Positions 1-64,000 of a stretch of DNA of 64,000 nt are shown in pieces. How positions within the stretch are numbered: position 1 is the stretch's first letter; each line of letters begins with the position of its first letter. Made by a program: the position numbers and the translations under genes. Origin of the DNA: a virus; IMG/VR virus record IMGVR_UViG_3300028925_012913, positions 1 through 64,000 of that record. One strand, written 5' to 3'. Below the pieces are notes generated by a model. The model did no database searches. It was not told the origin of the DNA and saw only the letters and a list, made by a program, of their open reading frames with translations.

Positions 1-1
1 C

Positions 2-304
2 GGGTTGCATGTAGGCTCGCTAGATTATGTTAAGAACTATGGTAGTGAAGATAATGGCGATCAGTTCTTGGTAGTGAAGGTTAATCCTATGGACGTAGTG
101 AGTGTTCCAACATGCTCACGATTCCAGAAGCTACGATGCTCTCAGTACGAAGTCGTTGCACTGTTTACAGACCCGTTGAAAGACAGTGTTGAGATGATGA
201 CTGACAAGCCTCCTGTAGAAGTTGAAGTGACTCATTACGATAAGGCTTGGAGTGACAACGTGCGTGAACGTATTCATTCCTTAACATCTTTAATGACTGC
301 TTAG
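2..304 (+). CDS. rIIB-like protein, C-terminal part (truncated by window start)
   Basis: This is the last 100 or so residues of a gene whose start lies outside the window; the frame is open to the first base. Segments such as HVGSLDYVKNYG, LVVKVNPMDVVSVP and QKLRCSQYEVV resemble the C-terminal region of phage rIIB-like proteins, recognised from memory of the family. In T4, rIIB takes part in lysis inhibition and exclusion control, but the role in other phages is unknown. It is followed by a hairpin (320-347). Confidence is moderate because only the tail is visible. Confidence 0.6.
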   Translation, partial: GLHVGSLDYVKNYGSEDNGDQFLVVKVNPMDVVSVPTCSRFQKLRCSQYEVVALFTDPLKDSVEMMTDKPPVEVEVTHYDKAWSDNVRERIHSLTSLMTA

Positions 305-319
305 TATTTTGTTGCAAGC

Positions 320-347
320 GGAGCGATGGGAGTAATCCTGTCGCTCC
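320..347 (+). terminator. hairpin after rIIB-like gene, possible terminator
   Basis: GGAGCGA (320-326) is perfectly complementary to TCGCTCC (341-347), giving a 7-bp GC-rich stem with a 14-base loop. The following bases (348-360) are T-rich but not an unbroken T run, so termination may be weak. It lies 16 bases after a stop codon and just before the next gene's ribosome site. Confidence 0.5.
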
Positions 348-369
348 CGTCTTGTTTGTTAGGATTGTT

Positions 370-729
370 ATGAAGACAGATATTATTGAATTGTGTGCCT
401 ACTTTGCGTTCACTGCATTTGTAGCATTTATGGGTTTTGTTAACCCAAAGGTTTTAGAGTCCTTGCGTATTATATCAAAGACTCCTACTTGGGATGATTA
501 CAAAGCTCCTACTTCTAAAACAGAAGAAGAAGAAGAAGTTCAAGAAGAAATAGAAATAGAAATAGAAGTTACTTCTCCAATTATAATAGAAGAGGCTATT
601 GGTGGAATTTGCAGTTTAGGCTTCAGTAAAACAGAATCTAAAAAGGTTGTTAGTAGGGTTTGTAATAACAAAGTGTTTACAAATGCCGAAGAACTAATAA
701 AAGCGACTCTAGATAAATCAAATGTTTAA
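370..729 (+). CDS. membrane-anchored protein with RuvA domain III-like C-terminus
   Basis: The 119-residue product starts at ATG 370, chosen over the in-frame TTG at 352 because AGGA (361-364) lies at ribosome-site distance from it. One hydrophobic segment (about residues 8-27) is followed by a very acidic Glu-rich linker (about 50-72). The C-terminal 40 residues (AIGGICSLGFSK, then a helix and EELIKATL) look like the small three-helix domain at the end of RuvA, which contacts the RuvB motor. That match is by eye. The combination of a membrane anchor and such a domain is unusual; function unknown. Confidence 0.55.
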   Translation: MKTDIIELCAYFAFTAFVAFMGFVNPKVLESLRIISKTPTWDDYKAPTSKTEEEEEVQEEIEIEIEVTSPIIIEEAIGGICSLGFSKTESKKVVSRVCNNKVFTNAEELIKATLDKSNV

Positions 730-731
730 TT

Positions 732-740
732 GTGTATAAT
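732..740 (+). promoter_or_regulatory. GTGTATAAT promoter-like motif, site 1
   Basis: GTGTATAAT contains a perfect TATAAT and occurs before genes at four other places in the window. No TTGACA-like box lies 15-19 bases upstream. It ends only 11 bases before the ATG at 752, so a start site 6-7 bases downstream would leave little leader and would cut into the ribosome site AAGGTG (741-746). This copy is therefore less certain than the others. Confidence 0.45.
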
Positions 741-751
741 AAGGTGATGCT

Positions 752-1348
752 ATGAATAGATTAAAAGGAATGACCGCATATCTATGTGGGGCTATGGACA
801 GGGTTGAAGATGGTGGAGTCAAATGGCGAAAGTACATTACTCCTAAACTTCAAGAGTTTGGCGTGGGAATTTTAGATCCCTGCGATAAACCAAGCGATTA
901 TGGAACTGAAGACCAAGACACGAGAGGTTTGATTAACAGACTAAAGAAGTCTGGTAGTTACGATAAAGTGTCTGATGTAATGAAACCTATTTGTGCCATT
1001 GACTTAAGAATGGTTGATATAGCACATTTTATAGTAATGAGTTTAGACGTTGATTCCCACCTATGTGGCTCCTATCACGAAGCCTCAATTGCAATAGCAC
1101 AGAAAAAACCTGTTGTAATAATGTGCAAGCAAGGTAAAAATAGTTTACCTAATTGGATGTTTGGTGTTGTACCACATGAAATGGTTTTCTCTAATTGGAG
1201 TGAAACCCTTGAGTATCTACATCACATAGATGAAGATGAAGACGTTGAACATTTAAACCGATGGAGATTTTTCAACTTTAATAAGGTGTACGGTAATGAT
1301 AAAGCTAGAATTCGGTCGAAGGAACTTCATGAAAGTGGGAGGCATTAG
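752..1348 (+). CDS. nucleoside 2-deoxyribosyltransferase-like protein
   Basis: The 198-residue product has the N-terminal YLCGAM stretch (10-15), an acidic DLRMVD stretch (84-89) and CGSYHEASIA (105-114). The last one matches the region holding the catalytic Glu (here E110) of nucleoside 2-deoxyribosyltransferases. That family swaps bases on deoxynucleosides or cleaves the N-glycosidic bond, so a role in nucleotide salvage or in making altered bases is plausible. AAGGTG sits 5 bases before the ATG. The 3' end overlaps the DUF1501 gene by 53 bases in another frame. Substrate is unknown. Confidence 0.6.
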   Translation: MNRLKGMTAYLCGAMDRVEDGGVKWRKYITPKLQEFGVGILDPCDKPSDYGTEDQDTRGLINRLKKSGSYDKVSDVMKPICAIDLRMVDIAHFIVMSLDVDSHLCGSYHEASIAIAQKKPVVIMCKQGKNSLPNWMFGVVPHEMVFSNWSETLEYLHHIDEDEDVEHLNRWRFFNFNKVYGNDKARIRSKELHESGRH

Positions 1349-2528
1349 CGCAGCGTTAAGTGCTATTGGTCTAACAGACATTCAAGCAGAAGGTTCTCCC
1401 ACCTGCTTACTACCAAACGACAAATCTGTAATATGGGTTTGGCTTGGTGGTGGAGCAACTCAAGTAGAAACATTTGATCCTAAGCCAGATGCTCCAGATA
1501 ATGTTAGAGCGATTAATGGTTGGGTAAAAACAAACGGTGGATACCACATCGGTGCTGACTGGTCTAACCTAGCTACGGTTGGTGACAAGATGACAGTCGT
1601 TCGTTCTTTTGCTCATGGCAACGCTAGTCATAGAACTGGCACTCACTGGGTGATGACTGGGCATAACAGCACGGACAATACGCCTCTGTCGCCTGCGTAT
1701 GACCCTTCTTACGGTTCTATGGCCGCCAGTGCCTACGGAACTAACAACCCCATAACGGGGATGCCAGCTTACGTGCGAGTCAATAACATTACTTACGATG
1801 GTGGTGCTTGGCTTGGTTCTGACTATAAGCCCTACGATGCTACTGGTGAGGGTGTTAAGAATCTACAACTAAAGATAAACAAAGATCAATTTCTTGGTCG
1901 TCAAGATTTACTAAGTAGTCTTGATAATCTACAAGACGGTGCTGGACTTCGTGATCAGTCTTACAATATGCTTCTTGGAAACATCGCTAGTGCTTTTGAT
2001 GTAAAAAAAGAAGACCCTAAAACTATGGAAACATACGGTAAGGGTATTGGAGAGCAATTACTATTAGCTCGCCGTTTAGCAGAAAGAGGAACCAAGTTCA
2101 TCACTGTTCAGTACGGTGGATGGGATATGCATAGTAATATATCCGCAGCGTTAAAGGGAAAAGTTCCAGCTATTGACAAAGCTCTTACTGCTCTTATAAA
2201 CGACATACATAACAAAGGTCTTAACAAAGACATTATGATTGTTGTGACTGGAGAATTTGGCCGTACCTATAAAATTAACGCAAACGCTGGTAGAGATCAT
2301 TGGCCTAAACTTTCTCCTTTAATGATTTCTGGTGGAGATTTTGATATGGGTTATGCGGTTGGTACATCCACTTCTAAAGCAGAAGAACCAAAGACTGACC
2401 CTGTTAATCCACAAAATCTTACTGCAACTTTACTGAAACACTTCGGAGTAGACCAACACACCCAAAGACTTGACATGGGTGGAAGACCAAGATACTTCGT
2501 AGACGTAGGCACAAAATCAATACTATAA
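1296..2528 (+). CDS. DUF1501 family protein with Tat signal peptide
   Basis: The 410-residue product begins with a twin-arginine signal: RRNFMK (8-13), a hydrophobic stretch to about residue 29 and a likely cleavage site near QAEG. The mature part carries GGGATQVETFDPKP (51-64), GEFGRT (about 321-326) and GRDHWP (about 332-337), which are typical of DUF1501. That family is related to the alkaline phosphatase/sulfatase fold and is abundant in Planctomycetes. It is an unexpected cargo gene for a phage and would be exported folded. It starts inside the 3' end of the previous gene, suggesting insertion or extension during acquisition. Substrate unknown. Confidence 0.8.
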   Translation: MIKLEFGRRNFMKVGGISAALSAIGLTDIQAEGSPTCLLPNDKSVIWVWLGGGATQVETFDPKPDAPDNVRAINGWVKTNGGYHIGADWSNLATVGDKMTVVRSFAHGNASHRTGTHWVMTGHNSTDNTPLSPAYDPSYGSMAASAYGTNNPITGMPAYVRVNNITYDGGAWLGSDYKPYDATGEGVKNLQLKINKDQFLGRQDLLSSLDNLQDGAGLRDQSYNMLLGNIASAFDVKKEDPKTMETYGKGIGEQLLLARRLAERGTKFITVQYGGWDMHSNISAALKGKVPAIDKALTALINDIHNKGLNKDIMIVVTGEFGRTYKINANAGRDHWPKLSPLMISGGDFDMGYAVGTSTSKAEEPKTDPVNPQNLTATLLKHFGVDQHTQRLDMGGRPRYFVDVGTKSIL

Positions 2529-2551
2529 CTAACTATATCGAAAGAGGAAAA

Positions 2552-2839
2552 ATGTCAAATAAAAACAAATCTAATGCAGGAATGTATATATACGAAGACC
2601 GTAAGACCGGAGAGCTTTTTCACTATTCAAGAAGAGGCTCGTATAGAAAAAACGGCAGAAGTCTTGTATTCAAAAGTAAAGCTCATATATTAAACAGGGT
2701 TGAACATTTACACGGCGATGAGGATGCTGGATACCCACCCAATTGTAATGAAGGATACCATGAAGAAGATGGAAAATGTATTACTACTTTGGACAATGAT
2801 GGAAAATGGTCTAAGAAAAAAGAAACCAATAACAGTTAG
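2552..2839 (+). CDS. hypothetical protein, basic N-half
   Basis: The 95-residue product is not recognised. It starts 8 bases after AGAGGA, a good ribosome site. The N-terminal half is rich in Lys, Arg and Tyr (YIYEDRKTGELFHYSRRGSY). The C-terminal half has two cysteines in a YPPNCNEGYHEEDGKC segment, a small Cys-containing motif that resembles fragments of the giant cysteine-rich protein at 50.5-61.2 kb. It lies between DUF1501 and the Fe-S carrier gene in the same direction. Confidence 0.5.
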   Translation: MSNKNKSNAGMYIYEDRKTGELFHYSRRGSYRKNGRSLVFKSKAHILNRVEHLHGDEDAGYPPNCNEGYHEEDGKCITTLDNDGKWSKKKETNNS

Positions 2840-2848
2840 GAAATATTC

Positions 2849-3166
2849 ATGGCGATTAAGTTAACAGAAGCGGCGGCAGAAGAAATCAAGAAGTCTAAGG
2901 AAGATAGTAGCTATCTAAGGGTTGCTGTCAAAGGTGGAGGATGTTCTGGCTTTGAGTACAAGCTCACGTTTGACTTGGAGTATGACGAAGAAAAGGATAC
3001 TCTATCTAATCAATATGGAGTGGATGTTATTGTAGATAGAAAAAGCGACCTGTATTTAGACGGAACTGTTCTAGACTATTATTCTGATATTTCTAAACGT
3101 GGATTTACTTTCACTAACCCCAACGCAGTTAAGTCTTGCGGTTGCGGAAGTAGCTTTCAAGCATAA
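2849..3166 (+). CDS. A-type iron-sulfur carrier protein (IscA/SufA/HesB family)
   Basis: The 105-residue product has the usual length of the family and its three conserved cysteines: C32 in GGGCSGF, and C97 and C99 in the C-terminal CGCG motif. Such proteins carry Fe-S clusters or iron to target apoproteins in the cytoplasm. Related genes occur in marine phages. Possible clients in this window are the Cas4/RecB-like nuclease at 29.8 kb, which has four candidate cluster cysteines, and host enzymes. The family call is firm; the target is inference. Confidence 0.88.
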
Positions 3167-3179
3167 AAAAGGATTACAA

Positions 3180-3542
3180 ATGAAAATACTAACAACACTA
3201 TTAATCATCTTGATGATCGCCGGAACAAGTAAAGCTGAAAGACCTTTATCTCTTAGAGAGAAATTAAATAGTCTTACGTATACGCCTGCGGTTAAAGAAT
3301 TAGCAAGAGACAGAAGAAGGGCATCTTTAGGAGGTATGTTTTTGGGGCAAAAGAATGGGACTGTTGGTTATCGTCCAATCATTTCTATTCTACCTCAAGG
3401 AAATTCAATGACAACTGGAGTGGTTGTTTCGCCAGACCGTAGATATGTACGTATTGGTATCTTGTTTATTGACACAAGCATTGGGTCAGTTCACACCTTT
3501 AATTTCTCCACAGGAGAATCACAGTCCTTTAACAAAAGGTAA
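3180..3542 (+). CDS. small exported protein with secretin-like tail
   Basis: The 120-residue product starts at ATG 3180, preceded by AAGGA (3169-3173). Residues 1-17 form a standard Sec signal peptide ending in SKAE. The C-terminal half (PIISILPQG, VVVSPDRRYVRIGI, HTFNF) resembles a segment common at the ends of planctomycete secretin-type and related outer-membrane proteins, recognised by eye. It is much too short to be a secretin, so it may be a captured fragment or a periplasmic decoy. Function unknown. Confidence 0.5.
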   Translation: MKILTTLLIILMIAGTSKAERPLSLREKLNSLTYTPAVKELARDRRRASLGGMFLGQKNGTVGYRPIISILPQGNSMTTGVVVSPDRRYVRIGILFIDTSIGSVHTFNFSTGESQSFNKR

Positions 3543-3546
3543 ACTA

Positions 3547-3789
3547 ATGAAGAAACTAAATATCATCTACCGTATTGCAGTAGTATTGATGATAGGATAT
3601 TTAGGAATTGAAAACTACTCACTTAAAAAAAGAGTAAGAGAGGCTCAAGAAAACGCCTTTATGGGATTGATGATGAATAATCAAACGTCTATAAAATTAG
3701 ACATGTTTATGCACATGATGGATACCGATTTTGAAAACGAAGTTGAAGCTGTTTTAAACAAAATTTTGAAGAACGATGGGGAAAAATAA
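3547..3789 (+). CDS. small single-helix membrane protein
   Basis: The 80-residue product starts at ATG 3547, with AAAAGG (3534-3539) as ribosome site, 4 bases after the previous stop. Residues about 5-22 are hydrophobic (IIYRIAVVLMIGYLGIENY), followed by a Lys/Arg-rich charged segment and a Met-rich amphipathic helix. No family is recognised. It shares the reading direction of the preceding exported protein and may act with it at the inner membrane. Confidence 0.5.
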   Translation: MKKLNIIYRIAVVLMIGYLGIENYSLKKRVREAQENAFMGLMMNNQTSIKLDMFMHMMDTDFENEVEAVLNKILKNDGEK

Positions 3790-3813
3790 CTTTAGACATG
3801 ATATACTTACCTT

Positions 3814-4821
3814 GTGTATGTATACGATAAGTTATCCCATTCAGGAACATGGACATTGGAAGAACAAGAAATTATACACGTAAAGTCTTGGATGGCTTTA
3901 GGTGATTGCAATTACGAAGTAGACCATGCTGATGATTCAATACCAGAATCCGGCGTGGTCTATTGTAATATAGAACATATACACGAATTCTTTAAGAAGT
4001 GCGAAAAGACTGATAACAAATATGTAGTTATTAGCGCATTTAGTGACTATGGAGTAGCTTTACAAGAAGAGCATCCTGTTGCCATAGACATGTTAAAGTT
4101 TCTCCCTTTTGTAGAAGGTGAGATCGCTAAGATAGGGTATGCTTCCCTGTCTATTCCCCCAAGATGTGAAATCGAAAGATGTAATATAGAAGATACATAT
4201 TCTGTTAAATGTTATTCTCATACGTATTCCACGTTCGATAAGATTCCAGACAATGTTGTGTCTTGGTTTACATCAAACTCAATGGTAAGAGATGATAGAA
4301 TAGTCAGTATACCTCTAGGCATACACAAAGACAGACCAGAAGACATATGTTCCACCATATCAAACCAGATGAAGTCTAATCGAAGTAGCCGAGTGAATTG
4401 GGTGTATGCTAATTGGCAACATAACACGATAGAGAGATATAAACTAAAGGAATCATTGTTGTCTTTAAACGCTGACTGGATAACAGTAGTTGAAGAAGAA
4501 AAGTCGTATAATGATTATATAACAGATTTATGCGAGCATTCATTTGCTATTTGCCCACAAGGAAATGGTATAGATTGCTACAGAATGTTAGAATGTTTAT
4601 ATTCGGGATGTATACCAATAATAAAAGATGAGATTACATACGACTATATGAAAGACTTACCTCATGTGAAAGTAAATTCTTGGAATGAAATAACTCCTGA
4701 TTTTCTAAAAAGTCATATTAAGAAGCTGGACATGAGTGATTTCAACTTTAATAAAATAAAATTGGAATACTGGAAACAACAAATAAACGAAGCTAAAAAT
4801 TTATTAAGGAAAAATGGCTAA
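3814..4821 (+). CDS. exostosin-like (GT47-type) glycosyltransferase
   Basis: The 335-residue product has the C-terminal stretch FAICPQGNGIDCYRMLECLYSGCIPII (about 245-271, split here as two motifs: FAICPQGNGIDCYR and LECLYSGCIPII). This is the nucleotide-sugar site signature of exostosin-type GT-B transferases. The start is a GTG at 3814 and no strong ribosome site is visible, so the true start is uncertain. It overlaps the next glycosyltransferase at TAATG. Acceptor and donor are unknown; the pair may decorate virion or cell surface. Confidence 0.65.
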   Translation: MYVYDKLSHSGTWTLEEQEIIHVKSWMALGDCNYEVDHADDSIPESGVVYCNIEHIHEFFKKCEKTDNKYVVISAFSDYGVALQEEHPVAIDMLKFLPFVEGEIAKIGYASLSIPPRCEIERCNIEDTYSVKCYSHTYSTFDKIPDNVVSWFTSNSMVRDDRIVSIPLGIHKDRPEDICSTISNQMKSNRSSRVNWVYANWQHNTIERYKLKESLLSLNADWITVVEEEKSYNDYITDLCEHSFAICPQGNGIDCYRMLECLYSGCIPIIKDEITYDYMKDLPHVKVNSWNEITPDFLKSHIKKLDMSDFNFNKIKLEYWKQQINEAKNLLRKNG

Positions 4822-5933
4822 TGGCTTTTTTAAACTCTACACATCAAATTAACTTATCGTGTCCTATTAACCAATTGGGTTATGGGGTTGCTGGATTAAA
4901 TATAACAAAAGCTCTTCATGAACTTAGTCATCAAGTGTGTCTATTTACTATAGGGAATATTGAAGTATCTGAAAATTATCATGAGCTTCTAAAAGAAGTC
5001 ATTAAAAACTCCAGAACTCCCGACTGGAAAGCTCCTTCTATTAAGATGTGGCATCAGCACGACATGGCTCAATTTGTAGGTAACGGGGAAAAGTATGGAT
5101 TTCCTATATTTGAATTAGATAGGTTTACAGACCTTGAGCTTCACCATCTTCATTATCTAGACAACTGGATGGTGACTTCCGAATGGGCAAAATCTATAAT
5201 TGTAGAGCATGTAGGTAAAATACGTGGAGAAGAATATGTAAAAGAACACACCCATATTGTTCCTCTTGGTGTGGATAGAAGTATATTTAAAGAATCTATG
5301 TCTCATAAAAAAGAAACAATCTTTTATAATTGCGGAAAATGGGAAATCAGAAAAGGTCACGATATTCTTGTCAAAGCTTTTGAAGAAGCGTTTACAGAAG
5401 ACGATGATGTTGAACTCTGGATGATGTGTGACAATCCATTTTATCCAGAAGAAGAGAATTTCAAATGGGAACGTCTTTATAGATCTTCTAAACTAGGAGA
5501 CAAGGTAAGAATTATTCCACGTCAAAAAACGCAAGAAGATGTTTATAAAATTATGAGTGACACTGATTGTGGCGTTTTTCCTGCTAGAGCTGAAGGTTGG
5601 AATCTAGAGCTTCTAGAGATGATGAGCTGTGGAAAGCATGTTATTGCTACAAACTACTCGTCCCATACGGAGTTTTGTAATGATGACAACTGTATGTTAG
5701 TGGATGTAGAAGAAAAAGAAGATGCTGTTGATGGCTTTTGGTTCAAAGGTCAGGGGCAATGGGCTTCTATTAAAGATAAGCAGATTTCTGAACTTGCTCA
5801 ACACATGAGGTCAGTTCATGAAAAGAAAAAGAATGATCAGCTAAATATCAATCAAGCAGGAGTTGATACCGCTAAAAAGTTTAGTTGGGAAAACTCTGCT
5901 ATGAAAATTATTGAAGCTATTGAAAAAGAATAA
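4821..5933 (+). CDS. GT4 family glycosyltransferase
   Basis: The 370-residue product has a GT-B layout. The N-terminal half has LGYGVAGLNITKAL and the C-terminal half has KWEIRKGHDILVKAFEEAF and FPARAEGWNLELLEMMSCG, where the E-x7-E pattern matches the donor-binding region of GT4 enzymes. It is translationally coupled to the upstream exostosin-like gene. It probably transfers an activated sugar in the cytoplasm; the acceptor is unknown. Confidence 0.75.
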   Translation: MAFLNSTHQINLSCPINQLGYGVAGLNITKALHELSHQVCLFTIGNIEVSENYHELLKEVIKNSRTPDWKAPSIKMWHQHDMAQFVGNGEKYGFPIFELDRFTDLELHHLHYLDNWMVTSEWAKSIIVEHVGKIRGEEYVKEHTHIVPLGVDRSIFKESMSHKKETIFYNCGKWEIRKGHDILVKAFEEAFTEDDDVELWMMCDNPFYPEEENFKWERLYRSSKLGDKVRIIPRQKTQEDVYKIMSDTDCGVFPARAEGWNLELLEMMSCGKHVIATNYSSHTEFCNDDNCMLVDVEEKEDAVDGFWFKGQGQWASIKDKQISELAQHMRSVHEKKKNDQLNINQAGVDTAKKFSWENSAMKIIEAIEKE

Positions 5934-5966
5934 CCATCAATGCATTTAAAAACTAGGAGAACAAAT

Positions 5967-6197
5967 ATGCCTTCATCTATTAAAAACCTTTCAGTTAGCT
6001 ACCTATGGTACAAGGCTATTACAGACCAAGAAAAAGCAAGTCTATCATTAGAACTGTTAACGAATAATGCGGTAGGTATTGGAGATCATTCAACAGGGGA
6101 CTTCCATAAGAACTTGGATGAAACTTTGGATGCTTTGGTGGATGCAAGAGATAGGTTGGAAACGCTTCAAGAACTATATCCAGAACTGGTAGATTAA
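5967..6197 (+). CDS. hypothetical protein, 76 residues
   Basis: The start is set at ATG 5967 because AGGAG (5955-5959) is at the right distance, not at the upstream in-frame ATG 5940. The product is mostly helical by composition, with an acidic C-terminal helix (LDETLDALVDARDRLETLQELYPELVD in two turns of heptad-like Leu spacing). No family is recognised. It overlaps the next start codon (TTAATG). Confidence 0.5.
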   Translation: MPSSIKNLSVSYLWYKAITDQEKASLSLELLTNNAVGIGDHSTGDFHKNLDETLDALVDARDRLETLQELYPELVD

Positions 6198-6589
6198 TGT
6201 TTAAATGGTTTAAGAAAAAGTCCAAACAACAAGAGGCTGAAACTCTTCTTAATGGACATCAATTCATAATATTCACGGTCGATAAAGACGGTGTTATTAA
6301 TATGGATTTTGATTTTGATAGTGATGAAGTGTCTAATGAGATGTTTTCTGAAATGTTTCATCAAATACACAATGGGGATTTAATTGAAACTTCTGTCTCT
6401 TTTATAGAAGAAAGACTTGAAGAGAAAGGTAGAAGTTCTGATTATTCAAATTTTGAAGAGAACATAAGAATACTAAACACTATAAAAAACGACCCTCTCA
6501 CAGAAATATTATCAAGCGTTCAAAGCGATGAAGTCGTAGTTAAACCAACTGACATAGCAAAAACCGTCTTAAAAGGACAAGGAGAGTAA
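6197..6589 (+). CDS. hypothetical protein, acidic, 130 residues
   Basis: The product begins with a basic MFKWFKKKSKQQ tail, then becomes acidic, with short FIIFTVDKDGVINMDFDFD strands (about 24-42) that suggest a small beta domain followed by helices. No family is recognised. It is the last gene before the promoter-like motif at 6593. Confidence 0.5.
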   Translation: MFKWFKKKSKQQEAETLLNGHQFIIFTVDKDGVINMDFDFDSDEVSNEMFSEMFHQIHNGDLIETSVSFIEERLEEKGRSSDYSNFEENIRILNTIKNDPLTEILSSVQSDEVVVKPTDIAKTVLKGQGE

Positions 6590-6592
6590 AAG

Positions 6593-6601
6593 GTGTATAA
6601 T
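6593..6601 (+). promoter_or_regulatory. GTGTATAAT promoter-like motif, site 2
   Basis: This copy lies in the 46-base gap between 6589 and 6636. A start site near 6608 would give a leader of about 28 bases that includes the ribosome site GGAGG (6624-6628). No -35 box is visible. It would drive the 6636-8925 group, which includes a ClpP-like protease and a sigma-like factor. Confidence 0.65.
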
Positions 6602-6635
6602 AACACGACACAAATGCCCTCTTGGAGGTTGAAAA

Positions 6636-7232
6636 ATGCCGAACAAACAAATCGCTTGGGAAAAATGGGACGAAGACGTAATAGAACAGGAAATAGTAGA
6701 AAACTTCCACGAGGAATATGAAGAAGACGAATCAGGAATGGCAGAAGATGCCTTACTGTTCTTAGAAAAGATACCAAACTTAGTTACTACTCCTATGGGT
6801 ATGTATCAGCTCCATGATAAAATGAGCATACTTAATCAGTTTGAATGTTGGATGGGGTACACTAATTTTGACATAACCCATTCAATAAAAGACAAGATAG
6901 AAAAAGTTGAAGGTGTAGAATTATTAAATATAACTTCTCGTTATAGATTCTTTCTTGGTGTTGGTAAGTTTTTTGATTTCTCAGATGTAAGATTAAACGT
7001 AGAAAAAGAAATATGCGATAGGTTTGAGATAGACGATACTACTGAAGAAACAGTATCCATAATAAAAGATTCTATATCAATGGATAAATTATGGGCTATC
7101 TTTGTATCTGAAGATGGAGAAATACTATACACAAGTACAAACGATATTGACGATGAGGATTATCTTACAACGCTTGGTCTTTATGAAGAAGAAAAAGATT
7201 CTAATGGAGGGTTGATCTTTCAGAATGAGTAA
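6636..7232 (+). CDS. hypothetical acidic protein, 198 residues
   Basis: The product is strongly acidic at the N-terminus (many Glu in residues 10-35) and has no recognised domain. A central segment (LNITSRYRFFLGVGKFFDFSD) and the late WAIFVSEDGEILYTS look like beta strands. The start is well supported by GGAGG at 6624-6628. It is the first gene after promoter-like site 2 and overlaps the ClpP-like gene by 8 bases. Confidence 0.5.
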   Translation: MPNKQIAWEKWDEDVIEQEIVENFHEEYEEDESGMAEDALLFLEKIPNLVTTPMGMYQLHDKMSILNQFECWMGYTNFDITHSIKDKIEKVEGVELLNITSRYRFFLGVGKFFDFSDVRLNVEKEICDRFEIDDTTEETVSIIKDSISMDKLWAIFVSEDGEILYTSTNDIDDEDYLTTLGLYEEEKDSNGGLIFQNE

Positions 7233-7842
7233 TAAAACTAAATTTGTAGAAGATTATTTTTTACTTGATTCTGGTCGTATATTTATACGAGGAGATATTA
7301 ACGAAGAAAGCGAAGAAAAGTTTGTACGATCTCTAAGGTATTGTATGTTCATGGACATAAAAGATATCTATGTCTATATAAGCTCTGAAGGAGGAGATGT
7401 AGATTCGGGATGTGCTATCATAGATGAAATAAATGGAGCTAAGAAGCAAGGTTTTAAAATACACACGATTGCTATTGGAAAAGCATACTCCGCTGCCGCT
7501 TATATATTAACATTTGGCTCTGTTAGATATGCCACAGAAAATTCTAGCATAATGCTTCATCCTATACTGTTTGATTTAGATATGGATTATATAGCCAACC
7601 AACGTGCATATACAGCTTTCACTGACTACAAGTATGCGGATATAATAAACAAGGTAGCTAGGAATTGCAATAATAAAACAAAATCTGCTATTGATAAGTT
7701 TGTTAAAGAAATCCAGCATGGTCTATGGATATGTCCTAAACAAGCGAAGAAGATGAAAATCATAGATTTTATATGGGACTACTCAAAGGAAAAAACTATA
7801 GATGAAAAAAGCGAGCGACGAGGAGTTAGAAGTAGCTCTTAA
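7225..7842 (+). CDS. ClpP-like serine protease
   Basis: The 205-residue product has the crotonase/ClpP core: IYVYISSEGGDVDSG (48-62), the nucleophile region GKAYSAAAYIL with Ser89, and MLHP with His112. Length fits ClpP (about 200). In phages such proteases can act as prohead proteases or modify host regulation. Here it sits beside a sigma-like gene, not beside recognisable capsid genes, so regulated proteolysis is as likely as head maturation. The C-terminus overlaps the sigma-like gene by 41 bases. Confidence 0.78.
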   Translation: MSNKTKFVEDYFLLDSGRIFIRGDINEESEEKFVRSLRYCMFMDIKDIYVYISSEGGDVDSGCAIIDEINGAKKQGFKIHTIAIGKAYSAAAYILTFGSVRYATENSSIMLHPILFDLDMDYIANQRAYTAFTDYKYADIINKVARNCNNKTKSAIDKFVKEIQHGLWICPKQAKKMKIIDFIWDYSKEKTIDEKSERRGVRSSS

Positions 7843-8308
7843 AAACAGAGACAATATAAACGTCATGAATAAGATGTGTATGAAATATAAAGGCATCATA
7901 CCTTATGAAGAACTTGAAAGATGTAAGTTAATATCTGTATGGCAAGCTGTAGAACATTATGATCCATCAAAAGGAAATTGTAAGTTCACTTCTTTTTTAT
8001 GCAATCGCCTTTTTTGGGAATGTCAAAAACAGCTATACGAAATAAACAAAGATAAAAGAATACCAAAACACGAAGGGGCTTCAGTATTAATTGGAGAGAT
8101 ATCTGAGTATAACGACAAAGCAGAAAAGATAGAAGTTCTTGAGTTGTTAGACAGGCTTGACGAAGAGTCTAGAGATATCTTATTTAAAAGGTTCTATGAA
8201 TCAAAAACCGCCAAAGAAATAGGACATGACAATGGATATGGAAGAGAAACAGCAAGACGAAGGATAATAGGAGCTTTAGAAAAACTAAAAAGATGTTTAG
8301 AGAATTAG
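7802..8308 (+). CDS. sigma-70-like transcription factor (phage)
   Basis: The 168-residue product has a region 2-like segment (LISVWQAVEHYDPSKGNCKF, about 43-62, then TSFLCNRLFWECQKQL) and a region 4-like helix-turn-helix at the end (LDEESRDILFKRFYE, AKEIGHDNGYGRETARRRI). This arrangement matches small sigma factors. It could direct host RNA polymerase to the GTGTATAAT motif. It starts inside the ClpP-like gene and overlaps the next gene by 16 bases. Confidence 0.72.
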   Translation: MKKASDEELEVALKNRDNINVMNKMCMKYKGIIPYEELERCKLISVWQAVEHYDPSKGNCKFTSFLCNRLFWECQKQLYEINKDKRIPKHEGASVLIGEISEYNDKAEKIEVLELLDRLDEESRDILFKRFYESKTAKEIGHDNGYGRETARRRIIGALEKLKRCLEN

Positions 8309-8925
8309 CCTGTTATAGTCAAGACTCAACTTATGCGGAAATATTAGAAGCTGTATTTACATCTTCTGAAAAAGACATGAGATGCTTAGCAATCCCCTCT
8401 GGATTCATGGGTCGTTTATCAGAATTCACTAAGAGTCAGGAATTCTCTGTAGCTATTGATTTTCCTTATGGGTTAAATGGAACTCAAATAAGAATCCATG
8501 AAATCATACTAGCAATAAGGCAAGGAGCTTCTTATATAGACCTTGTTATTAATAATAGTTTTATTAAAGAAGAAAACTGGCGTAAGATACAGCAAGACTT
8601 AAAATCCTGTCTATCTATATGTAATGAATATGATATAGAATTACGGGTAATAATAGAATACCGGCTTTTCTCTGTAAAAACTGTACTATTAATGTGCGAT
8701 CTCTTTTATCAGGCTGGTGTTACACACATAATAAATGCTACTGGTTTTATAGCTGATGACATATCTGATAATGCTATAATTTCATACCAAATGCACGAGA
8801 AAACAGGGGTTCTTGTAACTTCTTGTGTAAGAGCGTTTAACAAGTCTCATGTTGCTATGTTTGAGGAGATGGGTGTACATGCATTGAGGTTCATGTCATC
8901 TAAAGTAGTGGGAGATATATTATAA
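8293..8925 (+). CDS. DeoC-like (deoxyribose-phosphate aldolase fold) protein, catalytic Lys missing
   Basis: The 210-residue product has TIM-barrel strand motifs of DeoC: EIILAIRQGASYIDLVIN (70-87, with Asp83) and a later THIINATGF (144-152). In DeoC the last region is VKTSTGF and its Lys forms the Schiff base. Here the aligned position is Ile147 or Asn148. The second conserved Lys region reads VTSCVRAF. It is therefore either a catalytically altered aldolase relative or a binding protein. It lies in the same operon as the sigma-like gene. Confidence 0.6.
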   Translation: MFRELACYSQDSTYAEILEAVFTSSEKDMRCLAIPSGFMGRLSEFTKSQEFSVAIDFPYGLNGTQIRIHEIILAIRQGASYIDLVINNSFIKEENWRKIQQDLKSCLSICNEYDIELRVIIEYRLFSVKTVLLMCDLFYQAGVTHIINATGFIADDISDNAIISYQMHEKTGVLVTSCVRAFNKSHVAMFEEMGVHALRFMSSKVVGDIL

Positions 8926-8927
8926 TA

Positions 8928-8936
8928 GTGTATAAT
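8928..8936 (+). promoter_or_regulatory. GTGTATAAT promoter-like motif, site 3
   Basis: This copy lies 3 bases after the stop of the DeoC-like gene. It would start a leader of about 65 bases before the virion-type gene at 9008, whose ribosome site is AAAGG (about 8995-8999). No -35 box is present. A strong promoter for an abundant virion protein would fit a late-type class. Confidence 0.68.
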
Positions 8937-9007
8937 ATGTTAGGATCGGATTTTATTGTTGGAACTAAAGGAAACAGTGCAGATTAGTCATATGAAAGGT
9001 TATTATA

Positions 9008-9988
9008 ATGACTTTAAGCACACATTTACACCCTGTTGATACCCAAACGGTAACAGGTACTATTGTTTTTGGAGGCGCTTGTTCTGTTGATGAAACCATT
9101 GTTATCGTCGATGCTGCTGGTACTTCCAGAACGTTTACGGCAAAGGGCTCAACAACGGCAGGAAGTCTTCAGTTTATTAATACTGACGCTACTGCTGCCG
9201 CGACAGCTCTAAAGCTTTGTATTGACAACGCTGCTGGTTTTGGTACAAATTCCATTACCGTAGCTGATAATGGCTCTGGCACCTTAACCCTTACGCTTAT
9301 TGTTAATGGAACGTATAGGTTTGAGGATAAAGCTTCTATTGTCGAAGGTCTTACCAACGTTACTATCACTAAGTTTGGTAGCACTGCTGGTTTAGAAGAT
9401 ATAGATGGCGGAGTAGTAGCAAATGCTGGTACTATTCCTGCTGCTGGCTCTAGATTTACAGCTAAATCTCCTCTTGATTTAAATGCTGGTAGCAGAAGTT
9501 CCGGAGCAAAAGTTGTAGCCAATACTGGTACAGCTAATGAAATCGGAATTGCAAAAGCTAATACCAGTGGTACACTTGCCTATAATCCAAGTGGACGCGA
9601 TGTAACTCGTTCGTCTTCAGACACGGGCTTCGTAATTAGAAGCGGTGTAGCGAACAAGATTTCTGGCGTTGCTGGATTGAACCCAATTCTTAGTGGTGGT
9701 TCTGATACCACAAGTCGTCGTGGTGGAAATATTCATCCGAAGACTAAATACTATCAAAAAGGTGAATGGGCTACTAGAACCTTTGATATTCTTACTGGTA
9801 CTTTAGTTAAGGGTACTGATGCAGGTACTGCCGCAGCTCTTGCTAGCGATCATGCTGCTACTCCTACTAGAGCTATTCCGGGCGAATTTGTAATCTTGCA
9901 GAACTTCGTAAGCTATGTTGGAACCTCCACAAGTGGTGACGGCACAGGTAGTGAGAACTTAATGGACTACAGCGCCATCACTGGCTAG
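9008..9988 (+). CDS. predicted virion structural protein
   Basis: The 326-residue product is rich in Gly, Ala, Ser and Thr and is predicted all-beta. Its N-terminal 110 residues (TGTIVFGGACSVDETIVIVD, then AGTSRTFTAKG) resemble a domain seen in many phage surface and tail-associated proteins. The C-terminal half has many GTDAGTAAALAS-type repeats of small residues. Codon use shifts toward GC-richer codons than the neighbours, as expected for high expression. It has its own promoter-like motif. The exact virion position is unknown. Confidence 0.6.
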   Translation: MTLSTHLHPVDTQTVTGTIVFGGACSVDETIVIVDAAGTSRTFTAKGSTTAGSLQFINTDATAAATALKLCIDNAAGFGTNSITVADNGSGTLTLTLIVNGTYRFEDKASIVEGLTNVTITKFGSTAGLEDIDGGVVANAGTIPAAGSRFTAKSPLDLNAGSRSSGAKVVANTGTANEIGIAKANTSGTLAYNPSGRDVTRSSSDTGFVIRSGVANKISGVAGLNPILSGGSDTTSRRGGNIHPKTKYYQKGEWATRTFDILTGTLVKGTDAGTAAALASDHAATPTRAIPGEFVILQNFVSYVGTSTSGDGTGSENLMDYSAITG

Positions 9989-10008
9989 TTTTTTGAGAGA
10001 GGTGAATC

Positions 10009-10317
10009 ATGAATTCAGAAATGCCAGCACTAGTTGCTGTGATTGCAATTACTATGGGATTGATAAAGGTGATAGAAATGTTGATTTTAAAAACTGTTAA
10101 TAAGGGTTCTGCCCTTACACAGGAAGAACGAAATTGGTTACAAGGACTTCATGAATTACACGAGAGATGCGATACTGACGGAACGCCATTAGTTTATGTG
10201 CCACGTAGCTGGGCTGAAATTCAGCGCAATATGCAGCATATAATGACTAAGATAGTCAATGACCAACGAAGAATCGCGGACATCCTCGAAAGAATAGACA
10301 AGAAGTTAGATGACTAA
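10009..10317 (+). CDS. one-helix membrane protein with coiled-coil tail
   Basis: The 102-residue product has a hydrophobic segment (about 6-30), then LHELHERCDTDGTPLVYVPR (about 45-64), a motif recalled from other phage membrane proteins. A helical tail follows, with heptad-like IVNDQRRIADILERIDKKL. AGAGAGGTG precedes the ATG. It is followed directly by a strong terminator. It could be part of a lysis or envelope-associated set. Confidence 0.5.
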   Translation: MNSEMPALVAVIAITMGLIKVIEMLILKTVNKGSALTQEERNWLQGLHELHERCDTDGTPLVYVPRSWAEIQRNMQHIMTKIVNDQRRIADILERIDKKLDD

Positions 10318-10324
10318 AGTCGAA

Positions 10325-10362
10325 GGAGGGGTAAGGCTTAGTTCTTACCTCTCCTTTTTTTT
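10325..10362 (+). terminator. intrinsic terminator
   Basis: GGAGGGGTAAG (10325-10335) pairs with CTTACCTCTCC (10344-10354) over 11 positions with one G-U pair. The loop is 8 bases and the stem is followed by eight T (10355-10362). This is a textbook Rho-independent terminator that closes the unit started at promoter-like site 3. Confidence 0.92.
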
Positions 10363-10376
10363 ATGGAGTAATAAAG

Positions 10377-10619
10377 ATGAAAGAATTGATTAAAAGTAAG
10401 AAGTCTAGGGCTGCAATCATCACGTTGGTAATAACGATTGTATTAGCCATCATTCAAAATGGTGGATTAGAAGGAATCATTATAGATATTCCGGGTTCAG
10501 ACCCCATTGAAATTAAACTTCCAGAAGACTGTAACTGCAATGAATGTTCTTGCGAAGAAGTTAAGTGTGGTTGCTCTGGTGATGGTTGCTACTGTCCTGA
10601 GTGCCTCAAACTCACATAA
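10377..10619 (+). CDS. membrane protein with metal-binding-type CxC tail
   Basis: The 80-residue product has a basic start (MKELIKSKKSRAA), one membrane helix (about 12-27) and a short linker. The last 28 residues hold ten cysteines in a CNCNECSCEEVKCGCSG / DGCYCPEC pattern, which looks like a metallothionein-style metal site. It starts 15 bases after a terminator. Part of its 3' end overlaps, in another frame, a possible signal peptide of the next gene. No named family is recognised. Confidence 0.6.
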   Translation: MKELIKSKKSRAAIITLVITIVLAIIQNGGLEGIIIDIPGSDPIEIKLPEDCNCNECSCEEVKCGCSGDGCYCPECLKLT

Positions 10620-11061
10620 CAATAAAACAATATTGTATGATTTTTGTGACTATCTTGAAATTAACAACGTCTATAAAATAGATGAGAAAACAGGAAGTCC
10701 TAAGTTAAGATTTGTTCAGTACGTTTGGTGGGAATGGAGAGATCATGTTCTCACTCCGGCGTTAAACCCTTACACAGGAGAAAAAACAGGATTTAGTAAG
10801 CGAACTTCGGGGTTTGTGGTAAGGGATTATATAATTGTCCGAAACAGTTATCTTAAAACAGATATTACATCACAAAAAGTTAATACCCATCTTTCGAGAA
10901 CAAAAGTAGGATGGTCGTGTATATACAATGACTTTTCAGGTAAGACGATAAGGCACGTATCATTTAAATGGGTAATTATTAGCCACACGTTTTATGATTC
11001 AGAGCTGAATAACAGAGATATGTTATCATTACAAGATAGAAATGAATTTTTAAAGAGGTAA
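10540..11061 (+). CDS. hypothetical protein, possible signal peptide in overlapping frame
   Basis: From ATG 10540 the 173-residue product begins with MNVLAKKLSVVALVMVATVL, a good-looking signal peptide, followed by a Trp/Tyr-rich domain (FVQYVWWEWRDHVL) of unknown family. The first 80 bases overlap the Cys-rich tail of the preceding gene. Cys codons TGT/TGC read one base on give Val, Ala and Leu, so the hydrophobic stretch might be a by-product. The alternative start is TTG 10633. The coding body after 10635 is well supported; the start is not. Confidence 0.5.
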   Translation: MNVLAKKLSVVALVMVATVLSASNSHNNKTILYDFCDYLEINNVYKIDEKTGSPKLRFVQYVWWEWRDHVLTPALNPYTGEKTGFSKRTSGFVVRDYIIVRNSYLKTDITSQKVNTHLSRTKVGWSCIYNDFSGKTIRHVSFKWVIISHTFYDSELNNRDMLSLQDRNEFLKR

Positions 11062-11065
11062 AAAG

Positions 11066-12292
11066 ATGGATTGGGAAAATACACACAAGAACGCAATCAT
11101 ATTTGATTGGCATAATCATGGGACTCTAAAAAATTTCCTTTTTGATAGATCTTTAGATGGTAAAAGTTCAAAACCTCTTACCAGATTATTCAAAAGAGGC
11201 TTCTGGCCTATGTCTGAAAGAAACACCCTTCCTAAGATGGAAGAAGGAGGGTTAGATGTGGTGCTATCTACGTCTTATATTCCAGAAATAGAATGGGTAG
11301 ATGACCAATGGCTTATTAAAGTTTTAAAATATCTATATCCAAGTGTTCGTAAAAGGGTATTTGATCCTACATATTTTGATGCCACTAATTCAATGATGGA
11401 TTCTATGGAGAAAGAAGTAGATAAGTATGGGGGAAAATTTAAGTTTGTTAAAAGCCTAAAAGAATTAGAAAAATCAATAGTAGATGGCGATATAGCCATG
11501 ATACATTCTATTGAAGGTGCGCATAGTCTCAATGGAGAACTGGCCAAGAAGAGAGTGGGAGAGTCAACAGCTCTACCTCAACTAGTAGAGAACGAAATTC
11601 TTACCAATCTTGAGCATTTTTATAACAGAGGTGCGGCTTATCTGACTTTAGCTCATTTCTACGATAACCATATTGCTCCTCCAGTATTTCCATATCCTGA
11701 GTATGGTATCAAAAAGAATAACTGGAAACATCTAATGTCTGGATGGGACATGAACAAAGGATTGACGTCAATTGGAAAAAAGGTTGTGCAATCTATGAAA
11801 GATATGGGTATGCTTATAGACATAACCCACTGTACACCTAAAGCTAGACAGGATGTTTACAATATCGTTGGCAATGATCTATCAAGGGTTGTTGCCAGTC
11901 ATATTGGTGCTTTTTCTATAAATCCAGACCCATTAAACCTACAAGACTGGGAAATAAAATGGTTAGCAGACCACAACTGTCTTATAGGTATTATTTTTAT
12001 GAACTATTGGTTAAGTCCAATAGACTCTGGCCTTGGTTTAAAACACATAGAAAGAACAATAGATCATATAATAAATATAGCTGGCGATGAAGTATTAGCT
12101 ATTGGAACTGACTTTGATGGCTTTACTGACCCGCCAGATGAAATAACAGATATATCAGAACTTCCTAGACTGACTAGATATCTCTCATGTTTAAAGAGTG
12201 GTCTTGACACAGATAAGTATTCTCATGGTACAATAAGTAATATATTAGGTAGAAATTCTCTTAGGTTTATCCTAGAGGGTTGGAAAAAATAA
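11066..12292 (+). CDS. membrane dipeptidase-like protein (peptidase M19 family)
   Basis: The 408-residue product has the metal-ligand order of M19 (renal dipeptidase) enzymes: FDWHNH (13-18), the bridging Glu in IHSIEGAHSL (E150), DITHCT (about 252-257), ASHIGA (about 276-281) and GTDFDG (about 347-352). The family usually has HxD at the first site; here it is HxH. Length matches. These are zinc dipeptidases that cleave dipeptides, some with D-residues. Its place between membrane-protein genes near a holin candidate suggests a cell-wall or dipeptide-recycling role, but this is inference. Confidence 0.78.
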   Translation: MDWENTHKNAIIFDWHNHGTLKNFLFDRSLDGKSSKPLTRLFKRGFWPMSERNTLPKMEEGGLDVVLSTSYIPEIEWVDDQWLIKVLKYLYPSVRKRVFDPTYFDATNSMMDSMEKEVDKYGGKFKFVKSLKELEKSIVDGDIAMIHSIEGAHSLNGELAKKRVGESTALPQLVENEILTNLEHFYNRGAAYLTLAHFYDNHIAPPVFPYPEYGIKKNNWKHLMSGWDMNKGLTSIGKKVVQSMKDMGMLIDITHCTPKARQDVYNIVGNDLSRVVASHIGAFSINPDPLNLQDWEIKWLADHNCLIGIIFMNYWLSPIDSGLGLKHIERTIDHIINIAGDEVLAIGTDFDGFTDPPDEITDISELPRLTRYLSCLKSGLDTDKYSHGTISNILGRNSLRFILEGWKK

Positions 12293-12302
12293 AAGGTTAG
12301 TC

Positions 12303-12590
12303 ATGGCTAAAAGCAGTAACAGATTAAGTGAGATTTTAGAAAAGAGACGGCTTAAATCTGAAAATAAAGACGAAAAAATATCTGGCAGAGAAGATAAAAA
12401 AGAAGACAAACGAAATTATAAGCTTGATAAAATTAGAGAAGTGACAGCTAAGGCTTATGCTGTTGCAGCCAAAAGGAAATGGTTGGTTTTTTTAATTGTC
12501 GCAGCTATTGCTGCGTATCTGATTATCTTCAAAGGAGGCGGAGCCTCTGCTGGTGGTGGAATGTTAGATATGGTAAAAGGTTTTTTTTAG
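12303..12590 (+). CDS. small membrane protein, charged N-half
   Basis: The 95-residue product has a highly charged Lys/Glu/Asp-rich N-terminal half, one membrane helix (about 60-76) and a Gly-rich tail (KGGGASAGGGMLDMVKGFF). This topology is seen in small phage membrane proteins such as spanins or holin partners, but no family is recognised. It lies 10 bases after the dipeptidase and before a holin-like gene. Confidence 0.5.
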   Translation: MAKSSNRLSEILEKRRLKSENKDEKISGREDKKEDKRNYKLDKIREVTAKAYAVAAKRKWLVFLIVAAIAAYLIIFKGGGASAGGGMLDMVKGFF

Positions 12591-12612
12591 TTAGTTTTAA
12601 TTGGAGAGTGTG

Positions 12613-12783
12613 ATGCAGAAACTTAAAGATTTAATTAGGAGCCGTCGTTTTTGGGCAGCTGTCGGTGGAGTAGTAGTAGTTGGTTTACAGGATGTTTTAG
12701 GTCTTGACCCCACCACTGCTAATAGTATCGTAGCTGTTATTGTATCGTGGATCGTTGGTGATTCACTACGGACGACAGAATAA
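12613..12783 (+). CDS. holin-like small membrane protein
   Basis: The 56-residue product starts at ATG 12613 with GGAG (12603-12606) six bases before it; the in-frame TTG 12601 is less likely. It has LIRSRRFWAAVGGVVVV followed by LGLDPTTANSIVAVIVSWIVGDSL, the two-hydrophobic-segment pattern common in small phage proteins often labelled holin. It is followed by a terminator. A lysis role is likely but not proven. Confidence 0.55.
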   Translation: MQKLKDLIRSRRFWAAVGGVVVVGLQDVLGLDPTTANSIVAVIVSWIVGDSLRTTE

Positions 12784-12791
12784 ATAATCGG

Positions 12792-12852
12792 CAGCGGCCT
12801 TCTCGTTTATCTTACCCCCTGTACCCACGGGTAGGTCGCTGTCCTTTTTTTT
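12792..12852 (+). terminator. intrinsic terminator with long structured loop
   Basis: CAGCGGCCT (12792-12800) pairs with AGGTCGCTG (12833-12841) with one G-U pair. The T run is at 12845-12852. Inside the loop TACCC and GGGTA (12822-12832) can form a further small hairpin. It closes the membrane-protein operon. Confidence 0.85.
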
Positions 12853-12859
12853 GGATAAC

Positions 12860-13162
12860 ATGATGAAAAAAACTGTAGACAAAGAAAAACATTTATTAGT
12901 ATTCTCTGCTAAATGGTGTGGGCCGTGCAGAATGATGAAAGCTCACGTTTGGAATGACCCAGCTATTGAAGACAAGTTAAAGGCGTTTGATTCTGTTAAC
13001 TTTGTAGACATAGATGATCCCAAAAATAAAGCTTTAGCCACGACTTATAGAATCCAAGGAGTTCCTACTATTTATATAGTAGACGAAAAAGGAACACCCT
13101 TGAGCACTGAAAACACAATGGATGTAAACGGAACCCTTAATTTTTTAAGCCAAAATGAATAA
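12860..13162 (+). CDS. thioredoxin (CGPC active site)
   Basis: The 100-residue product has the thioredoxin active site WCGPC (about 21-25) and the later cis-Pro region GVPTIYIV (about 72-79). It starts at ATG 12860 (or 12863). It is a cytoplasmic dithiol reductant. Thioredoxin feeds electrons to class I ribonucleotide reductase, which this phage encodes at 16.7-20.3 kb. It overlaps the second thioredoxin-fold gene by 8 bases. The ribosome site is weak, squeezed between the terminator T run and ATG. Confidence 0.85.
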   Translation: MMKKTVDKEKHLLVFSAKWCGPCRMMKAHVWNDPAIEDKLKAFDSVNFVDIDDPKNKALATTYRIQGVPTIYIVDEKGTPLSTENTMDVNGTLNFLSQNE

Positions 13163-13457
13163 AAAAAATAAACATCAAGTTGTAGTATTTATGACCGCAT
13201 GGTGTCCTCATTGTAAATCTATGAAGCAGAATACTTGGCCTCATGAAAGCGTTAAGAGCGCTATGTCTAAATATCATAATGGTAAAGCCGCTTTTGTTTT
13301 GTGTGACAAGCCTCAAAATAGATACCTAGTAGATGAATTTGATATTGAAAGATATCCCACGGTGGTTATTATGGACGAAGATCACAATATTAAAAAACGT
13401 GCCAATAATATGTCACCTGACGAATTAGTAACTTTTCTAAATGAAGTAGATGAATAA
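13155..13457 (+). CDS. thioredoxin-fold protein with CPHC active site
   Basis: The 100-residue product has MTAWCPHCKSM at residues about 13-23 and the cis-Pro region RYPTVVIM (about 69-76). CPHC is the active site of the strong oxidant DsbA, and it lies here on a thioredoxin-sized protein without a signal peptide, directly next to a CGPC thioredoxin. It could be a disulfide isomerase or glutaredoxin-like helper in the cytoplasm. Its redox potential cannot be read from sequence. Confidence 0.8.
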   Translation: MNKKNKHQVVVFMTAWCPHCKSMKQNTWPHESVKSAMSKYHNGKAAFVLCDKPQNRYLVDEFDIERYPTVVIMDEDHNIKKRANNMSPDELVTFLNEVDE

Positions 13458-14421
13458 AGACTCTAAAATACTTATAACTGGCGGTCAGGGCTTTATTGGA
13501 ATGAGGCTTGGTTCTTTTCTTTCTAGGGCTGGATTCTCTAACGTCTATTCTATGGCGGGTACAAGACAAGGTTTAGATCTTGGCAATGACGCTATGTTGG
13601 GTTGGTCATTTGATATGAATCCCGATGTAGTTGTTCATTTAGCAACTCGCCTTCCAACAAAAGAAAACTGTCTAGATTATCCAGCAGGAACGATGTATGA
13701 AAACTTATTCGTTACATGTAAAGTTATAGAAGAAGCTAGACTTAGCGGATGTAAAAAGTTTATTAGTATTTGGGAATCTTCTTGCTATCCAGAAAGAGAA
13801 ATCTTACCGTACAAAGAATCTGATATGTGGGATGGCCCTCCTTATTGGTCACAGAGATATTATGGAAACTGTGCTAGAGTATTGATGGAGCTTAATATGG
13901 CTTTTAGTACTCAGTTTGATGATTTCACGGCAATCAACTTAGTATTCCCCGAAGTGTATGGGCCGGGAAGTGGATTCAATCCTAGAAAGAATAATGTAAT
14001 TGAATCCATTATTTCAAACGTTAGAGCTTCACAAGACGCAGGAGTGGCTTTAAAAGTTCAAGGGTCTAAAAAATCAAGCAGGGATTTTCTTTATATTGAC
14101 GATGCAGTTAATGCTATTTATTCAGCTATAAATCCTTCAGTTGGATCTAATACTTATAACATATCTGAAGGTATTGATTACAGTATTAAGAGTTTACACG
14201 AAATGGTTTCTGAATTATCTAAATGCGAAAAAGAAATAATCTGGGAAGAAACCCAACAGGACATTAAACAAAGGTCATGTTTAAACATATCGCTAGCTAA
14301 AAAGGAATTAGGATGGGAACCCAAGACTTCAATCAAAGAAGGCTTAACTAAAACTTTACAGTGGCATGACAACAACTTAATTGCAAAGTATATATCTCCT
14401 GACTCAATACTATCACGATGA
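13450..14421 (+). CDS. NAD(P)-dependent sugar epimerase/dehydratase (GDP-fucose synthase-like)
   Basis: The 323-residue product has the SDR glycine motif ITGGQGFIG (8-16), VVVHLA and SSCYPE, as in GDP-fucose synthase-type enzymes, and SRDFLYIDD later. The usual catalytic YxxxK is not clear: the region reads RYYGNCARVL, with Arg one position off where Lys is expected. It may be an inactive or altered relative. It forms a cluster with the next two genes. Confidence 0.7.
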   Translation: MNKDSKILITGGQGFIGMRLGSFLSRAGFSNVYSMAGTRQGLDLGNDAMLGWSFDMNPDVVVHLATRLPTKENCLDYPAGTMYENLFVTCKVIEEARLSGCKKFISIWESSCYPEREILPYKESDMWDGPPYWSQRYYGNCARVLMELNMAFSTQFDDFTAINLVFPEVYGPGSGFNPRKNNVIESIISNVRASQDAGVALKVQGSKKSSRDFLYIDDAVNAIYSAINPSVGSNTYNISEGIDYSIKSLHEMVSELSKCEKEIIWEETQQDIKQRSCLNISLAKKELGWEPKTSIKEGLTKTLQWHDNNLIAKYISPDSILSR

Positions 14422-15302
14422 TAACCGCAATAATTCTATCTAAAGACAAAGCAGTCCAGCTTGAACTTCTAATAAAAAGTATTCAAAAAAACGCTAAGAA
14501 CTTATTTGATATAAAAGTCATATACGAATGTTCAAATGGAGTGTTTAAACAGGGGTATGATAAGTTAAAAGAAGATATCTTTTACAAAAACAGGCACGGT
14601 TTAGACTTTCCGGTCAGATGGTACACAAGAGACGATGACAACCTTAGTGAAGATATCATTAGTCAAATCAACGACGATAGAGATTTGACATGCGTTTTAA
14701 ATGATGAGAATGTATTCTTTAATTCTCCGCCTTCTTACAAAGATATACTAGCCTTATTTAAAGAGAAACCAATAACCGCTTTTTCTATGCGGATTGGCAA
14801 CAATACAATAATCCAAAACGCTTATAGCATTAACGATTATTTTATACATAAGCCTGATGAATTCGATTTTATCTTAGGTAAATTTATTGTGTGGGATGGA
14901 TCTACTATAAAACCGTTTACAAATTTTGGTATACCGTTTTCTAACAACGGACATATATACACAAGCAAGCTTCTAAAATACATATTGCAAAAAACTAATA
15001 TTAAATCTATAGACAGTTTTGAAAAAGATCTACAAGACAATTTACACATGGGTGAATTTGGGGGACTAATACCTCCTTATATGGCATGTTTAGAGAACAG
15101 TGTTGTTATTAATAATTCTTCAAATAAAATTTCGGACAAAGAGAATGTCGGTTTTGGAAATTCAAACTACGAACTAAACGAACGATATCTATCTGGTCTT
15201 ACTATAGACTATGATTTTTTTAACTTTGAACACGTATCAAAACCCTTTCAAGATTTTATAACAAGGTTTCATCGTGAAGATTATATGCAGTACGGTCGTT
15301 AG
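14418..15302 (+). CDS. glycosyltransferase-like protein (GT-A type), divergent
   Basis: The 294-residue product starts with MITAIILSKDKAVQLELLIKSI, the beta-strand plus helix that opens GT-A transferases, and has CVLNDENVFF (about 94-103) at the place where a metal-binding DxD is usual. The clear DxD is absent. It is coupled to the upstream epimerase by ATGA overlap and overlaps the next gene by 29 bases. Donor and acceptor unknown. Confidence 0.5.
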   Translation: MITAIILSKDKAVQLELLIKSIQKNAKNLFDIKVIYECSNGVFKQGYDKLKEDIFYKNRHGLDFPVRWYTRDDDNLSEDIISQINDDRDLTCVLNDENVFFNSPPSYKDILALFKEKPITAFSMRIGNNTIIQNAYSINDYFIHKPDEFDFILGKFIVWDGSTIKPFTNFGIPFSNNGHIYTSKLLKYILQKTNIKSIDSFEKDLQDNLHMGEFGGLIPPYMACLENSVVINNSSNKISDKENVGFGNSNYELNERYLSGLTIDYDFFNFEHVSKPFQDFITRFHREDYMQYGR

Positions 15303-16194
15303 GGCGGCTAAACAAGGTGGTATACACGGAGGTTTGTATGTCATAGATACAGATACAGAAGAGGTTATTCATCATGCCCCATATGAAAAAGATTTTATCA
15401 ACGATAATGAGAGAGGCGGGGAACGAGGTCTTCGTGGCATTTCTGTTCTTAGTGACCGGATTATCGTTACTGACTCTGCTGGCTTTATTGAATTAGATAA
15501 AAACACATTTCAAATAAAGCGAACTTATCAAGATAGAGATTACTTTAAAAGCATTCACGAAATAGCTGTTCATGAAGACCACCTATGGGTTACTTCTACT
15601 GCTTATGATGCTATTGTAAAAGTGGACTTAGACTTTAATACAAAAGGTTTTTGGAAGCTTGTTGGTAGAGATACCCCTTCTGCAAAAAAGCTTACTGGTA
15701 AAGAAGAAATAACCTCTGAAACAAAAACAGAAGACGACGACTACCATATAAATTCTATTTCTGTTTATGGTAACAAACTTAGAATCGCTGGGTTACTTAC
15801 TCCCCTTTATGATTTTGAAACCATGAAAGAGGTTTCTCCGATCCCACTAAATAAATCATACAAGAATAGTTTTGTTCATAATTTTTATGAGTATGAAAAT
15901 ATGTTTGTGGCGAATCTAACTACTTTTAGTAGTATTGGTATATTCCGCAAAGGAGGATCTTTTGGATGGGATATTATCGATATACCACGTTCCAAGAATG
16001 TTACCTATCAAGTAGACGACATAGCTGTAAACAATTGGAATAGAGGTCTTGCTATACAAGAAGGTAAAATTATTATCGGTTCGTCTCCAGCAAGATTATT
16101 AATTTACGATATTAAACGAAAAGAATTCGAAAAAGAAATCGTTTTGGAAAAAGACATAAGACACGCAATTCACGGATTGGAGATTTTAGAATGA
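15274..16194 (+). CDS. beta-propeller-like protein (DUF4915-like)
   Basis: The 306-residue product starts at GTG 15274. It consists of repeated short strands with turns (ISVLSDRIIVTDS, IAVHEDHLWVTST, ISVYGNKLRIAG, GLAIQEGKIIIGSS), the pattern of a beta-propeller. HINSISV and FVHNFYEYENMFVAN recall DUF4915-type proteins associated with glycan genes. It follows a glycosyltransferase-like gene, so a carbohydrate-related role is plausible. Function unknown. Confidence 0.5.
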   Translation: MKIICSTVVRAAKQGGIHGGLYVIDTDTEEVIHHAPYEKDFINDNERGGERGLRGISVLSDRIIVTDSAGFIELDKNTFQIKRTYQDRDYFKSIHEIAVHEDHLWVTSTAYDAIVKVDLDFNTKGFWKLVGRDTPSAKKLTGKEEITSETKTEDDDYHINSISVYGNKLRIAGLLTPLYDFETMKEVSPIPLNKSYKNSFVHNFYEYENMFVANLTTFSSIGIFRKGGSFGWDIIDIPRSKNVTYQVDDIAVNNWNRGLAIQEGKIIIGSSPARLLIYDIKRKEFEKEIVLEKDIRHAIHGLEILE

Positions 16195-16400
16195 GTTTTA
16201 ACGAAGAACTGGCCACAAAAAATAAGGCCGAAAAATTAAATATTTCTGGTAATAGTTGGGCATGGGTATTGCCAGAAATTCAGAATGGTCGTAAAATGAT
16301 AGCCTATGCTCAAAACAATGATTTGGTCTGGGTTCACCCAGAATATAAAGATGGGCAAGACAGTAAGAAACAAAAGCAAAAAAGACAAAAAACGTCTTAA
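16191..16400 (+). CDS. hypothetical small protein, 69 residues
   Basis: The product has a Trp-containing middle (NSWAWVLPEIQNGRKMIAYA) and a Lys/Gln-rich basic end. It overlaps the preceding stop (ATGA). No family is recognised. A second short frame (16351-16455) reads through its 3' end. Confidence 0.5.
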   Translation: MSFNEELATKNKAEKLNISGNSWAWVLPEIQNGRKMIAYAQNNDLVWVHPEYKDGQDSKKQKQKRQKTS

Positions 16401-16455
16401 GAACGAGCGCAAATCAAGATTAGAAAGACGAAACAGGTCGTCTGAAGCCAGTTGA
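16351..16455 (+). CDS. possible small basic peptide, 34 residues
   Basis: ATG 16351 to TGA 16455 encodes MGKTVRNKSKKDKKRLKNER followed by KSRLERRNRSSEAS, a strongly basic peptide that could bind nucleic acid. It overlaps the previous gene in the +1 frame, and only a weak AAAG precedes it. The bias toward Lys and Arg is partly forced by the A-rich sequence shared with the other frame, so it may be a chance frame. Confidence 0.25.
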   Translation: MGKTVRNKSKKDKKRLKNERKSRLERRNRSSEAS

Positions 16456-16474
16456 TCTTGGATTACCTCAAGAT
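16426..16474 (+). other. two small hairpins before promoter-like site 4
   Basis: AGACGA (16426-16431) pairs with TCGTCT (16438-16443). ATCTTG (16455-16460) pairs with CAAGAT (16469-16474). Neither is followed by a T run. CAAGATGGTA at 16469-16478 is repeated exactly at 16615-16624 inside the nrdA leader. The stretch 16456-16535 shows nothing else. Confidence 0.4.
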
Positions 16475-16535
16475 GGTATTACTTGAACGGACTGATAGTC
16501 TCTAAACAAAATCAAAAGCAGAGACAATTGTTCTA

Positions 16536-16544
16536 GTGTATAAT
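16536..16544 (+). promoter_or_regulatory. GTGTATAAT promoter-like motif, site 4
   Basis: This copy begins the unit of the nrdA leader RNA. A start near 16551 would give a leader of about 170 bases before nrdA, much longer than at the other copies. No -35 box is visible. Confidence 0.68.
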
Positions 16545-16550
16545 ATCATG

Positions 16551-16698
16551 TCGGAATTTAAACAAGCTTTTAGTAGAGCTAGAACGACACTTTTTCGACA
16601 TGCCATTGTTGCACCAAGATGGTAGTTTAATCTTATTGAGTAATTCAAAATTAACCCTTAACAAACATCTTGGTAAAACTGTGTCGTTCTTTTTTTTC
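16551..16698 (+). ncRNA. structured leader RNA / attenuator before nrdA
   Basis: Three sets of inverted repeats lie here. Stem B: AGAACGACAC (16581-16590) with GTGTCGTTCT (16681-16690), perfect 10 bp, followed by T residues to 16698. Stem C, nested in B: ACCAAGATG (16613-16621) with CATCTTGGT (16666-16674), perfect 9 bp. Alternative stem A: CATGTCG (16547-16553) with CGACATG (16596-16602), whose 3' arm lies inside the B loop, so A and B form a pseudoknot or compete. Stem B plus T run acts like a terminator 24 bases before the nrdA start. It may be a free small RNA or a regulated attenuator. No known riboswitch class was recognised. Confidence 0.65.
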
Positions 16699-16721
16699 TA
16701 TTAAAAACAATTGGATTTAGT

Positions 16722-19184
16722 ATGACTTCAGGTATTAAAGTTAAGAAGCGTAATGGACGGCTAGAAGAAATAAACTTAGACAAGGTAAACAAATGTGTAG
16801 AAAGGGCTTGCAAAAATCTAGATGACGTATCTGTCAGCGAAGTGGTATTAGACGCAAGCCTACAACTCTACAATAAAATAACCACTTCTGAAATAGACAT
16901 AGCTCTAATTATGTCTGCACGGGCAAAGATTGAAAAAGAGCCTAACTATAATTACGTAGCCTCTCGATTACTATTAAATAGTCTATACAAAGAAGTATTC
17001 GGAGAAGGTGTTGATAGCGACTCTTTCGGTGTTCAGTATAAAAAGTCTTTCATTCAGAATATAAAGTCTTTAGTAAAAGTTGATAGACTTGATGAGGCTT
17101 TGTTAGAGTATGATTTAGATCTTCTCTCAGAACATTTAGAACAACCTAGAGATGGCCGGTTTAAATATCTTGGTATCCAAACCTTATATGATAGATACTT
17201 TATTCATATTGAAGGCCGAAGAATGGAAACTCCTCAAGCTTTCTATATGAGAGTTGCAATGGGGCTTTGTTTAAAAGAAAAAAACAAAGAAGAACGAGCT
17301 ATAGAAATGTATAACATGATGTCTGAATTCAGATACTCACCGTCTACTCCCACATTGTTCAATAGTGGCACTTGTCATTCTCAACTATCTTCTTGTTACC
17401 TTAGTACTGTAGACGACTCTATTGATGGAATATTTGGAACCATTCATGGCCAAGCTAGACTATCAAAATACGCTGGAGGACTTGGCGTAGACTGGAGTTC
17501 TGTTCGCTCTACTGGTTCTTATATCAAAGGGACTAACGGAGAATCTTCTGGGTTAATTCCGTGGCTTAAGATATTCAACGACACCCTAGTTGGGGTAAAT
17601 CAGGGCGGAAAGAGAAAAGGCGCTGGTTGTGCTTACTTAGAGGTTTGGCATCTTGATGTTGAAGATTTTCTTGAATTAAGAAAGAACACAGGTGATGAAA
17701 GACGTAGATGTCATGACATGAATACTGCCTTGTGGGTGTGTGATGAGTTCATGGATGCTTCTGCAAAGAGTAAAGACTGGTATTTATTTGATCCTTCTGA
17801 ATGTCCAGAGCTACATGAAACCTATGGAAAAGAATTCTCTAAGGTTTATAAAAAATATAAGAAGATGGCAAACAATGGAGATATTAAAAATTTCCGTATT
17901 ATGAACGCCAAAGATCTTTGGAAGAAGATGCTTAAGTCTTTGTATGAAACAGGACATCCGTGGATTACTTTTAAAGACCCTTCCAATATTAGATATAGTA
18001 ACAAGCATGAAGGAGTGGTTCATTCTTCTAATCTATGCACAGAGATTCTTTTACATACAAAGCCAACCATTTATAAAGATGGAGAAGTTGAAGAAACAGG
18101 AGAGACTGCCGTATGCAACCTCGCAAGTATCAACCTTGAAAACCATGTTAAGATTCGAACTATTGATTGGAAAAAATTACAGCAAACTGTAGAGGTTGCT
18201 GTCAGAGGGCTGGATAATGTTATTGATTTAAATTTCTATCCTACTAGAGAAGCCCACCAATCTAATGTTCGTCATCGTCCAGTTGGTCTTGGAGTCATGG
18301 GAACTCATGGATTACTTCATAAGCTGAACATTGATTACGATTCTAAAGATTCTGTTGTTTTATGCGGCAAGGTTCAAGAATTTATTTCTTACCACGCAAT
18401 CCTTACTTCTTCTAAACTAGCTAAAGAAAAAGGGGCTTATTGGTCATACGAAGGTTCAGAATGGAGTTATGGTAATTTACCAATTGATACATACTGTAGA
18501 TTAATGAACGATAGGCTTCCTGAGCATCCAAAAGGTGGTAACGATAATCATCACCAAATAAAAGACCACGAGACTTTAGAGTGGGATAAAGTTCGAGAAC
18601 ATATACAAGAATACGGAATGCGCAACTCAAACGTAATGGCTATTGCTCCCACCGCGACTATTTCTTATATACAGGGATGCTCTCAATCAATAGAGCCTGA
18701 CTATTCCGTACTATTTGTTTATTCTACCCTGAGTGGTGAATTCACAATGATTAATGAGCATTTTGTAAACATGGCAAAAAAGAAAGACATATGGTGTCAA
18801 GAGCTAATCAACGCTTTGAAAACAGCCGATGGTGACGTTATGTCTATCGACCTTCCAGAAGACATGCAAAGAGAATTTAAAACAGCTTTTGATGTTAGTG
18901 CAGAGACATTAATTGAAGCTGCGGCAGAAAGACAGAAATGGATTGACATGGGAGAGTCATTTAACCTATACAATAAAGGCACAAGTCTTAAATATCTCAA
19001 TGACATTTACACATACGCTTGGGAGCAAGGCTTAAAGACTACGTATTATTTACGAAGCAAAGCTGCAACAAGGCTTGAAAAGTCAACCGTGGACGCCCCT
19101 AAAGAAGATTCAAGCGACATAACTGAACAATATCTTGAAAAAGCCTGCTTAATCACAGACCCAGATTGCGAAAGCTGTCAATGA
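16722..19184 (+). CDS. nrdA: ribonucleoside-diphosphate reductase large subunit (class I)
   Basis: The 820-residue product has an N-terminal ATP-cone (about 1-90) for allosteric control. Catalytic residues are all present: C225 in SQLSSCYL, N437-C439-E441 in NLCTE, C465 in AVCNLASINL, and the radical-transfer tyrosine pair Y775-Y776 in TTYYLRSKAA. The C-terminal redox pair is in CESCQ. It reduces ribonucleotides to deoxyribonucleotides for phage replication. It is followed by a 45-residue gene and nrdB. The leader RNA before it suggests transcriptional control. Confidence 0.95.
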   Translation: MTSGIKVKKRNGRLEEINLDKVNKCVERACKNLDDVSVSEVVLDASLQLYNKITTSEIDIALIMSARAKIEKEPNYNYVASRLLLNSLYKEVFGEGVDSDSFGVQYKKSFIQNIKSLVKVDRLDEALLEYDLDLLSEHLEQPRDGRFKYLGIQTLYDRYFIHIEGRRMETPQAFYMRVAMGLCLKEKNKEERAIEMYNMMSEFRYSPSTPTLFNSGTCHSQLSSCYLSTVDDSIDGIFGTIHGQARLSKYAGGLGVDWSSVRSTGSYIKGTNGESSGLIPWLKIFNDTLVGVNQGGKRKGAGCAYLEVWHLDVEDFLELRKNTGDERRRCHDMNTALWVCDEFMDASAKSKDWYLFDPSECPELHETYGKEFSKVYKKYKKMANNGDIKNFRIMNAKDLWKKMLKSLYETGHPWITFKDPSNIRYSNKHEGVVHSSNLCTEILLHTKPTIYKDGEVEETGETAVCNLASINLENHVKIRTIDWKKLQQTVEVAVRGLDNVIDLNFYPTREAHQSNVRHRPVGLGVMGTHGLLHKLNIDYDSKDSVVLCGKVQEFISYHAILTSSKLAKEKGAYWSYEGSEWSYGNLPIDTYCRLMNDRLPEHPKGGNDNHHQIKDHETLEWDKVREHIQEYGMRNSNVMAIAPTATISYIQGCSQSIEPDYSVLFVYSTLSGEFTMINEHFVNMAKKKDIWCQELINALKTADGDVMSIDLPEDMQREFKTAFDVSAETLIEAAAERQKWIDMGESFNLYNKGTSLKYLNDIYTYAWEQGLKTTYYLRSKAATRLEKSTVDAPKEDSSDITEQYLEKACLITDPDCESCQ

Positions 19185-19318
19185 TATTTCAAGAGTATAG
19201 ACAGTCAGCAACCTCGCCGTTAAAATATATAGTTGAACTAACGCCTGAGGAATTGGAAAGAGTAAAAGACCTGTTGTTTCAAATGATTAAAAGAATAAAA
19301 AAAGATGAAAAAAACTAA
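19181..19318 (+). CDS. small protein between nrdA and nrdB, 45 residues
   Basis: ATG 19181 overlaps the nrdA stop (ATGA) and the stop TAA at 19316-19318 overlaps the nrdB start at 19305. The product begins MIFQEYRQSATSPLKYIVEL and continues TPEELERVKDLLFQMIKRIK, an amphipathic helix with a basic end. The tight double overlap is the spacing seen for real genes in this genome. Function unknown. Confidence 0.6.
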   Translation: MIFQEYRQSATSPLKYIVELTPEELERVKDLLFQMIKRIKKDEKN

Positions 19319-20312
19319 AGAAATTATTTCGGATAAAGTAGCCGCAGTTAATCAGATACTTCCTCATACCAATAAATGGGCGTGGGATTTATTCATAGAC
19401 GGAGCAGCTAATAACTGGATGCCTACAGAGATATCTATGGCTAAAGATATAGAGCAGTGGAGGGGAGATTCTTTAACTGAAGATGAAAAATTAGTAATCA
19501 AAAGATCTTTAGGTTTCTTCGCTGGTTCAGAATCCCTAGTTGCTAACAATCTATTACTAAGTGTTTTCAAGTTTGTTACTGACCCAGAGTGCCGCCAATA
19601 CATTTTAAGGCAAGCATACGAAGAAAGTTTGCACAATCTTACGGTAGTATATTGCTGTGACTCTCTTGGATTAGATATTGAAGAGGTTTATGAAGCCTAC
19701 AGTTCTGTACCAAGCATCAAAGCGAAAGATGTTTTCTTAATGAACATCTGCACGGACATTAATCGTGTGGATTTTAATATCAATACATTAGAAGGAAAAA
19801 GAGAGTTCTTACGTAACTTAATCACGTACTATGTTATATGCGAGGGAATATTCTTCTTTTCCGGTTTTGCCATGCTTCTTTCTTTTAATAGACAGAATAA
19901 ATTGCCCGGAGTTGGAGAACAGATTCAGTACACATTAAGAGATGAGAGTTTGCATATCAAATTTGGTATTAAACTAATAAATAGAATAAGAGAAGACAAT
20001 CCAAAAATATGGACTAAAGCGTTTGAAAAAGAAACGCTCGATCATATCGACAAGGCTATGGAACTTGAACTCGACTATGCCAGAGATGTTTTACCAAATG
20101 GTATACTCGGACTTAACTCCGAAATGTTTATTGATTATGTTCAATATATAGCTAACCGTAGGCTTGAAAGTCTTAATCTTCCTAGTCAATATGAAGATAC
20201 AAAGAACCCGTTCCCATGGATGAGTGAAATTATCGATCTAGAAAAATGCAAAAACTTCTTTGAGACTCGCGTAACAGAATATGCGGTCGGAAATATAGAG
20301 GACGATTTTTGA
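19305..20312 (+). CDS. nrdB: ribonucleotide reductase small subunit, tyrosine-less (class Ic-like)
   Basis: The 335-residue product carries the ferritin-like metal ligands: E76 in GSESLVANN where Asp is more usual, E107 and H110 in YEESLH, later Glu in ICEGIFF and E/H in RDESLHIKFG. The residue four after H110, which is the radical tyrosine in standard R2, is Val114. Glu in place of Asp plus no tyrosine is the pattern of class Ic-type R2 proteins that use a metal-based (Mn/Fe or similar) oxidant. It would pair with NrdA. Confidence 0.9.
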   Translation: MKKTKEIISDKVAAVNQILPHTNKWAWDLFIDGAANNWMPTEISMAKDIEQWRGDSLTEDEKLVIKRSLGFFAGSESLVANNLLLSVFKFVTDPECRQYILRQAYEESLHNLTVVYCCDSLGLDIEEVYEAYSSVPSIKAKDVFLMNICTDINRVDFNINTLEGKREFLRNLITYYVICEGIFFFSGFAMLLSFNRQNKLPGVGEQIQYTLRDESLHIKFGIKLINRIREDNPKIWTKAFEKETLDHIDKAMELELDYARDVLPNGILGLNSEMFIDYVQYIANRRLESLNLPSQYEDTKNPFPWMSEIIDLEKCKNFFETRVTEYAVGNIEDDF

Positions 20313-20737
20313 TGACCCAATTCTTTGAGGTTAAGAAACTAACAGAAACAGCACACCTGCCAGAAAAAGCACACACTGAAGACGCTGGTTGGGATTTATA
20401 CGCTGACGAAGACATTGTGTTAGACAGCCTTGAAACAAAATTAGTGTCAACAGGGATAGCTCTAGCTCTTCCTAGCGGCTACGCTGGCTTAATCTGGGAT
20501 AGATCATCAATGGGCGTTAAAGGCATCCATAGGCATGCTGGAGTTATTGACTCTGGTTATCGTGGTGAAGTTAAAGTTGCTCTTAAAAATACTCACGATG
20601 AAGTATACAATGTCTCCAAGGGAGATAGAATAGCGCAATTATTAATACAAGAAACCCCCAAATTTATACTACAGCAAGTAGATGAACTAAGCGATGCGGT
20701 TAGGGGGACTGATGGATTTGGTTCAACGGGTAAATAA
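20312..20737 (+). CDS. dut: dUTPase (dUTP diphosphatase)
   Basis: The 141-residue product starts at ATG 20312, overlapping the nrdB stop by one base. It has the trimeric dUTPase motifs in order: EDAGWDLYA, WDRSSMGVKG, HAGVIDSGYRGE, KGDRIAQLLI and the C-terminal RGTDGFGSTGK. It hydrolyses dUTP to dUMP, keeping uracil out of DNA and supplying dUMP for dTMP. It forms a nucleotide operon with nrdA and nrdB. Confidence 0.95.
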   Translation: MTQFFEVKKLTETAHLPEKAHTEDAGWDLYADEDIVLDSLETKLVSTGIALALPSGYAGLIWDRSSMGVKGIHRHAGVIDSGYRGEVKVALKNTHDEVYNVSKGDRIAQLLIQETPKFILQQVDELSDAVRGTDGFGSTGK

Positions 20738-21430
20738 ATGACCTCCAAAAGAAAACCTAAAGAAGCAGGGCATACAAAAAGAAGAAAGTCTTTAAAAGCT
20801 AAGACTAAAAATCAAGAGCTATATATGGGTGCAATAGAATGTAATGATGTTACTCTTTGCACAGGGCCTGCTGGCACGGGTAAAACAGCAGTTTCAGTAG
20901 GTATTGCTTGTGACTATTTGCTTGATGGAAGAGTTGATAAGATTGTAGTTACTAGACCTGTTATTGAAGCAGGAAGAGGTTTAGGTTTTCTTCCCGGAAC
21001 CTTTGAAGAAAAGATACACCCATACCTTGTTCCAGTATTAGAAGAGATGGAATATAGACTGAACTCTAGTAGAGTACAAGCGTATAGAGATGAGGGGAAA
21101 ATTGAAGTATGCCCTTTAGAATATATGAGAGGGCGAAATTTTCATAAATGCTTTATGATATTAGATGAAGCCCAAAACGCTACATTTGAACAGCTAAAAA
21201 TGTTTATAACCAGAATTGGCTGGGATTCTAAAGCCGTCATAAATGGAGATATGGATCAAACAGACTTGATGCAGTCCGAACAAGGAGGACTTGACAAGTT
21301 GTTGTACCGACTAGATGAAGTCGATGGGGTTGGTATTGCGGAACTGACAGAAGATGATATAATTAGAAATAAGATTATCTCAAGAATTTTAAATGCCCTT
21401 CACGACCAACCTGTAAAATATTACGAATAA
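20738..21430 (+). CDS. PhoH-like ATPase
   Basis: The 230-residue product has Walker A GPAGTGKT (43-50), the PhoH motif VTRPVIEAGRGLGFLPG (about 72-88) and Walker B MILDEAQNA (about 142-150). It starts with a basic tail. PhoH-like proteins are very common in marine phages; some are linked to RNA helicase activity, but the phage role is unsettled. ATG follows the dut stop directly. Confidence 0.9.
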   Translation: MTSKRKPKEAGHTKRRKSLKAKTKNQELYMGAIECNDVTLCTGPAGTGKTAVSVGIACDYLLDGRVDKIVVTRPVIEAGRGLGFLPGTFEEKIHPYLVPVLEEMEYRLNSSRVQAYRDEGKIEVCPLEYMRGRNFHKCFMILDEAQNATFEQLKMFITRIGWDSKAVINGDMDQTDLMQSEQGGLDKLLYRLDEVDGVGIAELTEDDIIRNKIISRILNALHDQPVKYYE

Positions 21431-21792
21431 TGCCAGCTTACGATTACGAATGTCAAGACTGTAGCCATGAATTTGAACAATTTCATGGATTTAATGATAC
21501 TCCATCTCCTTGCGAAAAGTGTAATAGCAAGAGTGTAGAGATTATAGTTAATAAAGCTCCTATTGGATTTGTTAAAGGCGAACCGACTACTTTAGGTCAG
21601 TTGGCTGAGAGCAACACCAAGAACATGGGACGTTATGAGCTAGAGGCAAAAAGAGCCAAACAAGAAAAGGGCAACTTAAAGGATAAGAAACCTAAAGAAT
21701 GGTGGCGAAAATCTGGAAGCGCCTCGGAAAAAGAAATTGGAAAAATGTCCAAAGATCAAAAGACTAAGTATATACGAGATGGAAAATCCTAA
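21430..21792 (+). CDS. FmdB-type zinc-ribbon protein
   Basis: The 120-residue product opens with MPAYDYECQDCSHEFEQ and has a second CEKC pair (about 33-36), the zinc ribbon of FmdB/CxxC-CxxC regulatory proteins. The rest is Lys-rich and polar. It may be a small nucleic acid or protein binder. It overlaps both neighbours at single bases (TAATG). Confidence 0.65.
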   Translation: MPAYDYECQDCSHEFEQFHGFNDTPSPCEKCNSKSVEIIVNKAPIGFVKGEPTTLGQLAESNTKNMGRYELEAKRAKQEKGNLKDKKPKEWWRKSGSASEKEIGKMSKDQKTKYIRDGKS

Positions 21793-22064
21793 TGGCAGAA
21801 GACAAAAAAATATTAGATGTATCAGACTTTGAAGAGGTTAATATATCGTGTGCAGATTGTGAAAAACAATTACTACAAATGGTAAAGGTTGAAAAAACTG
21901 ATACAGAATTTGAGATAACTGCTAATTGTCCTTATTGTAATGGTTCTAGCTGGGCTAATCAATTAAAAGGTCGTTATTATCAAAACCCATCTGATGGATT
22001 AGGTCTTGATGACATGATAGAAAAAGACGGAAATTTTGTTCTAGATATGAAAAAAATAAAATGA
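21792..22064 (+). CDS. small zinc-ribbon-like protein
   Basis: The 90-residue product has two CxxC pairs, CADC (about 20-23) and CPYC (about 46-49), with acidic surroundings, which is consistent with a small zinc finger. No family is recognised beyond this. It lies between the FmdB-like gene and an unknown gene, overlapping by 1 and 4 bases. Confidence 0.5.
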   Translation: MAEDKKILDVSDFEEVNISCADCEKQLLQMVKVEKTDTEFEITANCPYCNGSSWANQLKGRYYQNPSDGLGLDDMIEKDGNFVLDMKKIK

Positions 22065-22414
22065 CAGATGACATAAGTGAATTCTTAACTCCTGATTCGG
22101 TATCTTACGAGTACTATAGCGAAGATGCCAAGATTCTTACAAAAGACGAAGACGTAGGAAAAGCCTGTGCTTATATAGTAACCCATGACAAAGGGTCAGA
22201 AGAAGATGCTACTGTAAATAAAAAGTTCCATTACATAAAAGTTCTTAGAGGTCATTTGTTTGATCCCCAAGGAATGGACTCTAATAAGATTAACTCAATA
22301 CATGTAAAGTTTGATAAAGTGAGCGAGAAAACTTTTGAACATTACACTAAATATTTAGTAGGTAAAAAAAGTAATGAATTTACTTGGGCTGAAAGGGAAT
22401 ACACCAATGGCTAA
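22061..22414 (+). CDS. hypothetical protein, 117 residues
   Basis: The product is acidic, with mixed strand/helix sequence (KACAYIVTHDKGSEEDAT, FHYIKVLRGHLFDPQG). No family is recognised. Tight overlaps on both sides place it in the same operon as the zinc ribbons and the HTH-like gene. Confidence 0.5.
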   Translation: MTDDISEFLTPDSVSYEYYSEDAKILTKDEDVGKACAYIVTHDKGSEEDATVNKKFHYIKVLRGHLFDPQGMDSNKINSIHVKFDKVSEKTFEHYTKYLVGKKSNEFTWAEREYTNG

Positions 22415-22730
22415 AAAAACTGGAAAGCTAACAAAAATAGAGAAGTTCTATATTGAGAATAACTCTGAAAAAGACGCTGATGAAATGGCAACGGATTTGA
22501 ATAGAACAAAATCCGCAGTAAGCAAGCATATAAAATCCATGCATGATACTGGCCATGTTTCAGAAGCTAAAGACCCTTCTTCTCAAGTTGGAGACTTAAT
22601 GGGTCACAAAGATAGCAGAGGTGTAACTATCATGACGCCAGCAGCTTCTCAGCTCTCTGATGAGACTAAGTCCAAGTCTAAATCTGCATCTAGACATGAA
22701 AACGCTATTCATATCATAAAGAAAAAATGA
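22407..22730 (+). CDS. helix-turn-helix-like protein
   Basis: The 107-residue product starts at ATG 22407, with AAAGGGA (22392-22398) before it. Residues about 6-45 (IEKFYIENNSEKDADEMATD, then LNRTKSAVSKHIKSM) fit a winged or homeodomain-like HTH, followed by a polar, Ser-rich tail ending KKK. It may be a DNA-binding regulator. No named family. Confidence 0.5.
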   Translation: MAKKTGKLTKIEKFYIENNSEKDADEMATDLNRTKSAVSKHIKSMHDTGHVSEAKDPSSQVGDLMGHKDSRGVTIMTPAASQLSDETKSKSKSASRHENAIHIIKKK

Positions 22731-23209
22731 CTATCTTTTTGTCTAAAGAATTTGATTCTTACATTAACCAATACGCAGATAGTAATCCTATTTGGATTGC
22801 AATTTTGTCTAATGGGGACACAATTTATCAAGACGATGGAAGACCTAATATAGAACCTAGCAGTGCTTGGATTAGACTTAGGCTTTATTGCAAACAAAAC
22901 GATGTTCATATTGTAAATATGCAGGTCAGAAATCGGTCTCACGTAGAGGACATTGGTGCTGACTATGACGGCTATTTTTTCTGCAAAGGTGCAGGAGCTT
23001 TGATATTTGGAGACATGACTATACACACGTTTAATATTGGGGTTTTAAATGAAGGGAAGCTCAAGGTGAGAACTTGGAGACTTCCAGAATTAATTCCAGA
23101 AAGATTTGAAGAAAGAGACCCTTACGAGTCTCCTGAATGTATAATTGCTAAAAAAGGAATACTAGATGAACAAAGGTTACAAACACAAAACGACGGGACA
23201 GCCTTGTAA
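22727..23209 (+). CDS. hypothetical protein, 160 residues
   Basis: The product shows alternating beta-type segments (IWIAILSNGDTIYQDDG, AWIRLRLYCKQNDVHIVN, YFFCKGAGALIFGD), suggesting a compact beta domain. No family is recognised. It overlaps the previous gene by 4 bases and the next one by 44. Confidence 0.5.
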   Translation: MTIFLSKEFDSYINQYADSNPIWIAILSNGDTIYQDDGRPNIEPSSAWIRLRLYCKQNDVHIVNMQVRNRSHVEDIGADYDGYFFCKGAGALIFGDMTIHTFNIGVLNEGKLKVRTWRLPELIPERFEERDPYESPECIIAKKGILDEQRLQTQNDGTAL

Positions 23210-23591
23210 CGCATCCCAATATATAGCTGAGATGGTTTGCCTCAGAGAAGCAGAAAAAGAAAACGTAGGAAAACCAGCCTATGCCTTATGGAACACTGAC
23301 AAATGGAAAAAGAAATTTCAAAGTCAGGTAACAAAAGGATACCAACTTCTTAAAAAGTTTGAAGAAAAAGCAATAATAAATGCCCTCAATTCTTACAGGG
23401 GTAAGAGCATATATTCTCTTAGGGTTAAATTCTTGCCCGATTTGATTAAAAAAGAACAGGCTAAGTTAGATATAATCAATAGCCGAGAGATAAAAGAGAT
23501 TGCCTACAAAGACACAACCCTTTCTACTAATAAAAAGCCCTTCGGAAAAAAGAGCGCTTTATCTAAACTAAAGGACATAGACAATGAGTGA
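23166..23591 (+). CDS. hypothetical basic protein, 141 residues
   Basis: The product is Lys-rich (KKKFQSQVTKGYQLLKKF, IKKEQAKLDIINSREIKEI) and largely helical, with two N-terminal cysteines (about 14 and 25). It lies just before the RecA-like gene with an 8-base overlap. A DNA-binding role in recombination is conceivable from charge and context only. Confidence 0.5.
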   Translation: MNKGYKHKTTGQPCNASQYIAEMVCLREAEKENVGKPAYALWNTDKWKKKFQSQVTKGYQLLKKFEEKAIINALNSYRGKSIYSLRVKFLPDLIKKEQAKLDIINSREIKEIAYKDTTLSTNKKPFGKKSALSKLKDIDNE

Positions 23592-24651
23592 CGCTAACTT
23601 AAAAACAATTACAAAGAAATACGGTAACATTCTTGTTAATGGAGCTGAGGTATTTCAAGACTTAAAAAACATGCAAACTATTCCTGTAAGTCCTGCTTTA
23701 GATTATTCTCTTGGGGGAGGATTTAGAGAAGGAACTTGGATTCAAATGATTGGAGATCCCAAGAGTGGAAAGACCACACTAGCTTTACAGTTTGCTGCTA
23801 CCTGTCAGAAAAAAGAATATGGAAGTCGTCCTATTTTTTATGTTAATGTAGAAGGTAGATTAAGCACAAAAAACTTTGAAGGTGTTGAAGGATTACAGGC
23901 AGATAAAATAACTGTTGTTCAATCTGAAAATGAAACACTGAGTGCTGAACAGTATCTTGGAGCTGTGGAAAAGTTAGTAAAAGCTTATCCTAACTGTGTA
24001 GTTATTATTGATTCAATATCTAGCTTAATAGCACAACGAGACTTAGACGAAGAAGTACGCGGGGATTATAGACCCGGAGTTCCAAGAATTCTATCTAACT
24101 TCTGCAAGAAGATGAGTAGTGTTGTTCCTAAACAAAAAGCTATTATCATCATGATTACACACTTCATTGCTAACACTGGAGGAATGGGGAAAAAGAAGGT
24201 TGCTGACGGAGGTGTTAAAGTCCGTTATCAAGCAGATACTATTCTTGAGATAGCTTGGATTCAACCGTGGAAAGAAAAGAATGATGGCCGTCAAATTGGA
24301 CAGGTTCTTCATTGGAAGATCGTTACTTCAGCACTAGGTGGATTCACTGGTGGAGAAGCTACTGGTTGGCTTCGTTACGGAACGGGTATTGATTTTAAAC
24401 AAGAAATGTTTGACCAAGCAAATGATTTCGATTTAATTTCTGCTGCTGGAGCTTGGTATACTTGCGACTTCCTTGTGGATGAACCACAATTGATAAAAAA
24501 GATTCTCGAAGAAGCAAAAATAGATATAGAAGATGAAGAGAAAATTACTAAATTTGTTAAATTTCAAGGGCAGCAAAAGCTCAGAGATTTCTTAACTAAC
24601 AACGACCTCTGGCCAACTTTGCAGAATTCATTAAAGGAAATGTTATCTTGA
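23584..24651 (+). CDS. RecA/UvsX-like recombinase
   Basis: The 355-residue product has Walker A GDPKSGKTT (57-65) and a Walker B-type strand VVIIDSISSL (about 139-148), with RecA-type flanking sequence (GGGFREGTWIQMIG). It lacks the long C-terminal domain pattern of bacterial RecA and is nearer to phage UvsX-type proteins. It would form filaments on single-stranded DNA for strand exchange. Next to it are a Vsr-like nuclease and a possible UvsY-type mediator. Confidence 0.85.
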   Translation: MSDANLKTITKKYGNILVNGAEVFQDLKNMQTIPVSPALDYSLGGGFREGTWIQMIGDPKSGKTTLALQFAATCQKKEYGSRPIFYVNVEGRLSTKNFEGVEGLQADKITVVQSENETLSAEQYLGAVEKLVKAYPNCVVIIDSISSLIAQRDLDEEVRGDYRPGVPRILSNFCKKMSSVVPKQKAIIIMITHFIANTGGMGKKKVADGGVKVRYQADTILEIAWIQPWKEKNDGRQIGQVLHWKIVTSALGGFTGGEATGWLRYGTGIDFKQEMFDQANDFDLISAAGAWYTCDFLVDEPQLIKKILEEAKIDIEDEEKITKFVKFQGQQKLRDFLTNNDLWPTLQNSLKEMLS

Positions 24652-25070
24652 AAGCTATTGGTTTTGATGGCCGAGAACGATTATGGAGCTTGTCAAAATG
24701 TATAGTTTCCGGCGACCAAAAAAGACCTCGAAGTAAATTGCATATTCTTTCAAGAAAGATCTTGCATGAACAATTTCCGTATGATACAATTTTCGAAGAA
24801 GCCCCGTTACCGGGCTCAAATAAGCCATCAAGAAAATCTACGCTGTTTGTTGACTTCTTGATACCGTCTCATTCGTTAGCGGTAGAAGTACACGGGCGGC
24901 AGCATTTCGAATTTGTCGCCCATTTTCATGGAAACCAACAAGGCTTCAGAAAATCAAAAGCAAGAGACCGAGACAAAGTTAGATGGCTTGAAAACAATTC
25001 AATAACACTAATAACATTAAGCTATGCAGGGACAGAGGATGACTGGCGACAAACTATTATCAATAGATAA
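24648..25070 (+). CDS. Vsr/DUF559-like endonuclease fold protein
   Basis: The 140-residue product starts at TTG 24648, coupled to the recombinase stop. It has FVDFLIPSHSLAVEVHGRQH (67-86): Asp69, Glu80, His82 and His86 line up with the active site of Vsr-type and EDxHD-type PD-(D/E)XK nucleases. A basic ARDRDKVRWL follows. Position right after the recombinase gene suggests a role in repair or recombination. A homing function is also possible. Confidence 0.6.
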   Translation: MKAIGFDGRERLWSLSKCIVSGDQKRPRSKLHILSRKILHEQFPYDTIFEEAPLPGSNKPSRKSTLFVDFLIPSHSLAVEVHGRQHFEFVAHFHGNQQGFRKSKARDRDKVRWLENNSITLITLSYAGTEDDWRQTIINR

Positions 25071-25524
25071 ACTAGATCAATTCATGTCTAACTTAGACAG
25101 TTATATGTCTGATGTAATTAAGGTAGAACCAAGCACCGAGGTTGAAAAAATATTAAACCTAACTAGTCTTGATCTTAAGTCATTAACTTCAGAAGAATGT
25201 TGCGAAAAGGCTTATATTCTTTATAGCTATTGTGGATTCTTGCAAAAACGACACAATGCAGAAGTCGCTCGTTTAAAATGGTGTGAAGGGTTTATTAATC
25301 ACACTGTTGCGGGTAGGTCGGATAACTTTGATAAGTTTACTAAATGGGAAGTTAAAGTTAACCATGTAATAAAAGAAGATGATTTTGTTCAGAAGGTTTG
25401 GAGAGTTAAACGAGTAGTTGAAGGCAAGGTTATTATGTCTTCTGACACAATTCGAGATTCAAGAAAGCAAGCCGACACGTTAATAGAACTTAGTAAGAAA
25501 AAACATTATAGGGGTCAATCATGA
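25039..25524 (+). CDS. hypothetical protein, possible UvsY-type recombination mediator
   Basis: The 161-residue product is set to start at ATG 25039 behind AGGGA (25028-25032); an in-frame ATG at 25024 is also possible. It is mostly helical and has the order LYSYCGFLQKRHNAEVARLK, then AGRSDNFDKFTKWEVKVNHV, which recalls T4 UvsY in general pattern. Position two genes after the RecA/UvsX-like gene supports this. Evidence is weak at residue level. Confidence 0.45.
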   Translation: MTGDKLLSIDKLDQFMSNLDSYMSDVIKVEPSTEVEKILNLTSLDLKSLTSEECCEKAYILYSYCGFLQKRHNAEVARLKWCEGFINHTVAGRSDNFDKFTKWEVKVNHVIKEDDFVQKVWRVKRVVEGKVIMSSDTIRDSRKQADTLIELSKKKHYRGQS

Positions 25525-25973
25525 GCGTTTCGCCATTACAACTTATAAAAGATGGAATCATTAAAGACGACATGGAAAAAGTCATTAAAGGTTATAGGCT
25601 TCTCACGGGAGAAACTATCAAACAGCAAACGGGGTCAGTCGTTTCAGAAATAAAAGAAGAAGAAGAAGAAGAAGAAGAAGAACTAGAAACACAAACATCG
25701 AGTAAGGGGTTAGACTTTTCTACAGGCCCTAGAGAACAAGACAAAACTAAATTTGGCAGAAGAGAGTCAATAAAAGTTGGTGAAAACACCTTTGTTGATG
25801 ACCGAACGGAATCTACTGAAGAAGAATTAAAAACTCCTGATGTAGGTAGAACACCACGTAGAAAAGGGATTTCTCTTATTGAAGTAAAATGTCATGTTTG
25901 TGGCAATTTAGAAGAAATCAACCCTATCTACAAAACCGGAAGTTTTCACCGATGTGATAAGTGTGTTGGTTAA
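25521..25973 (+). CDS. hypothetical protein with poly-Glu tract and C-terminal zinc ribbon
   Basis: The 150-residue product has a helical N-terminus, a run of nine or more Glu (about 46-54, coded by a GAA repeat at 25655-25681), a disordered polar middle and a C-terminal CHVCGN (about 127-132) with CDKC (about 145-148). The two CxxC pairs suggest a zinc ribbon. Its stop overlaps the helicase start (TAATG). A small replication accessory or transcription factor is possible. Confidence 0.5.
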   Translation: MSVSPLQLIKDGIIKDDMEKVIKGYRLLTGETIKQQTGSVVSEIKEEEEEEEEELETQTSSKGLDFSTGPREQDKTKFGRRESIKVGENTFVDDRTESTEEELKTPDVGRTPRRKGISLIEVKCHVCGNLEEINPIYKTGSFHRCDKCVG

Positions 25974-27466
25974 TGACTAAAGAAATTAATGACATCACGG
26001 CTGAAAGAGCTGTCCTAGCAGGATTAGTACGACATGGTTCCGAAGCGTTTATTGACGTTGACGATCTGGTGAGCGTTGATTCATTCACTGACGATAAGCA
26101 CCAAATATTGTTTGCCTGTCTCAAGAAAGTGTTTGAAGAATCCACAACTGTTGATCTTCCTTCTTTGTTTAGTGCCGCTAAGTCGATAGGACTAGATGGC
26201 GTGTTTGTTGATAAGGTTCCTAGCGATTACATAAAGAAATTATCTGGAATATACATAGCTCCCGAAAATGTAAGAGGTCAGGCTAAAAAATTAGTCAAGT
26301 TTACAATTGGTAGAGAGCTTGACAGAAGAGCTTTAAAAGTTCGGTCTGATATTAGAGACATGACAGGAGACGAAACTGTCAGTCAAATAATAAACATTGG
26401 AGAGGCTCCTTTTCTAGAGCTATCTTCTGACTTAAATAATCAGGTAGAAAACAAACCTGTTGATATGAGTGAGGATATTGAAGAGTACATAAACCATCTG
26501 ATAAATAATCCATCTGAAGCGATGGGTATAAGTAGTGGCTTTCCTAGATTTGATAAATCTATAGGTGGTGGCTTTAGAAGAAAATCAGTAGATCTAATAG
26601 CAGCCAGACCAAAAACCGGAAAGAGTATGTTCGCTGATGCAGTAGCATTACATGTAGCTGGAAAGCTTGGTATCCCAGTTTTGATGTTAGATACTGAGAT
26701 GTCAAAAGAAGACCATGTAAACAGAATACTAGCAAACCTTAGTGACATAGAAATCAACGATATAGCTACTGGGTCTTTCTCAAAAACAAAAGGCAAAGAA
26801 GAAAGAGTTAGACAGGCGGCAGAACGCATAAAAGAAATGCCTTGTGACTACGTGACCATTGCTGGAAAATCGTTTGAAGAGACCGTCTCTATCATGCGTA
26901 GATGGGTTATTAAAAAGGTTGGATGCGATGAAAACGGAAGAACTAAACCTTGTTTAATAATTTATGATTACTTAAAACTAATGCACTCAGAACAGATGTC
27001 TGGTGGAATGCAAGAATTCCAAGTGTTAGGATTTCAAATGACAACGCTTGTTAATTTTATGATTCAGTATGACGCTCCTTGTTTGAGTTTTGTTCAATTA
27101 AACCGAGACGGCGTAACAAGAGAGTCTAGTGATGTTATTAGTGGTTCTGACCGTTTAGTATGGCTTTGCGCTAGTTTAACAATCTTTAAACGAAAATCAG
27201 ACGAAGAGATAGCAGAAGATGGTGGAGTGAGTGGAAATAGAAAGTTAGTACCAATCGCCGCTAGACATGGTGGGGGATTAGCTGACGAATATGATTATAT
27301 TAACATGAACATGATGGGTGAATACGGAAGAATAGACGAAGGCTTTACTAAGTCTGAATATATACTAGAGCAGAAGAGACAAAAAGAAGGATTCGATAAC
27401 GAAGTAAGTAATGAAGAAGAAGATTTTATTGTTGAAGAAGAAGTAGATGCGGAGAAACCTTTTTGA
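25973..27466 (+). CDS. DnaB-like replicative helicase
   Basis: The 497-residue product starts at ATG 25973. It has an N-terminal DnaB-N-type helical domain (AERAVLAGLVRHGSEAF, about 9-25) and a RecA-type ATPase domain with Walker A ARPKTGKSM (about 210-218), VLMLDTEMSKEDHVNR, LIIYDYLKLM and a late SGSDRLVW region. It unwinds DNA ahead of the polymerase. The downstream primase is coupled by a TTGA overlap. Confidence 0.9.
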   Translation: MTKEINDITAERAVLAGLVRHGSEAFIDVDDLVSVDSFTDDKHQILFACLKKVFEESTTVDLPSLFSAAKSIGLDGVFVDKVPSDYIKKLSGIYIAPENVRGQAKKLVKFTIGRELDRRALKVRSDIRDMTGDETVSQIINIGEAPFLELSSDLNNQVENKPVDMSEDIEEYINHLINNPSEAMGISSGFPRFDKSIGGGFRRKSVDLIAARPKTGKSMFADAVALHVAGKLGIPVLMLDTEMSKEDHVNRILANLSDIEINDIATGSFSKTKGKEERVRQAAERIKEMPCDYVTIAGKSFEETVSIMRRWVIKKVGCDENGRTKPCLIIYDYLKLMHSEQMSGGMQEFQVLGFQMTTLVNFMIQYDAPCLSFVQLNRDGVTRESSDVISGSDRLVWLCASLTIFKRKSDEEIAEDGGVSGNRKLVPIAARHGGGLADEYDYINMNMMGEYGRIDEGFTKSEYILEQKRQKEGFDNEVSNEEEDFIVEEEVDAEKPF

Positions 27467-28530
27467 AACAATTATCAAACAAAGAGCTAAAAGCGCTATC
27501 TGACAAAATAGCGTCAAACATACAAAGAGTTCTCGGTCATTTTGGAATACCAATCCAAGATTTTGGTGAATACATATCTTGTGCATGTCCTATTCACGAT
27601 GGAGACAATCCTAACGCTTTTACAATGACGATTGATTCAGAACATTCATACTTTGGAATATGGAAATGTTGGACTCAAGGATGTGAAGAAGATAATATCA
27701 ACACTCCCATTGGTCTTATCAGAGCTTTACTCAGCAAGTTCCAAGATAAAGAAATAACATTCAACGAGGCTGTTGACTTCTCAATGAAATTAGTTGAAAC
27801 TAATTTTGAAGATCTCGTAAAAAGTTCTAACAATATGGACTTTAATAAAAAATCGCTTTGTGGAATTGAAAACAACTTCAAGAAAAGAGAGCAGAACAAA
27901 AAGTCTGGCGTTAATAGAAGCGTTGCAAGAAAAGCGTTATCTCGTCCCGCAAAATATTATCTTGATAGAGGATACTCAGAATCTGTATTAGACGAATTTG
28001 ATGTTGGGGTTTGTTCAGATTCTAGAAAACAAATGAGAGACAGGGTTGTCGCTCCTGTGTACGACGACGACTTTGAATGTATGGTAGGATGTGTTGGAAG
28101 AATAATGCACGAAAACTATAATGGTCGCAAGTGGGTAAATTCTAAAAAGTTTTATGCTGGAGCTTGGCTTTATGGATATTGGCTCTCAAGAGATTATATT
28201 AAGAGTTCGAGGATGGCGGTATTGGTTGAAGGACAGGGAGATGTCTGGAGACTTTGGGAAGCGGGAATTAAGAATGTAGTCGGTATGTTTGGTTCTGGAC
28301 TGACAGATACGCAAATAAGAATACTTGAAACGTCAGGAGCCACCACTTTAGTATTATTGCCAGATAATGATGAGGCTGGAGCAAAGGCTAATCGTAAAAT
28401 ATATAAGAAGTGTAGCAGCTTATTTGATATAGTAACCATAGACATTGATTTAAAAGATGTCGGTGAAATGACTATAGAACAAATAAATAAACAAATAAAA
28501 CCAATCATAGAGGATATTGATAATGACTAA
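27463..28530 (+). CDS. DnaG-type primase
   Basis: The 355-residue product starts at TTG 27463. An N-terminal CHC2-type zinc site is formed by C42, H45, C69 and C74. A Toprim domain follows, with VLVEGQGDVWRL (about 246-257) for the catalytic Glu and LLPDNDEAG (about 288-296) for the DxD. It is shorter than bacterial DnaG and lacks the helicase-binding domain. It makes RNA primers with the adjacent helicase. Confidence 0.88.
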   Translation: MKQLSNKELKALSDKIASNIQRVLGHFGIPIQDFGEYISCACPIHDGDNPNAFTMTIDSEHSYFGIWKCWTQGCEEDNINTPIGLIRALLSKFQDKEITFNEAVDFSMKLVETNFEDLVKSSNNMDFNKKSLCGIENNFKKREQNKKSGVNRSVARKALSRPAKYYLDRGYSESVLDEFDVGVCSDSRKQMRDRVVAPVYDDDFECMVGCVGRIMHENYNGRKWVNSKKFYAGAWLYGYWLSRDYIKSSRMAVLVEGQGDVWRLWEAGIKNVVGMFGSGLTDTQIRILETSGATTLVLLPDNDEAGAKANRKIYKKCSSLFDIVTIDIDLKDVGEMTIEQINKQIKPIIEDIDND

Positions 28531-29293
28531 GGTAATAGGATTTTCTGGAGCCAAGCAAAGCGGAAAGACCACTTGCAGTAAATTCCTTCATGGGTATCAA
28601 ATGAGACTTAATGATGTCGTTGAGAAATTTCTCATGAATGAAAATGGAGACCTATTAGTCAATGCTATTCAGTTAGACGAAAAGGGTAATGAAGTAGAAG
28701 GTCTGGGAATACTAGATGTCGAACGTAAAGATAATGAATTCATGTCATATGCAGATGTTTCAATATGGCCATACGTTAAACCTTTTAGTTTTGCAGACCC
28801 ACTAAAGATTATTTCTATGCAGTTATTTGGCCTAACAGAACCCCAATGTTATGGCACTGATGAACAAAAAAACACAGCAACTAGTATCAACTGGGAAGAC
28901 CTACCATCTTCTTCTTCTAATAAAGGAGCAATGACAGCTAGAGAATTTCTCCAATACTTTGGAACTGATGTATGTAGAAAAATGAAATCTACTATATGGG
29001 TTGATAGTTGTGTAAATAGAATATACGCCAGTGGTACAGATTTGGCTATTGTTCCAGATGTCCGTTTTCCTAATGAGGTTGAATCTATTCAAAAGGCTGG
29101 CGGAAAAGTAATTAGACTGACAAGAAAACCTCATGAAGATAGTCATCCTAGTGAAACTGCCTTAGACGGAGAAGAATCTAACAGCACTTTCGATTACATT
29201 CTAGACAATGACAAACTGAGTATAAACGAAACTAACATTAAACTCATGGAAGTATTAAGAAAATGGGGATGGATAACAACAAAAAGCTCATAA
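28523..29293 (+). CDS. deoxynucleoside monophosphate kinase
   Basis: The 256-residue product starts at ATG 28523 with AGAGG before it. It has the P-loop GAKQSGKT (9-16), REFLQYFGTDVCRK (about 140-153) and VPDVRFPNE (about 177-185), which are characteristic of phage dNMP kinases. An insertion (about 30-70) separates the P-loop from the rest. It phosphorylates dNMPs for phage DNA synthesis. Confidence 0.85.
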   Translation: MTKVIGFSGAKQSGKTTCSKFLHGYQMRLNDVVEKFLMNENGDLLVNAIQLDEKGNEVEGLGILDVERKDNEFMSYADVSIWPYVKPFSFADPLKIISMQLFGLTEPQCYGTDEQKNTATSINWEDLPSSSSNKGAMTAREFLQYFGTDVCRKMKSTIWVDSCVNRIYASGTDLAIVPDVRFPNEVESIQKAGGKVIRLTRKPHEDSHPSETALDGEESNSTFDYILDNDKLSINETNIKLMEVLRKWGWITTKSS

Positions 29294-29844
29294 GTATACC
29301 TTGGGATGATAGAATGGTAACACGAGCCCAGAAAAAAGCAAAGCAACTGGGTGGAATTAGAAATTCTATTCTTAAAGGTGGTGGCAATGCCGCCGGTTAC
29401 TTAGGAGAAGAAGCTGTAGCGAGCTATATCGAAGCTCAAATAATTAGCTGCGATAAAGGCAGTAACAAATACGACTACGACATCTGGGCAAGAGATGATC
29501 GTAAGATCGAAGTTAAAACAAAAAGACGAACAGTTAGACCTTTGGATTATTATGATGTGTCTGTTGCTAAAACAAGCACTCATCAGAGACCAGAGTTATA
29601 TATTTTTGTAAGTATTGAATTTGAGAATATGACGATGAAAGAGGGCCGTAGGCTTTATCGTGGTATTAAAAGTATTTGGATAGTCGGGCAGGCAGAGCCC
29701 GAAGATTACTTTGCGAGAGCAAAGATTTGGAAGACTGGCGAAATTGATAAACGGAATGGTTTTAAAACTCATGTAGATATGTATAACTTGCCCATATCGG
29801 AAATAGAGCCTTTAGATGATAGTTTGTTACCACCGAAGCAGTAG
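29263..29844 (+). CDS. PD-(D/E)XK nuclease-like protein
   Basis: The 193-residue product has GYLGEEAVASYI (about 45-56), YDYDIWAR (about 69-76) and KIEVKTKRRT (about 80-89). Together these give the E, D and ExK of a PD-(D/E)XK nuclease. ATG 29269 is an alternative start. It overlaps both neighbours by about 30 bases. Such small nucleases may degrade host DNA or resolve branches; the role here is open. Confidence 0.62.
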   Translation: MGMDNNKKLISIPWDDRMVTRAQKKAKQLGGIRNSILKGGGNAAGYLGEEAVASYIEAQIISCDKGSNKYDYDIWARDDRKIEVKTKRRTVRPLDYYDVSVAKTSTHQRPELYIFVSIEFENMTMKEGRRLYRGIKSIWIVGQAEPEDYFARAKIWKTGEIDKRNGFKTHVDMYNLPISEIEPLDDSLLPPKQ

Positions 29845-30841
29845 TTTAGGAACGTTAGAGTTTTGTCAGCAAAAGTATTTTTTGCAGTACAATCTATCTT
29901 TCAGAGACAAGACTAACAAGAAAGCCTTAATGGGGACAATAACCCATAAGGTAATGCAGACTCTTGGAGACAAGAAGGTTGCTATTCTTAATGGGCTTGA
30001 TGTAGTAGAAGACGAAGAGACAGGAAGAACTCTTACTTTAGAAGAATGCGATGATCTTGAATTGCTCAATGATATCGCTTTTGAATATTACAGCTCTGCT
30101 TTTCCAGAAGTTAATATAACCCAAGCAGACAAAAGAAAATGTTTATCATGGGCCGAAAAAGCAGTAGCTTATGAAGGTGGAGTGTTAGACCCTAGAAACC
30201 AAGACGTGGTTGCTACGGAATTGTTTTTCGACTTCGAAATTAAGAAGCCGTGGGCTAAGTATTCATACGAACTTGGTGGGAAAACTATTGAAGGGTATTT
30301 ATCAATCAAAGGAACGGTTGACTTAATACTTAAACAAAACGAAGAGTATTATGAGATACTAGATTACAAAACAGGGAAGAGGCTAGACTGGGCAACTGGC
30401 GAAGAAAAAACATACAGTAAACTGCAAAACGACACTCAGCTATTATTGTATTACTATGCCCTTAAAAATATGTATCCTGATCGTGAATTCTCAGTAAGCA
30501 TATATTACATTAACGCTGGTGGTTTGTTTTCTTTTGTATTTGACGAAGACGATTACAAAAAAGCGGAAGACATACTACGCAAGAAATTTGAACAAATCAG
30601 AGATATTCAAAACCCCAGACTTCTTTCTAATGAACATAAACATTGGAAGTGTCAAAGGCTTTGCAAGTTTAGCGAAGAGTATGAAAACTCTGGAAAAAGC
30701 GTTTGCCAACACATACGAGATGAACTCGTAGAAAAAGGCGTAAACGCAGTTGTTGAAGAGTATGGAGTTATTGATAAAATTACTACCTACGGAGACGGTG
30801 GCGGTAGATTAGTTGACGACGATAAGAAAGATAAAAAATGA
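29816..30841 (+). CDS. Cas4/RecB-like nuclease with likely Fe-S cysteines
   Basis: The 341-residue product has the RecB-type motifs SLGTLEFCQQKYFLQY (N-terminus, C17), GTITHKVM, GTVDLIL and EILDYKTGK. Three further cysteines, C279, C283 and C297, lie near the end. A lone N-terminal Cys plus a C-terminal trio is the layout of the 4Fe-4S cluster in AddB/Cas4-type nucleases. It precedes the polymerase by a 4-base overlap and probably acts as a 5' or 3' exonuclease in recombination. Confidence 0.75.
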   Translation: MIVCYHRSSSLGTLEFCQQKYFLQYNLSFRDKTNKKALMGTITHKVMQTLGDKKVAILNGLDVVEDEETGRTLTLEECDDLELLNDIAFEYYSSAFPEVNITQADKRKCLSWAEKAVAYEGGVLDPRNQDVVATELFFDFEIKKPWAKYSYELGGKTIEGYLSIKGTVDLILKQNEEYYEILDYKTGKRLDWATGEEKTYSKLQNDTQLLLYYYALKNMYPDREFSVSIYYINAGGLFSFVFDEDDYKKAEDILRKKFEQIRDIQNPRLLSNEHKHWKCQRLCKFSEEYENSGKSVCQHIRDELVEKGVNAVVEEYGVIDKITTYGDGGGRLVDDDKKDKK

Positions 30842-32754
30842 CAAATTGGACTCCCATTCACCTTCATAGCCACTATTCTTTGCTTGATGGCCTTAGCAGG
30901 CCCGCACAGATAGCCTCACGCTGTTCTAACCTTGGTTATGAGTCTTGTGCCTTAACTGACCACGGGACTATATCAGGGGCTGTAGCGTTTACACAGGCTA
31001 TGAAACAAAAAAATATTAAGCCAATATTAGGGTGCGAGTTCTACCTAAGCAAGCAAGATACAACTATTCACAACGAAGAAAATAGGAAGCTTAGTCATCT
31101 ATGTGTTCTGTCTAAAAACAAGAAGGGATGGGACAATCTAATACAAGCGGTATCTAAGAGTAATGATGAAGAGAATTATTACTACAAGCCTAGATTAGAT
31201 TTAAAAACATTAGGCGAATTTGCTAATGGAGATCTAATTGCTTTTAGTGGTCATCTAGGAAGTGATCTAGCAAATGTAATATTTTCTGATGCTAGGTCTG
31301 CTTATAATTCTAGAACAGAAGAAGAAGCTAAAAGATTCACCCATCCTGATTGGGTAGACAATGTTGTCGCAATGGCCAATCAGTATATAGACATTTTTGG
31401 TAAAGAAAACTTCTTTGTTGAAATACAAGCGATTGACCAAGAGAATTCTCCAGCAGCTAGTCTAGTAGCTCAGGGTTTAAGGTATGTAGCAAAAAGACAC
31501 GGATATCGTACCGTAGCAACTGCTGACTCACATTACCCAGAGAAGAAAGACGCAGAAGACCAACTTCTCTTATTGTGTTCTTCAATGAGAACAACCTTAC
31601 GGGATGTAAGAAAAAAATTAAAGGAAACAGGAGATGCTTCTTTTTCTGGTTTTATCAGGTCTAATAATTTCCACATTCCTTCTTTAGAAGAAATACAAGC
31701 TGTTAACACTCCACAAGAAATAGAAATGTCAATGCAGATAGCTTCTATGTGCGAAGACTATGATATTCTTGGTAGACCAATGCTTCCTAAATTCAAATGC
31801 CCGAAAGAAAAATCAGAAGACACCTATCTTCGCGAGTTATGTAGACAGGGTTGGAAAAGCAGGTTAGAGCCAACAGGTAAGATTAATGGCGTAGAAATTA
31901 AACAAATATACACAGACCAGATTAAAAAAGAACTTGATGTAATCAGCGAGGCAAATTTAGCTGGGTATTTCTTAATTGTTAGAGATATAGTTGATAGTGT
32001 CGTAAAGAAGAACCATATTCCCGGGCCGGGTAGAGGAAGTGCGGCAGGTTGTTTGATATCTTATTTAGTAGGCATTACACAAGTAGACCCTATAGAGTAC
32101 GGATTACTATTTGAACGATTCTATAATGCTGGTCGTAATACTGCTAACAGAGTTTCGCTTCCTGATATCGATATTGATGTACCCGCAAATAAACGAGACG
32201 AAACAATAGATTACATTCGAGGAAAATACGGATCAAAACGTGTTGGACAAATGGTTACGTTCGGAAGACTTCAAGGAAGAAGTGCTTTAAAAGAAGTTCT
32301 AAGAATGAATGACGCTTGTGGTTTTGAAGAAATGAATTCTATCACCAAAAGCCTACCTCACGAACATGAAGTATCTGACCAATTGTCTGAAATGGATAAT
32401 CCGTCTGTTATCAATTGGACATTAATGAATCAACCGGATGCCCTTAGAGACTATTGTAGATTAAATGATGATGGCTCTCTTGAAGGCGATCACGCTAAGT
32501 TCTTCGAACAGGCGATGAGAATCGAAGGGACATTTAAATCACAAGGAAAACACGCCGCTGGTGTTGTTATATCTTCTCACGACCTTAACGACGTATGCCC
32601 TATGGTTAGGGACAAAAGAGGTTCTGAAAAGATAGCCGGAATGGAAATGAACGACCTAGAAGCAATGGGTCATGTTAAGTTTGATATTTTAGGAATTTCT
32701 TTAATGGATAAAATGATGAGTATTAGAGACCAACTGAAGGAAAGACATGTCTGA
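30838..32754 (+). CDS. dnaE: DNA polymerase III alpha subunit, N-terminal part (PHP and palm)
   Basis: The 638-residue product has the PHP domain (HLHSHYSLLDG at 8-18, ALTDHGTISG), the GPGRGSAAG motif (about 398-406) and the three catalytic Asp of the C-family palm: two in LPDIDIDVP and one in VKFDILGIS. It stops just after that last motif, where a normal DnaE continues. The missing fingers, beta-binding and OB regions are in the gene at 33650-35242. The start overlaps the previous stop (ATGA). Confidence 0.9.
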   Translation: MTNWTPIHLHSHYSLLDGLSRPAQIASRCSNLGYESCALTDHGTISGAVAFTQAMKQKNIKPILGCEFYLSKQDTTIHNEENRKLSHLCVLSKNKKGWDNLIQAVSKSNDEENYYYKPRLDLKTLGEFANGDLIAFSGHLGSDLANVIFSDARSAYNSRTEEEAKRFTHPDWVDNVVAMANQYIDIFGKENFFVEIQAIDQENSPAASLVAQGLRYVAKRHGYRTVATADSHYPEKKDAEDQLLLLCSSMRTTLRDVRKKLKETGDASFSGFIRSNNFHIPSLEEIQAVNTPQEIEMSMQIASMCEDYDILGRPMLPKFKCPKEKSEDTYLRELCRQGWKSRLEPTGKINGVEIKQIYTDQIKKELDVISEANLAGYFLIVRDIVDSVVKKNHIPGPGRGSAAGCLISYLVGITQVDPIEYGLLFERFYNAGRNTANRVSLPDIDIDVPANKRDETIDYIRGKYGSKRVGQMVTFGRLQGRSALKEVLRMNDACGFEEMNSITKSLPHEHEVSDQLSEMDNPSVINWTLMNQPDALRDYCRLNDDGSLEGDHAKFFEQAMRIEGTFKSQGKHAAGVVISSHDLNDVCPMVRDKRGSEKIAGMEMNDLEAMGHVKFDILGISLMDKMMSIRDQLKERHV

Positions 32755-32974
32755 TAAAATTAAAATGAGTTATAAGCAATCGATAAGATGTAAAATAACG
32801 TCTGGAAGATATGTAGAGTATAAAAGCCTTTCCATATGTTGCATAAATGACTTTTACTCACCAATGAATAAGAAAGTAAAATACCAAGTTCATTCAAAGT
32901 TCTTTAGCGAGCTTTATGATGATATTGAAGAAGCATTAGGTAAATTTTTTGAAATTAGAAGAAAAATTAGATAA
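32747..32974 (+). CDS. hypothetical protein, 75 residues, in polymerase split
   Basis: The product is basic (KMSYKQSIRCKITSGRYVEY) with a cysteine pair (SICCIN) and a helical end. It overlaps the polymerase N-part stop by 8 bases. No intein or intron-endonuclease motif is visible. It lies, with the exonuclease gene, inside the interruption of dnaE. Confidence 0.5.
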   Translation: MSDKIKMSYKQSIRCKITSGRYVEYKSLSICCINDFYSPMNKKVKYQVHSKFFSELYDDIEEALGKFFEIRRKIR

Positions 32975-32985
32975 AGGGTGTAGCT

Positions 32986-33669
32986 ATGAATTATAGGGAT
33001 ATTATCGTTTTTGACTTTGAGACTGGTTCTCGAAATCCAGACAAAACACAACCAGTGCAAATAGCCGCAGTGGCCATTCATGGTAGGAAATTAACTATTC
33101 AACCAGACGGATATTTTGAAAGTTTAATTCGACCTATCTTAGATGATGACGAAGCTATCGAGATGGGATTAGATCCTATTGAAGATGAAGCTTTAGCGGT
33201 TAATGGCAAGACCAGAAAAGAGTTAGCAAAGGCTCCATCAGAAAGAACTGTCTGGAAGAAGTTCGGGAATTTTGTAAACAAATACAATTTTAAAGGGACT
33301 CCTTACTACGCCCCAATTGCAGCTGGGTACAATATCGTAGGTTTTGACATGCCTATCGTGCAGCGAATGTGCGAGCTATACGGCCCAATTGACAAGAAGA
33401 CTGGTAAACAAACTCTTTTTAATAAAATCCACCGAGTTGACGTTATGGATAATGTCTGGATGTGGATGGAGAACAATGCAGATATTAAATCTTTAAGCAT
33501 GGACTCAATGAGAGACTTGTTTGGTATGAGTAAAGAAAACGCTCATGATGCTTTACAAGATGTTAAAGATACTGCTAATTTGATGATAGGCTTTATGAAG
33601 CTCTATCGACGTGTTGCCCCTAAGGTTCAATTTGAAAAGGCTTTTGCTGATGGAAACATCCACATTTAA
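32986..33669 (+). CDS. DnaQ-like 3'-5' proofreading exonuclease (DEDDh)
   Basis: The 227-residue product has all three Exo motifs: VFDFETGS (8-15, Asp10 and Glu12), AGYNIVGFDMPIV (about 117-129) and NAHDALQDVKD with His187 and Asp192. AAAGGG precedes the ATG. Its 3' end overlaps the second half of the polymerase gene by 20 bases. It almost certainly proofreads for the split polymerase that surrounds it. Confidence 0.88.
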   Translation: MNYRDIIVFDFETGSRNPDKTQPVQIAAVAIHGRKLTIQPDGYFESLIRPILDDDEAIEMGLDPIEDEALAVNGKTRKELAKAPSERTVWKKFGNFVNKYNFKGTPYYAPIAAGYNIVGFDMPIVQRMCELYGPIDKKTGKQTLFNKIHRVDVMDNVWMWMENNADIKSLSMDSMRDLFGMSKENAHDALQDVKDTANLMIGFMKLYRRVAPKVQFEKAFADGNIHI

Positions 33670-35242
33670 TCCACTTGAATTAAAGTTTGACGACGAAGTT
33701 ACTTGGGAATTAATTTGCGTAGGAAGAACTAAGGGTGTCTTTCAACTAGAAAGCAATCTTGGTAGATCTTGGGCTAAAAGAGTTCAGCCAAAGAACATTG
33801 AAGAGTTGGCTGCCTTAATTTCTATTATTAGGCCGGGAACATTGAAAGCTATTCAAGATGGCAAATCAATGACTCAAAGGTTTGTTGATAGAAAAAATGG
33901 TTCTGAAGAAATAACTTATTTACATGAATCTCTTGAGCCTATCCTAAAAGGAACTCAAGGCGTTCTTGTATATCAAGAACAAGCTATGAAAATAGTACAG
34001 CAGCTTGCTGGCTTTAACCTTCAAGAAGCAGACGATCTTCGTAAGGCTATTGGTAAGAAGAAAGCAGACCTTATGGCTAAGGTTAAAAAGAAATTTTTAA
34101 AGGGAGCTATTGTAGAAAAGATTGTTAGCGAAGAAGAAGCTGAAGAAATCTTTAGTTGGATTGAAGCTTCAAGTAGGTATTCGTTTAACAAATCTCACGC
34201 TGTGTCTTATGCCATATGTGCTTATTGGAGTGCTTATGCTAAAGCTCACCACCCTCTTGAGTTTTATTGTAGTTACTTGAAACATTCAGGAGGCAAGCCA
34301 GATCCTCAACAAGAAGTGAGAGAGCTTGTTAATGACGCCAAGAATAATGAAATCTATATTAATCCACCTTCTATAAAAGAGATTAATGTAGGTACTGCTA
34401 TTATTGACGATAGGATTCACTTTGGAGTTACTGATATAAAGTCTGTTGGAATAAAACAGGTTGCAAAATTTAGAGATGCTATTGTATTTTTAGAACAGTC
34501 CTCTGGCAGAGAGCTTTGTGATGCAACTTGGTACGAATTTCTTGTCTTGGCTTCTAACAAGGCAAACTCAAGAATGTTAACAGGTCTTATTTCTGTTGGT
34601 TTCTTTTCTCATCTTCCGGAATCTCGTCAAAGAATGTTGGACGAGCTAGATACTTGGTCTAACATGACTAAAAAAGAGATTGAATGGGCAGAAGACAACT
34701 TTGATAGATTTGATAATCTAATATCATTGTTGACAGCAATGGCTCCCACAAAGAAACAGGGTGGTTCAACTTTTAATTCAAAGCGTTCTCAGATTTTAAC
34801 AGACTTAGTAAAACATTGTAAAAATCCGTCGTATGCATTAAATGATGATTCAGGCTGGGTTATACGAACAGAGCAAAACTATCTAGGGGTTGCTTTAACA
34901 TACTCCAAAGTAGAAACCTATGATACATCGGTTGCTAACACAACTATAAAACAGTTCGTGGAAGGTAAACGTGGTAACATTAAAATGGCTATAACTGTTA
35001 GCGAGGTTAAAAGATACGTTGCTAAAAAAGGAAAAGCTAAAGGTTTAGAAATGGCCTTTCTAAATGTAGAGGATAATACTGGAACTCTTGATACAGTGAC
35101 AGTGTTTTCTGACCAATGGAAAAGCTTTAAGAATTTGCTCTACGAAGGAAGCGATGTAATCTTAGTTGGTCAAGATTCTAAAAAGAAACGATATCAGCTA
35201 GACGACGGGTTTATAGTTAATAATGTGATAGAATTAAGTTGA
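33650..35242 (+). CDS. dnaE: DNA polymerase III alpha subunit, C-terminal part
   Basis: The 530-residue product starts best at ATG 33650 (AAGG before it), inside the exonuclease gene. It opens at GVFQLES and IRPGTL, which in intact DnaE follow the third catalytic Asp, and includes VYQEQAMKI, ADDLRKAIGKKK and FNKSHAVSYA. An OB-fold region (MAFLNVEDNTGTLDTVTVF) ends it. Together with the 30838-32754 product it makes one complete polymerase. The FNKSHA site, where cyanobacterial split inteins sit, is intact here. Confidence 0.9.
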   Translation: METSTFNPLELKFDDEVTWELICVGRTKGVFQLESNLGRSWAKRVQPKNIEELAALISIIRPGTLKAIQDGKSMTQRFVDRKNGSEEITYLHESLEPILKGTQGVLVYQEQAMKIVQQLAGFNLQEADDLRKAIGKKKADLMAKVKKKFLKGAIVEKIVSEEEAEEIFSWIEASSRYSFNKSHAVSYAICAYWSAYAKAHHPLEFYCSYLKHSGGKPDPQQEVRELVNDAKNNEIYINPPSIKEINVGTAIIDDRIHFGVTDIKSVGIKQVAKFRDAIVFLEQSSGRELCDATWYEFLVLASNKANSRMLTGLISVGFFSHLPESRQRMLDELDTWSNMTKKEIEWAEDNFDRFDNLISLLTAMAPTKKQGGSTFNSKRSQILTDLVKHCKNPSYALNDDSGWVIRTEQNYLGVALTYSKVETYDTSVANTTIKQFVEGKRGNIKMAITVSEVKRYVAKKGKAKGLEMAFLNVEDNTGTLDTVTVFSDQWKSFKNLLYEGSDVILVGQDSKKKRYQLDDGFIVNNVIELS

Positions 35243-35267
35243 CATAAATCATTGAATAAGCTATAAA
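35239..35267 (+). promoter_or_regulatory. sigma70-type promoter before ssb
   Basis: TTGACA (35239-35244), a 17-base spacer and TATAAA (35262-35267) form a near-consensus host-type promoter in the 61-base gap before ssb. It is unlike the GTGTATAAT motif seen elsewhere and may be an early promoter recognised by unmodified host RNA polymerase. Confidence 0.75.
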
Positions 35268-35303
35268 TTATTAATAATACTTCATTTTGATTACGGGATA
35301 ATT

Positions 35304-35660
35304 ATGAACACTATTTCAAATTACTGTAGATTTATTGGAAGATTAGTAGCAGATCCTAAAGTTGTAGAGTTTGAGAATACCAAGCTATGCACTTTTACAC
35401 TCGCCATCAATGAATACCGAAAAGAAAAAAATGGCGAAAAAAAGAAGACAGTCAACTACTTTGACTTTGAAGCTTGGGATTCTGGCGGAGAAACCATTGA
35501 GCGTTATTGTCTTAAAGGCGATATTATTGACTTAGTAGCTTCTGCTAGAAACAACTCTTGGGTTGATAAAAACGGAAACAAAAGACACTCTACAAAGTTT
35601 AGGGTAAAAGAATTTAAACTATTCAACTCATATGAAAACCAAAAACAAGAATCTAAATAA
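35304..35660 (+). CDS. ssb: single-stranded DNA-binding protein
   Basis: The 118-residue product has the OB-fold pattern of SSB: NYCRFIGRLVADPKV, LCTFTLAINEYRK and VNYFDFEAWDSGGETIERYC. The C-terminal acidic tip of bacterial SSB (DDDIPF) is absent; it ends QKQESK. It protects single-stranded DNA at the phage fork. It starts about 30 bases after the promoter and overlaps the next gene by 29 bases. Confidence 0.85.
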   Translation: MNTISNYCRFIGRLVADPKVVEFENTKLCTFTLAINEYRKEKNGEKKKTVNYFDFEAWDSGGETIERYCLKGDIIDLVASARNNSWVDKNGNKRHSTKFRVKEFKLFNSYENQKQESK

Positions 35661-36126
35661 AAGCACTTTCAGAACTCAAGAAGAGCTTGAAGAAGAACTC
35701 GTTCATAAACATTATGGACTTGTCGTTTTTCAGGCTCTTTCTTTTTTAGAAAGTTCTCACTTTGACGATTACATTCAAGCTGGATTAATTGGATTGCTGA
35801 AAGCTATTAGAGGACATGATGAATCTAAATCTAAGTTCAGTACATTTGCTACAGTATGTATAAGAAACTCTATATCAAAGCTTAGAAGCAAGATAAAGAA
35901 AAATGAACAAAGACTAGTTGCTCAAGTAGATCGTTTATACAGTACACAAGATAACATACTTGATTGCTTGCCTGAATATCTTTCCGAAGAAGACTTATTT
36001 ATAATAAAATTAAAGATACAAAACTACACCAATAGCGAAATTGCTAGCTATACATCTTCTAGTAAAGAAGAAGTAAAAGTCAAAACAAGGGCAATAATAA
36101 AATTGTTAAAAGAAGTAAACAAATGA
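35632..36126 (+). CDS. sigma-70-like transcription factor, second copy type
   Basis: The 164-residue product has a region 2-like core (FDDYIQAGLIGLLKAIRGHD, then SKFSTFATVCIRNSISKLR) and a region 4-like end (LSEEDLFIIKLKIQ, SNEIASYTSS-type helix-turn-helix). It is similar in size to the 7802-8308 protein but only distantly alike. Under a host-type promoter with ssb, it might be made early and switch polymerase to phage promoters. Confidence 0.7.
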   Translation: MKTKNKNLNKSTFRTQEELEEELVHKHYGLVVFQALSFLESSHFDDYIQAGLIGLLKAIRGHDESKSKFSTFATVCIRNSISKLRSKIKKNEQRLVAQVDRLYSTQDNILDCLPEYLSEEDLFIIKLKIQNYTNSEIASYTSSSKEEVKVKTRAIIKLLKEVNK

Positions 36127-37742
36127 AAAAGAGAATCCTATTTTGCGGAGAAGCTACATATTTAAATACGGGATATGCTACATATCTTCGAGAAGTCATG
36201 AAGAGGTTGTATGCTACTGGAAAATATGAACTTGCAGAATTTGCTAGTTATGGTCGAGATGAAGAAGCTAAGAAGCATGGTATACCATGGACTTTTTATG
36301 GAAACATGCCTGATGAAGAAGAGCAAGAAAAGTACGATGAAATTCCCACAAATCAATTCGGAGAGTGGAGATTTGAATCCGTAGTATTAAATTTCCAACC
36401 AGATATCGTGTGTGACATACGGGATTTCTGGATGTTTGAGTATCAAGAGAGGTCTCCTTTTCGTCCATACTTCCATTGGGTTTTAATGCCAACCGTAGAC
36501 GCTGCTCCCCAAAATGAACAATGGATATCTACTTTTTCTAATGCTGATGCCGTATTTAATTATTCGGACTGGGGACACGATGTATTAGAAAAAGAGTCTA
36601 GAGGGACAATCAACTGTTTAGGTAGCGCTCCTCCTTCTGCTGATGAAGCTTACAAACCAGTAGAAGACAAGAACAAACACAAAGAAGAGATGGGTTTTAG
36701 TGCAGAGACTAAGTTTGTTGGGACTGTAATGAGAAACCAAAGAAGAAAACTCTTTCCAGACCTCTTTGAGATGTTTAGCAAGTTCTTAGAAACATCAGGA
36801 AGAACTGATGTTTATTTATATTGCCATACTAGCTATCCAGACTTGGGTTGGGATATACCAAAACTCTTAAACAAAAATAAGATTGCTAGTAAGGTATTGT
36901 TTACCTATTCATGTGTTAAATGTGAACATGCTTTTCCAGCCTTCTTTTCTGACGCTAGAAGTAAGTGCCCTAAGTGTGGAAGTTTTTCTGCTGGGTTATC
37001 AAATGTTCAAAAGGGAGTGTCGTATGAATACCTGTCAAAGATAATGAATCTATTTGACTTGTATATTCAGTATTCCAATAGTGAAGGTTTTGGATTGCCT
37101 CAAGTAGAAGCCGCTGCTTGTGGAGTTCCTGTCATGAGTACAGACTACTCTGCAATGAGCAGCGTGGTAAGAAAGCTAGGAGGAACACCACTAAAACCAA
37201 AAGCTTTATACAACGAATTAGAAACAGGTTGTAATAGAGCAGTTCCTGACAATAACGACGCTGCTAAAAAAATAAAAGAGTTCTTTGAAAATTCTGATGA
37301 GCAAAGTGAAACATTATCAAGAAATACAAGGCTTAACTTTGAAAAGTATTACCAGTGGGACAAAACTGCTAAAAAATGGGAAGATCATTTTGACTCCGTA
37401 GAAGTAGTTCCCGGAAAATGGATGTCTCCACCAAGAGTTCATACTCCCGTAAGAAATGAACAAAAAGAGATATCTAACTCTGAGTATGCTAAATGGTTAA
37501 TCGTTAATGTTCTCGGTGAGCCAGATAAGTTAAACAGTTATTTTGAATCACGTTTAGTGCGAGATTTAAACTATGGAATGTTTATAAATGGCGCTGGAGA
37601 AATGTATCTAAACGAGGACTCATACAAGTTTGCAAAGCCTGTATATGAGCCTTTTGACAGAGATAAAGCGTATAATATGATGTCCAATCTTTGTCATCGC
37701 AGAAATCATTGGGAATCCGCAAGAAAAGAATTCATCAAATGA
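36123..37742 (+). CDS. GT4 glycosyltransferase with internal zinc ribbon
   Basis: The 539-residue product is a GT-B enzyme: N-terminal LFCGEATYLNTGYATYLREV, then FVGTVMRNQRRKLFPDLFEMF and QYSNSEGFGLPQVEAAACGVP (E-x7-E type). Between the last two lies CVKC (264-267) and CPKC (282-285), a zinc-ribbon insertion not usual in GT4. A further 110 residues at the C-terminus are unexplained. It opens the 36-47 kb glycosylation island. Confidence 0.78.
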   Translation: MKKRILFCGEATYLNTGYATYLREVMKRLYATGKYELAEFASYGRDEEAKKHGIPWTFYGNMPDEEEQEKYDEIPTNQFGEWRFESVVLNFQPDIVCDIRDFWMFEYQERSPFRPYFHWVLMPTVDAAPQNEQWISTFSNADAVFNYSDWGHDVLEKESRGTINCLGSAPPSADEAYKPVEDKNKHKEEMGFSAETKFVGTVMRNQRRKLFPDLFEMFSKFLETSGRTDVYLYCHTSYPDLGWDIPKLLNKNKIASKVLFTYSCVKCEHAFPAFFSDARSKCPKCGSFSAGLSNVQKGVSYEYLSKIMNLFDLYIQYSNSEGFGLPQVEAAACGVPVMSTDYSAMSSVVRKLGGTPLKPKALYNELETGCNRAVPDNNDAAKKIKEFFENSDEQSETLSRNTRLNFEKYYQWDKTAKKWEDHFDSVEVVPGKWMSPPRVHTPVRNEQKEISNSEYAKWLIVNVLGEPDKLNSYFESRLVRDLNYGMFINGAGEMYLNEDSYKFAKPVYEPFDRDKAYNMMSNLCHRRNHWESARKEFIK

Positions 37743-38854
37743 AAGTCTTATACATAGGTTGTTATAGAGATGGCACAGGTTGGGGAAATGCCGCAATTGA
37801 TTATATATTGTCTCTAGATGCTGCTGGAATTGACGTAGTTCCACGCCCCTTAAAGCTGAACGCAGTAACCGACACGAAACTTCCTAGTAGATTGCTTGAG
37901 CTGGAAGGTAAAGATAGTTCATCTTGCGATGTATGTATTCAGCATACCCTTCCACATCTAATGGAATATAGTTCATCTTTTAAAAAGAACATTGCTCTCT
38001 ATGCCACAGAGACTAACAACTTTATAGATTCGGACTGGTCTAGAAAAATTAACATGATGGACGAGGCTTGGGTTATTAATAACCAAATGGTAAGATCCTC
38101 AGAAGATAGCGGAGTGACTATTCCTATTAAAGTAGTACCGCATGCCTGTGACTTCTCTAAATTTGAAAGAGGACATAAAAAGATAGACTTTCCTAGCGCA
38201 AAAGAAAACTTTATCTTCTACACAATTGCAGACTGGAATAAACGGAAGAACCTAGAGGCCTTCATCAAGGCTTTTCACGCAGAGTTCGACCCCTCAGAAA
38301 ATGTCTCTATTTTAATAAAAACAGGAAGGCATAACACCAGTCCAGAAGATTTAGCTCTGGAGGTCAGAGATTTATGCAACTCAGTTAAGGTTGGACTAAA
38401 AAGATTTCCAAATGTAGATGACTATAGAGAAGATTTGATAATAACAAATACTTTAGAAGAGGAAAACATTTACCAGCTTCATAATAGTTGTGATTGTTTT
38501 GTCATGCCTAGTTATGGAGAAGCTTGGTGTATACCAGCTTTTGATGCAATGGGTTTTGGTAAAACTCCTATATGCACAAACATTGGAGGAATGTCTGACT
38601 TTATTGGACAAGGTGGATTCTTGGTAGAAGGAGTAATGGAACCTGTTTATGGAATGACAGAAACATTTACTAATCTGTTCACTGGAAATGAGAACTGGTG
38701 CTCTGTTAGCGTCCAAGGGTTAAGAGAAGTAATGCGTCATGTTTACGAAAATAATGAAGCTTTAAAAAATATGAAGAGAAAAGGTTTAGAACAAGCCTAT
38801 GAATATTCTCATCAAAACATTGGAGAGTTAATGAAGGGACTACTTAATGATTAA
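37739..38854 (+). CDS. GT4 family glycosyltransferase
   Basis: The 371-residue product starts at ATG 37739, overlapping the previous stop. It has the N-terminal VLYIGCYRDGTGWGNAAID and the donor region IADWNKRKNLEAFIKAF and MPSYGEAWCIPAFDAMGFGKTP. It probably acts in the same pathway as the neighbours on a shared acceptor. Confidence 0.75.
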   Translation: MKVLYIGCYRDGTGWGNAAIDYILSLDAAGIDVVPRPLKLNAVTDTKLPSRLLELEGKDSSSCDVCIQHTLPHLMEYSSSFKKNIALYATETNNFIDSDWSRKINMMDEAWVINNQMVRSSEDSGVTIPIKVVPHACDFSKFERGHKKIDFPSAKENFIFYTIADWNKRKNLEAFIKAFHAEFDPSENVSILIKTGRHNTSPEDLALEVRDLCNSVKVGLKRFPNVDDYREDLIITNTLEEENIYQLHNSCDCFVMPSYGEAWCIPAFDAMGFGKTPICTNIGGMSDFIGQGGFLVEGVMEPVYGMTETFTNLFTGNENWCSVSVQGLREVMRHVYENNEALKNMKRKGLEQAYEYSHQNIGELMKGLLND

Positions 38855-39860
38855 CCCTGTATCTAGTATCATAAGAGCCTCTACAAGAGAACCAAATGAG
38901 AAGTTAAACATATTGACTTTTCCTACTCATGAACGATACGAAAGCATGTTGGCAAAAACCGGACATAGTTTCTATTCGTACAGAGCAGAAGGTATAAAAG
39001 ACTGGAATGAAACATACGCTAAACTTCCAGATAATTATCATCTTCTAAATCCCGAACTTGGAAATGAACAAATACCAAGTCATGTAGATTTTGATTTAGT
39101 CCTATCTCAGAATAAGTTTGGACAATTTCAAAAAGCTCTTGAGCTGTCTAAGTTGATGCATCTTCCTTTGGTAAGCTTGGAACATACTCTTCCAGTGCCT
39201 CAATGGGACGGAAACATACTAGATCAAGTCAGAAACATGAGAGGGGATTTAAATCTTTTCATATCTGGACACAGTATTGGCGAATGGGGATGGGAAGAAC
39301 AAGATGACACCCAAGTGATTAATCATGGTATTGATACTGACTTATTTTGTTCGCATGATGGAGAAAGAGGAGATGAAATCCTTTCAGTGGTAAACGATTG
39401 GATTAATCGTGATTGGTGTTGTGGGTTTAGCATTTGGCAAGACGTTATTCAAGGACTGCCTTATAAGGTATTAGGAGATACTCCGGGACTTTCTGAACCC
39501 GCAGCTTCAACCGCAGATCTTGTATCTGCCTATCAAAACAGCTCAATCTTTCTCAATACTTCCACGGTGTCTCCAGTGCCAACAGTACTTATGGAAGCAA
39601 TGGCCTGTGGGTGTGCAGTTGTGTCAACAGAAAACTGTATGATACCTGAAGTCATTGAGCATGGGGTTAATGGCTTCATGACTAACGACCCTAACGTAAT
39701 GAAACAATACCTTGTTGATTTATTAAATGATAAAGGCATGGCTAAAGAGATTGGCGACAATGCCAGACAAACAATATTAGACAGGTATTCTACTAAACAG
39801 TTTGTAGATAGATGGCAAGAAGTATTATACAGTGCGGCTAATATAACATTTAAGGGATAA
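38847..39860 (+). CDS. GT4-like glycosyltransferase
   Basis: The 337-residue product has the GT-B C-terminal motifs NTSTVSPVPTVLMEAMACG and AVVSTENCMIPEVIEHGVNG, and a shortened N-terminal half. The middle (FISGHSIGEWGWEE, INHGIDTDLF) matches the linker before the donor domain. It overlaps the upstream gene by 8 bases. Confidence 0.75.
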   Translation: MINPVSSIIRASTREPNEKLNILTFPTHERYESMLAKTGHSFYSYRAEGIKDWNETYAKLPDNYHLLNPELGNEQIPSHVDFDLVLSQNKFGQFQKALELSKLMHLPLVSLEHTLPVPQWDGNILDQVRNMRGDLNLFISGHSIGEWGWEEQDDTQVINHGIDTDLFCSHDGERGDEILSVVNDWINRDWCCGFSIWQDVIQGLPYKVLGDTPGLSEPAASTADLVSAYQNSSIFLNTSTVSPVPTVLMEAMACGCAVVSTENCMIPEVIEHGVNGFMTNDPNVMKQYLVDLLNDKGMAKEIGDNARQTILDRYSTKQFVDRWQEVLYSAANITFKG

Positions 39861-39861
39861 T

Positions 39862-40326
39862 ATGAAGATAAGAGTAACCGTTGGAGAAGCAAATAAGCTT
39901 AATGGGTATATTAACGTAGATCCAGTTTCTAAATTTGATGACCTGTCTACAGACATTCGTAATTTAGATGAAATTGCCGCAGATGCGGAATGTACAGAGA
40001 TTATATCGGAAGGTGTTATAGATTTCTTAGAGAAGAGCGATGTAGCAAAGGCTCTTATTAACTGGACAAAAAAAATAAGGCACGGCGGTAAGATAGTAGT
40101 AACATCAATAGATGCTCGTGAAGTTTCAAAAGCTTTCTATCGAAATCAAATGACTGCTGATGAGTTTAACCGACTTATTCATGGCGGATTTTCAGGAGCT
40201 TGGGATGTTCACCTTAGCCATACTACGGCAGAAGAACTGTCTAGTTTTTTTGAGGATCAGGGATTCAAGGTAACAAAAAAGAGAATTAACAATTTTAAAC
40301 TATTAGTAGAGGCTTGCAGACCATGA
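39862..40326 (+). CDS. SAM methyltransferase-like protein lacking motif I
   Basis: The 154-residue product contains LNGYINVDPVSKFD (about 13-26) and later GGKIVVTSIDAREV and the end region GFKVTKKRINNFKLLVEACR, in the order of small class I methyltransferases found in glycan clusters. The Gly-rich SAM-binding loop that normally precedes GYINVD is missing (VTVGEANK instead). It is probably an inactive or remodelled relative. Confidence 0.5.
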   Translation: MKIRVTVGEANKLNGYINVDPVSKFDDLSTDIRNLDEIAADAECTEIISEGVIDFLEKSDVAKALINWTKKIRHGGKIVVTSIDAREVSKAFYRNQMTADEFNRLIHGGFSGAWDVHLSHTTAEELSSFFEDQGFKVTKKRINNFKLLVEACRP

Positions 40327-41150
40327 CCGCAGAAATTATAGACGATTCTTTTGAAGAAGTGGAAGTAGAAGATAGGATGAAGTCTATAACTACTTCTTGT
40401 AAGAAGTGTGTGTTTTCTATAAAAGAAGGAAAAACACAAGTAGGATGCGAACTTGGTAAGATTGACACACTCATTGCACAAGGTGTAAATATTATTGAAG
40501 CAGAAGACTTAGAAGAAAATGAATTCTATGTCTTAGAGCACGGATGTCGAACATACAGAGAAGAAATTTGGAAAACGGCAAATAAAGGTAAAGATTTAAA
40601 AGAGGTTTTAGAAAAAGAAATTTATCCTAGAATGACTTTTATCGTTTTGGTACGAGATGATTTAGACGGAATAGAGACGACTATAAGCTCGATCCTAAAT
40701 CAAGAAAGATTTCAACCTAAACGAATATTAATAGTGAATACTAAAGGAAAAGGTTATATAGACTTGATTGAAAAATCTAAGTCTTTATTAGAAGATGGCG
40801 AAATTTCTTATAAAGTTCAAAATATTCTTGACGAATTAACAGACGATGAAATTTTAGACAAAACGTTTTGTAATATCAGCGGTGGTTTTTATAGTGTATT
40901 TGAATCTGGAAAAGAAGTACCCATTGACCTAATAAAAACATTGAACCAAGTATTATCCTATAAGGTTGAAAAAGCCGGATATATAAAAGGGTTTGATGGA
41001 ATCAACGGTCTTACTGTTCAGTCGATACTTCATAAATTCTTATACGGAAATAGAGGCGCTAGCCTAGAAAAGAAGATTCGAGAAGGTGAAGAATTTGACG
41101 AGGTCGAATCAACAAATTCCTTAATAAGAACTTGGGACGAATTAAGATGA
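40323..41150 (+). CDS. glycosyltransferase-like protein with N-terminal Cys4 motif
   Basis: The 275-residue product starts at ATG 40323, overlapping the previous stop. The N-terminus has C26, C29, C42 and C75 (TSCKKCVFSI, VGCELGKI, EHGCRTYRE), a possible metal site. The rest begins TFIVLVRDDLDGIETTISSIL, which looks like a GT-A fold opening, but a clear DxD is not seen. Function uncertain; it is part of the glycosylation island. Confidence 0.45.
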   Translation: MTAEIIDDSFEEVEVEDRMKSITTSCKKCVFSIKEGKTQVGCELGKIDTLIAQGVNIIEAEDLEENEFYVLEHGCRTYREEIWKTANKGKDLKEVLEKEIYPRMTFIVLVRDDLDGIETTISSILNQERFQPKRILIVNTKGKGYIDLIEKSKSLLEDGEISYKVQNILDELTDDEILDKTFCNISGGFYSVFESGKEVPIDLIKTLNQVLSYKVEKAGYIKGFDGINGLTVQSILHKFLYGNRGASLEKKIREGEEFDEVESTNSLIRTWDELR

Positions 41151-41935
41151 CACTTTCCACAGTCACTATATTAATAGCCAATTATAATGACGAAAATTAT
41201 ATTGGTAAAGCTATAAAAAGCGCTATCAACCAAGACTATCCCGGAAAACTCAATATCTGTATTGTAGACGATGGGTCTACTGATGGATCTTGGAAGGTAA
41301 TTCAGTCCTATTTGAAAAATTCGAAGAGGGATGAATCACACGACCTAGAGGTTTATAAAACAAACAACATAGGAAAGTATGGTAATACTAATATTATAGC
41401 TATTAAATCTCCTAACGGAGGACCAAGTAGCGCCAGAAACACTGGAATAGAATATACTATTGGCTTTACTGACATATATGCCATCTTAGATTCTGATGAT
41501 GAAATGTATGAAGATAAAGTGTCGTCATGTTTAGAAGTTTTTTCTCGTGGTGAAGGGATGATTGGGGTTGTTTATGGAGACTATGATACCCTTCATGCTA
41601 ATACAGGAAAGATTATTAGGGAATATAAAGAACCTTACAACAGAAAACGTTTAGTTCAAGAATGCATAGTTCATAGCGGGTCTTTGATTTCGAAACAGGC
41701 CTTAGAAGCAGTGTTAGAAGAAACGGGTTTTTATGATGCTACCATGAGAACATGTGAAGATTACGATCTGTGGATGAGAATTAGCGAAAAGTTTATAATA
41801 TCGCATGTTCCAAGATCTTTAACAAAGGTAAGGGTGACAGGAGACAATTCATCTTTTATTGTTAACCAAGAGACATGGCAGAATAATTGGGTGAGGGTTA
41901 TGGAAAAAAGACAACAGAGGATGCATGCCCAATAG
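41147..41935 (+). CDS. GT2 family glycosyltransferase
   Basis: The 262-residue product starts at ATG 41147. It has VTILIANYNDENYIGKAIKS, CIVDDGSTDGSW, NGGPSSARNTG and the DxD-like AILDSDDEMYED, with the later CEDYDLWMRI (ED-x-DLW). These are the standard motifs of inverting GT2 enzymes. It transfers a nucleotide sugar to an unknown acceptor. Confidence 0.88.
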   Translation: MTLSTVTILIANYNDENYIGKAIKSAINQDYPGKLNICIVDDGSTDGSWKVIQSYLKNSKRDESHDLEVYKTNNIGKYGNTNIIAIKSPNGGPSSARNTGIEYTIGFTDIYAILDSDDEMYEDKVSSCLEVFSRGEGMIGVVYGDYDTLHANTGKIIREYKEPYNRKRLVQECIVHSGSLISKQALEAVLEETGFYDATMRTCEDYDLWMRISEKFIISHVPRSLTKVRVTGDNSSFIVNQETWQNNWVRVMEKRQQRMHAQ

Positions 41936-42632
41936 ATTCACAACCTCAATAAAAAAAGAGGGAGCAGGAAGAGAAGAAGGCTCACCCCTAACCGTTATTA
42001 TCCCCGCTGCGGGAATGGGTCATAGAATGAAATCTTATGGCCCTAAATGCTTGCTGCAAGCAAACCAAAAAGAAACAATATTAGAAAAAACCGTTATAAA
42101 TATTAAACGTGAGTATCCTTATGCGGATATAATTGTTGTAGTAGGTTTTGAGTCAACAAAGGTTATAAATTCACTTCCTCATTATGTAAGGATTGTAGAA
42201 AATACAAACTTTGAAAAAACTAGCGTTGTTGAAAGCATAAGACTAGGAATAAATGCCTCTGCTACTAGAAACCTATTGTTAATATATGGGGACTTAATAT
42301 TTAATGTTTATTCAATAAGAAACCTAACTTCTTCTGGCCCCTGCGCTGTGATTGATTCCAAATCAAGATTCAAAGAAGAAGAAGTAGGAGTAACGGTAGT
42401 GGACGATTTAATCACTATGTTTGCTTATGGACTTCCTAATAAATGGTCACAGATAATATATTTTGAGAATGAGTCCTTTGATATGTTAAAAGATCTCTGT
42501 TCAGACAAAAGAAAAAACAAACTTTATCCTTTTGAGTTATTTAATATTATTATAGAAAACGGAATTGATATAGAAGCTAAAGAGCCAAAAGGCATGATTA
42601 TAAAAGAAATAGATTCATTAAAGGATTTATGA
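41925..42632 (+). CDS. sugar nucleotidyltransferase (MobA-like NTP transferase)
   Basis: The 235-residue product has the signature VIIPAAGMGHRMKSYGPKCLL (about 24-44, split: IIPAAGMGHRM and GPKCLL), and LLIYGDLIF as metal site. This is the NTP-binding site of enzymes that make NDP-sugars or similar activated compounds. It overlaps the GT2 gene by 11 bases and likely supplies a donor for the island. Confidence 0.8.
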   Translation: MPNRFTTSIKKEGAGREEGSPLTVIIPAAGMGHRMKSYGPKCLLQANQKETILEKTVINIKREYPYADIIVVVGFESTKVINSLPHYVRIVENTNFEKTSVVESIRLGINASATRNLLLIYGDLIFNVYSIRNLTSSGPCAVIDSKSRFKEEEVGVTVVDDLITMFAYGLPNKWSQIIYFENESFDMLKDLCSDKRKNKLYPFELFNIIIENGIDIEAKEPKGMIIKEIDSLKDL

Positions 42633-42633
42633 T

Positions 42634-42783
42634 ATGAAAGAATTTTGGGGTTATATTAATACAAACGGAATATGGTACGCTTGGTATTTTGTAGACAAAA
42701 TGCCGGAAAAGAAACTAGGCCCGTTTAAAACAAACACAGAGGCTAGACAGGCAGTAAAACATTATGAAGATTCTAATAAGTAG
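42634..42783 (+). CDS. small protein, 49 residues
   Basis: ATG 42634 to TAG 42783, with AAGGA (42620-42625 region) as ribosome site. The product begins MKEFWGYINTNGIWYAWYFV and ends FKTNTEARQAVKHYEDSNK. It is aromatic-rich, possibly a small beta hairpin with a helix. It fills the gap between two sugar genes and overlaps the next by 20 bases. Confidence 0.6.
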   Translation: MKEFWGYINTNGIWYAWYFVDKMPEKKLGPFKTNTEARQAVKHYEDSNK

Positions 42784-43810
42784 TGATGGCCCTCATGCTC
42801 ATTATTACATAAGGTTATCTTGGTCTAAAGTGTTCTCCTCTATAGGACACGAAGTCCAATTCTGGCATCAAGACCAAAAACCGGCATTTGATGCTTTTGA
42901 CGAATTTGAACCAGACCTGTTCATGGGTCAAAGTTATCACATTAGTGAAGCATTAATTAAATGTATAAAGTCTAGACCACACATGAAGGTGGTAATGCGA
43001 GCCTCTGATTGGGGCGATATGCAGAAGGAAATCGACTTAGAAAAGTATCCTGTTCTTGTAGCCCAAGAAAAAGAGAAAAAGTTGATGGAACGGTTGAAGA
43101 TAGAAACCGGGAAGCCGGATTTTGTTCACAATCATTACCACGATAACTGGATAAAAGTAACGCATAACAAATGGAACGATATAGGCATAAGACCTATTTC
43201 TCTAATACACGGGGCAGATGTATTCGACTTCTCCCTTAGACCTTCAGTAGAGGCTCTTAAGTGTGACATAGGATTTGTAGGAGGTTATTGGCCATATAAA
43301 GCTATAAACCTAGATAAATACTTGATTAATCTATGTCATCCTGTTGGGGATTATAACATTAAAATATTTGGAACATCAGATTGGCCAGTCACTCAATACT
43401 TAGGAAGGATAGCCTCTGAGAATGTTGGGTCACTATTTGCTTCAGCAACGATCTCTCCTAATATAAGTGAACCCCATTCGCAAGATTTTGGATATGACAT
43501 TATCGAGAGACCTTTTAAGATTCTTATGTCTGGTGGTTTTTGCATCTCCGACTATGTAGAATCTATGGTAAATGATGTATTCATCAATGGCGAAATGGTC
43601 TTTGCAAAAACCCCTGAAGAATTCAAACAATTAGCAGACTACTATATTAAAAATCCTGATGAGCGTTTGAAGTATATGAAGGCTGGATATGAATCGGTTG
43701 TAAAAAACCATACATACTTCCATCGTGTTGCAAAGATATTTACCGAGTTAGGTATGGAACAAGAAGCTGATAAATGTATTAAAGTAATGAGCAGTTTATT
43801 CGAGGCATAA
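42764..43810 (+). CDS. CgeB-like GT-B glycosyltransferase
   Basis: The 348-residue product has MKILISSDGPHAHYYIRLSW, CDIGFVGGYWPYKAINLDKY and YDIIERPFKILMSGGFCISD, with EEFKQLADYYIKNPDERLK at the end. These match CgeB/DUF3880-type transferases. It lies immediately before a sugar dehydratase-like gene. Confidence 0.7.
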   Translation: MKILISSDGPHAHYYIRLSWSKVFSSIGHEVQFWHQDQKPAFDAFDEFEPDLFMGQSYHISEALIKCIKSRPHMKVVMRASDWGDMQKEIDLEKYPVLVAQEKEKKLMERLKIETGKPDFVHNHYHDNWIKVTHNKWNDIGIRPISLIHGADVFDFSLRPSVEALKCDIGFVGGYWPYKAINLDKYLINLCHPVGDYNIKIFGTSDWPVTQYLGRIASENVGSLFASATISPNISEPHSQDFGYDIIERPFKILMSGGFCISDYVESMVNDVFINGEMVFAKTPEEFKQLADYYIKNPDERLKYMKAGYESVVKNHTYFHRVAKIFTELGMEQEADKCIKVMSSLFEA

Positions 43811-43811
43811 C

Positions 43812-44741
43812 ATGACTGTACTAGTAACCGGAGCCAGTGGGTTCGTAGGTAGACATTTAATAAGAAATCTGCATGAACACGAGCAGGTTTTTGGAGGTAT
43901 TGTTTGCGTAAACAGACAACCTTTTTCATCTCCGTTTATACAGAAATCATATAGGTGTAATTTGGGAGATTCTGATAGGAGTAACGCCAGCTTCTATGGT
44001 TTGAAACATGTCATGAAACAATACAACCCTAAGTATATTTTTCATCTTGCTGGTAAAGCAACCGTTAAGATGGAAGGTGATGAGCCATTTTCGATGCTTG
44101 AAAGCAACATACTCAGCACGCAGAAAATCTGTCAATGGGCTCCGAAAGGAGCTAAGGTGGTGTTGGCTTCTTCCGTTATCGTTTACGGCGATAGAGACTC
44201 CTCAGAGTCATACATAGAAGAAGACGCTACAGATCCAACTTCAATATATGGAATGACTAAGAGAGCCTCTGAGAGTATTTTAAATTACTATACCAGCACG
44301 GGGCAAATAAGAGGTGTTTCGGCCCGTATGTGTGCGACCGTTGGGCGTGGGTTAACCCACGGGGTTGTTTATGATTTTATTAGAAAGTTGAAAAATAACC
44401 CAACTTTAGAAGCGTTAGGGTCTCATCCGGGTTCGGTTAAACCATACTGCCATGTTGACGATTTAACTCAAGCCCTGCTGTTATTGTCTATAAGTGACGC
44501 ATCTGGTGTTTATAATATAGTTCCTGATGACATGATGGATATTGAAGAAGTAGCAGAATCTGTGATGGCAAGCCTAGAGGTTTACAAAGATATAGAATGG
44601 CTTGGTGATAAATCAAACTGGAAAGGTGACAATAAGCTAATATCTGTTGACAATACAAAAATCAAGGATTTAGGATGGAAACCTAAGTATAAATCAAAAC
44701 AAGCTATCATTAAGGCTGTAAAAGATATAATCAGGTCATGA
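43812..44741 (+). CDS. NAD(P)-dependent sugar epimerase/dehydratase
   Basis: The 309-residue product has the glycine motif VTGASGFVG (4-12), IFHLAGKATV, LASSVIVYGD and the intact catalytic SIYGMTK (Tyr and Lys of YxxxK). It is an extended SDR acting on an NDP-sugar. The C-terminal VDNTKIKDLGWKPKY is typical of GDP-mannose/UDP-glucose-type enzymes. Confidence 0.85.
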   Translation: MTVLVTGASGFVGRHLIRNLHEHEQVFGGIVCVNRQPFSSPFIQKSYRCNLGDSDRSNASFYGLKHVMKQYNPKYIFHLAGKATVKMEGDEPFSMLESNILSTQKICQWAPKGAKVVLASSVIVYGDRDSSESYIEEDATDPTSIYGMTKRASESILNYYTSTGQIRGVSARMCATVGRGLTHGVVYDFIRKLKNNPTLEALGSHPGSVKPYCHVDDLTQALLLLSISDASGVYNIVPDDMMDIEEVAESVMASLEVYKDIEWLGDKSNWKGDNKLISVDNTKIKDLGWKPKYKSKQAIIKAVKDIIRS

Positions 44742-44759
44742 TTAAACCATGGAGAAATT

Positions 44760-45692
44760 ATGAAGATTTTAGTTACTGGAGGTGGTGGTTACGTAGGAAA
44801 TGTTCTATGTCGCCAACTATTAGATAATGGATATAAAGTTAGATGTTTAGATAACTTTAGCAAAGGGCAATGTGATGCGATTATACCTTTGGCTACAAAT
44901 CCTGATTTTGAATTTGTTTACGGGGATGTTACAGTAGCTGAACAGATTAACGAAGCTGTTAAAGGGTGTGATGTAATTGTTCATTTAGCTGCCATTGTCG
45001 GTTTTCCAAATTGCGCAGCTCAACCAGCCATTGCAGAAGTTGTTAATGTTCAAGGAACTATGAATGTTATAAATGCAAGAAACCTACAATCTAAAGACAT
45101 TCCAATTGTTTACGCTTCTACAGGAAGTGTTTACGGAAAAGTAGAAGGCTTATGCACCGAAGACTCTCCACTGAACGCAGTATCTGAATACGGCCTGAAT
45201 AAATTGGTAGCAGAGAAAATGATACGTAGTGAAGCCAACACTGTATCTTTTCGTTTTGCAACTGGATTCGGAGTTAGCCCATCAATGCGGGTGAACCTTC
45301 TTGTAAACGACTTTGTTTATCAAGCAATCACAAATAAGATGCTTACTATCTTTCAAGCTGATTTCCGTAGAACATTTATTCATGTTAGAGATATGTCTAA
45401 AGCTTTTATCATGGGCTTTGAAAATATGGGCAATTGGAACCAAACCGTGTATAATTGTGGAGCGAATCACCTGAACTGGACAAAGAGAGAATTAGCAGAA
45501 TATGTTAAAGAACATACAGACTGCTTTGTTCATTACGAAGAAATAGGAACCGATGCTGACCAAAGGGATTATGAGGTTAGTTATAATAGCCTAGAAAATG
45601 AAGGATTTTCATGTGATGTTGATATGAAAACCGGAATACAAGAATTAATCAAAGTAGCACCCATCTTACAAATAAGACATCAATACGCATGA
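44760..45692 (+). CDS. NAD(P)-dependent sugar epimerase/dehydratase
   Basis: The 310-residue product has ILVTGGGGYVGNVL (3-16), VIVHLAAIVG, VYASTGSVYG and the intact SEYGLNK catalytic motif, and DFRRTFIHVRDM later. GGAG lies at the expected distance before ATG. It is another extended SDR in the island. Confidence 0.85.
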   Translation: MKILVTGGGGYVGNVLCRQLLDNGYKVRCLDNFSKGQCDAIIPLATNPDFEFVYGDVTVAEQINEAVKGCDVIVHLAAIVGFPNCAAQPAIAEVVNVQGTMNVINARNLQSKDIPIVYASTGSVYGKVEGLCTEDSPLNAVSEYGLNKLVAEKMIRSEANTVSFRFATGFGVSPSMRVNLLVNDFVYQAITNKMLTIFQADFRRTFIHVRDMSKAFIMGFENMGNWNQTVYNCGANHLNWTKRELAEYVKEHTDCFVHYEEIGTDADQRDYEVSYNSLENEGFSCDVDMKTGIQELIKVAPILQIRHQYA

Positions 45693-46642
45693 TAGACTTA
45701 AAAAACAAAAAAGTGTTAGTTACTGGAAGTCAGGGGTTCCTAGGTTCTGCTATCTGTAAGAAGATAGAAGAAAAAGGTGGAATACCGATACTAGTTAAAA
45801 GTGAAGAAGTAAACCTACATCATGTAGAAGCAATTATACATTTCTTGACTGCTTCTAAGCCAGACTACTGTATTCATTCTGCTGGCTATAACGGAGGAAT
45901 TGAATTCAATAGAATGTATCCCGCAGATATATTATATTCAAATACTATAATGGGATTAAATCTTCATTATGCCTGTCAATACGTAGGTGTTAAAAAGATG
46001 GTATCTATAATGACCTCTTGCGCTTATCCAGACACGGGTATGGATTTATTAAAAGAAGAGACCTTCTGGGAGGGTCAACCGAATAAAACTATTAGGGCAC
46101 ACGGAATAGCAAAGAGAACACTACAAACCGCAGCAGAAGCTTACAATGAGCAATACGGACTTAACGCCGTAACAGTTTGTGTTACCAACCTGTATGGCCC
46201 AAATGACACCTTTAATCTTATTAGAACAAAAGTTGTCGGAGCTTTAGTAAAGAAATTTGTTGAAGCAATGCAAGAGGGCGAAGATAGCGTAGAGTGTTGG
46301 GGGACTGGTGACCCAATGAGAGAGTTTATGTATGTGGACGATGCTGCCGAAGCGATCATTCAAGCTTTACAGAAATACGATGATCATAGCCAACCACTTA
46401 ATATAGGTACGGGGAAAGATATATCTATTAAAGAACTGGTAGAATATATATCTAAGTCTATTGGTTATCAAGGTAATATACACTGGAATACAGACAAGCC
46501 TGACGGACAACTTAAAAAATTACTAGACACAACAAGAATGCAGGAGTATATTGATATTACTCCTATAGATATAGAAGACGGTATTAAAGCAACTGTAGAA
46601 TGGTACATAGAGCACAAAAAATATGCCGACAGTAAAAAATAA
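45689..46642 (+). CDS. GDP-fucose synthase-like SDR with Tyr-to-His change
   Basis: The 317-residue product has KVLVTGSQGFLGSAI (8-22), CIHSAGYNGGIEFN, MTSCAYPD and WGTGDPMREFMYVDD, the pattern of GDP-L-fucose synthase. The catalytic YxxxK reads HGIAK (AHGIAKRTL), so the active-site Tyr is replaced by His. It may be altered in function. It overlaps neighbours by 4 and 20 bases. Confidence 0.78.
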   Translation: MIDLKNKKVLVTGSQGFLGSAICKKIEEKGGIPILVKSEEVNLHHVEAIIHFLTASKPDYCIHSAGYNGGIEFNRMYPADILYSNTIMGLNLHYACQYVGVKKMVSIMTSCAYPDTGMDLLKEETFWEGQPNKTIRAHGIAKRTLQTAAEAYNEQYGLNAVTVCVTNLYGPNDTFNLIRTKVVGALVKKFVEAMQEGEDSVECWGTGDPMREFMYVDDAAEAIIQALQKYDDHSQPLNIGTGKDISIKELVEYISKSIGYQGNIHWNTDKPDGQLKKLLDTTRMQEYIDITPIDIEDGIKATVEWYIEHKKYADSKK

Positions 46643-47102
46643 GCAAATAGGATTCTTGGTTAATGAAACTAGTTCTAGCCAAATGTCCTTTTTCTTAATA
46701 AAAAATATAAATGAATATCTTGATGATACAAACGATGACTTTGTTTTGTTTTTTGAAAACTCGGCAGCGAGTGTTTTAAATCCAAATTTTGCAACAATGT
46801 CATTTAATGAGATATGGAGTTTTGATGGAGTTATAATCTCAACTAGTATTTCAACAACCTTATCACTGATTAAATCTTTTTCTCCTGTGAAGAAGTTTTT
46901 CTATGTGTGGGATTTGGAATGGATGAGACGAGACCATAAAGACTTCGAACAGTCAGTTCAAGCTTTTATTAATCCTTCGGTGGAATTAATTGCTAGGAGT
47001 GAAGAACACGCAAAAGCAATAGAAAACTATTGCAACAGAAAAGTAAAACATATAGTAAACGACTTTAACATAGAAAATATAGTAAGGATCACAAATGAGT
47101 AG
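46623..47102 (+). CDS. hypothetical glycosyltransferase-associated protein
   Basis: The 159-residue product resembles the N-terminal half of a GT-B enzyme (QIGFLVNETSSSQMSFF, FDGVIISTSISTTLSL, FYVWDLEWMRRDHKDFEQ, LIARSEEHAKAIENYCN). The donor-binding C-terminal half is missing. It may be a partner domain or remnant. It is the last gene of the island. Confidence 0.5.
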   Translation: MPTVKNKQIGFLVNETSSSQMSFFLIKNINEYLDDTNDDFVLFFENSAASVLNPNFATMSFNEIWSFDGVIISTSISTTLSLIKSFSPVKKFFYVWDLEWMRRDHKDFEQSVQAFINPSVELIARSEEHAKAIENYCNRKVKHIVNDFNIENIVRITNE

Positions 47103-47883
47103 TGCATTTATTAACAAGCATAAAGAATATATCATCTTGCAATATACCGACAAGAAAAAGAGCACTTATGAAATTGCTCAGGAATTAAAAACCTATCCGA
47201 ATAAAATTCGACGGGCTTTAAATACTCTTGGAGTTCCGCTTCGGGATAAGAGTTCCGCACAAACTGTAGCTATTGAAAGCGGTAGACATGAGCATCCAAC
47301 GAGAGGTAAGAAAAGGACAAATGCCGAAAAGATAGCTATCAGTAACGGCATGGCGACTTACTGGGATAACATGGAAGAAGACGAAAGAGAACGAAGAGCA
47401 GCCATGTCTAAGAAGCAATGGGACGAAATGTCCGACGAGGATAAAGCGAATCTTCGTAAACTAGCTGCTGAAGCTGTTCGAAAAACCAGTAAAGAAGGCT
47501 CAAAGATTGAAAAATTTATTTATAGGGGCTTGACCGAATCCGGATATGATACTATATTTCACAAAAGAGGTTTGGTTCCTAACGAGAAGTTAGAAATTGA
47601 CTTGTTTGTCCCGTCTATCAATACGGCAATTGAAATTGATGGACCAGCTCACTTCTTGCCAATTTGGGGTCAAGAGAGTCTTCAGAGAAATATTAGGTCT
47701 GACGCTCAAAAGGCTGGTTTATTAATAACTAGAGGTTTTGTTATTTTACGGGTTAAAAACATTATCCGTAATCTATCCCAAAAGAACATGCGAGACACCT
47801 TAGCTGCTATCTTGATAGAGTTGGACAAAATTAAAGAAAACTTTCCTCCAGCAACAAAAAGATTAATTGAAATAGAGGCATAA
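47095..47883 (+). CDS. homing-type endonuclease (HTH plus Vsr-like/PD-(D/E)XK domain)
   Basis: The 262-residue product has an N-terminal HTH (STYEIAQELKTYPNKIRRAL, about 23-42), a NUMOD3-like middle (TRGKKRTNAEKIAISNGM) and a C-terminal nuclease domain with LEIDLFVPS (166-174) and AIEIDGPAHF (178-187), E180, D182 and H186. This fits EDxHD-type homing nucleases related to Vsr. It is free-standing between the sugar island and a recombination gene. Confidence 0.7.
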   Translation: MSSAFINKHKEYIILQYTDKKKSTYEIAQELKTYPNKIRRALNTLGVPLRDKSSAQTVAIESGRHEHPTRGKKRTNAEKIAISNGMATYWDNMEEDERERRAAMSKKQWDEMSDEDKANLRKLAAEAVRKTSKEGSKIEKFIYRGLTESGYDTIFHKRGLVPNEKLEIDLFVPSINTAIEIDGPAHFLPIWGQESLQRNIRSDAQKAGLLITRGFVILRVKNIIRNLSQKNMRDTLAAILIELDKIKENFPPATKRLIEIEA

Positions 47884-48809
47884 TGAATTACAACGATAAT
47901 AGCATTAAAGAGCTAAAAACAATATTGGAAGAATATAATTGCGCTATTCCGTCCGGCGCAAAGAAAAAAGATTTGGTTGAACTAGTGGAGGCTATCATGG
48001 CTAAAGATGAAGATTTTGTAACAATGCAGGTTAATATTGAAGATGACATTTTTGAGGACATGGTTGAAGAAAACCAAGAAGATGTCACAGTCATAAAAGA
48101 AATCGCTGGACAAATAGAAGAAGAAAAACCTTCTATGTTTAGTGACGAATGGATTGATTATGTCATGGGTCATTTTAAAAAGAATGAACTGATCGATGGT
48201 AATCCCATTTGTGCTGGACTACGGAGAGTAGCTGAGTTATTATTAGGAGACATCATTGAGTCTGGCCCTGAAACGGTATTTCCATCTACAGATGGTTTAT
48301 CTCCGGGTCGTGCCACTGTAGTTTTTAAAGTAGTGTTTAACTGGATGAATTCAGGCGAGAACAGAATCTTTAAAGAAGTAGCTGATGTTTGGCATGGAAA
48401 CACAGATGACTTATTTTGCGCACACCCAGCAGCCACAGCAAGTACTAGAGCAGAAGGTCGAGCTTTACGCAAAGCCTTGAAGCTTCGATGTCTTGCTGCG
48501 GAGGAACTGGCGAAGAAAGACATTGTTAGTATTGTTAAAGATTCTATCAAAAAAGCACCAGCTTCTGGTGAATATGAATCTAACACAAAAATTAGCAGTC
48601 AACAAATCCAATTTATTGATAATAAATGCGGTCAGCTAGATATTGACGCTTTTGCTTTTATAAATATGGGAAATAGTTCTTTTGCTAACGTTGGCGAAGT
48701 TACGAGAGATAGTGCTAAGAAAATGATTAAGGTTCTTAACACTTATCAAAACGATGGCGGGATAATTCCCGAAAATATTAAAGGTCACAAGACTAATTGG
48801 AGAGAATGA
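47883..48809 (+). CDS. SAP-domain protein, possible Rad52-like annealing protein
   Basis: The 308-residue product begins with SIKELKTILEEYNCAIPSG and KKKDLVELVEA (about 7-37), a SAP-type DNA-binding motif. A central region (FSDEWIDYVMGHFK, PAATASTRAEGRALRKALKL, about 180-200) recalls the AxxxAxGRAL segment of Rad52-type annealing proteins. The C-terminal ISSQQIQFIDNKC is like those of other phage recombination proteins. The Rad52 link is tentative. Confidence 0.45.
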   Translation: MNYNDNSIKELKTILEEYNCAIPSGAKKKDLVELVEAIMAKDEDFVTMQVNIEDDIFEDMVEENQEDVTVIKEIAGQIEEEKPSMFSDEWIDYVMGHFKKNELIDGNPICAGLRRVAELLLGDIIESGPETVFPSTDGLSPGRATVVFKVVFNWMNSGENRIFKEVADVWHGNTDDLFCAHPAATASTRAEGRALRKALKLRCLAAEELAKKDIVSIVKDSIKKAPASGEYESNTKISSQQIQFIDNKCGQLDIDAFAFINMGNSSFANVGEVTRDSAKKMIKVLNTYQNDGGIIPENIKGHKTNWRE

Positions 48810-49138
48810 TGAAGATTACTTATACGGTTGGTAGTATTACTTTAGAAATCGATGCAGACACGCAGGTTGAAGTTTTTCAACAGCTTGCTAGTTTTCAAGA
48901 AATCTTTGCAGAAACCAAGTGTGGTAAATGCGGCAGTGAGAACATACGCTATCAAGTTAGAAATGTAGACGAGAATCTATATTACGAAGCTCGATGTGCA
49001 GACTGCGGGGCTAAATTAGCCTGTGGAGCTATGAAGAAGGGTGGAAGACTATTCCCTCGACGTAAAGACAAGGATGGTAACTGGCTTCCTGATGGTGGAT
49101 GGGTTAAATGGAACCCTGAAACTAAGAAGGAAGAATAG
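48809..49138 (+). CDS. zinc-ribbon protein
   Basis: The 109-residue product starts at ATG 48809, with GGAG before it, chosen over ATG 48806. CGKCGSENI (about 38-46) and CADCGAKL (about 63-70) form a zinc ribbon of transcription-factor type, with a polar, Trp-containing tail. It is the last rightward gene before the bidirectional terminator. Confidence 0.6.
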   Translation: MKITYTVGSITLEIDADTQVEVFQQLASFQEIFAETKCGKCGSENIRYQVRNVDENLYYEARCADCGAKLACGAMKKGGRLFPRRKDKDGNWLPDGGWVKWNPETKKEE

Positions 49139-49148
49139 TAAGGATGTA

Positions 49149-49184
49149 AAAAAACCCTCGTCAAGTGATTGGCGAGGGTTTTTT
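49149..49184. terminator. bidirectional intrinsic terminator
   Basis: AAAAAACCCTCGTC (49149-49162) pairs with GGCGAGGGTTTTTT (49171-49184) with one G-U pair and an 8-base loop. The flanking A and T runs let it work on both strands. It separates the rightward genes from the leftward virion-type operon, at the point of convergence. Confidence 0.92.
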
Positions 49185-49213
49185 ATTTGTCTTGAAACAG
49201 CACAGATTGTGGT

Positions 49214-49924
49214 TTATAGGTACTCTAATTCTACATAGAGACCATATTGGGTTTTACTTCCAATGCTGTCAGGAGAAGCCGTGAGGCCCACATACCAGTC
49301 ATGCTGAGTGTATTGACCCGTATTCGCAGAACCATTACCAGCATAGTAGCCACTTGGTCCCGGCGATTGAGCAAGCGGTACAAAGATACCACTTCCGCCT
49401 ACAGTATTAGTACCAGTAGGAAGCCTGTTACTAGGGTTAGAAGACCCAGCATAAGTACCCTGAGCATCTGAACCATCGTGAGTAGCACTTCCCCACCAAG
49501 TAGTGTCTCCAGAACCTTCTACTGAATAAGAATTAGATGGATGTAGCAACTCTGCTACTCTAGTAATAACACCACTAGCAGCATAATCTTTGTTAGTTCT
49601 GTCAAATATTCGAAGTTTACAGTTCTGAGTTCTAACAGCTGAAACGTTAGTAAACCTGACATTTAAACTAGCTTTTTCATTTGGGATATATTTCAAACCT
49701 GTTGCAGGAACGATTCCCGCAGCAAAAGCTTTAGTGTCTGTTGAATATTTAACGTTATTTCCAGCACCACCGTTAGTACTACCATTACCATTGGTAATAT
49801 ATGTAGTATCTTGGAAACTGTTTAATTGTACCGATTGGCCAAAAGAACCACCAAAAAAACCTAATCCAGAACCAGATAGGTTATTTATAGCAGTACTTCC
49901 AGCAAAGAAACTTATTGAGGCCAT
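49214..49924 (-). CDS. predicted virion structural protein
   Basis: The 236-residue product is rich in Gly, Ser, Asn and Thr and predicted all-beta (SLNVRFTNVSAVRTQNCKLR, QYGLYVELEYL). Such a composition is common in phage neck, tail or surface proteins. Its ATG is preceded by AAGGAG on the minus strand and the promoter-like motif at 49957-49965. It lies beside the other leftward virion-type genes. No specific family. Confidence 0.55.
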   Translation of the reverse strand: MASISFFAGSTAINNLSGSGLGFFGGSFGQSVQLNSFQDTTYITNGNGSTNGGAGNNVKYSTDTKAFAAGIVPATGLKYIPNEKASLNVRFTNVSAVRTQNCKLRIFDRTNKDYAASGVITRVAELLHPSNSYSVEGSGDTTWWGSATHDGSDAQGTYAGSSNPSNRLPTGTNTVGGSGIFVPLAQSPGPSGYYAGNGSANTGQYTQHDWYVGLTASPDSIGSKTQYGLYVELEYL

Positions 49925-49956
49925 GTTTTAATCTCCTTAGAGCTTTTTTCTATTAT

Positions 49957-49965
49957 ATTATACAC
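49957..49965 (-). promoter_or_regulatory. GTGTATAAT promoter-like motif, site 5
   Basis: On the minus strand this reads GTGTATAAT. It lies in the 43-base gap upstream of the 49924 start codon. A start near 49950 gives a leader of about 25 bases with AAGGAG at 49934-49939. That the motif is found on both strands, always before a gene, supports it being a promoter. Confidence 0.68.
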
Positions 49966-49967
49966 CA

Positions 49968-50531
49968 TTAGTCAAAAAAGCCTTTTGTTTTCGTAATTTC
50001 TTGTTGTCCATTCTTATATGGAAACATTTTATTAATCTTACGCTGTCTTTCGCTGCATCCACAATCTTTATTAAATGCATCAAATACAGTTTTAACAACT
50101 TTCTTAACTCCGGTTACTTTATTAAACTTAGCGAACGTATCCCCTAAACCTCTAGACCGTAAAGGTATTTCAGGGTCTCCCATAAAGAACTTCTGCTCTT
50201 TATCTTCTGCTTCCTCTTTTGTGATCGTAACAGACCTGTCAAAACCACCTTGTGTTATTATATCCTGCATTGGTCCTTCTCCAGATTCCCACATGTCAAA
50301 ATAAGATTGCTTGTATTTACATAAACCATGTAGAGATTTACTCTTAATACATTTATGTCTATTACAAACTAGACTCTCTTGACCTTCTTCAATTTTGCAT
50401 TCACAAGGCGTGACAGCAGGAAACTTTTTATTAGAAGATGAAGCCATATTAAAAACCTGTGGCTTTTTCCTCTTTGGATATTGCTCCTCTAAAAAATTAC
50501 TGTCGTCTTGTTCCTCGAAAAAACCCTTCAT
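49968..50531 (-). CDS. hypothetical virion-associated protein with cysteines
   Basis: The 187-residue product has CECKI, CNRHKC, CKYKQSYFDMWESG and the end DCGCSERQRKINKMFPY, a motif seen in other phage genomes by recollection. Seven to eight Cys suggest a metal site or disulfides. GGAG lies in the 3' end of the giant gene, whose stop is one base away from this start. It probably belongs with the virion genes. Confidence 0.5.
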   Translation of the reverse strand: MKGFFEEQDDSNFLEEQYPKRKKPQVFNMASSSNKKFPAVTPCECKIEEGQESLVCNRHKCIKSKSLHGLCKYKQSYFDMWESGEGPMQDIITQGGFDRSVTITKEEAEDKEQKFFMGDPEIPLRSRGLGDTFAKFNKVTGVKKVVKTVFDAFNKDCGCSERQRKINKMFPYKNGQQEITKTKGFFD

Positions 50532-50532
50532 T

Positions 50533-53500
50533 TTATTCTCCTTCTTCTACTACAGTTTCATGTATGTTGCAATGAATTACTGAATTTCCTGATATTCCAA
50601 ATGCCAACTCTAAGTCTTCAAACACAGGCCCGTCATAATGATCTGGGTAACAATTATCAGAACATTCATGATAACTCATAGGGCCTCTTGAGTTACAGCA
50701 TATTTGTGGGAAATCTAGCCAGAAGTCTAAATTAACAGGCTTGTCACTATTATGATCCCTGCAATTATTTTCTGGAGCTGGAGTTCCAACAATAACATCA
50801 AATGCTCCACCATGCCTAGTCCAATAGGAATATGGATCATCCCAAAAAGCCTCATTAAGCCCACCTTCTTCTTTACCTTCATCTCTGTCTAGATATGTAG
50901 TATATGCTTTTTTGTCTTTATCTGACATATCCAAATCTTCTACTTCTGTGATATGTATAACCCCTTTCCATTTTCTTTTTGTTATACCCCAATGATAAAT
51001 AGATGCAGGCCAACTGGGATTGTGGGTATCAAGATCGGGGTTATGGTCGTGATATGCCAACTCCATATTTTTACTAGTATTTTTAGTGGATGTTGGTGAC
51101 AGACTAAGTACGCTAGGAGTGTTAAAGTAAACGTCATAAAGAACCACACCTTTTACCTTAATTTCTAACGATTTCGTAAGATCTTCGGTCAGCACTAAGC
51201 ATTCTTTAGGATCGTAGTCAAGATCACTCCCGTCAAATATTAGAAACTTCTCGCCCTGTCCTGCCGCCGAGCTCGAAGCAATGCATTTAAAATTTGGTAC
51301 TAGTTGACCGTCAGCGGATAAACAATCTTCAGTTTCGTTTACAGTTAAGACTGAATCACTCCGTTTTTGTATTTTTCCAGTAAGTTTATCTTTACAACCT
51401 ATGTATACTTGTTCAGTTATGCATTCTTCAGACTCTTTACACTTTTTCGTTGCATCTATGTATTCTTTATGTTGTTCCATGAGAATGTCATCACTTCTAT
51501 TTCCAAATATTGAATCTATGCCAAAAAGAATATCACCATATCCATATTTAGCATCCTTGCTTAAAAGGTAGTTTTCAAATTTTGAGGAATTGTCTGTAAT
51601 GCCTTCATCATTAATAGTGATGTGAGTTTCATCAGATATTACAAATCCTGTTTTTAATCCGTAAAAATCTAAAAGTCTAGCATCTCTCGTTTCATTAAGA
51701 ACGCGTTCGTTGAGACGTTTAAGGCTATATAAATCCATCTCTATATTTCCGGAAACTATATGGCTTCCATCTATAGGGCTTAATGGACATCCTACTAGCT
51801 CTCCTTCTTCATCTATAATACAATCACTACATTCTCCTTCAGGACTGTCATCTGTCATTGGACTACATGCGTTCTCTGAGTAGAAACTTCTTAATTGACA
51901 TCCTATAGGACATCCATCCTCAAAATCTTTCTCTCTTCTTTCTAGATCTTTAGGTTTATCATTGTTAGGGTCTACATAAACGTTACTAAAGGTACTGGTG
52001 TTATGTTCACCGAAGTTTACCATGTCATCATTTCTAATACCGATTATCCATTTTCCACCAAAAGCTTCACATAAAGTTTTATCTCCGTCTGGATAATCGT
52101 TTATGACTTGAACCCATTTTCCATTTTGTTCTGTACATTCATTAATATTTAAACCTTTTCCTGAGCCGTCATCGATGTCACAATATCCCATTCGTGACCC
52201 TTTGCATGTAGCTCTATAAGAAATGGTAGAACTGATAAGTAGTTTTTCATTTGCTTCAAAATCTTTAAAGTCATTGTTTGTGTCAACATGAGTGAATAGG
52301 AAGTCAGGAAGCCATACGTATCCACTATCAATGCATATGTTTTTTGGATTTACTTCTCCTGACAACGAATCCGGAAGGTTTGGATTACCAACACAATACC
52401 CATTACCGTGACCGCCCAAGTCCTTGTAGTAATTTCTAAACCCTGTTATCTTAAGGGCTTTTTTCTTACCAAACTCTAAGCTGTTTTCTATAGACCATCT
52501 AACTCCAGACCTTCCGGGATCATCAATATCACCCATTGTTCTAAGGCTTTCTAGATTATTCGAAAGAACTTTTCCTTTTGGCCACATCTCACTCTTAGAA
52601 GTACCTGACCGAGTTTGTGTTCCAACTGGATAAGGGTTTATTCCAAAGGGGTGTGGCAGTAACTTATTAGATTCTTTTTTACTAAATGAAGGCGCTTCTA
52701 TCCACTTACCTCCACATGTATCTACTGAACTTTGCTCTCTGTCAATCTCGCCTTCACAAGTTGCTTTATTTGGACATTCGAGAGATCGTTGCCAATAGCC
52801 AGTAGGGCCGAATTCATCATCACAAGATTGTTGAGTATGTGTTTTTCCAGTTAGAAAGTGAGATTTGACAAGATGGGCTGACTCGTAACCATCCGATCCA
52901 TCATACCCTTTTTTCCAACACCCCTCTTCAATTTTAGTATCACATTTGTCCTTAGAAATATCTCTCCCAAATTCAATATCACCGTATTTTAAATGTCTAT
53001 TCTTTCGTGGATTCTTAGTAATAAACTGAGTTACATCATCAACTTCAATTAACATATACTCATTACGGTCATCAATCTTCCTGCCTTCACTTGCTCCAAA
53101 TTCACTAAGAACAGATTCTCCGTCTTTTATAGGACTCTTTAAAACAGTTCCTCGTAAATATGGGTTCTTGGGTTTGTTATTTCTAGAAGAACTCCCTAAA
53201 GTGTCAGACTCTGCATCTTGTAAATCAGCCAAGCCAACACTAATAGTAGTTCCAGCCGAATAAGAACAATGACGACCATTTCCCGTAAATGGATAAGCAT
53301 TAACTACAAGAGTTCCTTCTCCTGTCTTATGATTAACATCGATTATGTCATAAACAGTAAAAGTCTCGGATTGTTTTTGAGGCGTTGGATCAAAACCTAT
53401 AGTTTGACATTTATGAGCTATGTCTCCACCTGTAGAACAAGCAACTGCTCCACTCCATAAAGGTCCCGTGTTATGAAGTGGTTTATCTACCCCTTCGTAT

Positions 53501-56500
53501 GTACAACATTTAGTTCTCCAACAGGGGCCTTTTGGCCCACAGTCACGGGAAGTCACACAGGTTCCAACAAAAGCATATTTTCTTTCATCATTAGATGGGC
53601 CTTCGGTTTCGGAAGGCCAATTTACTGTTATTTTATCCTTCTTTTCTACATTACATCCTAAGTAATTCGGAAAACAAGGAGGACTGCCACTAACTCCATC
53701 AATTACGCGATTTCCTCGCAATGTCTCTGATATTCCATCGTCATGAAAAGTGCAATTAGTAATCTCAGCCCAAAGCCTGATTCCATTATTATTATAAGAA
53801 TGAGGACCCGGTCCAAAACCGCCATCTTTTAACTCCCCATCTTCTATAGAAGGTATAGCATTTCCACAGCCCATTATTAATCTAATAAAATGACCATCTT
53901 CAGTCCCTGTGTAACCAGTAGGAGGATAAACTACAGGATCCCTTGGTGGGCGTATATCTCTATATTTACCGTTACTTCTATTCCATACACCTCTTCTTAT
54001 AGACTGAGGTAGATCGCACCCGTCACAATCAGAATTTATAGGAGTAATAAAATTAGAATCACCCCCTTCATCCCCTACTTGACACTTAACCGGCCAAGAT
54101 AATTTTAAACATTGTTTAGTTCCAACTCTTTGCATTAGAGTCCATTCAGAACGCCAAACAGTTCCGTCATATTCTAAATCAACATCTAGAAGAGAATCTA
54201 ACATCCAAATTTCCTCCGCGTCTTCACAATCCTCTTCCGTGGTAATAAGTGGATTGTTTAAACAATACCCACTATCTTCAGCAATATCTTTTCCGTTAGT
54301 AAGACCCGGACATGTATTATTTACCGCATGCATTCCTTGCCCATAATCATAACAAGATGCATTAGCAGTCGCTAAAGTAGACCCTCTAGGACCACATCCA
54401 GTACTATCTGGGTTATCGTAATAATCTTTACCAGTTTGAAGTTTGCATGATTCCAAGCCTTCAACATTTGTATCAGAGACTTTTTCTGTTTCGCAATGCA
54501 TTGCAACATTATTAGGAAAACAAGAACATGGATCAAAGGCCCAATAATATATTCCTCCTGACTCAGTACCTCCTGACATAGGAAAGTAAACTTCACATGT
54601 TCCTGTTAATTCGCCTATAGTAACTACACCCAAAAGTCTTGTAAGATTGCAATCTCCAGCTATATTAATAAACTCTTCGCATTTAGGAAATTTGTTAATG
54701 TTTGGGGTGCAATCACAAGAGTTAAAATCGTCGTTTGGACCGTTTTCGCCTGATGCACAACAAGATCTATTATTTTTACTAACCAATGCGTTTTTAGAAA
54801 TACCATTAGAACCTGTATCAGGATCGTTTTTCCATCTCATTGGAAGCTTATTCTGCTCACTATAAACCTTTGAGCATTTTCTACAATTTGTAGTTGATTC
54901 TTCGTTTAGTCTTTTTCTTAAGAAAAGCTCACATTCTGTTTTCCCGTTACTGTTTCTAGAAAGAGGATAGAATGTTCCATTGCTGTTTTCACATTCATCT
55001 TTTGTATGAGCAACAAGAGTAACACCCTCAGAGTCTTTACATATACCAAAAAGTTCAGGATTTGCTTTACAAGCCTCTAAGTCTAATAAATTACACCCGT
55101 GGTATGTATCTGAACAACAAAAACCATCTCCTATGATTGCGTCATTATAATCTTCAATCCAAACATTAGGGTTTTTACAACTATATTTATCAAATTCTAA
55201 TATATTTCCTAACGGGTCTAAACAAACTCTAGGTTCAAAACAAGGATCTATAGGGCAAGTTATTAGGTTTAGAATCTCGCTAGATTCAGGATTTAATGTA
55301 GCCGTAAGTTTTTCTGGCATGAAATGATCACAGCAGACAGGACAGATTCCCTTTTGCTCAATTTGTACATAGTAGTCATTAGCGTCTGATTCTGAACGCT
55401 TACTAATTCCTCCGAAACTTTCCCTGTATTCTATATTAAAAGAAGAAGGGCTTTGATGAACCATGTATTCTGGAACTATATCTTGTGTGTATGTTATCCA
55501 TTCCCCAGTAAAAGGACATACCTTATAGACAGAACCGCCATATTTTCCGACTCCGCCCGAATTTGCGGCTATAGATCTTTCATCAGCCCATGTTCCAGCA
55601 CTCCAACATTTGTCAAAGTTTGTACCGTCAACAACGCATTCATTGTATAGACCGTTTGAAACAGTGGGTTCTTGCCATTTACCATCATAGACTGAACACA
55701 TTGCTTCTGTGAGGTTGGGATCAACTTTACCATCAATAATACATGCAGTATGTTTTGCTTTACAAACCTTACTAAAGTCTTCAAAATTAAAAATGTTATT
55801 TAAAAGTTCTTGACTATTATCTCTATCCCCATTTAAATCAAAGCAAGCAGTAGTATACTTTTGTTTAGTGTCCGTATACTCTGACTTTGGATGCAACTCA
55901 GAAAAAACCTTAGCTAATTCAGTACATTCTTCTTTACTAATAAAAGATTCCAAGGGGTCTTTGGTTAACGCGTCAGCAATTATTGAACACGTTCCATGTT
56001 TGGAACATGTTGATTCATCAAAATTAGATCCTTCTCCTATATCTACCATAGTGGGTAACTCAACACTACCTGACACGTCTGACTGCATATAAAGCACGGG
56101 CACAACTTTATAGAGAGCTTTTTCTATGATTTTTTCATAGGTTGATATTCCATAGTTAGAAATACAAGCCATCTTAATATCTTCAGTTTCACATTCTAAA
56201 TCTCCTGAAAGATTGATTCTATTTGTGATTTGTCCATCAATAGGAGTCTTATCACATGTGTATAAATCAAATGTGTCTATTGTTGTGTTTTTTACAACAA
56301 AGAAGGGAGCTGGGTCAGGATCTTCTCCTTGAACTACAGTTCCATCACAAGCAAAATACTTTGACTTATCGCAAAACTCAACCCATGTTCCGGGATTAAT
56401 CCATTTTGCCCCTCCACATCCTGCGGGACCATTCTTAGAACAGTGAAAGACAGCAGATGTCCATGTAAATTCTGGAGCAGTGCAAAATCTCTCCTCTAAA

Positions 56501-59500
56501 TCAACGGTCTCTCCACTAAAAGCGTTTATACATTTACCGGGTTCTTTTACGGTTTTAGAATATCCATCAGGACAACCTCCTTTATTGTCTAAAGGTTTAG
56601 TACTTCCTTTGGCATCAAGACATTCTTTTTCTGACAAGCAGTTTTTGCCGTCATCTTTAAGTATTTCTTTGTCATCTGCGCCTACACATTCTCCAGTACT
56701 ACAGCTTAAAGGAGTTTTGTTTGGTATTTCATTTCCGCTACTGTCTTGACATTTAGATTCGTAAGGGCAAATAACATCAGGCCAAGTAATATTATCGCAG
56801 CTTTCTCCAACGCAAGGTTTATAAAGAGTGTCTTCCCATTGGATAGCCTGCTTCTCTTTAAGAGACATTACATTAGCAACAAAATTTCCTAAGACACCCT
56901 TAACGTCAACTAAGTCTCCATCACGCAATTTATGCTCTGGGGATGTGATTTGTACAGGAACGTCATTGCTTGCGTAACTAATTCTTCCTGATCCAACAGT
57001 GCCTACACATGTATTATTAACATAGCTAGCAATTTCTGGTTTAGGAATCAGGCCAGTTTCAGCCCAGTAATCCATAGCGTTCCAGTTTTGCCAACTTGCA
57101 TCGATATCTTCTTTAATAAGAGGTCTTTGTTTGATTAGAGAGTTTTCTCTTAACGGGTATCCTTCATAACCATGATAAACACCTACTCTATGAGCTTCAA
57201 ACGTTGAATCAGGTAAAACAGAGTCGTCATATTCAGCAAGTCGATGTTTATCTTTTTCGGATTCGTCTGAGCATTCAGTTTTTGTTATAGGCTCTTTTAC
57301 TACTGTAGTTACTTCACCAGAATCGTTTTCATATAGTGTGCATTTTCCTATTTGATCTCCAAATACAATATCAGCAAAATCTTCTGGAATTTCTACGGGT
57401 TCAAGACATTCTGTTGTAACTAATGTTGGAGCACATCCCTCATTCCAGACACCATCGGCTCCGCCATCTTCTATAGATTTCTCACATTCTTCTTTGTCTA
57501 CAGCATCTCTCCAGCCACCTGTTCCAGTCTCGGGATCCATAAATCCTATCTGCTGGTCACACTCTTCACTCCATGAACAACACCCACGCCATGGTTTAAC
57601 AGGCTTCCAAGTGTAATTTTTTTCATTACAGGAGACTTCTGTTGTGGCTTCTTCAACTTCTTTATCGAGATCGTTATAGCATTTTCCTTTATCTCCACAG
57701 CCTTGGCTTCGATTTGCATGTTCAAAAGTTCCATCTTGATGCTCGCAGGTTCCAGCCTGACTGCATTTATGTTCATCGGTTGCTGAACAAGCAGGACAGC
57801 TAAAATCATTAAATTCAGAATCGAAAGGATACCAACCCGCCCAATTAGAAAACCCGCAAGTGCTATTTGTTAAGAATCCAACATGACTATCTACGTATTT
57901 TCTAGCCATTATAGAAACTTTTTCACATTCTCCTTGCTTAGGACATGGCTTTGCAGGAGTCCACACGCCGTCACATTGTTTTGGATTTATGCATGTACTT
58001 TCATATTCACATGCAGTAGGGGCGGTCCATTTTCCGTTACACTGTTCAGGATGGGTACAGTCATCTTGATTATTACAAGAACTACCCTTTTTCCATGTTG
58101 CACCATTGGCTCCACATTTTTCTTTGTCTTCGCAGTCTTTTTGAGTTAAACATTCTTCACCCCGAACCCATTCGGCTCCAACAGACCCACATTTATCTTT
58201 ATCTAGACAGTCTTCTTTATTAAGACATACAAGTTCTTCTACCCAGTCACCTCCGCATGTAGCTGCCGGACTTTGTTCTCTATCAACCTTACCTTTACAA
58301 GTTGCTTGATTTGGACAAACAAGCCTTCGTTGCCAGTAATTCAATGTACTCGCAGCAACACAAGTTTGTTGAGTGTGTGGTTGTTGAGTAAAATGGTCAT
58401 TTGGGACAAGATAGGCTGGCTCATAGCCAGCCGATGAAGTAAGCCCTTTTACCCAGCACCCCTCTTCTATCACGGTATCACACACTGCTGGTACTGACTT
58501 ATCGCAATAATCTGGAGCGTGTCTGTCACAGTAATCAGGACGGTCTGAATCACAACTTCCTTTTCTTTTTTTACTACAAGTTCCGCCTCCTTCTACACAA
58601 TCTTCGTCATAATCGGTTGGGAAAACGCTTGTATTTGCTATTCCACCTGAGCCGCTTACACTAATTTCATCATGTTGAAGAAAATCATAATACAAGAAAT
58701 AGTCCGGACCATAGTTCAAAAACCAATTTCCCCCCGTGCTGGAAAAACCGGGTTCAAGACCAAAAGTGTGATTAGCACAGAGATTCCAATGCCTATGATC
58801 TATAGCCGCTGATTCTAAACTCTTTACTCTGTTTTGTCTTTCTTCTGCTGCTTTGAAGGGCTGTGGCTGTAAATTAAATCCATAGAACCTATCAGCCCCT
58901 TTAGGGTTAAGTATATTACCAAAGAACTTACGATTAGTCATTTTGGTATAATCTTCATAAAGAACAGGTCTGTCTAGTCCTTCTTCGCCCTTATCATAAT
59001 ATGCCCACTGACTACAATGAGATCCACTATAATCAAATCCTCCCCTATCATGATTTTCATGCCATCTATCTTGGTTTAGTTCAGGAAAGGGTAGGTCTTC
59101 TCCATCCGAACCTCTTCCGCTTTGATATTCAAGCACTCCGTCGGCTATACCATCCTTATTAGCATCGGGATTATTACACCACCAGCTCCATTGATTCCCA
59201 TTAATAGCGTCTCCGGGGAATGGGCCAGCGATAGCACCCGGCCAATTTGAATTAAAGAGCATATCCGCAGGGTTACCCATGAGGTCACCCATTGTAAAAT
59301 TCCACATAGGTTGAGGTTCACGCCATCTAGATGGACTTGTATGATATTCTCTATCTGTAGATCTTTTAGAAAGCCTTGGGTGTTCTTGCTTGTAACCAAT
59401 GTTCGTGGACATCACGCCAACAAATGGAGTCTTCCTATCACTTAACGTCAAATTAAAGTTAGAATCATTTAGAATTTGGTTTGCCGGGATGTTAAGGATT

Positions 59501-61200
59501 ATTTCTTCTCCACATCCCGTCCCCCAATCGTAATCGTCGTGAGAACCTTCGGAACTTTTAGTCCCTGATATTCCTTCTTCTGAACAAGACTTCCAAAAAT
59601 TACAAGGTCTTATTACTAAAGTCCAGTAATGTTCAGTATCTAATAAAAATGTTTCTCTATCTTTTTGGTTATTGACTGATACTGTAGGAGCAGTAAGAAC
59701 AGCTTCTAAATGAGGAGTAAAACAAACAGAGTTTTCTGAATCAGGGCTATCAACGCCTACCATCTGAGGAGTTCTAGACGGATGATTACTATCTAATATA
59801 GATTTTCCACAACAAGACTGTTTTTCGTATTCCCAGTCAACCCATTCGTAATTTAAAGATTCATTGTCTTTCCAATGATACCCTTCGTCTAATAAAGATA
59901 GACATTCCGTTTTATTTAGTGCTGTTTTTTTATTATCCTCAGAATCAACACAATATTGAGTATCTTCAGATTCAATACCGTCGGCTATACATTCTGACTT
60001 GTCTTGTATTTTTACCCTTGTTCCATAAATTGGGTTTCTACACCAAGGGTTTTTCTTCTCTGGGGTAAAACCATCAGCAATACAAGCCTTATCTAACCGG
60101 GCTATTGGCAAAATGCTTGACGTTCTAGAATTAACAAGAGGATCAGTATCATAGTTTAATGGTTTCATTAATCGGTCATCATAAGCGATTAGATCTTCAT
60201 CAAATCCTAATATTTCACGATAGTTGAAATATGGCTTCCAGTCTTCTTCTCCTACTCTAGGATGTGCAAAATGAGGTGAAGCTCTATCGTAACCACCAGT
60301 TCTTTTCCACAGTCCGCTATCTTCGTCAAGAATTAATTCTTGTTGATCATTACTATGTAGAAATTCGCCGTGAAAAAAACCTTCACCATTGGGTTCATGC
60401 TTATTTCCGCTATTATCATATGCATTATTTGCATAATGACAATCAGAAGGAAGAAAATCCGCACCCCAGATATTATTAGACGAGTGCATTGTAGTCGTTT
60501 TACAGGGGTCGCAATAATTACCATTAGGTATTTTTGAACAACAAGCCCTACCTCTCCAAGCCCCATTAGAATACTTTAAATGTAGAGTATAACCATCGCC
60601 ACTCCATATGTTATTTCTAGCATCCCATCTACCACCCTTCTCTTTTGTTACAGTTATTGCTAACTGCTGAGGTAGTATAGTTTGAGCTCCTGATAAACTA
60701 GAGCCATCTGTAGTTATACAGCCACATCCTTCTGTACAAAATCTACCACCCCTACGGTCTAATAGGGTTTCTCGGTCTTCCGGTTTTTGACTTTGTGGTA
60801 CATTATGAGAATTATCTGGCATCCATTGTTCAAAGCCAGTCCATTCATTTTTTACCAAGAGTTCGGTATATGTATATTCTTTTACCCAATTACTGCCACA
60901 TGTAGTCGTTGGGCCAGTTTCGCGATCTTTATCTGCTTCACAAGATTCTTGACTATCACAAACAAGCTTTGATTGCCAATAAGTAGCATCAGGAACGTTA
61001 TCCAAAATACAAGTTGCTTCTGTATACGTATCGCCATTTCTATCACTGCTAATTTCACTAGCAGGTACATAATTCCCATCCTTATCTGTGTAACCTTTTA
61101 TCCAACAGCCCACCCAGACAGGACTGCCACATTCACCAGCGTGAGTAGCTTTTTTGGTATATAGAGGGTTGTATGAAGTATCCCAAGGGTCTCCAATCAT
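50533..61200 (-). CDS. giant cysteine-rich virion-type protein, 3555 residues
   Basis: One uninterrupted frame of 10.7 kb encodes a protein with very many Cys, Trp and Gly. It contains three copies of an ~80-residue module (60886-61131, 58243-58482, 52702-52944) of the form C-x7-GCWxKG … YWQ … C-x5-C … D(K/R)E … TCGxxW, and a run of ~21-residue CxxxxxC-type repeats (57930-58243). Dozens of short C-x5-9-G-x-W units lie between (for example CTEQNGKW, CEAFGGKW, CSVYDGKW). There is no signal peptide and no clear membrane helix. The N-terminal RWDARNNIWSG segment is shared with the next protein upstream. Size, repeats and genomic place suggest a long surface fibre or brush on the virion. No family is recognised. 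Confidence 0.75.
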   Translation of the reverse strand: MIGDPWDTSYNPLYTKKATHAGECGSPVWVGCWIKGYTDKDGNYVPASEISSDRNGDTYTEATCILDNVPDATYWQSKLVCDSQESCEADKDRETGPTTTCGSNWVKEYTYTELLVKNEWTGFEQWMPDNSHNVPQSQKPEDRETLLDRRGGRFCTEGCGCITTDGSSLSGAQTILPQQLAITVTKEKGGRWDARNNIWSGDGYTLHLKYSNGAWRGRACCSKIPNGNYCDPCKTTTMHSSNNIWGADFLPSDCHYANNAYDNSGNKHEPNGEGFFHGEFLHSNDQQELILDEDSGLWKRTGGYDRASPHFAHPRVGEEDWKPYFNYREILGFDEDLIAYDDRLMKPLNYDTDPLVNSRTSSILPIARLDKACIADGFTPEKKNPWCRNPIYGTRVKIQDKSECIADGIESEDTQYCVDSEDNKKTALNKTECLSLLDEGYHWKDNESLNYEWVDWEYEKQSCCGKSILDSNHPSRTPQMVGVDSPDSENSVCFTPHLEAVLTAPTVSVNNQKDRETFLLDTEHYWTLVIRPCNFWKSCSEEGISGTKSSEGSHDDYDWGTGCGEEIILNIPANQILNDSNFNLTLSDRKTPFVGVMSTNIGYKQEHPRLSKRSTDREYHTSPSRWREPQPMWNFTMGDLMGNPADMLFNSNWPGAIAGPFPGDAINGNQWSWWCNNPDANKDGIADGVLEYQSGRGSDGEDLPFPELNQDRWHENHDRGGFDYSGSHCSQWAYYDKGEEGLDRPVLYEDYTKMTNRKFFGNILNPKGADRFYGFNLQPQPFKAAEERQNRVKSLESAAIDHRHWNLCANHTFGLEPGFSSTGGNWFLNYGPDYFLYYDFLQHDEISVSGSGGIANTSVFPTDYDEDCVEGGGTCSKKRKGSCDSDRPDYCDRHAPDYCDKSVPAVCDTVIEEGCWVKGLTSSAGYEPAYLVPNDHFTQQPHTQQTCVAASTLNYWQRRLVCPNQATCKGKVDREQSPAATCGGDWVEELVCLNKEDCLDKDKCGSVGAEWVRGEECLTQKDCEDKEKCGANGATWKKGSSCNNQDDCTHPEQCNGKWTAPTACEYESTCINPKQCDGVWTPAKPCPKQGECEKVSIMARKYVDSHVGFLTNSTCGFSNWAGWYPFDSEFNDFSCPACSATDEHKCSQAGTCEHQDGTFEHANRSQGCGDKGKCYNDLDKEVEEATTEVSCNEKNYTWKPVKPWRGCCSWSEECDQQIGFMDPETGTGGWRDAVDKEECEKSIEDGGADGVWNEGCAPTLVTTECLEPVEIPEDFADIVFGDQIGKCTLYENDSGEVTTVVKEPITKTECSDESEKDKHRLAEYDDSVLPDSTFEAHRVGVYHGYEGYPLRENSLIKQRPLIKEDIDASWQNWNAMDYWAETGLIPKPEIASYVNNTCVGTVGSGRISYASNDVPVQITSPEHKLRDGDLVDVKGVLGNFVANVMSLKEKQAIQWEDTLYKPCVGESCDNITWPDVICPYESKCQDSSGNEIPNKTPLSCSTGECVGADDKEILKDDGKNCLSEKECLDAKGSTKPLDNKGGCPDGYSKTVKEPGKCINAFSGETVDLEERFCTAPEFTWTSAVFHCSKNGPAGCGGAKWINPGTWVEFCDKSKYFACDGTVVQGEDPDPAPFFVVKNTTIDTFDLYTCDKTPIDGQITNRINLSGDLECETEDIKMACISNYGISTYEKIIEKALYKVVPVLYMQSDVSGSVELPTMVDIGEGSNFDESTCSKHGTCSIIADALTKDPLESFISKEECTELAKVFSELHPKSEYTDTKQKYTTACFDLNGDRDNSQELLNNIFNFEDFSKVCKAKHTACIIDGKVDPNLTEAMCSVYDGKWQEPTVSNGLYNECVVDGTNFDKCWSAGTWADERSIAANSGGVGKYGGSVYKVCPFTGEWITYTQDIVPEYMVHQSPSSFNIEYRESFGGISKRSESDANDYYVQIEQKGICPVCCDHFMPEKLTATLNPESSEILNLITCPIDPCFEPRVCLDPLGNILEFDKYSCKNPNVWIEDYNDAIIGDGFCCSDTYHGCNLLDLEACKANPELFGICKDSEGVTLVAHTKDECENSNGTFYPLSRNSNGKTECELFLRKRLNEESTTNCRKCSKVYSEQNKLPMRWKNDPDTGSNGISKNALVSKNNRSCCASGENGPNDDFNSCDCTPNINKFPKCEEFINIAGDCNLTRLLGVVTIGELTGTCEVYFPMSGGTESGGIYYWAFDPCSCFPNNVAMHCETEKVSDTNVEGLESCKLQTGKDYYDNPDSTGCGPRGSTLATANASCYDYGQGMHAVNNTCPGLTNGKDIAEDSGYCLNNPLITTEEDCEDAEEIWMLDSLLDVDLEYDGTVWRSEWTLMQRVGTKQCLKLSWPVKCQVGDEGGDSNFITPINSDCDGCDLPQSIRRGVWNRSNGKYRDIRPPRDPVVYPPTGYTGTEDGHFIRLIMGCGNAIPSIEDGELKDGGFGPGPHSYNNNGIRLWAEITNCTFHDDGISETLRGNRVIDGVSGSPPCFPNYLGCNVEKKDKITVNWPSETEGPSNDERKYAFVGTCVTSRDCGPKGPCWRTKCCTYEGVDKPLHNTGPLWSGAVACSTGGDIAHKCQTIGFDPTPQKQSETFTVYDIIDVNHKTGEGTLVVNAYPFTGNGRHCSYSAGTTISVGLADLQDAESDTLGSSSRNNKPKNPYLRGTVLKSPIKDGESVLSEFGASEGRKIDDRNEYMLIEVDDVTQFITKNPRKNRHLKYGDIEFGRDISKDKCDTKIEEGCWKKGYDGSDGYESAHLVKSHFLTGKTHTQQSCDDEFGPTGYWQRSLECPNKATCEGEIDREQSSVDTCGGKWIEAPSFSKKESNKLLPHPFGINPYPVGTQTRSGTSKSEMWPKGKVLSNNLESLRTMGDIDDPGRSGVRWSIENSLEFGKKKALKITGFRNYYKDLGGHGNGYCVGNPNLPDSLSGEVNPKNICIDSGYVWLPDFLFTHVDTNNDFKDFEANEKLLISSTISYRATCKGSRMGYCDIDDGSGKGLNINECTEQNGKWVQVINDYPDGDKTLCEAFGGKWIIGIRNDDMVNFGEHNTSTFSNVYVDPNNDKPKDLERREKDFEDGCPIGCQLRSFYSENACSPMTDDSPEGECSDCIIDEEGELVGCPLSPIDGSHIVSGNIEMDLYSLKRLNERVLNETRDARLLDFYGLKTGFVISDETHITINDEGITDNSSKFENYLLSKDAKYGYGDILFGIDSIFGNRSDDILMEQHKEYIDATKKCKESEECITEQVYIGCKDKLTGKIQKRSDSVLTVNETEDCLSADGQLVPNFKCIASSSAAGQGEKFLIFDGSDLDYDPKECLVLTEDLTKSLEIKVKGVVLYDVYFNTPSVLSLSPTSTKNTSKNMELAYHDHNPDLDTHNPSWPASIYHWGITKRKWKGVIHITEVEDLDMSDKDKKAYTTYLDRDEGKEEGGLNEAFWDDPYSYWTRHGGAFDVIVGTPAPENNCRDHNSDKPVNLDFWLDFPQICCNSRGPMSYHECSDNCYPDHYDGPVFEDLELAFGISGNSVIHCNIHETVVEEGE
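52702..52944 (-). repeat. 80-residue Cys module, copy 3
   Basis: This part of the giant gene encodes CDTKIEEGCWKKGYDGS, HTQQSCDD, GYWQRSLECPNKATCEG and DREQSSVDTCGGKW. It is closely related to copy 2 (HTQQTC, YWQRRLVCPNQATC, DREQSPAATCGGDW) and more distantly to copy 1. Nucleotide similarity to copy 2 is still clear, pointing to duplication. Confidence 0.85.
57930..58243 (-). repeat. tandem ~21-residue Cys/Trp repeats
   Basis: Within the giant gene about five consecutive units have the form C-x5-C-x5-C-x4-6-W, for example CLTQKDCEDKEKC, CNNQDDCTHPEQC and CEYESTCINPKQC, each followed by a Trp. Period is about 60-66 bases. They continue directly from copy 2 of the larger module, so the module may be built from this unit. 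Confidence 0.8.
58243..58482 (-). repeat. 80-residue Cys module, copy 2
   Basis: This encodes CDTVIEEGCWVKGLTSS, HTQQTCVAAS, YWQRRLVCPNQATC and DREQSPAATCGGDW, highly similar to copy 3 at 52.7-52.9 kb. Confidence 0.85.
60886..61131 (-). repeat. 80-residue Cys module, copy 1 (N-terminal, divergent)
   Basis: Residues 24-105 of the giant protein: CGSPVWVGCWIKGYTDKDG, YTEATCILDN, TYWQSKLVCDSQESC and DRETGPTTTCGSNW. The spacing of Cys and Trp follows copies 2 and 3 but sequence is more diverged. Confidence 0.8.
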
Positions 61201-61215
61201 ACTGTTAACGCCTTA

Positions 61216-63030
61216 TTATTCAGTTTGTGACCTGATTGATGTGTTTGGATAATCGTCATCCGGGCCGCAATCTTCACCTGTAGCAAACCCTTGTGCAAAA
61301 AACTTTCTAGAACAAGCAGCCATCTCGCCTCTGTCACAACCAGCATGTGTAATAATTTCCATACCATAAAACTCACCTTGTAAAATTATATGAACTGGTA
61401 TAGATTCTGTAACAGTAATTTCTTTTCCACCTTGACCTCCACATCCCGGAGTATCACTTCTTTTGTAAGTATGGCTAACTCTCTTACCAGTATCATAACT
61501 AAAAAATGCATCTCCTGCCATTAATCCCTGACCCATTGGGTTCTCAATAAATATCTTCTCATACAAAAGATGCTTAGCATACTGAGTCCAAGTTTCATCT
61601 TTTCCTATTTTAGCATTTATAGTCTCTGCAACTCCCATATAACTAGAACCCCATCCATGACAAGGATTTCCAGCTCTTCTAGCGTGAGGATGGCCTCCTT
61701 GGGCCTTCCTAAATTTATCAGTACAGTCACTGACAGTATTCTTCTCGCCTACTAATTCTTCTACAGACCTTAGTATAAACCCATCATAGAATGGCACACA
61801 TCCATCTGCAAAATCCCCACATGCAGTAATGTTTCCAAATGTTTTACAAACGCCACACCAGTTATGATCTTCTGGATCGTATATTTCAATATCTGGATAG
61901 TACAAACTTGTAGGAAAATATGACTGATAAGTGCATTCCCGTGTGGGGCAAGGGTTTCTATATAGTCTTCCGGGAGAAGTTATATTTCCACCTACTCCTA
62001 AATCAAAAGAATTATTACCATCCATACCAGCTTTTGGTAATATACATTTAGCAGTTTTACTAAGATAAATACCATTATGTTTACCACCACTCCATACTTT
62101 TCTTTGGTTGTCCCATCTTAAGTCTACTGGTCCTACCTTCCATTTGTCTTGTCTACTAAGATGATGAGGAATAAAGTGCTTATGATCTTTTTCAAGGCCT
62201 ACAATATTTTTTGCACGCATTTGAGAAGGAACGTGTTTTTGTTTTCCAAAGTCTGTTTCTTTATAGTCCCCTTCTCTATAGTCGGAATCATCACGCATGT
62301 TAGGAACAGGAAATCCTCCAATTGTGTCATATCCCCATCCAGCAACTACTAAAGGCCCTCTAAGACCGACAGGTCTTTCGGTATTTACAGAAACTTCTTT
62401 TGCGCTAACCAAGTTGGAAGTGTCTATAGAAAACCCAGTGTTCTTAGTTACGGGATTAGTGATTTCTTCATTTTTATTAACAATTTGAATATGGTGGCCG
62501 GAAGCAAACGGATTTAGCGAAATGGATGTGATGTGAGTGGGAGAAGGTGCATTAGGCCCTAAAGCCGGATGGGTTACAACGGGACCACTATAAATTACCG
62601 TCTCTTTTAACACGTCGTCTTTATCTAATACACTATAAGGTCTTTCAAAAGAGGGCATAGCCGCTCCGTCACTTGGTCTATTCTTATCTTTAACTTGACC
62701 ACTTTCACTTCGTATTACAAAGTTGGTTGAATAAGGAACAAATAAACCATCTAATGATATCCCTCCAGTTTTAGACCAAGCCCCATCTGATGGATATTGA
62801 TCCATGTTAGCAGAAGACGATGTGGTTTGAGTGTGGGTAGAGACGTCCTGTATGCGAAAAGGGGAATTTTCATAATCAGGATGACCATGCCAAAACATGG
62901 TACTATCAGTACCGTCTGTAGCTACAACAGAAGTGTCTGGATAATTAGCACTTGTTATCATCAAGTGACTAAAATCGTTATCTTCTCTGTTTTCAGAAAT
63001 TGTTCGTGCTGGTTTTTGTCTCTCTGGCAT
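61216..63030 (-). CDS. predicted virion structural protein, 604 residues
   Basis: The product is rich in short beta segments and turns, with a C-terminal cysteine-rich part (CPTRECTYQSYFP, CGVCKTFGNITACGDFADGC). It contains VDLRWDNQRKVWSGG, a motif also present in the giant protein (RWDARNNIWSG), so the two are related over a short domain. It lies 15 bases upstream of the giant gene in the same operon. No named family. Confidence 0.6.
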   Translation of the reverse strand: MPERQKPARTISENREDNDFSHLMITSANYPDTSVVATDGTDSTMFWHGHPDYENSPFRIQDVSTHTQTTSSSANMDQYPSDGAWSKTGGISLDGLFVPYSTNFVIRSESGQVKDKNRPSDGAAMPSFERPYSVLDKDDVLKETVIYSGPVVTHPALGPNAPSPTHITSISLNPFASGHHIQIVNKNEEITNPVTKNTGFSIDTSNLVSAKEVSVNTERPVGLRGPLVVAGWGYDTIGGFPVPNMRDDSDYREGDYKETDFGKQKHVPSQMRAKNIVGLEKDHKHFIPHHLSRQDKWKVGPVDLRWDNQRKVWSGGKHNGIYLSKTAKCILPKAGMDGNNSFDLGVGGNITSPGRLYRNPCPTRECTYQSYFPTSLYYPDIEIYDPEDHNWCGVCKTFGNITACGDFADGCVPFYDGFILRSVEELVGEKNTVSDCTDKFRKAQGGHPHARRAGNPCHGWGSSYMGVAETINAKIGKDETWTQYAKHLLYEKIFIENPMGQGLMAGDAFFSYDTGKRVSHTYKRSDTPGCGGQGGKEITVTESIPVHIILQGEFYGMEIITHAGCDRGEMAACSRKFFAQGFATGEDCGPDDDYPNTSIRSQTE

Positions 63031-63041
63031 TACTATCTCTT

Positions 63042-64000
63042 TTATCTAAACTGGTCTACGTTTCGTTTTACTCTAATCAGCTCTTGCTCTGCTCTAACCA
63101 AAGATCTCATTAGTTCTCGTTGCACTTTTCTTAGTCTCTCTTCGTAAATTTTTTCTAAACTACCAAATTTGTTTTGAGTGCTAAAGTTGTAAGTAGTATT
63201 AATACCATTGGTTCCAATGTTTACAGATATGTCTGTTACAGGAGGGCCTTCGTCGCCTGTGCTATTACCCTTATCAATGTTTATTCCTAATCCGTACTTT
63301 GGTGGCCCTGTTAGGGTTACAGATCCTGCTTCGTAATACCTCTCTGTATCTTTTAACGCGCTATTAATATTTGCTACAGCAGACATGTCCATGATTGTCT
63401 CTCCACCAAAACTTGCGGGGTTATATGAATCGTCTATATCAAATTCTGGTTTACCAAACTCTAAACCAAAAGCCCAAGGTCCCCATCTATAAGAAGTACT
63501 TTCTTGAGGAACTCCTGCATGCCAAGGTTTATAAGCAGCCGCAATAAAAGACCCTTTACTCAGGTCGCCAGCTACTTTTTGTTGCCCAAGAAGATTGTTT
63601 TTAAGAGCATCAATCTGTTGATAACCAATATCTTCTGGAGACTGTCCCATAAACCAAGCTCGGGTTAAAGCAAGGCTATTTTCTGTATTCACTAAAGGAA
63701 TTTCAAACGAATGTTTAGACTTATCACTAGACGAAGAAAGCCCATCGTTAGTCTTGTAGGAAACCCTTGCTGGCAAAGTAATTAAAGCGTAAGGCTTTTT
63801 AGCAAAAGCTGTTTCGCCGCTTGTAGTTTCTTTCCATTCGTAAGGCCTTGTACAATCATCCTCATTTGCCTGTTTAATGTCTCCGATTTCGCATTCTGAA
63901 CCTTTATCATCTACACATTCACATCTTCCCTTTAAAGAAAACTGTTCTAATGATCTAGGATTAAGTTCTGTTTTTCCGGGATTGTTGCTAGGGCCTATTT
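63042..64000 (-). CDS. predicted virion structural protein, truncated by window end
   Basis: The frame runs open from 63042 to the window edge; a TTG at 63774-63776 is an internal codon, not the start. Upstream residues include GRCECVDDKGSECEIGD, so this protein also has cysteines. The C-terminal part is helical and basic (EKIYEERLRKVQRELMRSL, VRAEQELIRVKRNVDQFR), while the middle is Gly/Asn/Thr-rich. The beginning of the gene lies beyond the window. Confidence 0.6.
   Translation of the reverse strand, partial: IGPSNNPGKTELNPRSLEQFSLKGRCECVDDKGSECEIGDIKQANEDDCTRPYEWKETTSGETAFAKKPYALITLPARVSYKTNDGLSSSSDKSKHSFEIPLVNTENSLALTRAWFMGQSPEDIGYQQIDALKNNLLGQQKVAGDLSKGSFIAAAYKPWHAGVPQESTSYRWGPWAFGLEFGKPEFDIDDSYNPASFGGETIMDMSAVANINSALKDTERYYEAGSVTLTGPPKYGLGINIDKGNSTGDEGPPVTDISVNIGTNGINTTYNFSTQNKFGSLEKIYEERLRKVQRELMRSLVRAEQELIRVKRNVDQFR

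Follow-up and report, generated by a model that had tools for sequence, protein, structure and literature searches.

A conserved pseudoknot RNA, a candidate cis-acting leader, upstream of phage ribonucleotide reductase genes

The DNA analyzed here (the window) comprises the first 64,000 nucleotides of a 69,266-base virus record in IMG/VR. Its plus strand carries the genes of a class Ia ribonucleotide reductase (RNR). The large subunit, of 820 amino acids, is encoded by nrdA at positions 16722-19184 (Pfam PF02867, PF00317, and PF03477; NCBIfam NF005544, above its cut-off), and the small subunit is encoded by nrdB at 19305-20312 (PF00268; NCBIfam NF005550, also above cut-off). A second IMG/VR record (L001/L056) has an RNA identical to the one described below and a 100% identical NrdA. 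No tRNA or tmRNA was found in the window. Elsewhere, DNA polymerase is encoded in two plus-strand open reading frames (ORFs), at 30838-32754 and 33611-35242, that match two halves of phrog_405, with a 227-amino acid ORF (32986-33669, plus strand) between them, an arrangement that possibly reflects an intron, an intein, or the insertion of a homing endonuclease. An ORF of 3555 amino acids lies on the minus strand at 50533-61200.

Upstream of nrdA is a promoter motif, GTGTATAAT (16536-16544), which contains a TATAAT −10 element (16539-16544) and stands, in the window's subgroup of relatives, conserved at a fixed spacing from P1, the first helix of the RNA described below; a promoter-like motif had been noted at this place in a preliminary description of the DNA. 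The motif recurs shortly 5' of ORFs at 732, 6593, and 8928 on the plus strand and at 49965 on the minus strand and probably represents a phage-wide promoter class. From its position, we infer a transcription start near 16550. About 45-75 nt upstream of this promoter is a conserved DNA element, ACCTCAAGATGGTATTACTTGAACGGACT (16465-16493), whose counterpart in three relatives (L002, L003, and L036) is CACCCAAAGTAGGTCTTACTCAAACAAACT. Further upstream still, a basic 34-amino acid ORF, MGKTVRNKSKKDKKRLKNERKSRLERRNRSSEAS (16351-16455, plus strand), overlaps the 3' end of a 69-amino acid ORF (16191-16400) and is probably a small gene that was missed; a frame resembling it, MGKTIRRKSKQDKKRLKEQRKV..., was read by eye in L003.

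Four helices, P1 to P4, occupy the space between the promoter and nrdA. The 5' strand of P1 (16547-16556, with a conserved core at 16549-16555) pairs with 16593-16602 and covaries with it; in the window, CATGTCG at 16547-16553 faces CGACATG at 16596-16602, and the helix can be extended to 10 bp with one G-U pair. P2 is a hairpin at 16565-16580, formed by AGCT at 16565-16568 and AGCT at 16577-16580. P3 joins AGAACGACAC (16581-16590) to GTGTCGTTCT (16681-16690) in a perfect 10-bp stem followed by eight T residues (16690-16697), which, read from the sequence, form the U-tract of a terminator and end 24 nt before the ATG of nrdA at 16722. P4 is a domain at 16613-16674 with a perfect 9-bp stem (16613-16621 with 16666-16674); an internal AGTTTAA is conserved in the window's subgroup, and the domain varies among subgroups. 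The terminator stem with its T run and the stem inside its loop agree in every particular with the preliminary description. The region folds more stably than its dinucleotide shuffles, with z = −3.3 for 16530-16710 and z = −4.0 for 16550-16697, the predicted transcript.

The 3' strand of P1 sits within the loop of the terminator stem, adjoining its 5' arm. P1 and P3 thus form an H-type pseudoknot, and they are conserved together in all subgroups. P1 had originally been described as a 7-bp pairing that either conflicts with the terminator stem or forms a pseudoknot with it; the pairing and the pseudoknot hold good, and the conflict does not, since both helices are conserved side by side. The idea of competing repeats must likewise be given up, because P1 and P3 are not mutually exclusive: exchange of their 5' strands (at least 5 bp) is possible in only 25 of 56 members and is absent in whole subgroups, and was rejected as a mechanism of the family for want of conservation. 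No conserved alternative anti-terminator pairing emerged from the test of P1/P3 strand exchange in these 56 members.

The four-helix structure, pseudoknot included, was scored in the window's subgroup (A2, 27 sequences) against 500 shuffles. Paired cells amounted to 92.5% (86.1 ± 0.5 in shuffles), double-change cells to 63 (14.8 ± 4.3), and covariation to 0.283 (0.168 ± 0.009), a value reached by none of the 500 shuffles; shifting the partners by one column lowered pairing to 35-40%. P1 alone was 97.9% paired, with a covariation of 0.365 against 0.209 ± 0.021, and 14 sequences have C-G at one of its pairs where the other 13 have U-A. Only three P1 pairs have a double change within A2, which is not above shuffles (2.1), and the wider family was therefore needed. 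Here, a P1 of at least 6 bp was present in all 55 distinct members tested, in 38 different sequences, by an alignment-free measure whose mean score was 18.8, compared with 12.9 ± 0.46 when the 3' parts were permuted among members (the largest of 200 permutations gave 14.1). On a tree built from unpaired columns, P1 has undergone 7 double compensatory changes, P3 5, and P4 13; the absence of such changes had been set as grounds for dismissing the RNA, which thus passes that check. P3 has 98.9% paired cells in A2, and compensating variants of it occur in L121, L122, L208, and L136. P4 is 88% paired in A2, and its inner pairs are less secure, given 17 changes to non-pairs on the tree. P2 is 76.9% paired in A2 and poorly aligned there.

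The RNA of the window is almost certainly one member of a conserved RNA family, of which about 55 distinct sequences are present in IMG/VR. They share a common layout, running from the promoter through the 5' strand of P1, the P2 hairpin, the 5' arm of P3, the 3' strand of P1, the P4 domain, and the 3' arm of P3 to, usually, a U-tract. The P3 arms are usually CGACAC and GTGTCG (5' and 3', respectively), an A-rich linker follows the 5' strand of P1 (UAAA in 41 of 56 members), and the P2 hairpin has a different sequence in other subgroups (GAGCGA..TTCGCT or AGCC..GGCT). In four members (L084, L086, L093, and L111), the promoter spacer repeats the 5' arm of P3, with AACGACAC immediately 5' of the TATAAT box, so that the 3' arm of P3 is also complementary to promoter DNA; in L009, the RNA itself contains only a degenerate P3 5' arm. 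A 25-codon frame at 16548-16625 was considered as a leader peptide and rejected, as it is not kept: L002 lacks the ATG, and L006 would encode a different peptide.

Relatives were gathered from IMG/VR by an NrdA search and a DNA pattern, and NrdJ searches added more. All are metagenomic contigs, for which we infer a marine origin. The DNA-pattern scan placed the RNA also before nrdJ, the gene of an adenosylcobalamin-dependent class II RNR, assigned by a best NCBIfam match to TIGR02505 (E about 1e-67) that is below the curated cut-off and by the presence of the Pfam domain RNR-II_ins_dom. A covariance model without P1 (R1) recovers distant subgroups, with one copy of the RNA per contig, and no second copy was found in the same contigs. 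The cultured phages of INPHARED gave no DNA match; compared at the protein level, their RNRs are less than 60% identical. Bacterial and archaeal genomes had no match to one exact DNA pattern, which excludes close copies alone.

Every true member lies upstream of an RNR gene, either nrdA or the B12-dependent nrdJ. This linkage is also apparent from four scans with DNA patterns that use no RNR sequence (53 loci, many contigs being common to several scans), in which 72 of 84 matches were followed by nrdA or nrdJ in the same direction. The other 12 lack a promoter and P1 and look like chance; L262 together with 11 DNA-pattern matches was rejected on that ground. The class of RNR behind the RNA has changed at least two to three times: the RNA tree requires a minimum of three changes of label, two of them forced by well-supported branches, and some long branches leave exact placements unsure. 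The RNA of the window, which precedes nrdA, nests in a clade with six nrdJ-linked RNAs (support 96/99). The nearest long ORFs upstream fall into nine unrelated groups (six with several members and three singletons), one of them a dCMP deaminase, and it is therefore RNR that the RNA follows, not the upstream neighbor. That close relatives of the RNA precede the B12-free nrdA led us to reject B12 sensing as the sole explanation.

Some relatives do without the RNA. It is missing from some close nrdJ relatives (L123-L126), and a plain terminator takes its place in L123, L125, L126, and L132. In five further nrdJ relatives that lack it (L165, L169, L171, L182, and L198), the GTGTATAAT promoter lies directly 5' of nrdJ, and these leaders look as if the RNA had been excised from them. 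In two loci that have the RNA (L005 and L047), the RNR operon downstream of it opens with a small basic ORF; the two ORFs look related (...KKSFESDKGREVFDFLQ... and ...KRKTFASDDAQGMAKFFNKYQ...).

P3 resembles an intrinsic terminator in its 10-bp stem and T8 before nrdA and, in most members, in a U-tract directly after P3. It is not a short-loop terminator: about 90 nt separate the arms and hold the 3' strand of P1 and P4, and a standard terminator scan (loops of 3-8) did not report it. The distance from the U-tract to the start codon is often only some 11-30 nt; in most close relatives of the window it is about as short as the 24 nt seen there. P3 and the U-tract lie immediately next to the ribosome-binding site in L208, where the sequence reads TTTTTTAGGAGATAACGATG, and in L121. 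Such a gap is too short for a conventional promoter, so RNR should depend on read-through, and it appears that RNR needs transcription to pass the terminator. Other members are arranged differently. In six (L045, L057, L089, L095, L099, and L104), the interval between the RNA and nrdA contains a further terminator, of the plain kind, and a −10-like site, which suggests a separate transcript in this L045-type subgroup, and a similar arrangement is found in L088, L090-L092, and L103. P3 lacks a U-tract and is followed by a separate terminator in L067, L077, L078, L115, and L090-L092, and in L120/L255 the pseudoknot is kept directly before nrdJ with no terminator seen. The persistence of the pseudoknot in members that have lost the U-tract argues that it has a function beyond termination.

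A search of the window and 20 related loci with the 4227 models of Rfam 15, including cobalamin, preQ1, SAM, and NrdJ RNA, found nothing at the gathering threshold, in keeping with the first impression that no known riboswitch type is present; at lax thresholds, the window and two further subgroups gave chance-level matches only. Control of nrdJ is usually by a cobalamin riboswitch, and the model for it found no match in seven nrdJ loci (L033, L038, L039, L041, L044, L047, and L051). Riboswitches of the preQ1-II and SAM-II types are H-type pseudoknots with a hairpin in a loop. The phage RNA resembles them in this topology and in its position in a 5' leader, but it has no Rfam match, and in most members one stem of the pseudoknot is the terminator stem.

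In the open-access literature, we found no account of a comparable leader RNA linked to phage RNR, and none is given in the parts consulted of a survey of phage RNRs (PMC3653736). NrdJ RNA (RF03034), listed before nrdJ in Streptomyces lividans (PMC8079986), is also a structured RNA 5' of nrdJ; RF03034 has no match here, however, and the phage RNA is found before nrdA as well, and in phages. The manA and wcaG motifs are candidate leader RNAs of marine metagenomes and cyanophages (PMC2864571) and are similar in being candidate phage leaders, but they differ in their genes and do not match by Rfam. A precedent for riboswitch use in marine phages is the glutamine riboswitch before ssrA in methylophage Melnitz (PMC9004378), which belongs to a known Rfam family, precedes another gene, and is not matched by the phage RNR RNA. 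The crcB and pfl leaders, too, are conserved 5'-leader RNAs that overlap terminators; in those, the conserved fold and the terminator are considered mutually exclusive (PMC2864571), whereas here the terminator stem is part of the conserved fold. What would be new is a structured RNA of the leader type in which the terminator stem doubles as one stem of a conserved pseudoknot and which has been kept across RNR classes.

The best explanation, to which we give a probability of about 55%, is that the RNA is a conserved cis-acting 5' leader, or attenuator, of phage RNR operons that acts on transcription. The transcript would start at GTGTATAAT and fold into an H-type pseudoknot with P1 and P3 as its stems, the P2 hairpin occupying loop 1 and the variable P4 domain loop 3. 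In most members, P3 would run into the U-tract and form an intrinsic terminator just 5' of nrdA or nrdJ, such that RNR is made only upon read-through. P1 would be complete before the 3' arm of P3 is transcribed, with the 5' arm of P3 then held in the P1 loop, between P2 and P1. A ligand or a protein could in this way, by setting the stability of P1, decide whether P3 forms in time, and anything that stabilizes or loosens P1 or P4 could alter the rate of P3 formation and hence termination. A cis-acting leader is supported by the covariation of the pseudoknot, by the linkage to RNR in RNR-independent scans through changes of class and of upstream genes, by the short gap between U-tract and start codon, and by the RNA-less nrdJ relatives with the same promoter. 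Against it stand the second terminator and promoter-like site of the L045-type subgroup, the loss of the U-tract with retention of the pseudoknot in L067, L077, L078, L090-L092, L115, and L120, the absence of the RNA from L123-L126, and the lack of a conserved anti-terminator pairing. The signal would have to suit both B12-free and B12-dependent RNRs, and this speaks against cobalamin being the only ligand; candidates are, for example, dNTPs or nucleotide state, or a phage protein. As with riboswitches, a conserved structured 5'-leader domain precedes functionally related genes, here RNRs of both classes. A tentative proposal, which we nonetheless consider rather unlikely, is that the RNA represents a new class of riboswitch. 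Its pseudoknot, with the terminator stem built into it, would respond to deoxynucleotide or nucleotide state and set the supply of RNR during infection, whichever RNR class the phage encodes.

The proposal of a structured RNA with a terminator before nrdA is confirmed, and the accompanying suggestion that it may be a free RNA of about 150 bases has gained some support. Such an autonomous phage small RNA of ~150 nt would have its own promoter, its 5' end in P1, and its 3' end at the terminator and would act in trans, its targets being RNA or protein of the phage or the host; its place before RNR would reflect conserved gene order, and expression of RNR would rely on leaky read-through or on a promoter of its own. 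This is the main alternative and is possible, if with the odds against it. P1 begins where transcription is expected to start, strong conservation of P3 extends to members in which a separate downstream terminator has replaced it, and one subgroup has two terminators and likely its own nrdA promoter, but no copy occurs away from RNR in either the RNR-independent scans or whole contigs, the RNA and RNR stay paired while RNR class and upstream genes change, and in most members the space for a promoter before RNR is missing.

We regard as improbable a leader that acts on the translation of RNR or the stability of its mRNA, to which the terminator would be incidental: in most members, P3 is followed at once by a perfect U-tract, which speaks against it, and we noticed no conserved pairing that involves the ribosome-binding site, even though the terminator-less pseudoknot directly before nrdJ in L120/L255 and the abutment of P3 and the U-tract on the ribosome-binding site in L208 and L121 would suit it. 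Least credible by far is the explanation that the upstream genes simply end in an ordinary terminator, the additional repeats being due to chance. Terminators between operons are common, and a plain one stands at this place in the four RNA-less loci noted above; P1 and P4, however, would be useless to a simple terminator, and their covariation is seen in every subgroup; the RNA also has a promoter in front of it, and members without the U-tract retain P1 and P3. On the sequences compared, the covariation already contradicts it.

Even if it is a plain attenuator or a small RNA, the RNA represents a family that Rfam lacks and whose pseudoknot clearly covaries; its approximately 55 sequences are a ready set for structure probing and ligand screens. 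RNR, which sets the supply of deoxynucleotides, is among the key genes of many lytic phages. The RNA, about 150 bases long and carried by many uncultured bacterial viruses, has been retained when the enzyme was swapped for one of a very different type, and it therefore probably controls when the RNR gene is switched on. Its persistence through exchanges of mechanistically different RNR classes points to control by the product or by the infection program rather than by a cofactor, and, if dNTPs are what it senses, the RNA would read out the product of RNR directly.

Follow-up and report, generated by a model that had tools for sequence, protein, structure and literature searches.

A probable tail-tip protein of 3555 residues with near-invariant cysteines and lineage-specific cassettes in a family of tailed phages

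What would a tailed phage do with a single protein of 3555 residues, 176 of which are cysteines? The gene in question lies within positions 1 to 64,000 of IMG/VR virus record IMGVR_UViG_3300028925_012913 (this 64,000-nucleotide stretch is called the window below). Known tail tips contain few cysteines, and a core of cysteines that stays near-fixed among homologues as distant as about 41% identity would make this an unusual virion part, at once stable and modular. The explanation that we favour, with somewhat better than even confidence, is that the protein is a structural component of the tail tip, most likely its outermost, receptor-contacting appendage, whose segments would be pinned by local disulfides and diversified by cassettes.

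Gene and composition

50533..61200, minus strand: giant cysteine-rich protein, predicted for the tail tip (3555 aa, 176 Cys; homologues on eight other viral contigs)
55183..55626, minus strand: most conserved backbone block of the giant protein (aa 1859-2006), containing DYYVQIEQKGICPVCCDHFMP

The giant open reading frame begins with an ATG codon and is free of internal stops over its full length, so the cysteine-rich protein described in a first-pass annotation of this DNA is borne out. Cysteine makes up 4.95% of the residues and tryptophan 2.3%, and CxxC motifs are scarce (six among the 176 cysteines). The N-terminus (MIGDPWDTSYNPLY...) has no export-type features, in agreement with the same annotation. 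A dN/dS of 0.27, calculated for one pair of close homologues, indicates purifying selection on the gene family.

Genome organization and host

The window belongs to a record of 69,266 base pairs (bp). Replication, nucleotide and sugar genes are encoded on the plus strand (including a DNA polymerase III-type polymerase, ribonucleotide reductase [RNR], dUTPase, SSB and glycosyltransferases), and the tail genes are on the minus strand. Both sets run towards a meeting point near 49.2 kb, with a terminator-like hairpin located there (49149-49184), such matches being no commoner than in shuffled sequence. Two plus-strand genes bear on the host and on the possible chemistry of the giant protein:

1296-2528, plus strand: DUF1501 gene with a twin-arginine-like N-terminus (PF07394, E 2.3e-69)
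2849-3166, plus strand: A-type Fe-S carrier of the IscA/ErpA family (TIGR00049, E 1.5e-32), present among the relatives searched only in the window and the near-identical contig G002

The DUF1501 gene is kept in G002, G005 and G009 and, distantly, in G021. Its nearest cellular relatives are mostly from Planctomycetota (up to about 46% identity), which hints at a host in that phylum; a literature search found no papers on planctomycete phages. To judge by their metagenome identifiers, these phages are probably marine. The DNA polymerase III alpha region (30838-35242, plus strand) is split into two open reading frames (638 and 543 aa), between which lies an exonuclease-like frame of its own (32986-33669). 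A homologue of M19 membrane dipeptidases (11066-12292, plus strand; PF01244, E 6.3e-51) is also encoded in this phage genome.

Homologues and tail gene order

Homologues of the giant protein were found on eight IMG/VR contigs besides the window: G001 (locus L004), G003, G005, G006, G009, G040, G361 (L301) and G362 (L303). As G005, G006 and G009 are mutually close, about seven lineages carry the gene. Complete giants are about 3424-3810 aa in length, contain 141-197 cysteines and share 40-57% identity with the window protein. Relatives were collected by a DNA polymerase scan of viral contigs, which gave 38 contigs, and further ones by scans with the 187-aa neighbour, with the mini-domain and with alignments of the backbone; pattern scans of viral contigs with a single giant, a single hub or the three-copy module alignment gave no confirmed matches. 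Pattern-based scans miss divergent members and most relatives are fragments, and the absences reported here apply to the data searched.

The neighbours of the giant gene in the window are as follows:

63042..64000, minus strand: C-terminal portion of a hub-like protein (2074 aa or more in all, extending beyond the window) with C..C..G..W mini-domains; putative role assigned by position
61216..63030, minus strand: 604-aa tail protein (13 of 13 cysteines invariant); distant relatives also encode homologues, and in two of these phages the homologue is fused to the hub
49968..50531, minus strand: 187-aa protein encoded immediately downstream of the giant, with the motif DCGCSERQ..NKMFPY
49214..49924, minus strand: 236-aa protein (MASISFFAG...), the last gene of the tail cluster, with a similar N-terminus in distant relatives

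The remaining 5.3 kb of the record show that the gene for the hub-like protein, upstream of the 604-aa gene, extends past the end of the record; its product is a putative hub, judged by position and length. In G003 the genes are arranged in the order tape measure (assigned by a PHROG match, E 1.7e-25), 879 aa, 789 aa, hub-like protein (2026 aa), 604 aa, giant (3690 aa), 216 aa and 236 aa, and parts of this order are seen in G009, G006, G040 and the window. The giant is thus encoded behind the tape-measure gene and two genes downstream of the presumed hub, an order that places it at the tail tip, and it has the same tail-cluster neighbours in each relative whose contig covers this part of the genome, down to about 41% identity. 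The first-pass annotation had spoken of a large disulfide-laden or metal-laden fibre on the virion: gene order and homology do support a large cysteine-laden tail component of the virion, but the term fibre is unproven, since gene order indicates the tail tip or baseplate and structure prediction yielded no fold.

More distant phages keep a homologue of the hub-like protein and mostly also one of the 604-aa protein; a giant homologue is undetectable in them. In two of these phages (G015 and G016, loci L160 and L161), the hub-like and 604-aa homologues form one fused protein. In G021 (L165:1457-7312), the slot of the giant is occupied by an apparently unrelated protein of 1952 aa with 88 cysteines; this phage shares with the family no more than homologues of the hub-like and 604-aa proteins.

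Database and structure searches

No Pfam, PHROG or PDB match was found for the giant protein. A tblastn search with its first 2900 aa against 50,697 phage records returned no match, nor did searches of the same records with the hub, 604-aa and CPHC proteins (the last is described below). A pattern scan of genome contigs with the central block of the giant was likewise empty. The first-pass annotation had raised a captured host surface protein as something that a module profile might reveal; no such protein was found in Pfam, PHROG, PDB or 294 Planctomycetota genomes (0/294 with the module), although this profile does pick up the copies already known. Structure prediction of one module, also proposed there, could be carried out with AlphaFold, but at low confidence: with four to five sequences, the pLDDT was 63 for the module and 28 for the backbone, and Foldseek found nothing with the module model.

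These results bear on the reading that the gene is captured cargo, which would encode a secreted factor or a surface protein of the host, lie in the tail cluster by chance and contribute nothing to the virion. The giant is indeed unlike known phage proteins, and cell surfaces often display cysteine-rich modular proteins. However, the same tail-cluster neighbours accompany the gene wherever the region can be seen, the protein carries no export signal, and neither its central block (with the patterns used) nor its module has a cellular match in the genomes scanned. We consider capture very improbable and have rejected it.

Cysteine conservation

The cysteines of the giant protein are its most conserved feature. 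In a core of 2466 gap-free columns from five lineages (about 42-57% identical to the window protein), 115 of 124 cysteines (93%) are invariant; the corresponding values in the same core are 53% for tryptophan, 52% for glycine and 11-48% for the rest. When seven lineages are compared, 92 of 115 core cysteines (80%) are invariant, versus 24% of all residues. The neighbouring tail proteins behave similarly: in three lineages, invariance extends to all 13 cysteines of the 604-aa protein and, in the core of the hub-like protein, to 21 of 23.

Between invariant cysteine anchors, lineages differ in cysteine number, usually by 2, 4 or 6. In two pairs that do not overlap, window/L004 and G003/G040, 18 such differences are even and six are odd, which is suggestive only but would fit cysteines being gained and lost as bonded pairs. 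Paired phyletic patterns of the non-invariant cysteines in ungapped columns are not significant (p = 0.36), and some giants have odd cysteine totals (165). Cysteine losses in the divergent L303 protein are clustered, mostly in one deleted eight-cysteine block, and say little on pairing.

According to the first-pass annotation, the protein would need either disulfides or bound metal to fold. The metal reading holds that the cysteines coordinate zinc or Fe-S clusters in a metal-laden tail tip, comparable to the Fe-S clusters that lambda gpL and the RcGTA hub are reported to contain and to the iron-carrying tails proposed for marine phages. Metal-cysteine sites are known in tail tips (PMC11445458), and the window itself encodes the Fe-S carrier listed above. 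That carrier is, however, missing from the giant-bearing contigs other than the window, CxxC motifs are few, and the giant matched no family in Pfam, PHROG or the PDB; the even-number differences fit bonded pairs, although four-cysteine sites would also give even numbers. HxH motifs occur zero to two times per protein at positions that do not match between lineages, and an iron fibre of the T4 HxH type was rejected on this basis. The scarcity of CxxC, the lack of conserved HxH and the confinement of the Fe-S carrier to the window and G002 favour disulfides, to which the invariance of the cysteines and the even-number differences also point, and we regard the metal reading as unlikely.

Modules, tandem array and mini-domains

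Four cassettes were located in the window protein:

60877..61131, minus strand: module copy 1 (aa 24-108), an insertion absent from G003, G006 and G009
58234..58482, minus strand: module copy 2 (aa 907-989), with 71% DNA identity to copy 3
57943..58227, minus strand: tandem array of four C-x5-C-x5-C..W units (aa 992-1086), absent from G003, G006 and G009 and rearranged in L004
52696..52944, minus strand: module copy 3 (aa 2753-2835), cleanly inserted and missing even from the L004 homologue, which is 56% identical

The module is about 85 residues in size and contains six cysteines. Its three copies were correctly recognized in the first-pass annotation, as were the tandem array and the resemblance of copies 2 and 3 in DNA, which extends over about 270 nt. 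At the protein level these two copies are 57% identical (E about 1e-25), and copy 1 shares 34-38% identity with them. The array, which lies C-terminal to module copy 2, was missed by Tandem Repeats Finder because its units are too diverged. The loose motif C..G-x-W matches 21 times in the giant, about 2.6 times the shuffled mean of 8.1 (maximum 15 in 500 shuffles); the motif is enriched, but "dozens" was an overstatement. The strict form C..C..G..W occurs 12 times versus a shuffled mean of 4.6 (maximum 13 in 300 shuffles), and in two homologous hub proteins it occurs 10 times versus 0.9 and seven times versus 0.7.

The three modules and the array are insertions specific to the lineage of the window and not, as first thought, the scaffold of the protein, the conserved signature of which is the set of about 110 core cysteines. 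All three sites are empty in G003, G006 and G009, and the module profile, which does find the copies known from the window and G001, matched nothing in G003, G005, G006, G009, G040, G361 or G362. In L004 the module-plus-array cassette stands before, not after, the GG.WF.NYGPDYFLYYDF segment, so that it has either moved or been inserted independently. No convincing terminal repeats were found at the module insertion sites. Two-cysteine C..C..G..W units also come and go between lineages. Near aa 3100-3210 of the L004 giant frame, a 111-residue insert resembles, by eye, part of the protein that the window encodes at 9008-9988 (DETITIEDADGVVKTYTAKAS / DETIVIVDAAGTSRTFTAKGS).

A DNA-pattern scan for the mini-domain matched 30 stretches, about 24 of which fall within long in-frame open reading frames of diverse phage contigs, which suggests that it recurs as a building block, so far without annotation, in other phage proteins. 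The form CSDPxYTTexxCxxxGxxWT is found at loci L173, L168, L189 and others of L167-L196; the proteins that contain it are diverse (about 170-2000 aa), and some have tandem copies.

These observations can be accommodated by a model in which the giant is a long mosaic of small segments, each pinned by some of the many local disulfides that the near-unchanging core cysteines would form. Self-contained Cys/Trp cassettes (two-cysteine mini-domains, the six-cysteine module and the module-plus-array unit) would be inserted or lost between the pinned blocks as lineages diverge.

Thioredoxin-fold proteins

Disulfides would have to form somewhere, and the bacterial cytoplasm is normally reducing, which counts against their formation there. 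Two adjacent genes may be relevant:

12851..13162, plus strand: thioredoxin-fold protein with a CGPC active site
13155..13457, plus strand: thioredoxin-fold protein with a CPHC active site, PDI-like, without an export signal

The CPHC protein scores 45.9 bits against PF00085 (cut-off 23.5), which identifies it as a thioredoxin-fold protein, and CPHC is the active site of DsbA. Below an E value of 1e-6, the only PDB sequences that it matches are PDI-family chains; because the CGPC neighbour matches PDI-family chains besides thioredoxins, these matches are weak evidence. The best NCBIfam match, pdi_dom, reaches 36.8 bits versus a cut-off of 107.2, so a PDI domain is not assigned. Lacking an export signal, the CPHC protein would be expected to work in the cytoplasm.

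The two active-site motifs are conserved in all giant-bearing contigs that reach far enough (G000 [the window], G003, G005, G006 and G009), and the pair also occurs in G002, the polymerase protein of which is identical to that of the window. Contigs without the pair (G001, G040, G361 and G362) end too near the giant on that side, to judge by the spacing of roughly 37-39 kb seen in G003 and the window. In distant relatives, thioredoxins are absent or differently built: those at L296 and L299 (G021 and G013) have a hydrophobic N-terminal segment and a cysteine-rich stretch before the CxxC domain. As the giant-bearing phages form one clade, the co-occurrence of giant and thioredoxin pair may be due to co-inheritance.

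It is quite conceivable, if somewhat short of an even chance, that any disulfides arise only by air oxidation after lysis and that both thioredoxins simply serve the phage RNR. The RNR genes (16722-20312) lie 3-4 kb from the pair, thioredoxin is an established reductant of RNR, and one member of the pair has the ordinary CGPC site. Nevertheless, a second, strictly conserved protein with a CPHC site, whose close PDB matches are confined to the PDI family, would be superfluous as an RNR reductant. A more tentative proposal is that the phage lineage has its own cytosolic oxidative folding, in which the CGPC thioredoxin and the CPHC protein, as a PDI/DsbA-like oxidant, build a disulfide-crosslinked tail tip with disulfide-stapled cassettes swapped into a fixed cysteine frame. 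The CPHC protein might then help to fold the giant by aiding bond formation in the host cytoplasm, which suggests a virus that disulfide-staples its own host-attachment apparatus. None of the papers listed by a literature search dealt with phage-encoded oxidative folding; the conservation of the CPHC protein makes deliberate disulfide formation in the cytoplasm by a phage directly testable.

Comparison with known systems

The CPHC protein resembles PDI, DsbA and thioredoxin in its Pfam-assigned fold, its W-C-P-H-C-K site and a PDI-style YPT before the second half. It differs from DsbA (roughly 200 aa, with an export signal and a helical insertion) in being 100 aa in length, which is too short for that insertion, and in having no signal-like N-terminus, as expected for a cytosolic protein; it differs from PDI in scoring below the NCBIfam cut-off.

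With respect to tail proteins, T4 gp37-type fibres and their relatives bind iron through HxH motifs (PMC11705849), and iron-carrying tails have been proposed for marine phages. The giant would similarly be a large tail appendage of phages that are probably marine, and a metal reading is possible for it, but the HxH motif is not conserved in its family. Structural cysteines or metal-cysteine sites, involving only a few cysteines, are described in the tail tips of lambda (gpL), RcGTA and JBD30 (PMC11445458). The giant is like these siphophage tail-tip and hub complexes (lambda gpL/gpJ, the RcGTA hub and the JBD30 baseplate) in the position of its gene behind the tape measure and in having cysteines at the tail tip. 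It is unlike them in the number of cysteines (141-197 versus a handful) and in showing no detectable sequence similarity; homology to the gpL-type hub domain with its four-cysteine cluster site was not found, as neither the giant nor the hub nor the 604-aa protein matched anything in PHROG, Pfam or the PDB. A further counterpart is the unnamed mini-domain found here, C-x-[ND]-P-x-Y-x5-C-x3-G-x2-W, a unit of two cysteines and one tryptophan that the family's hub proteins contain and that appears in looser form in the giants: to this unit, the giant adds a conserved cysteine-rich backbone and larger modules that are lineage-specific.
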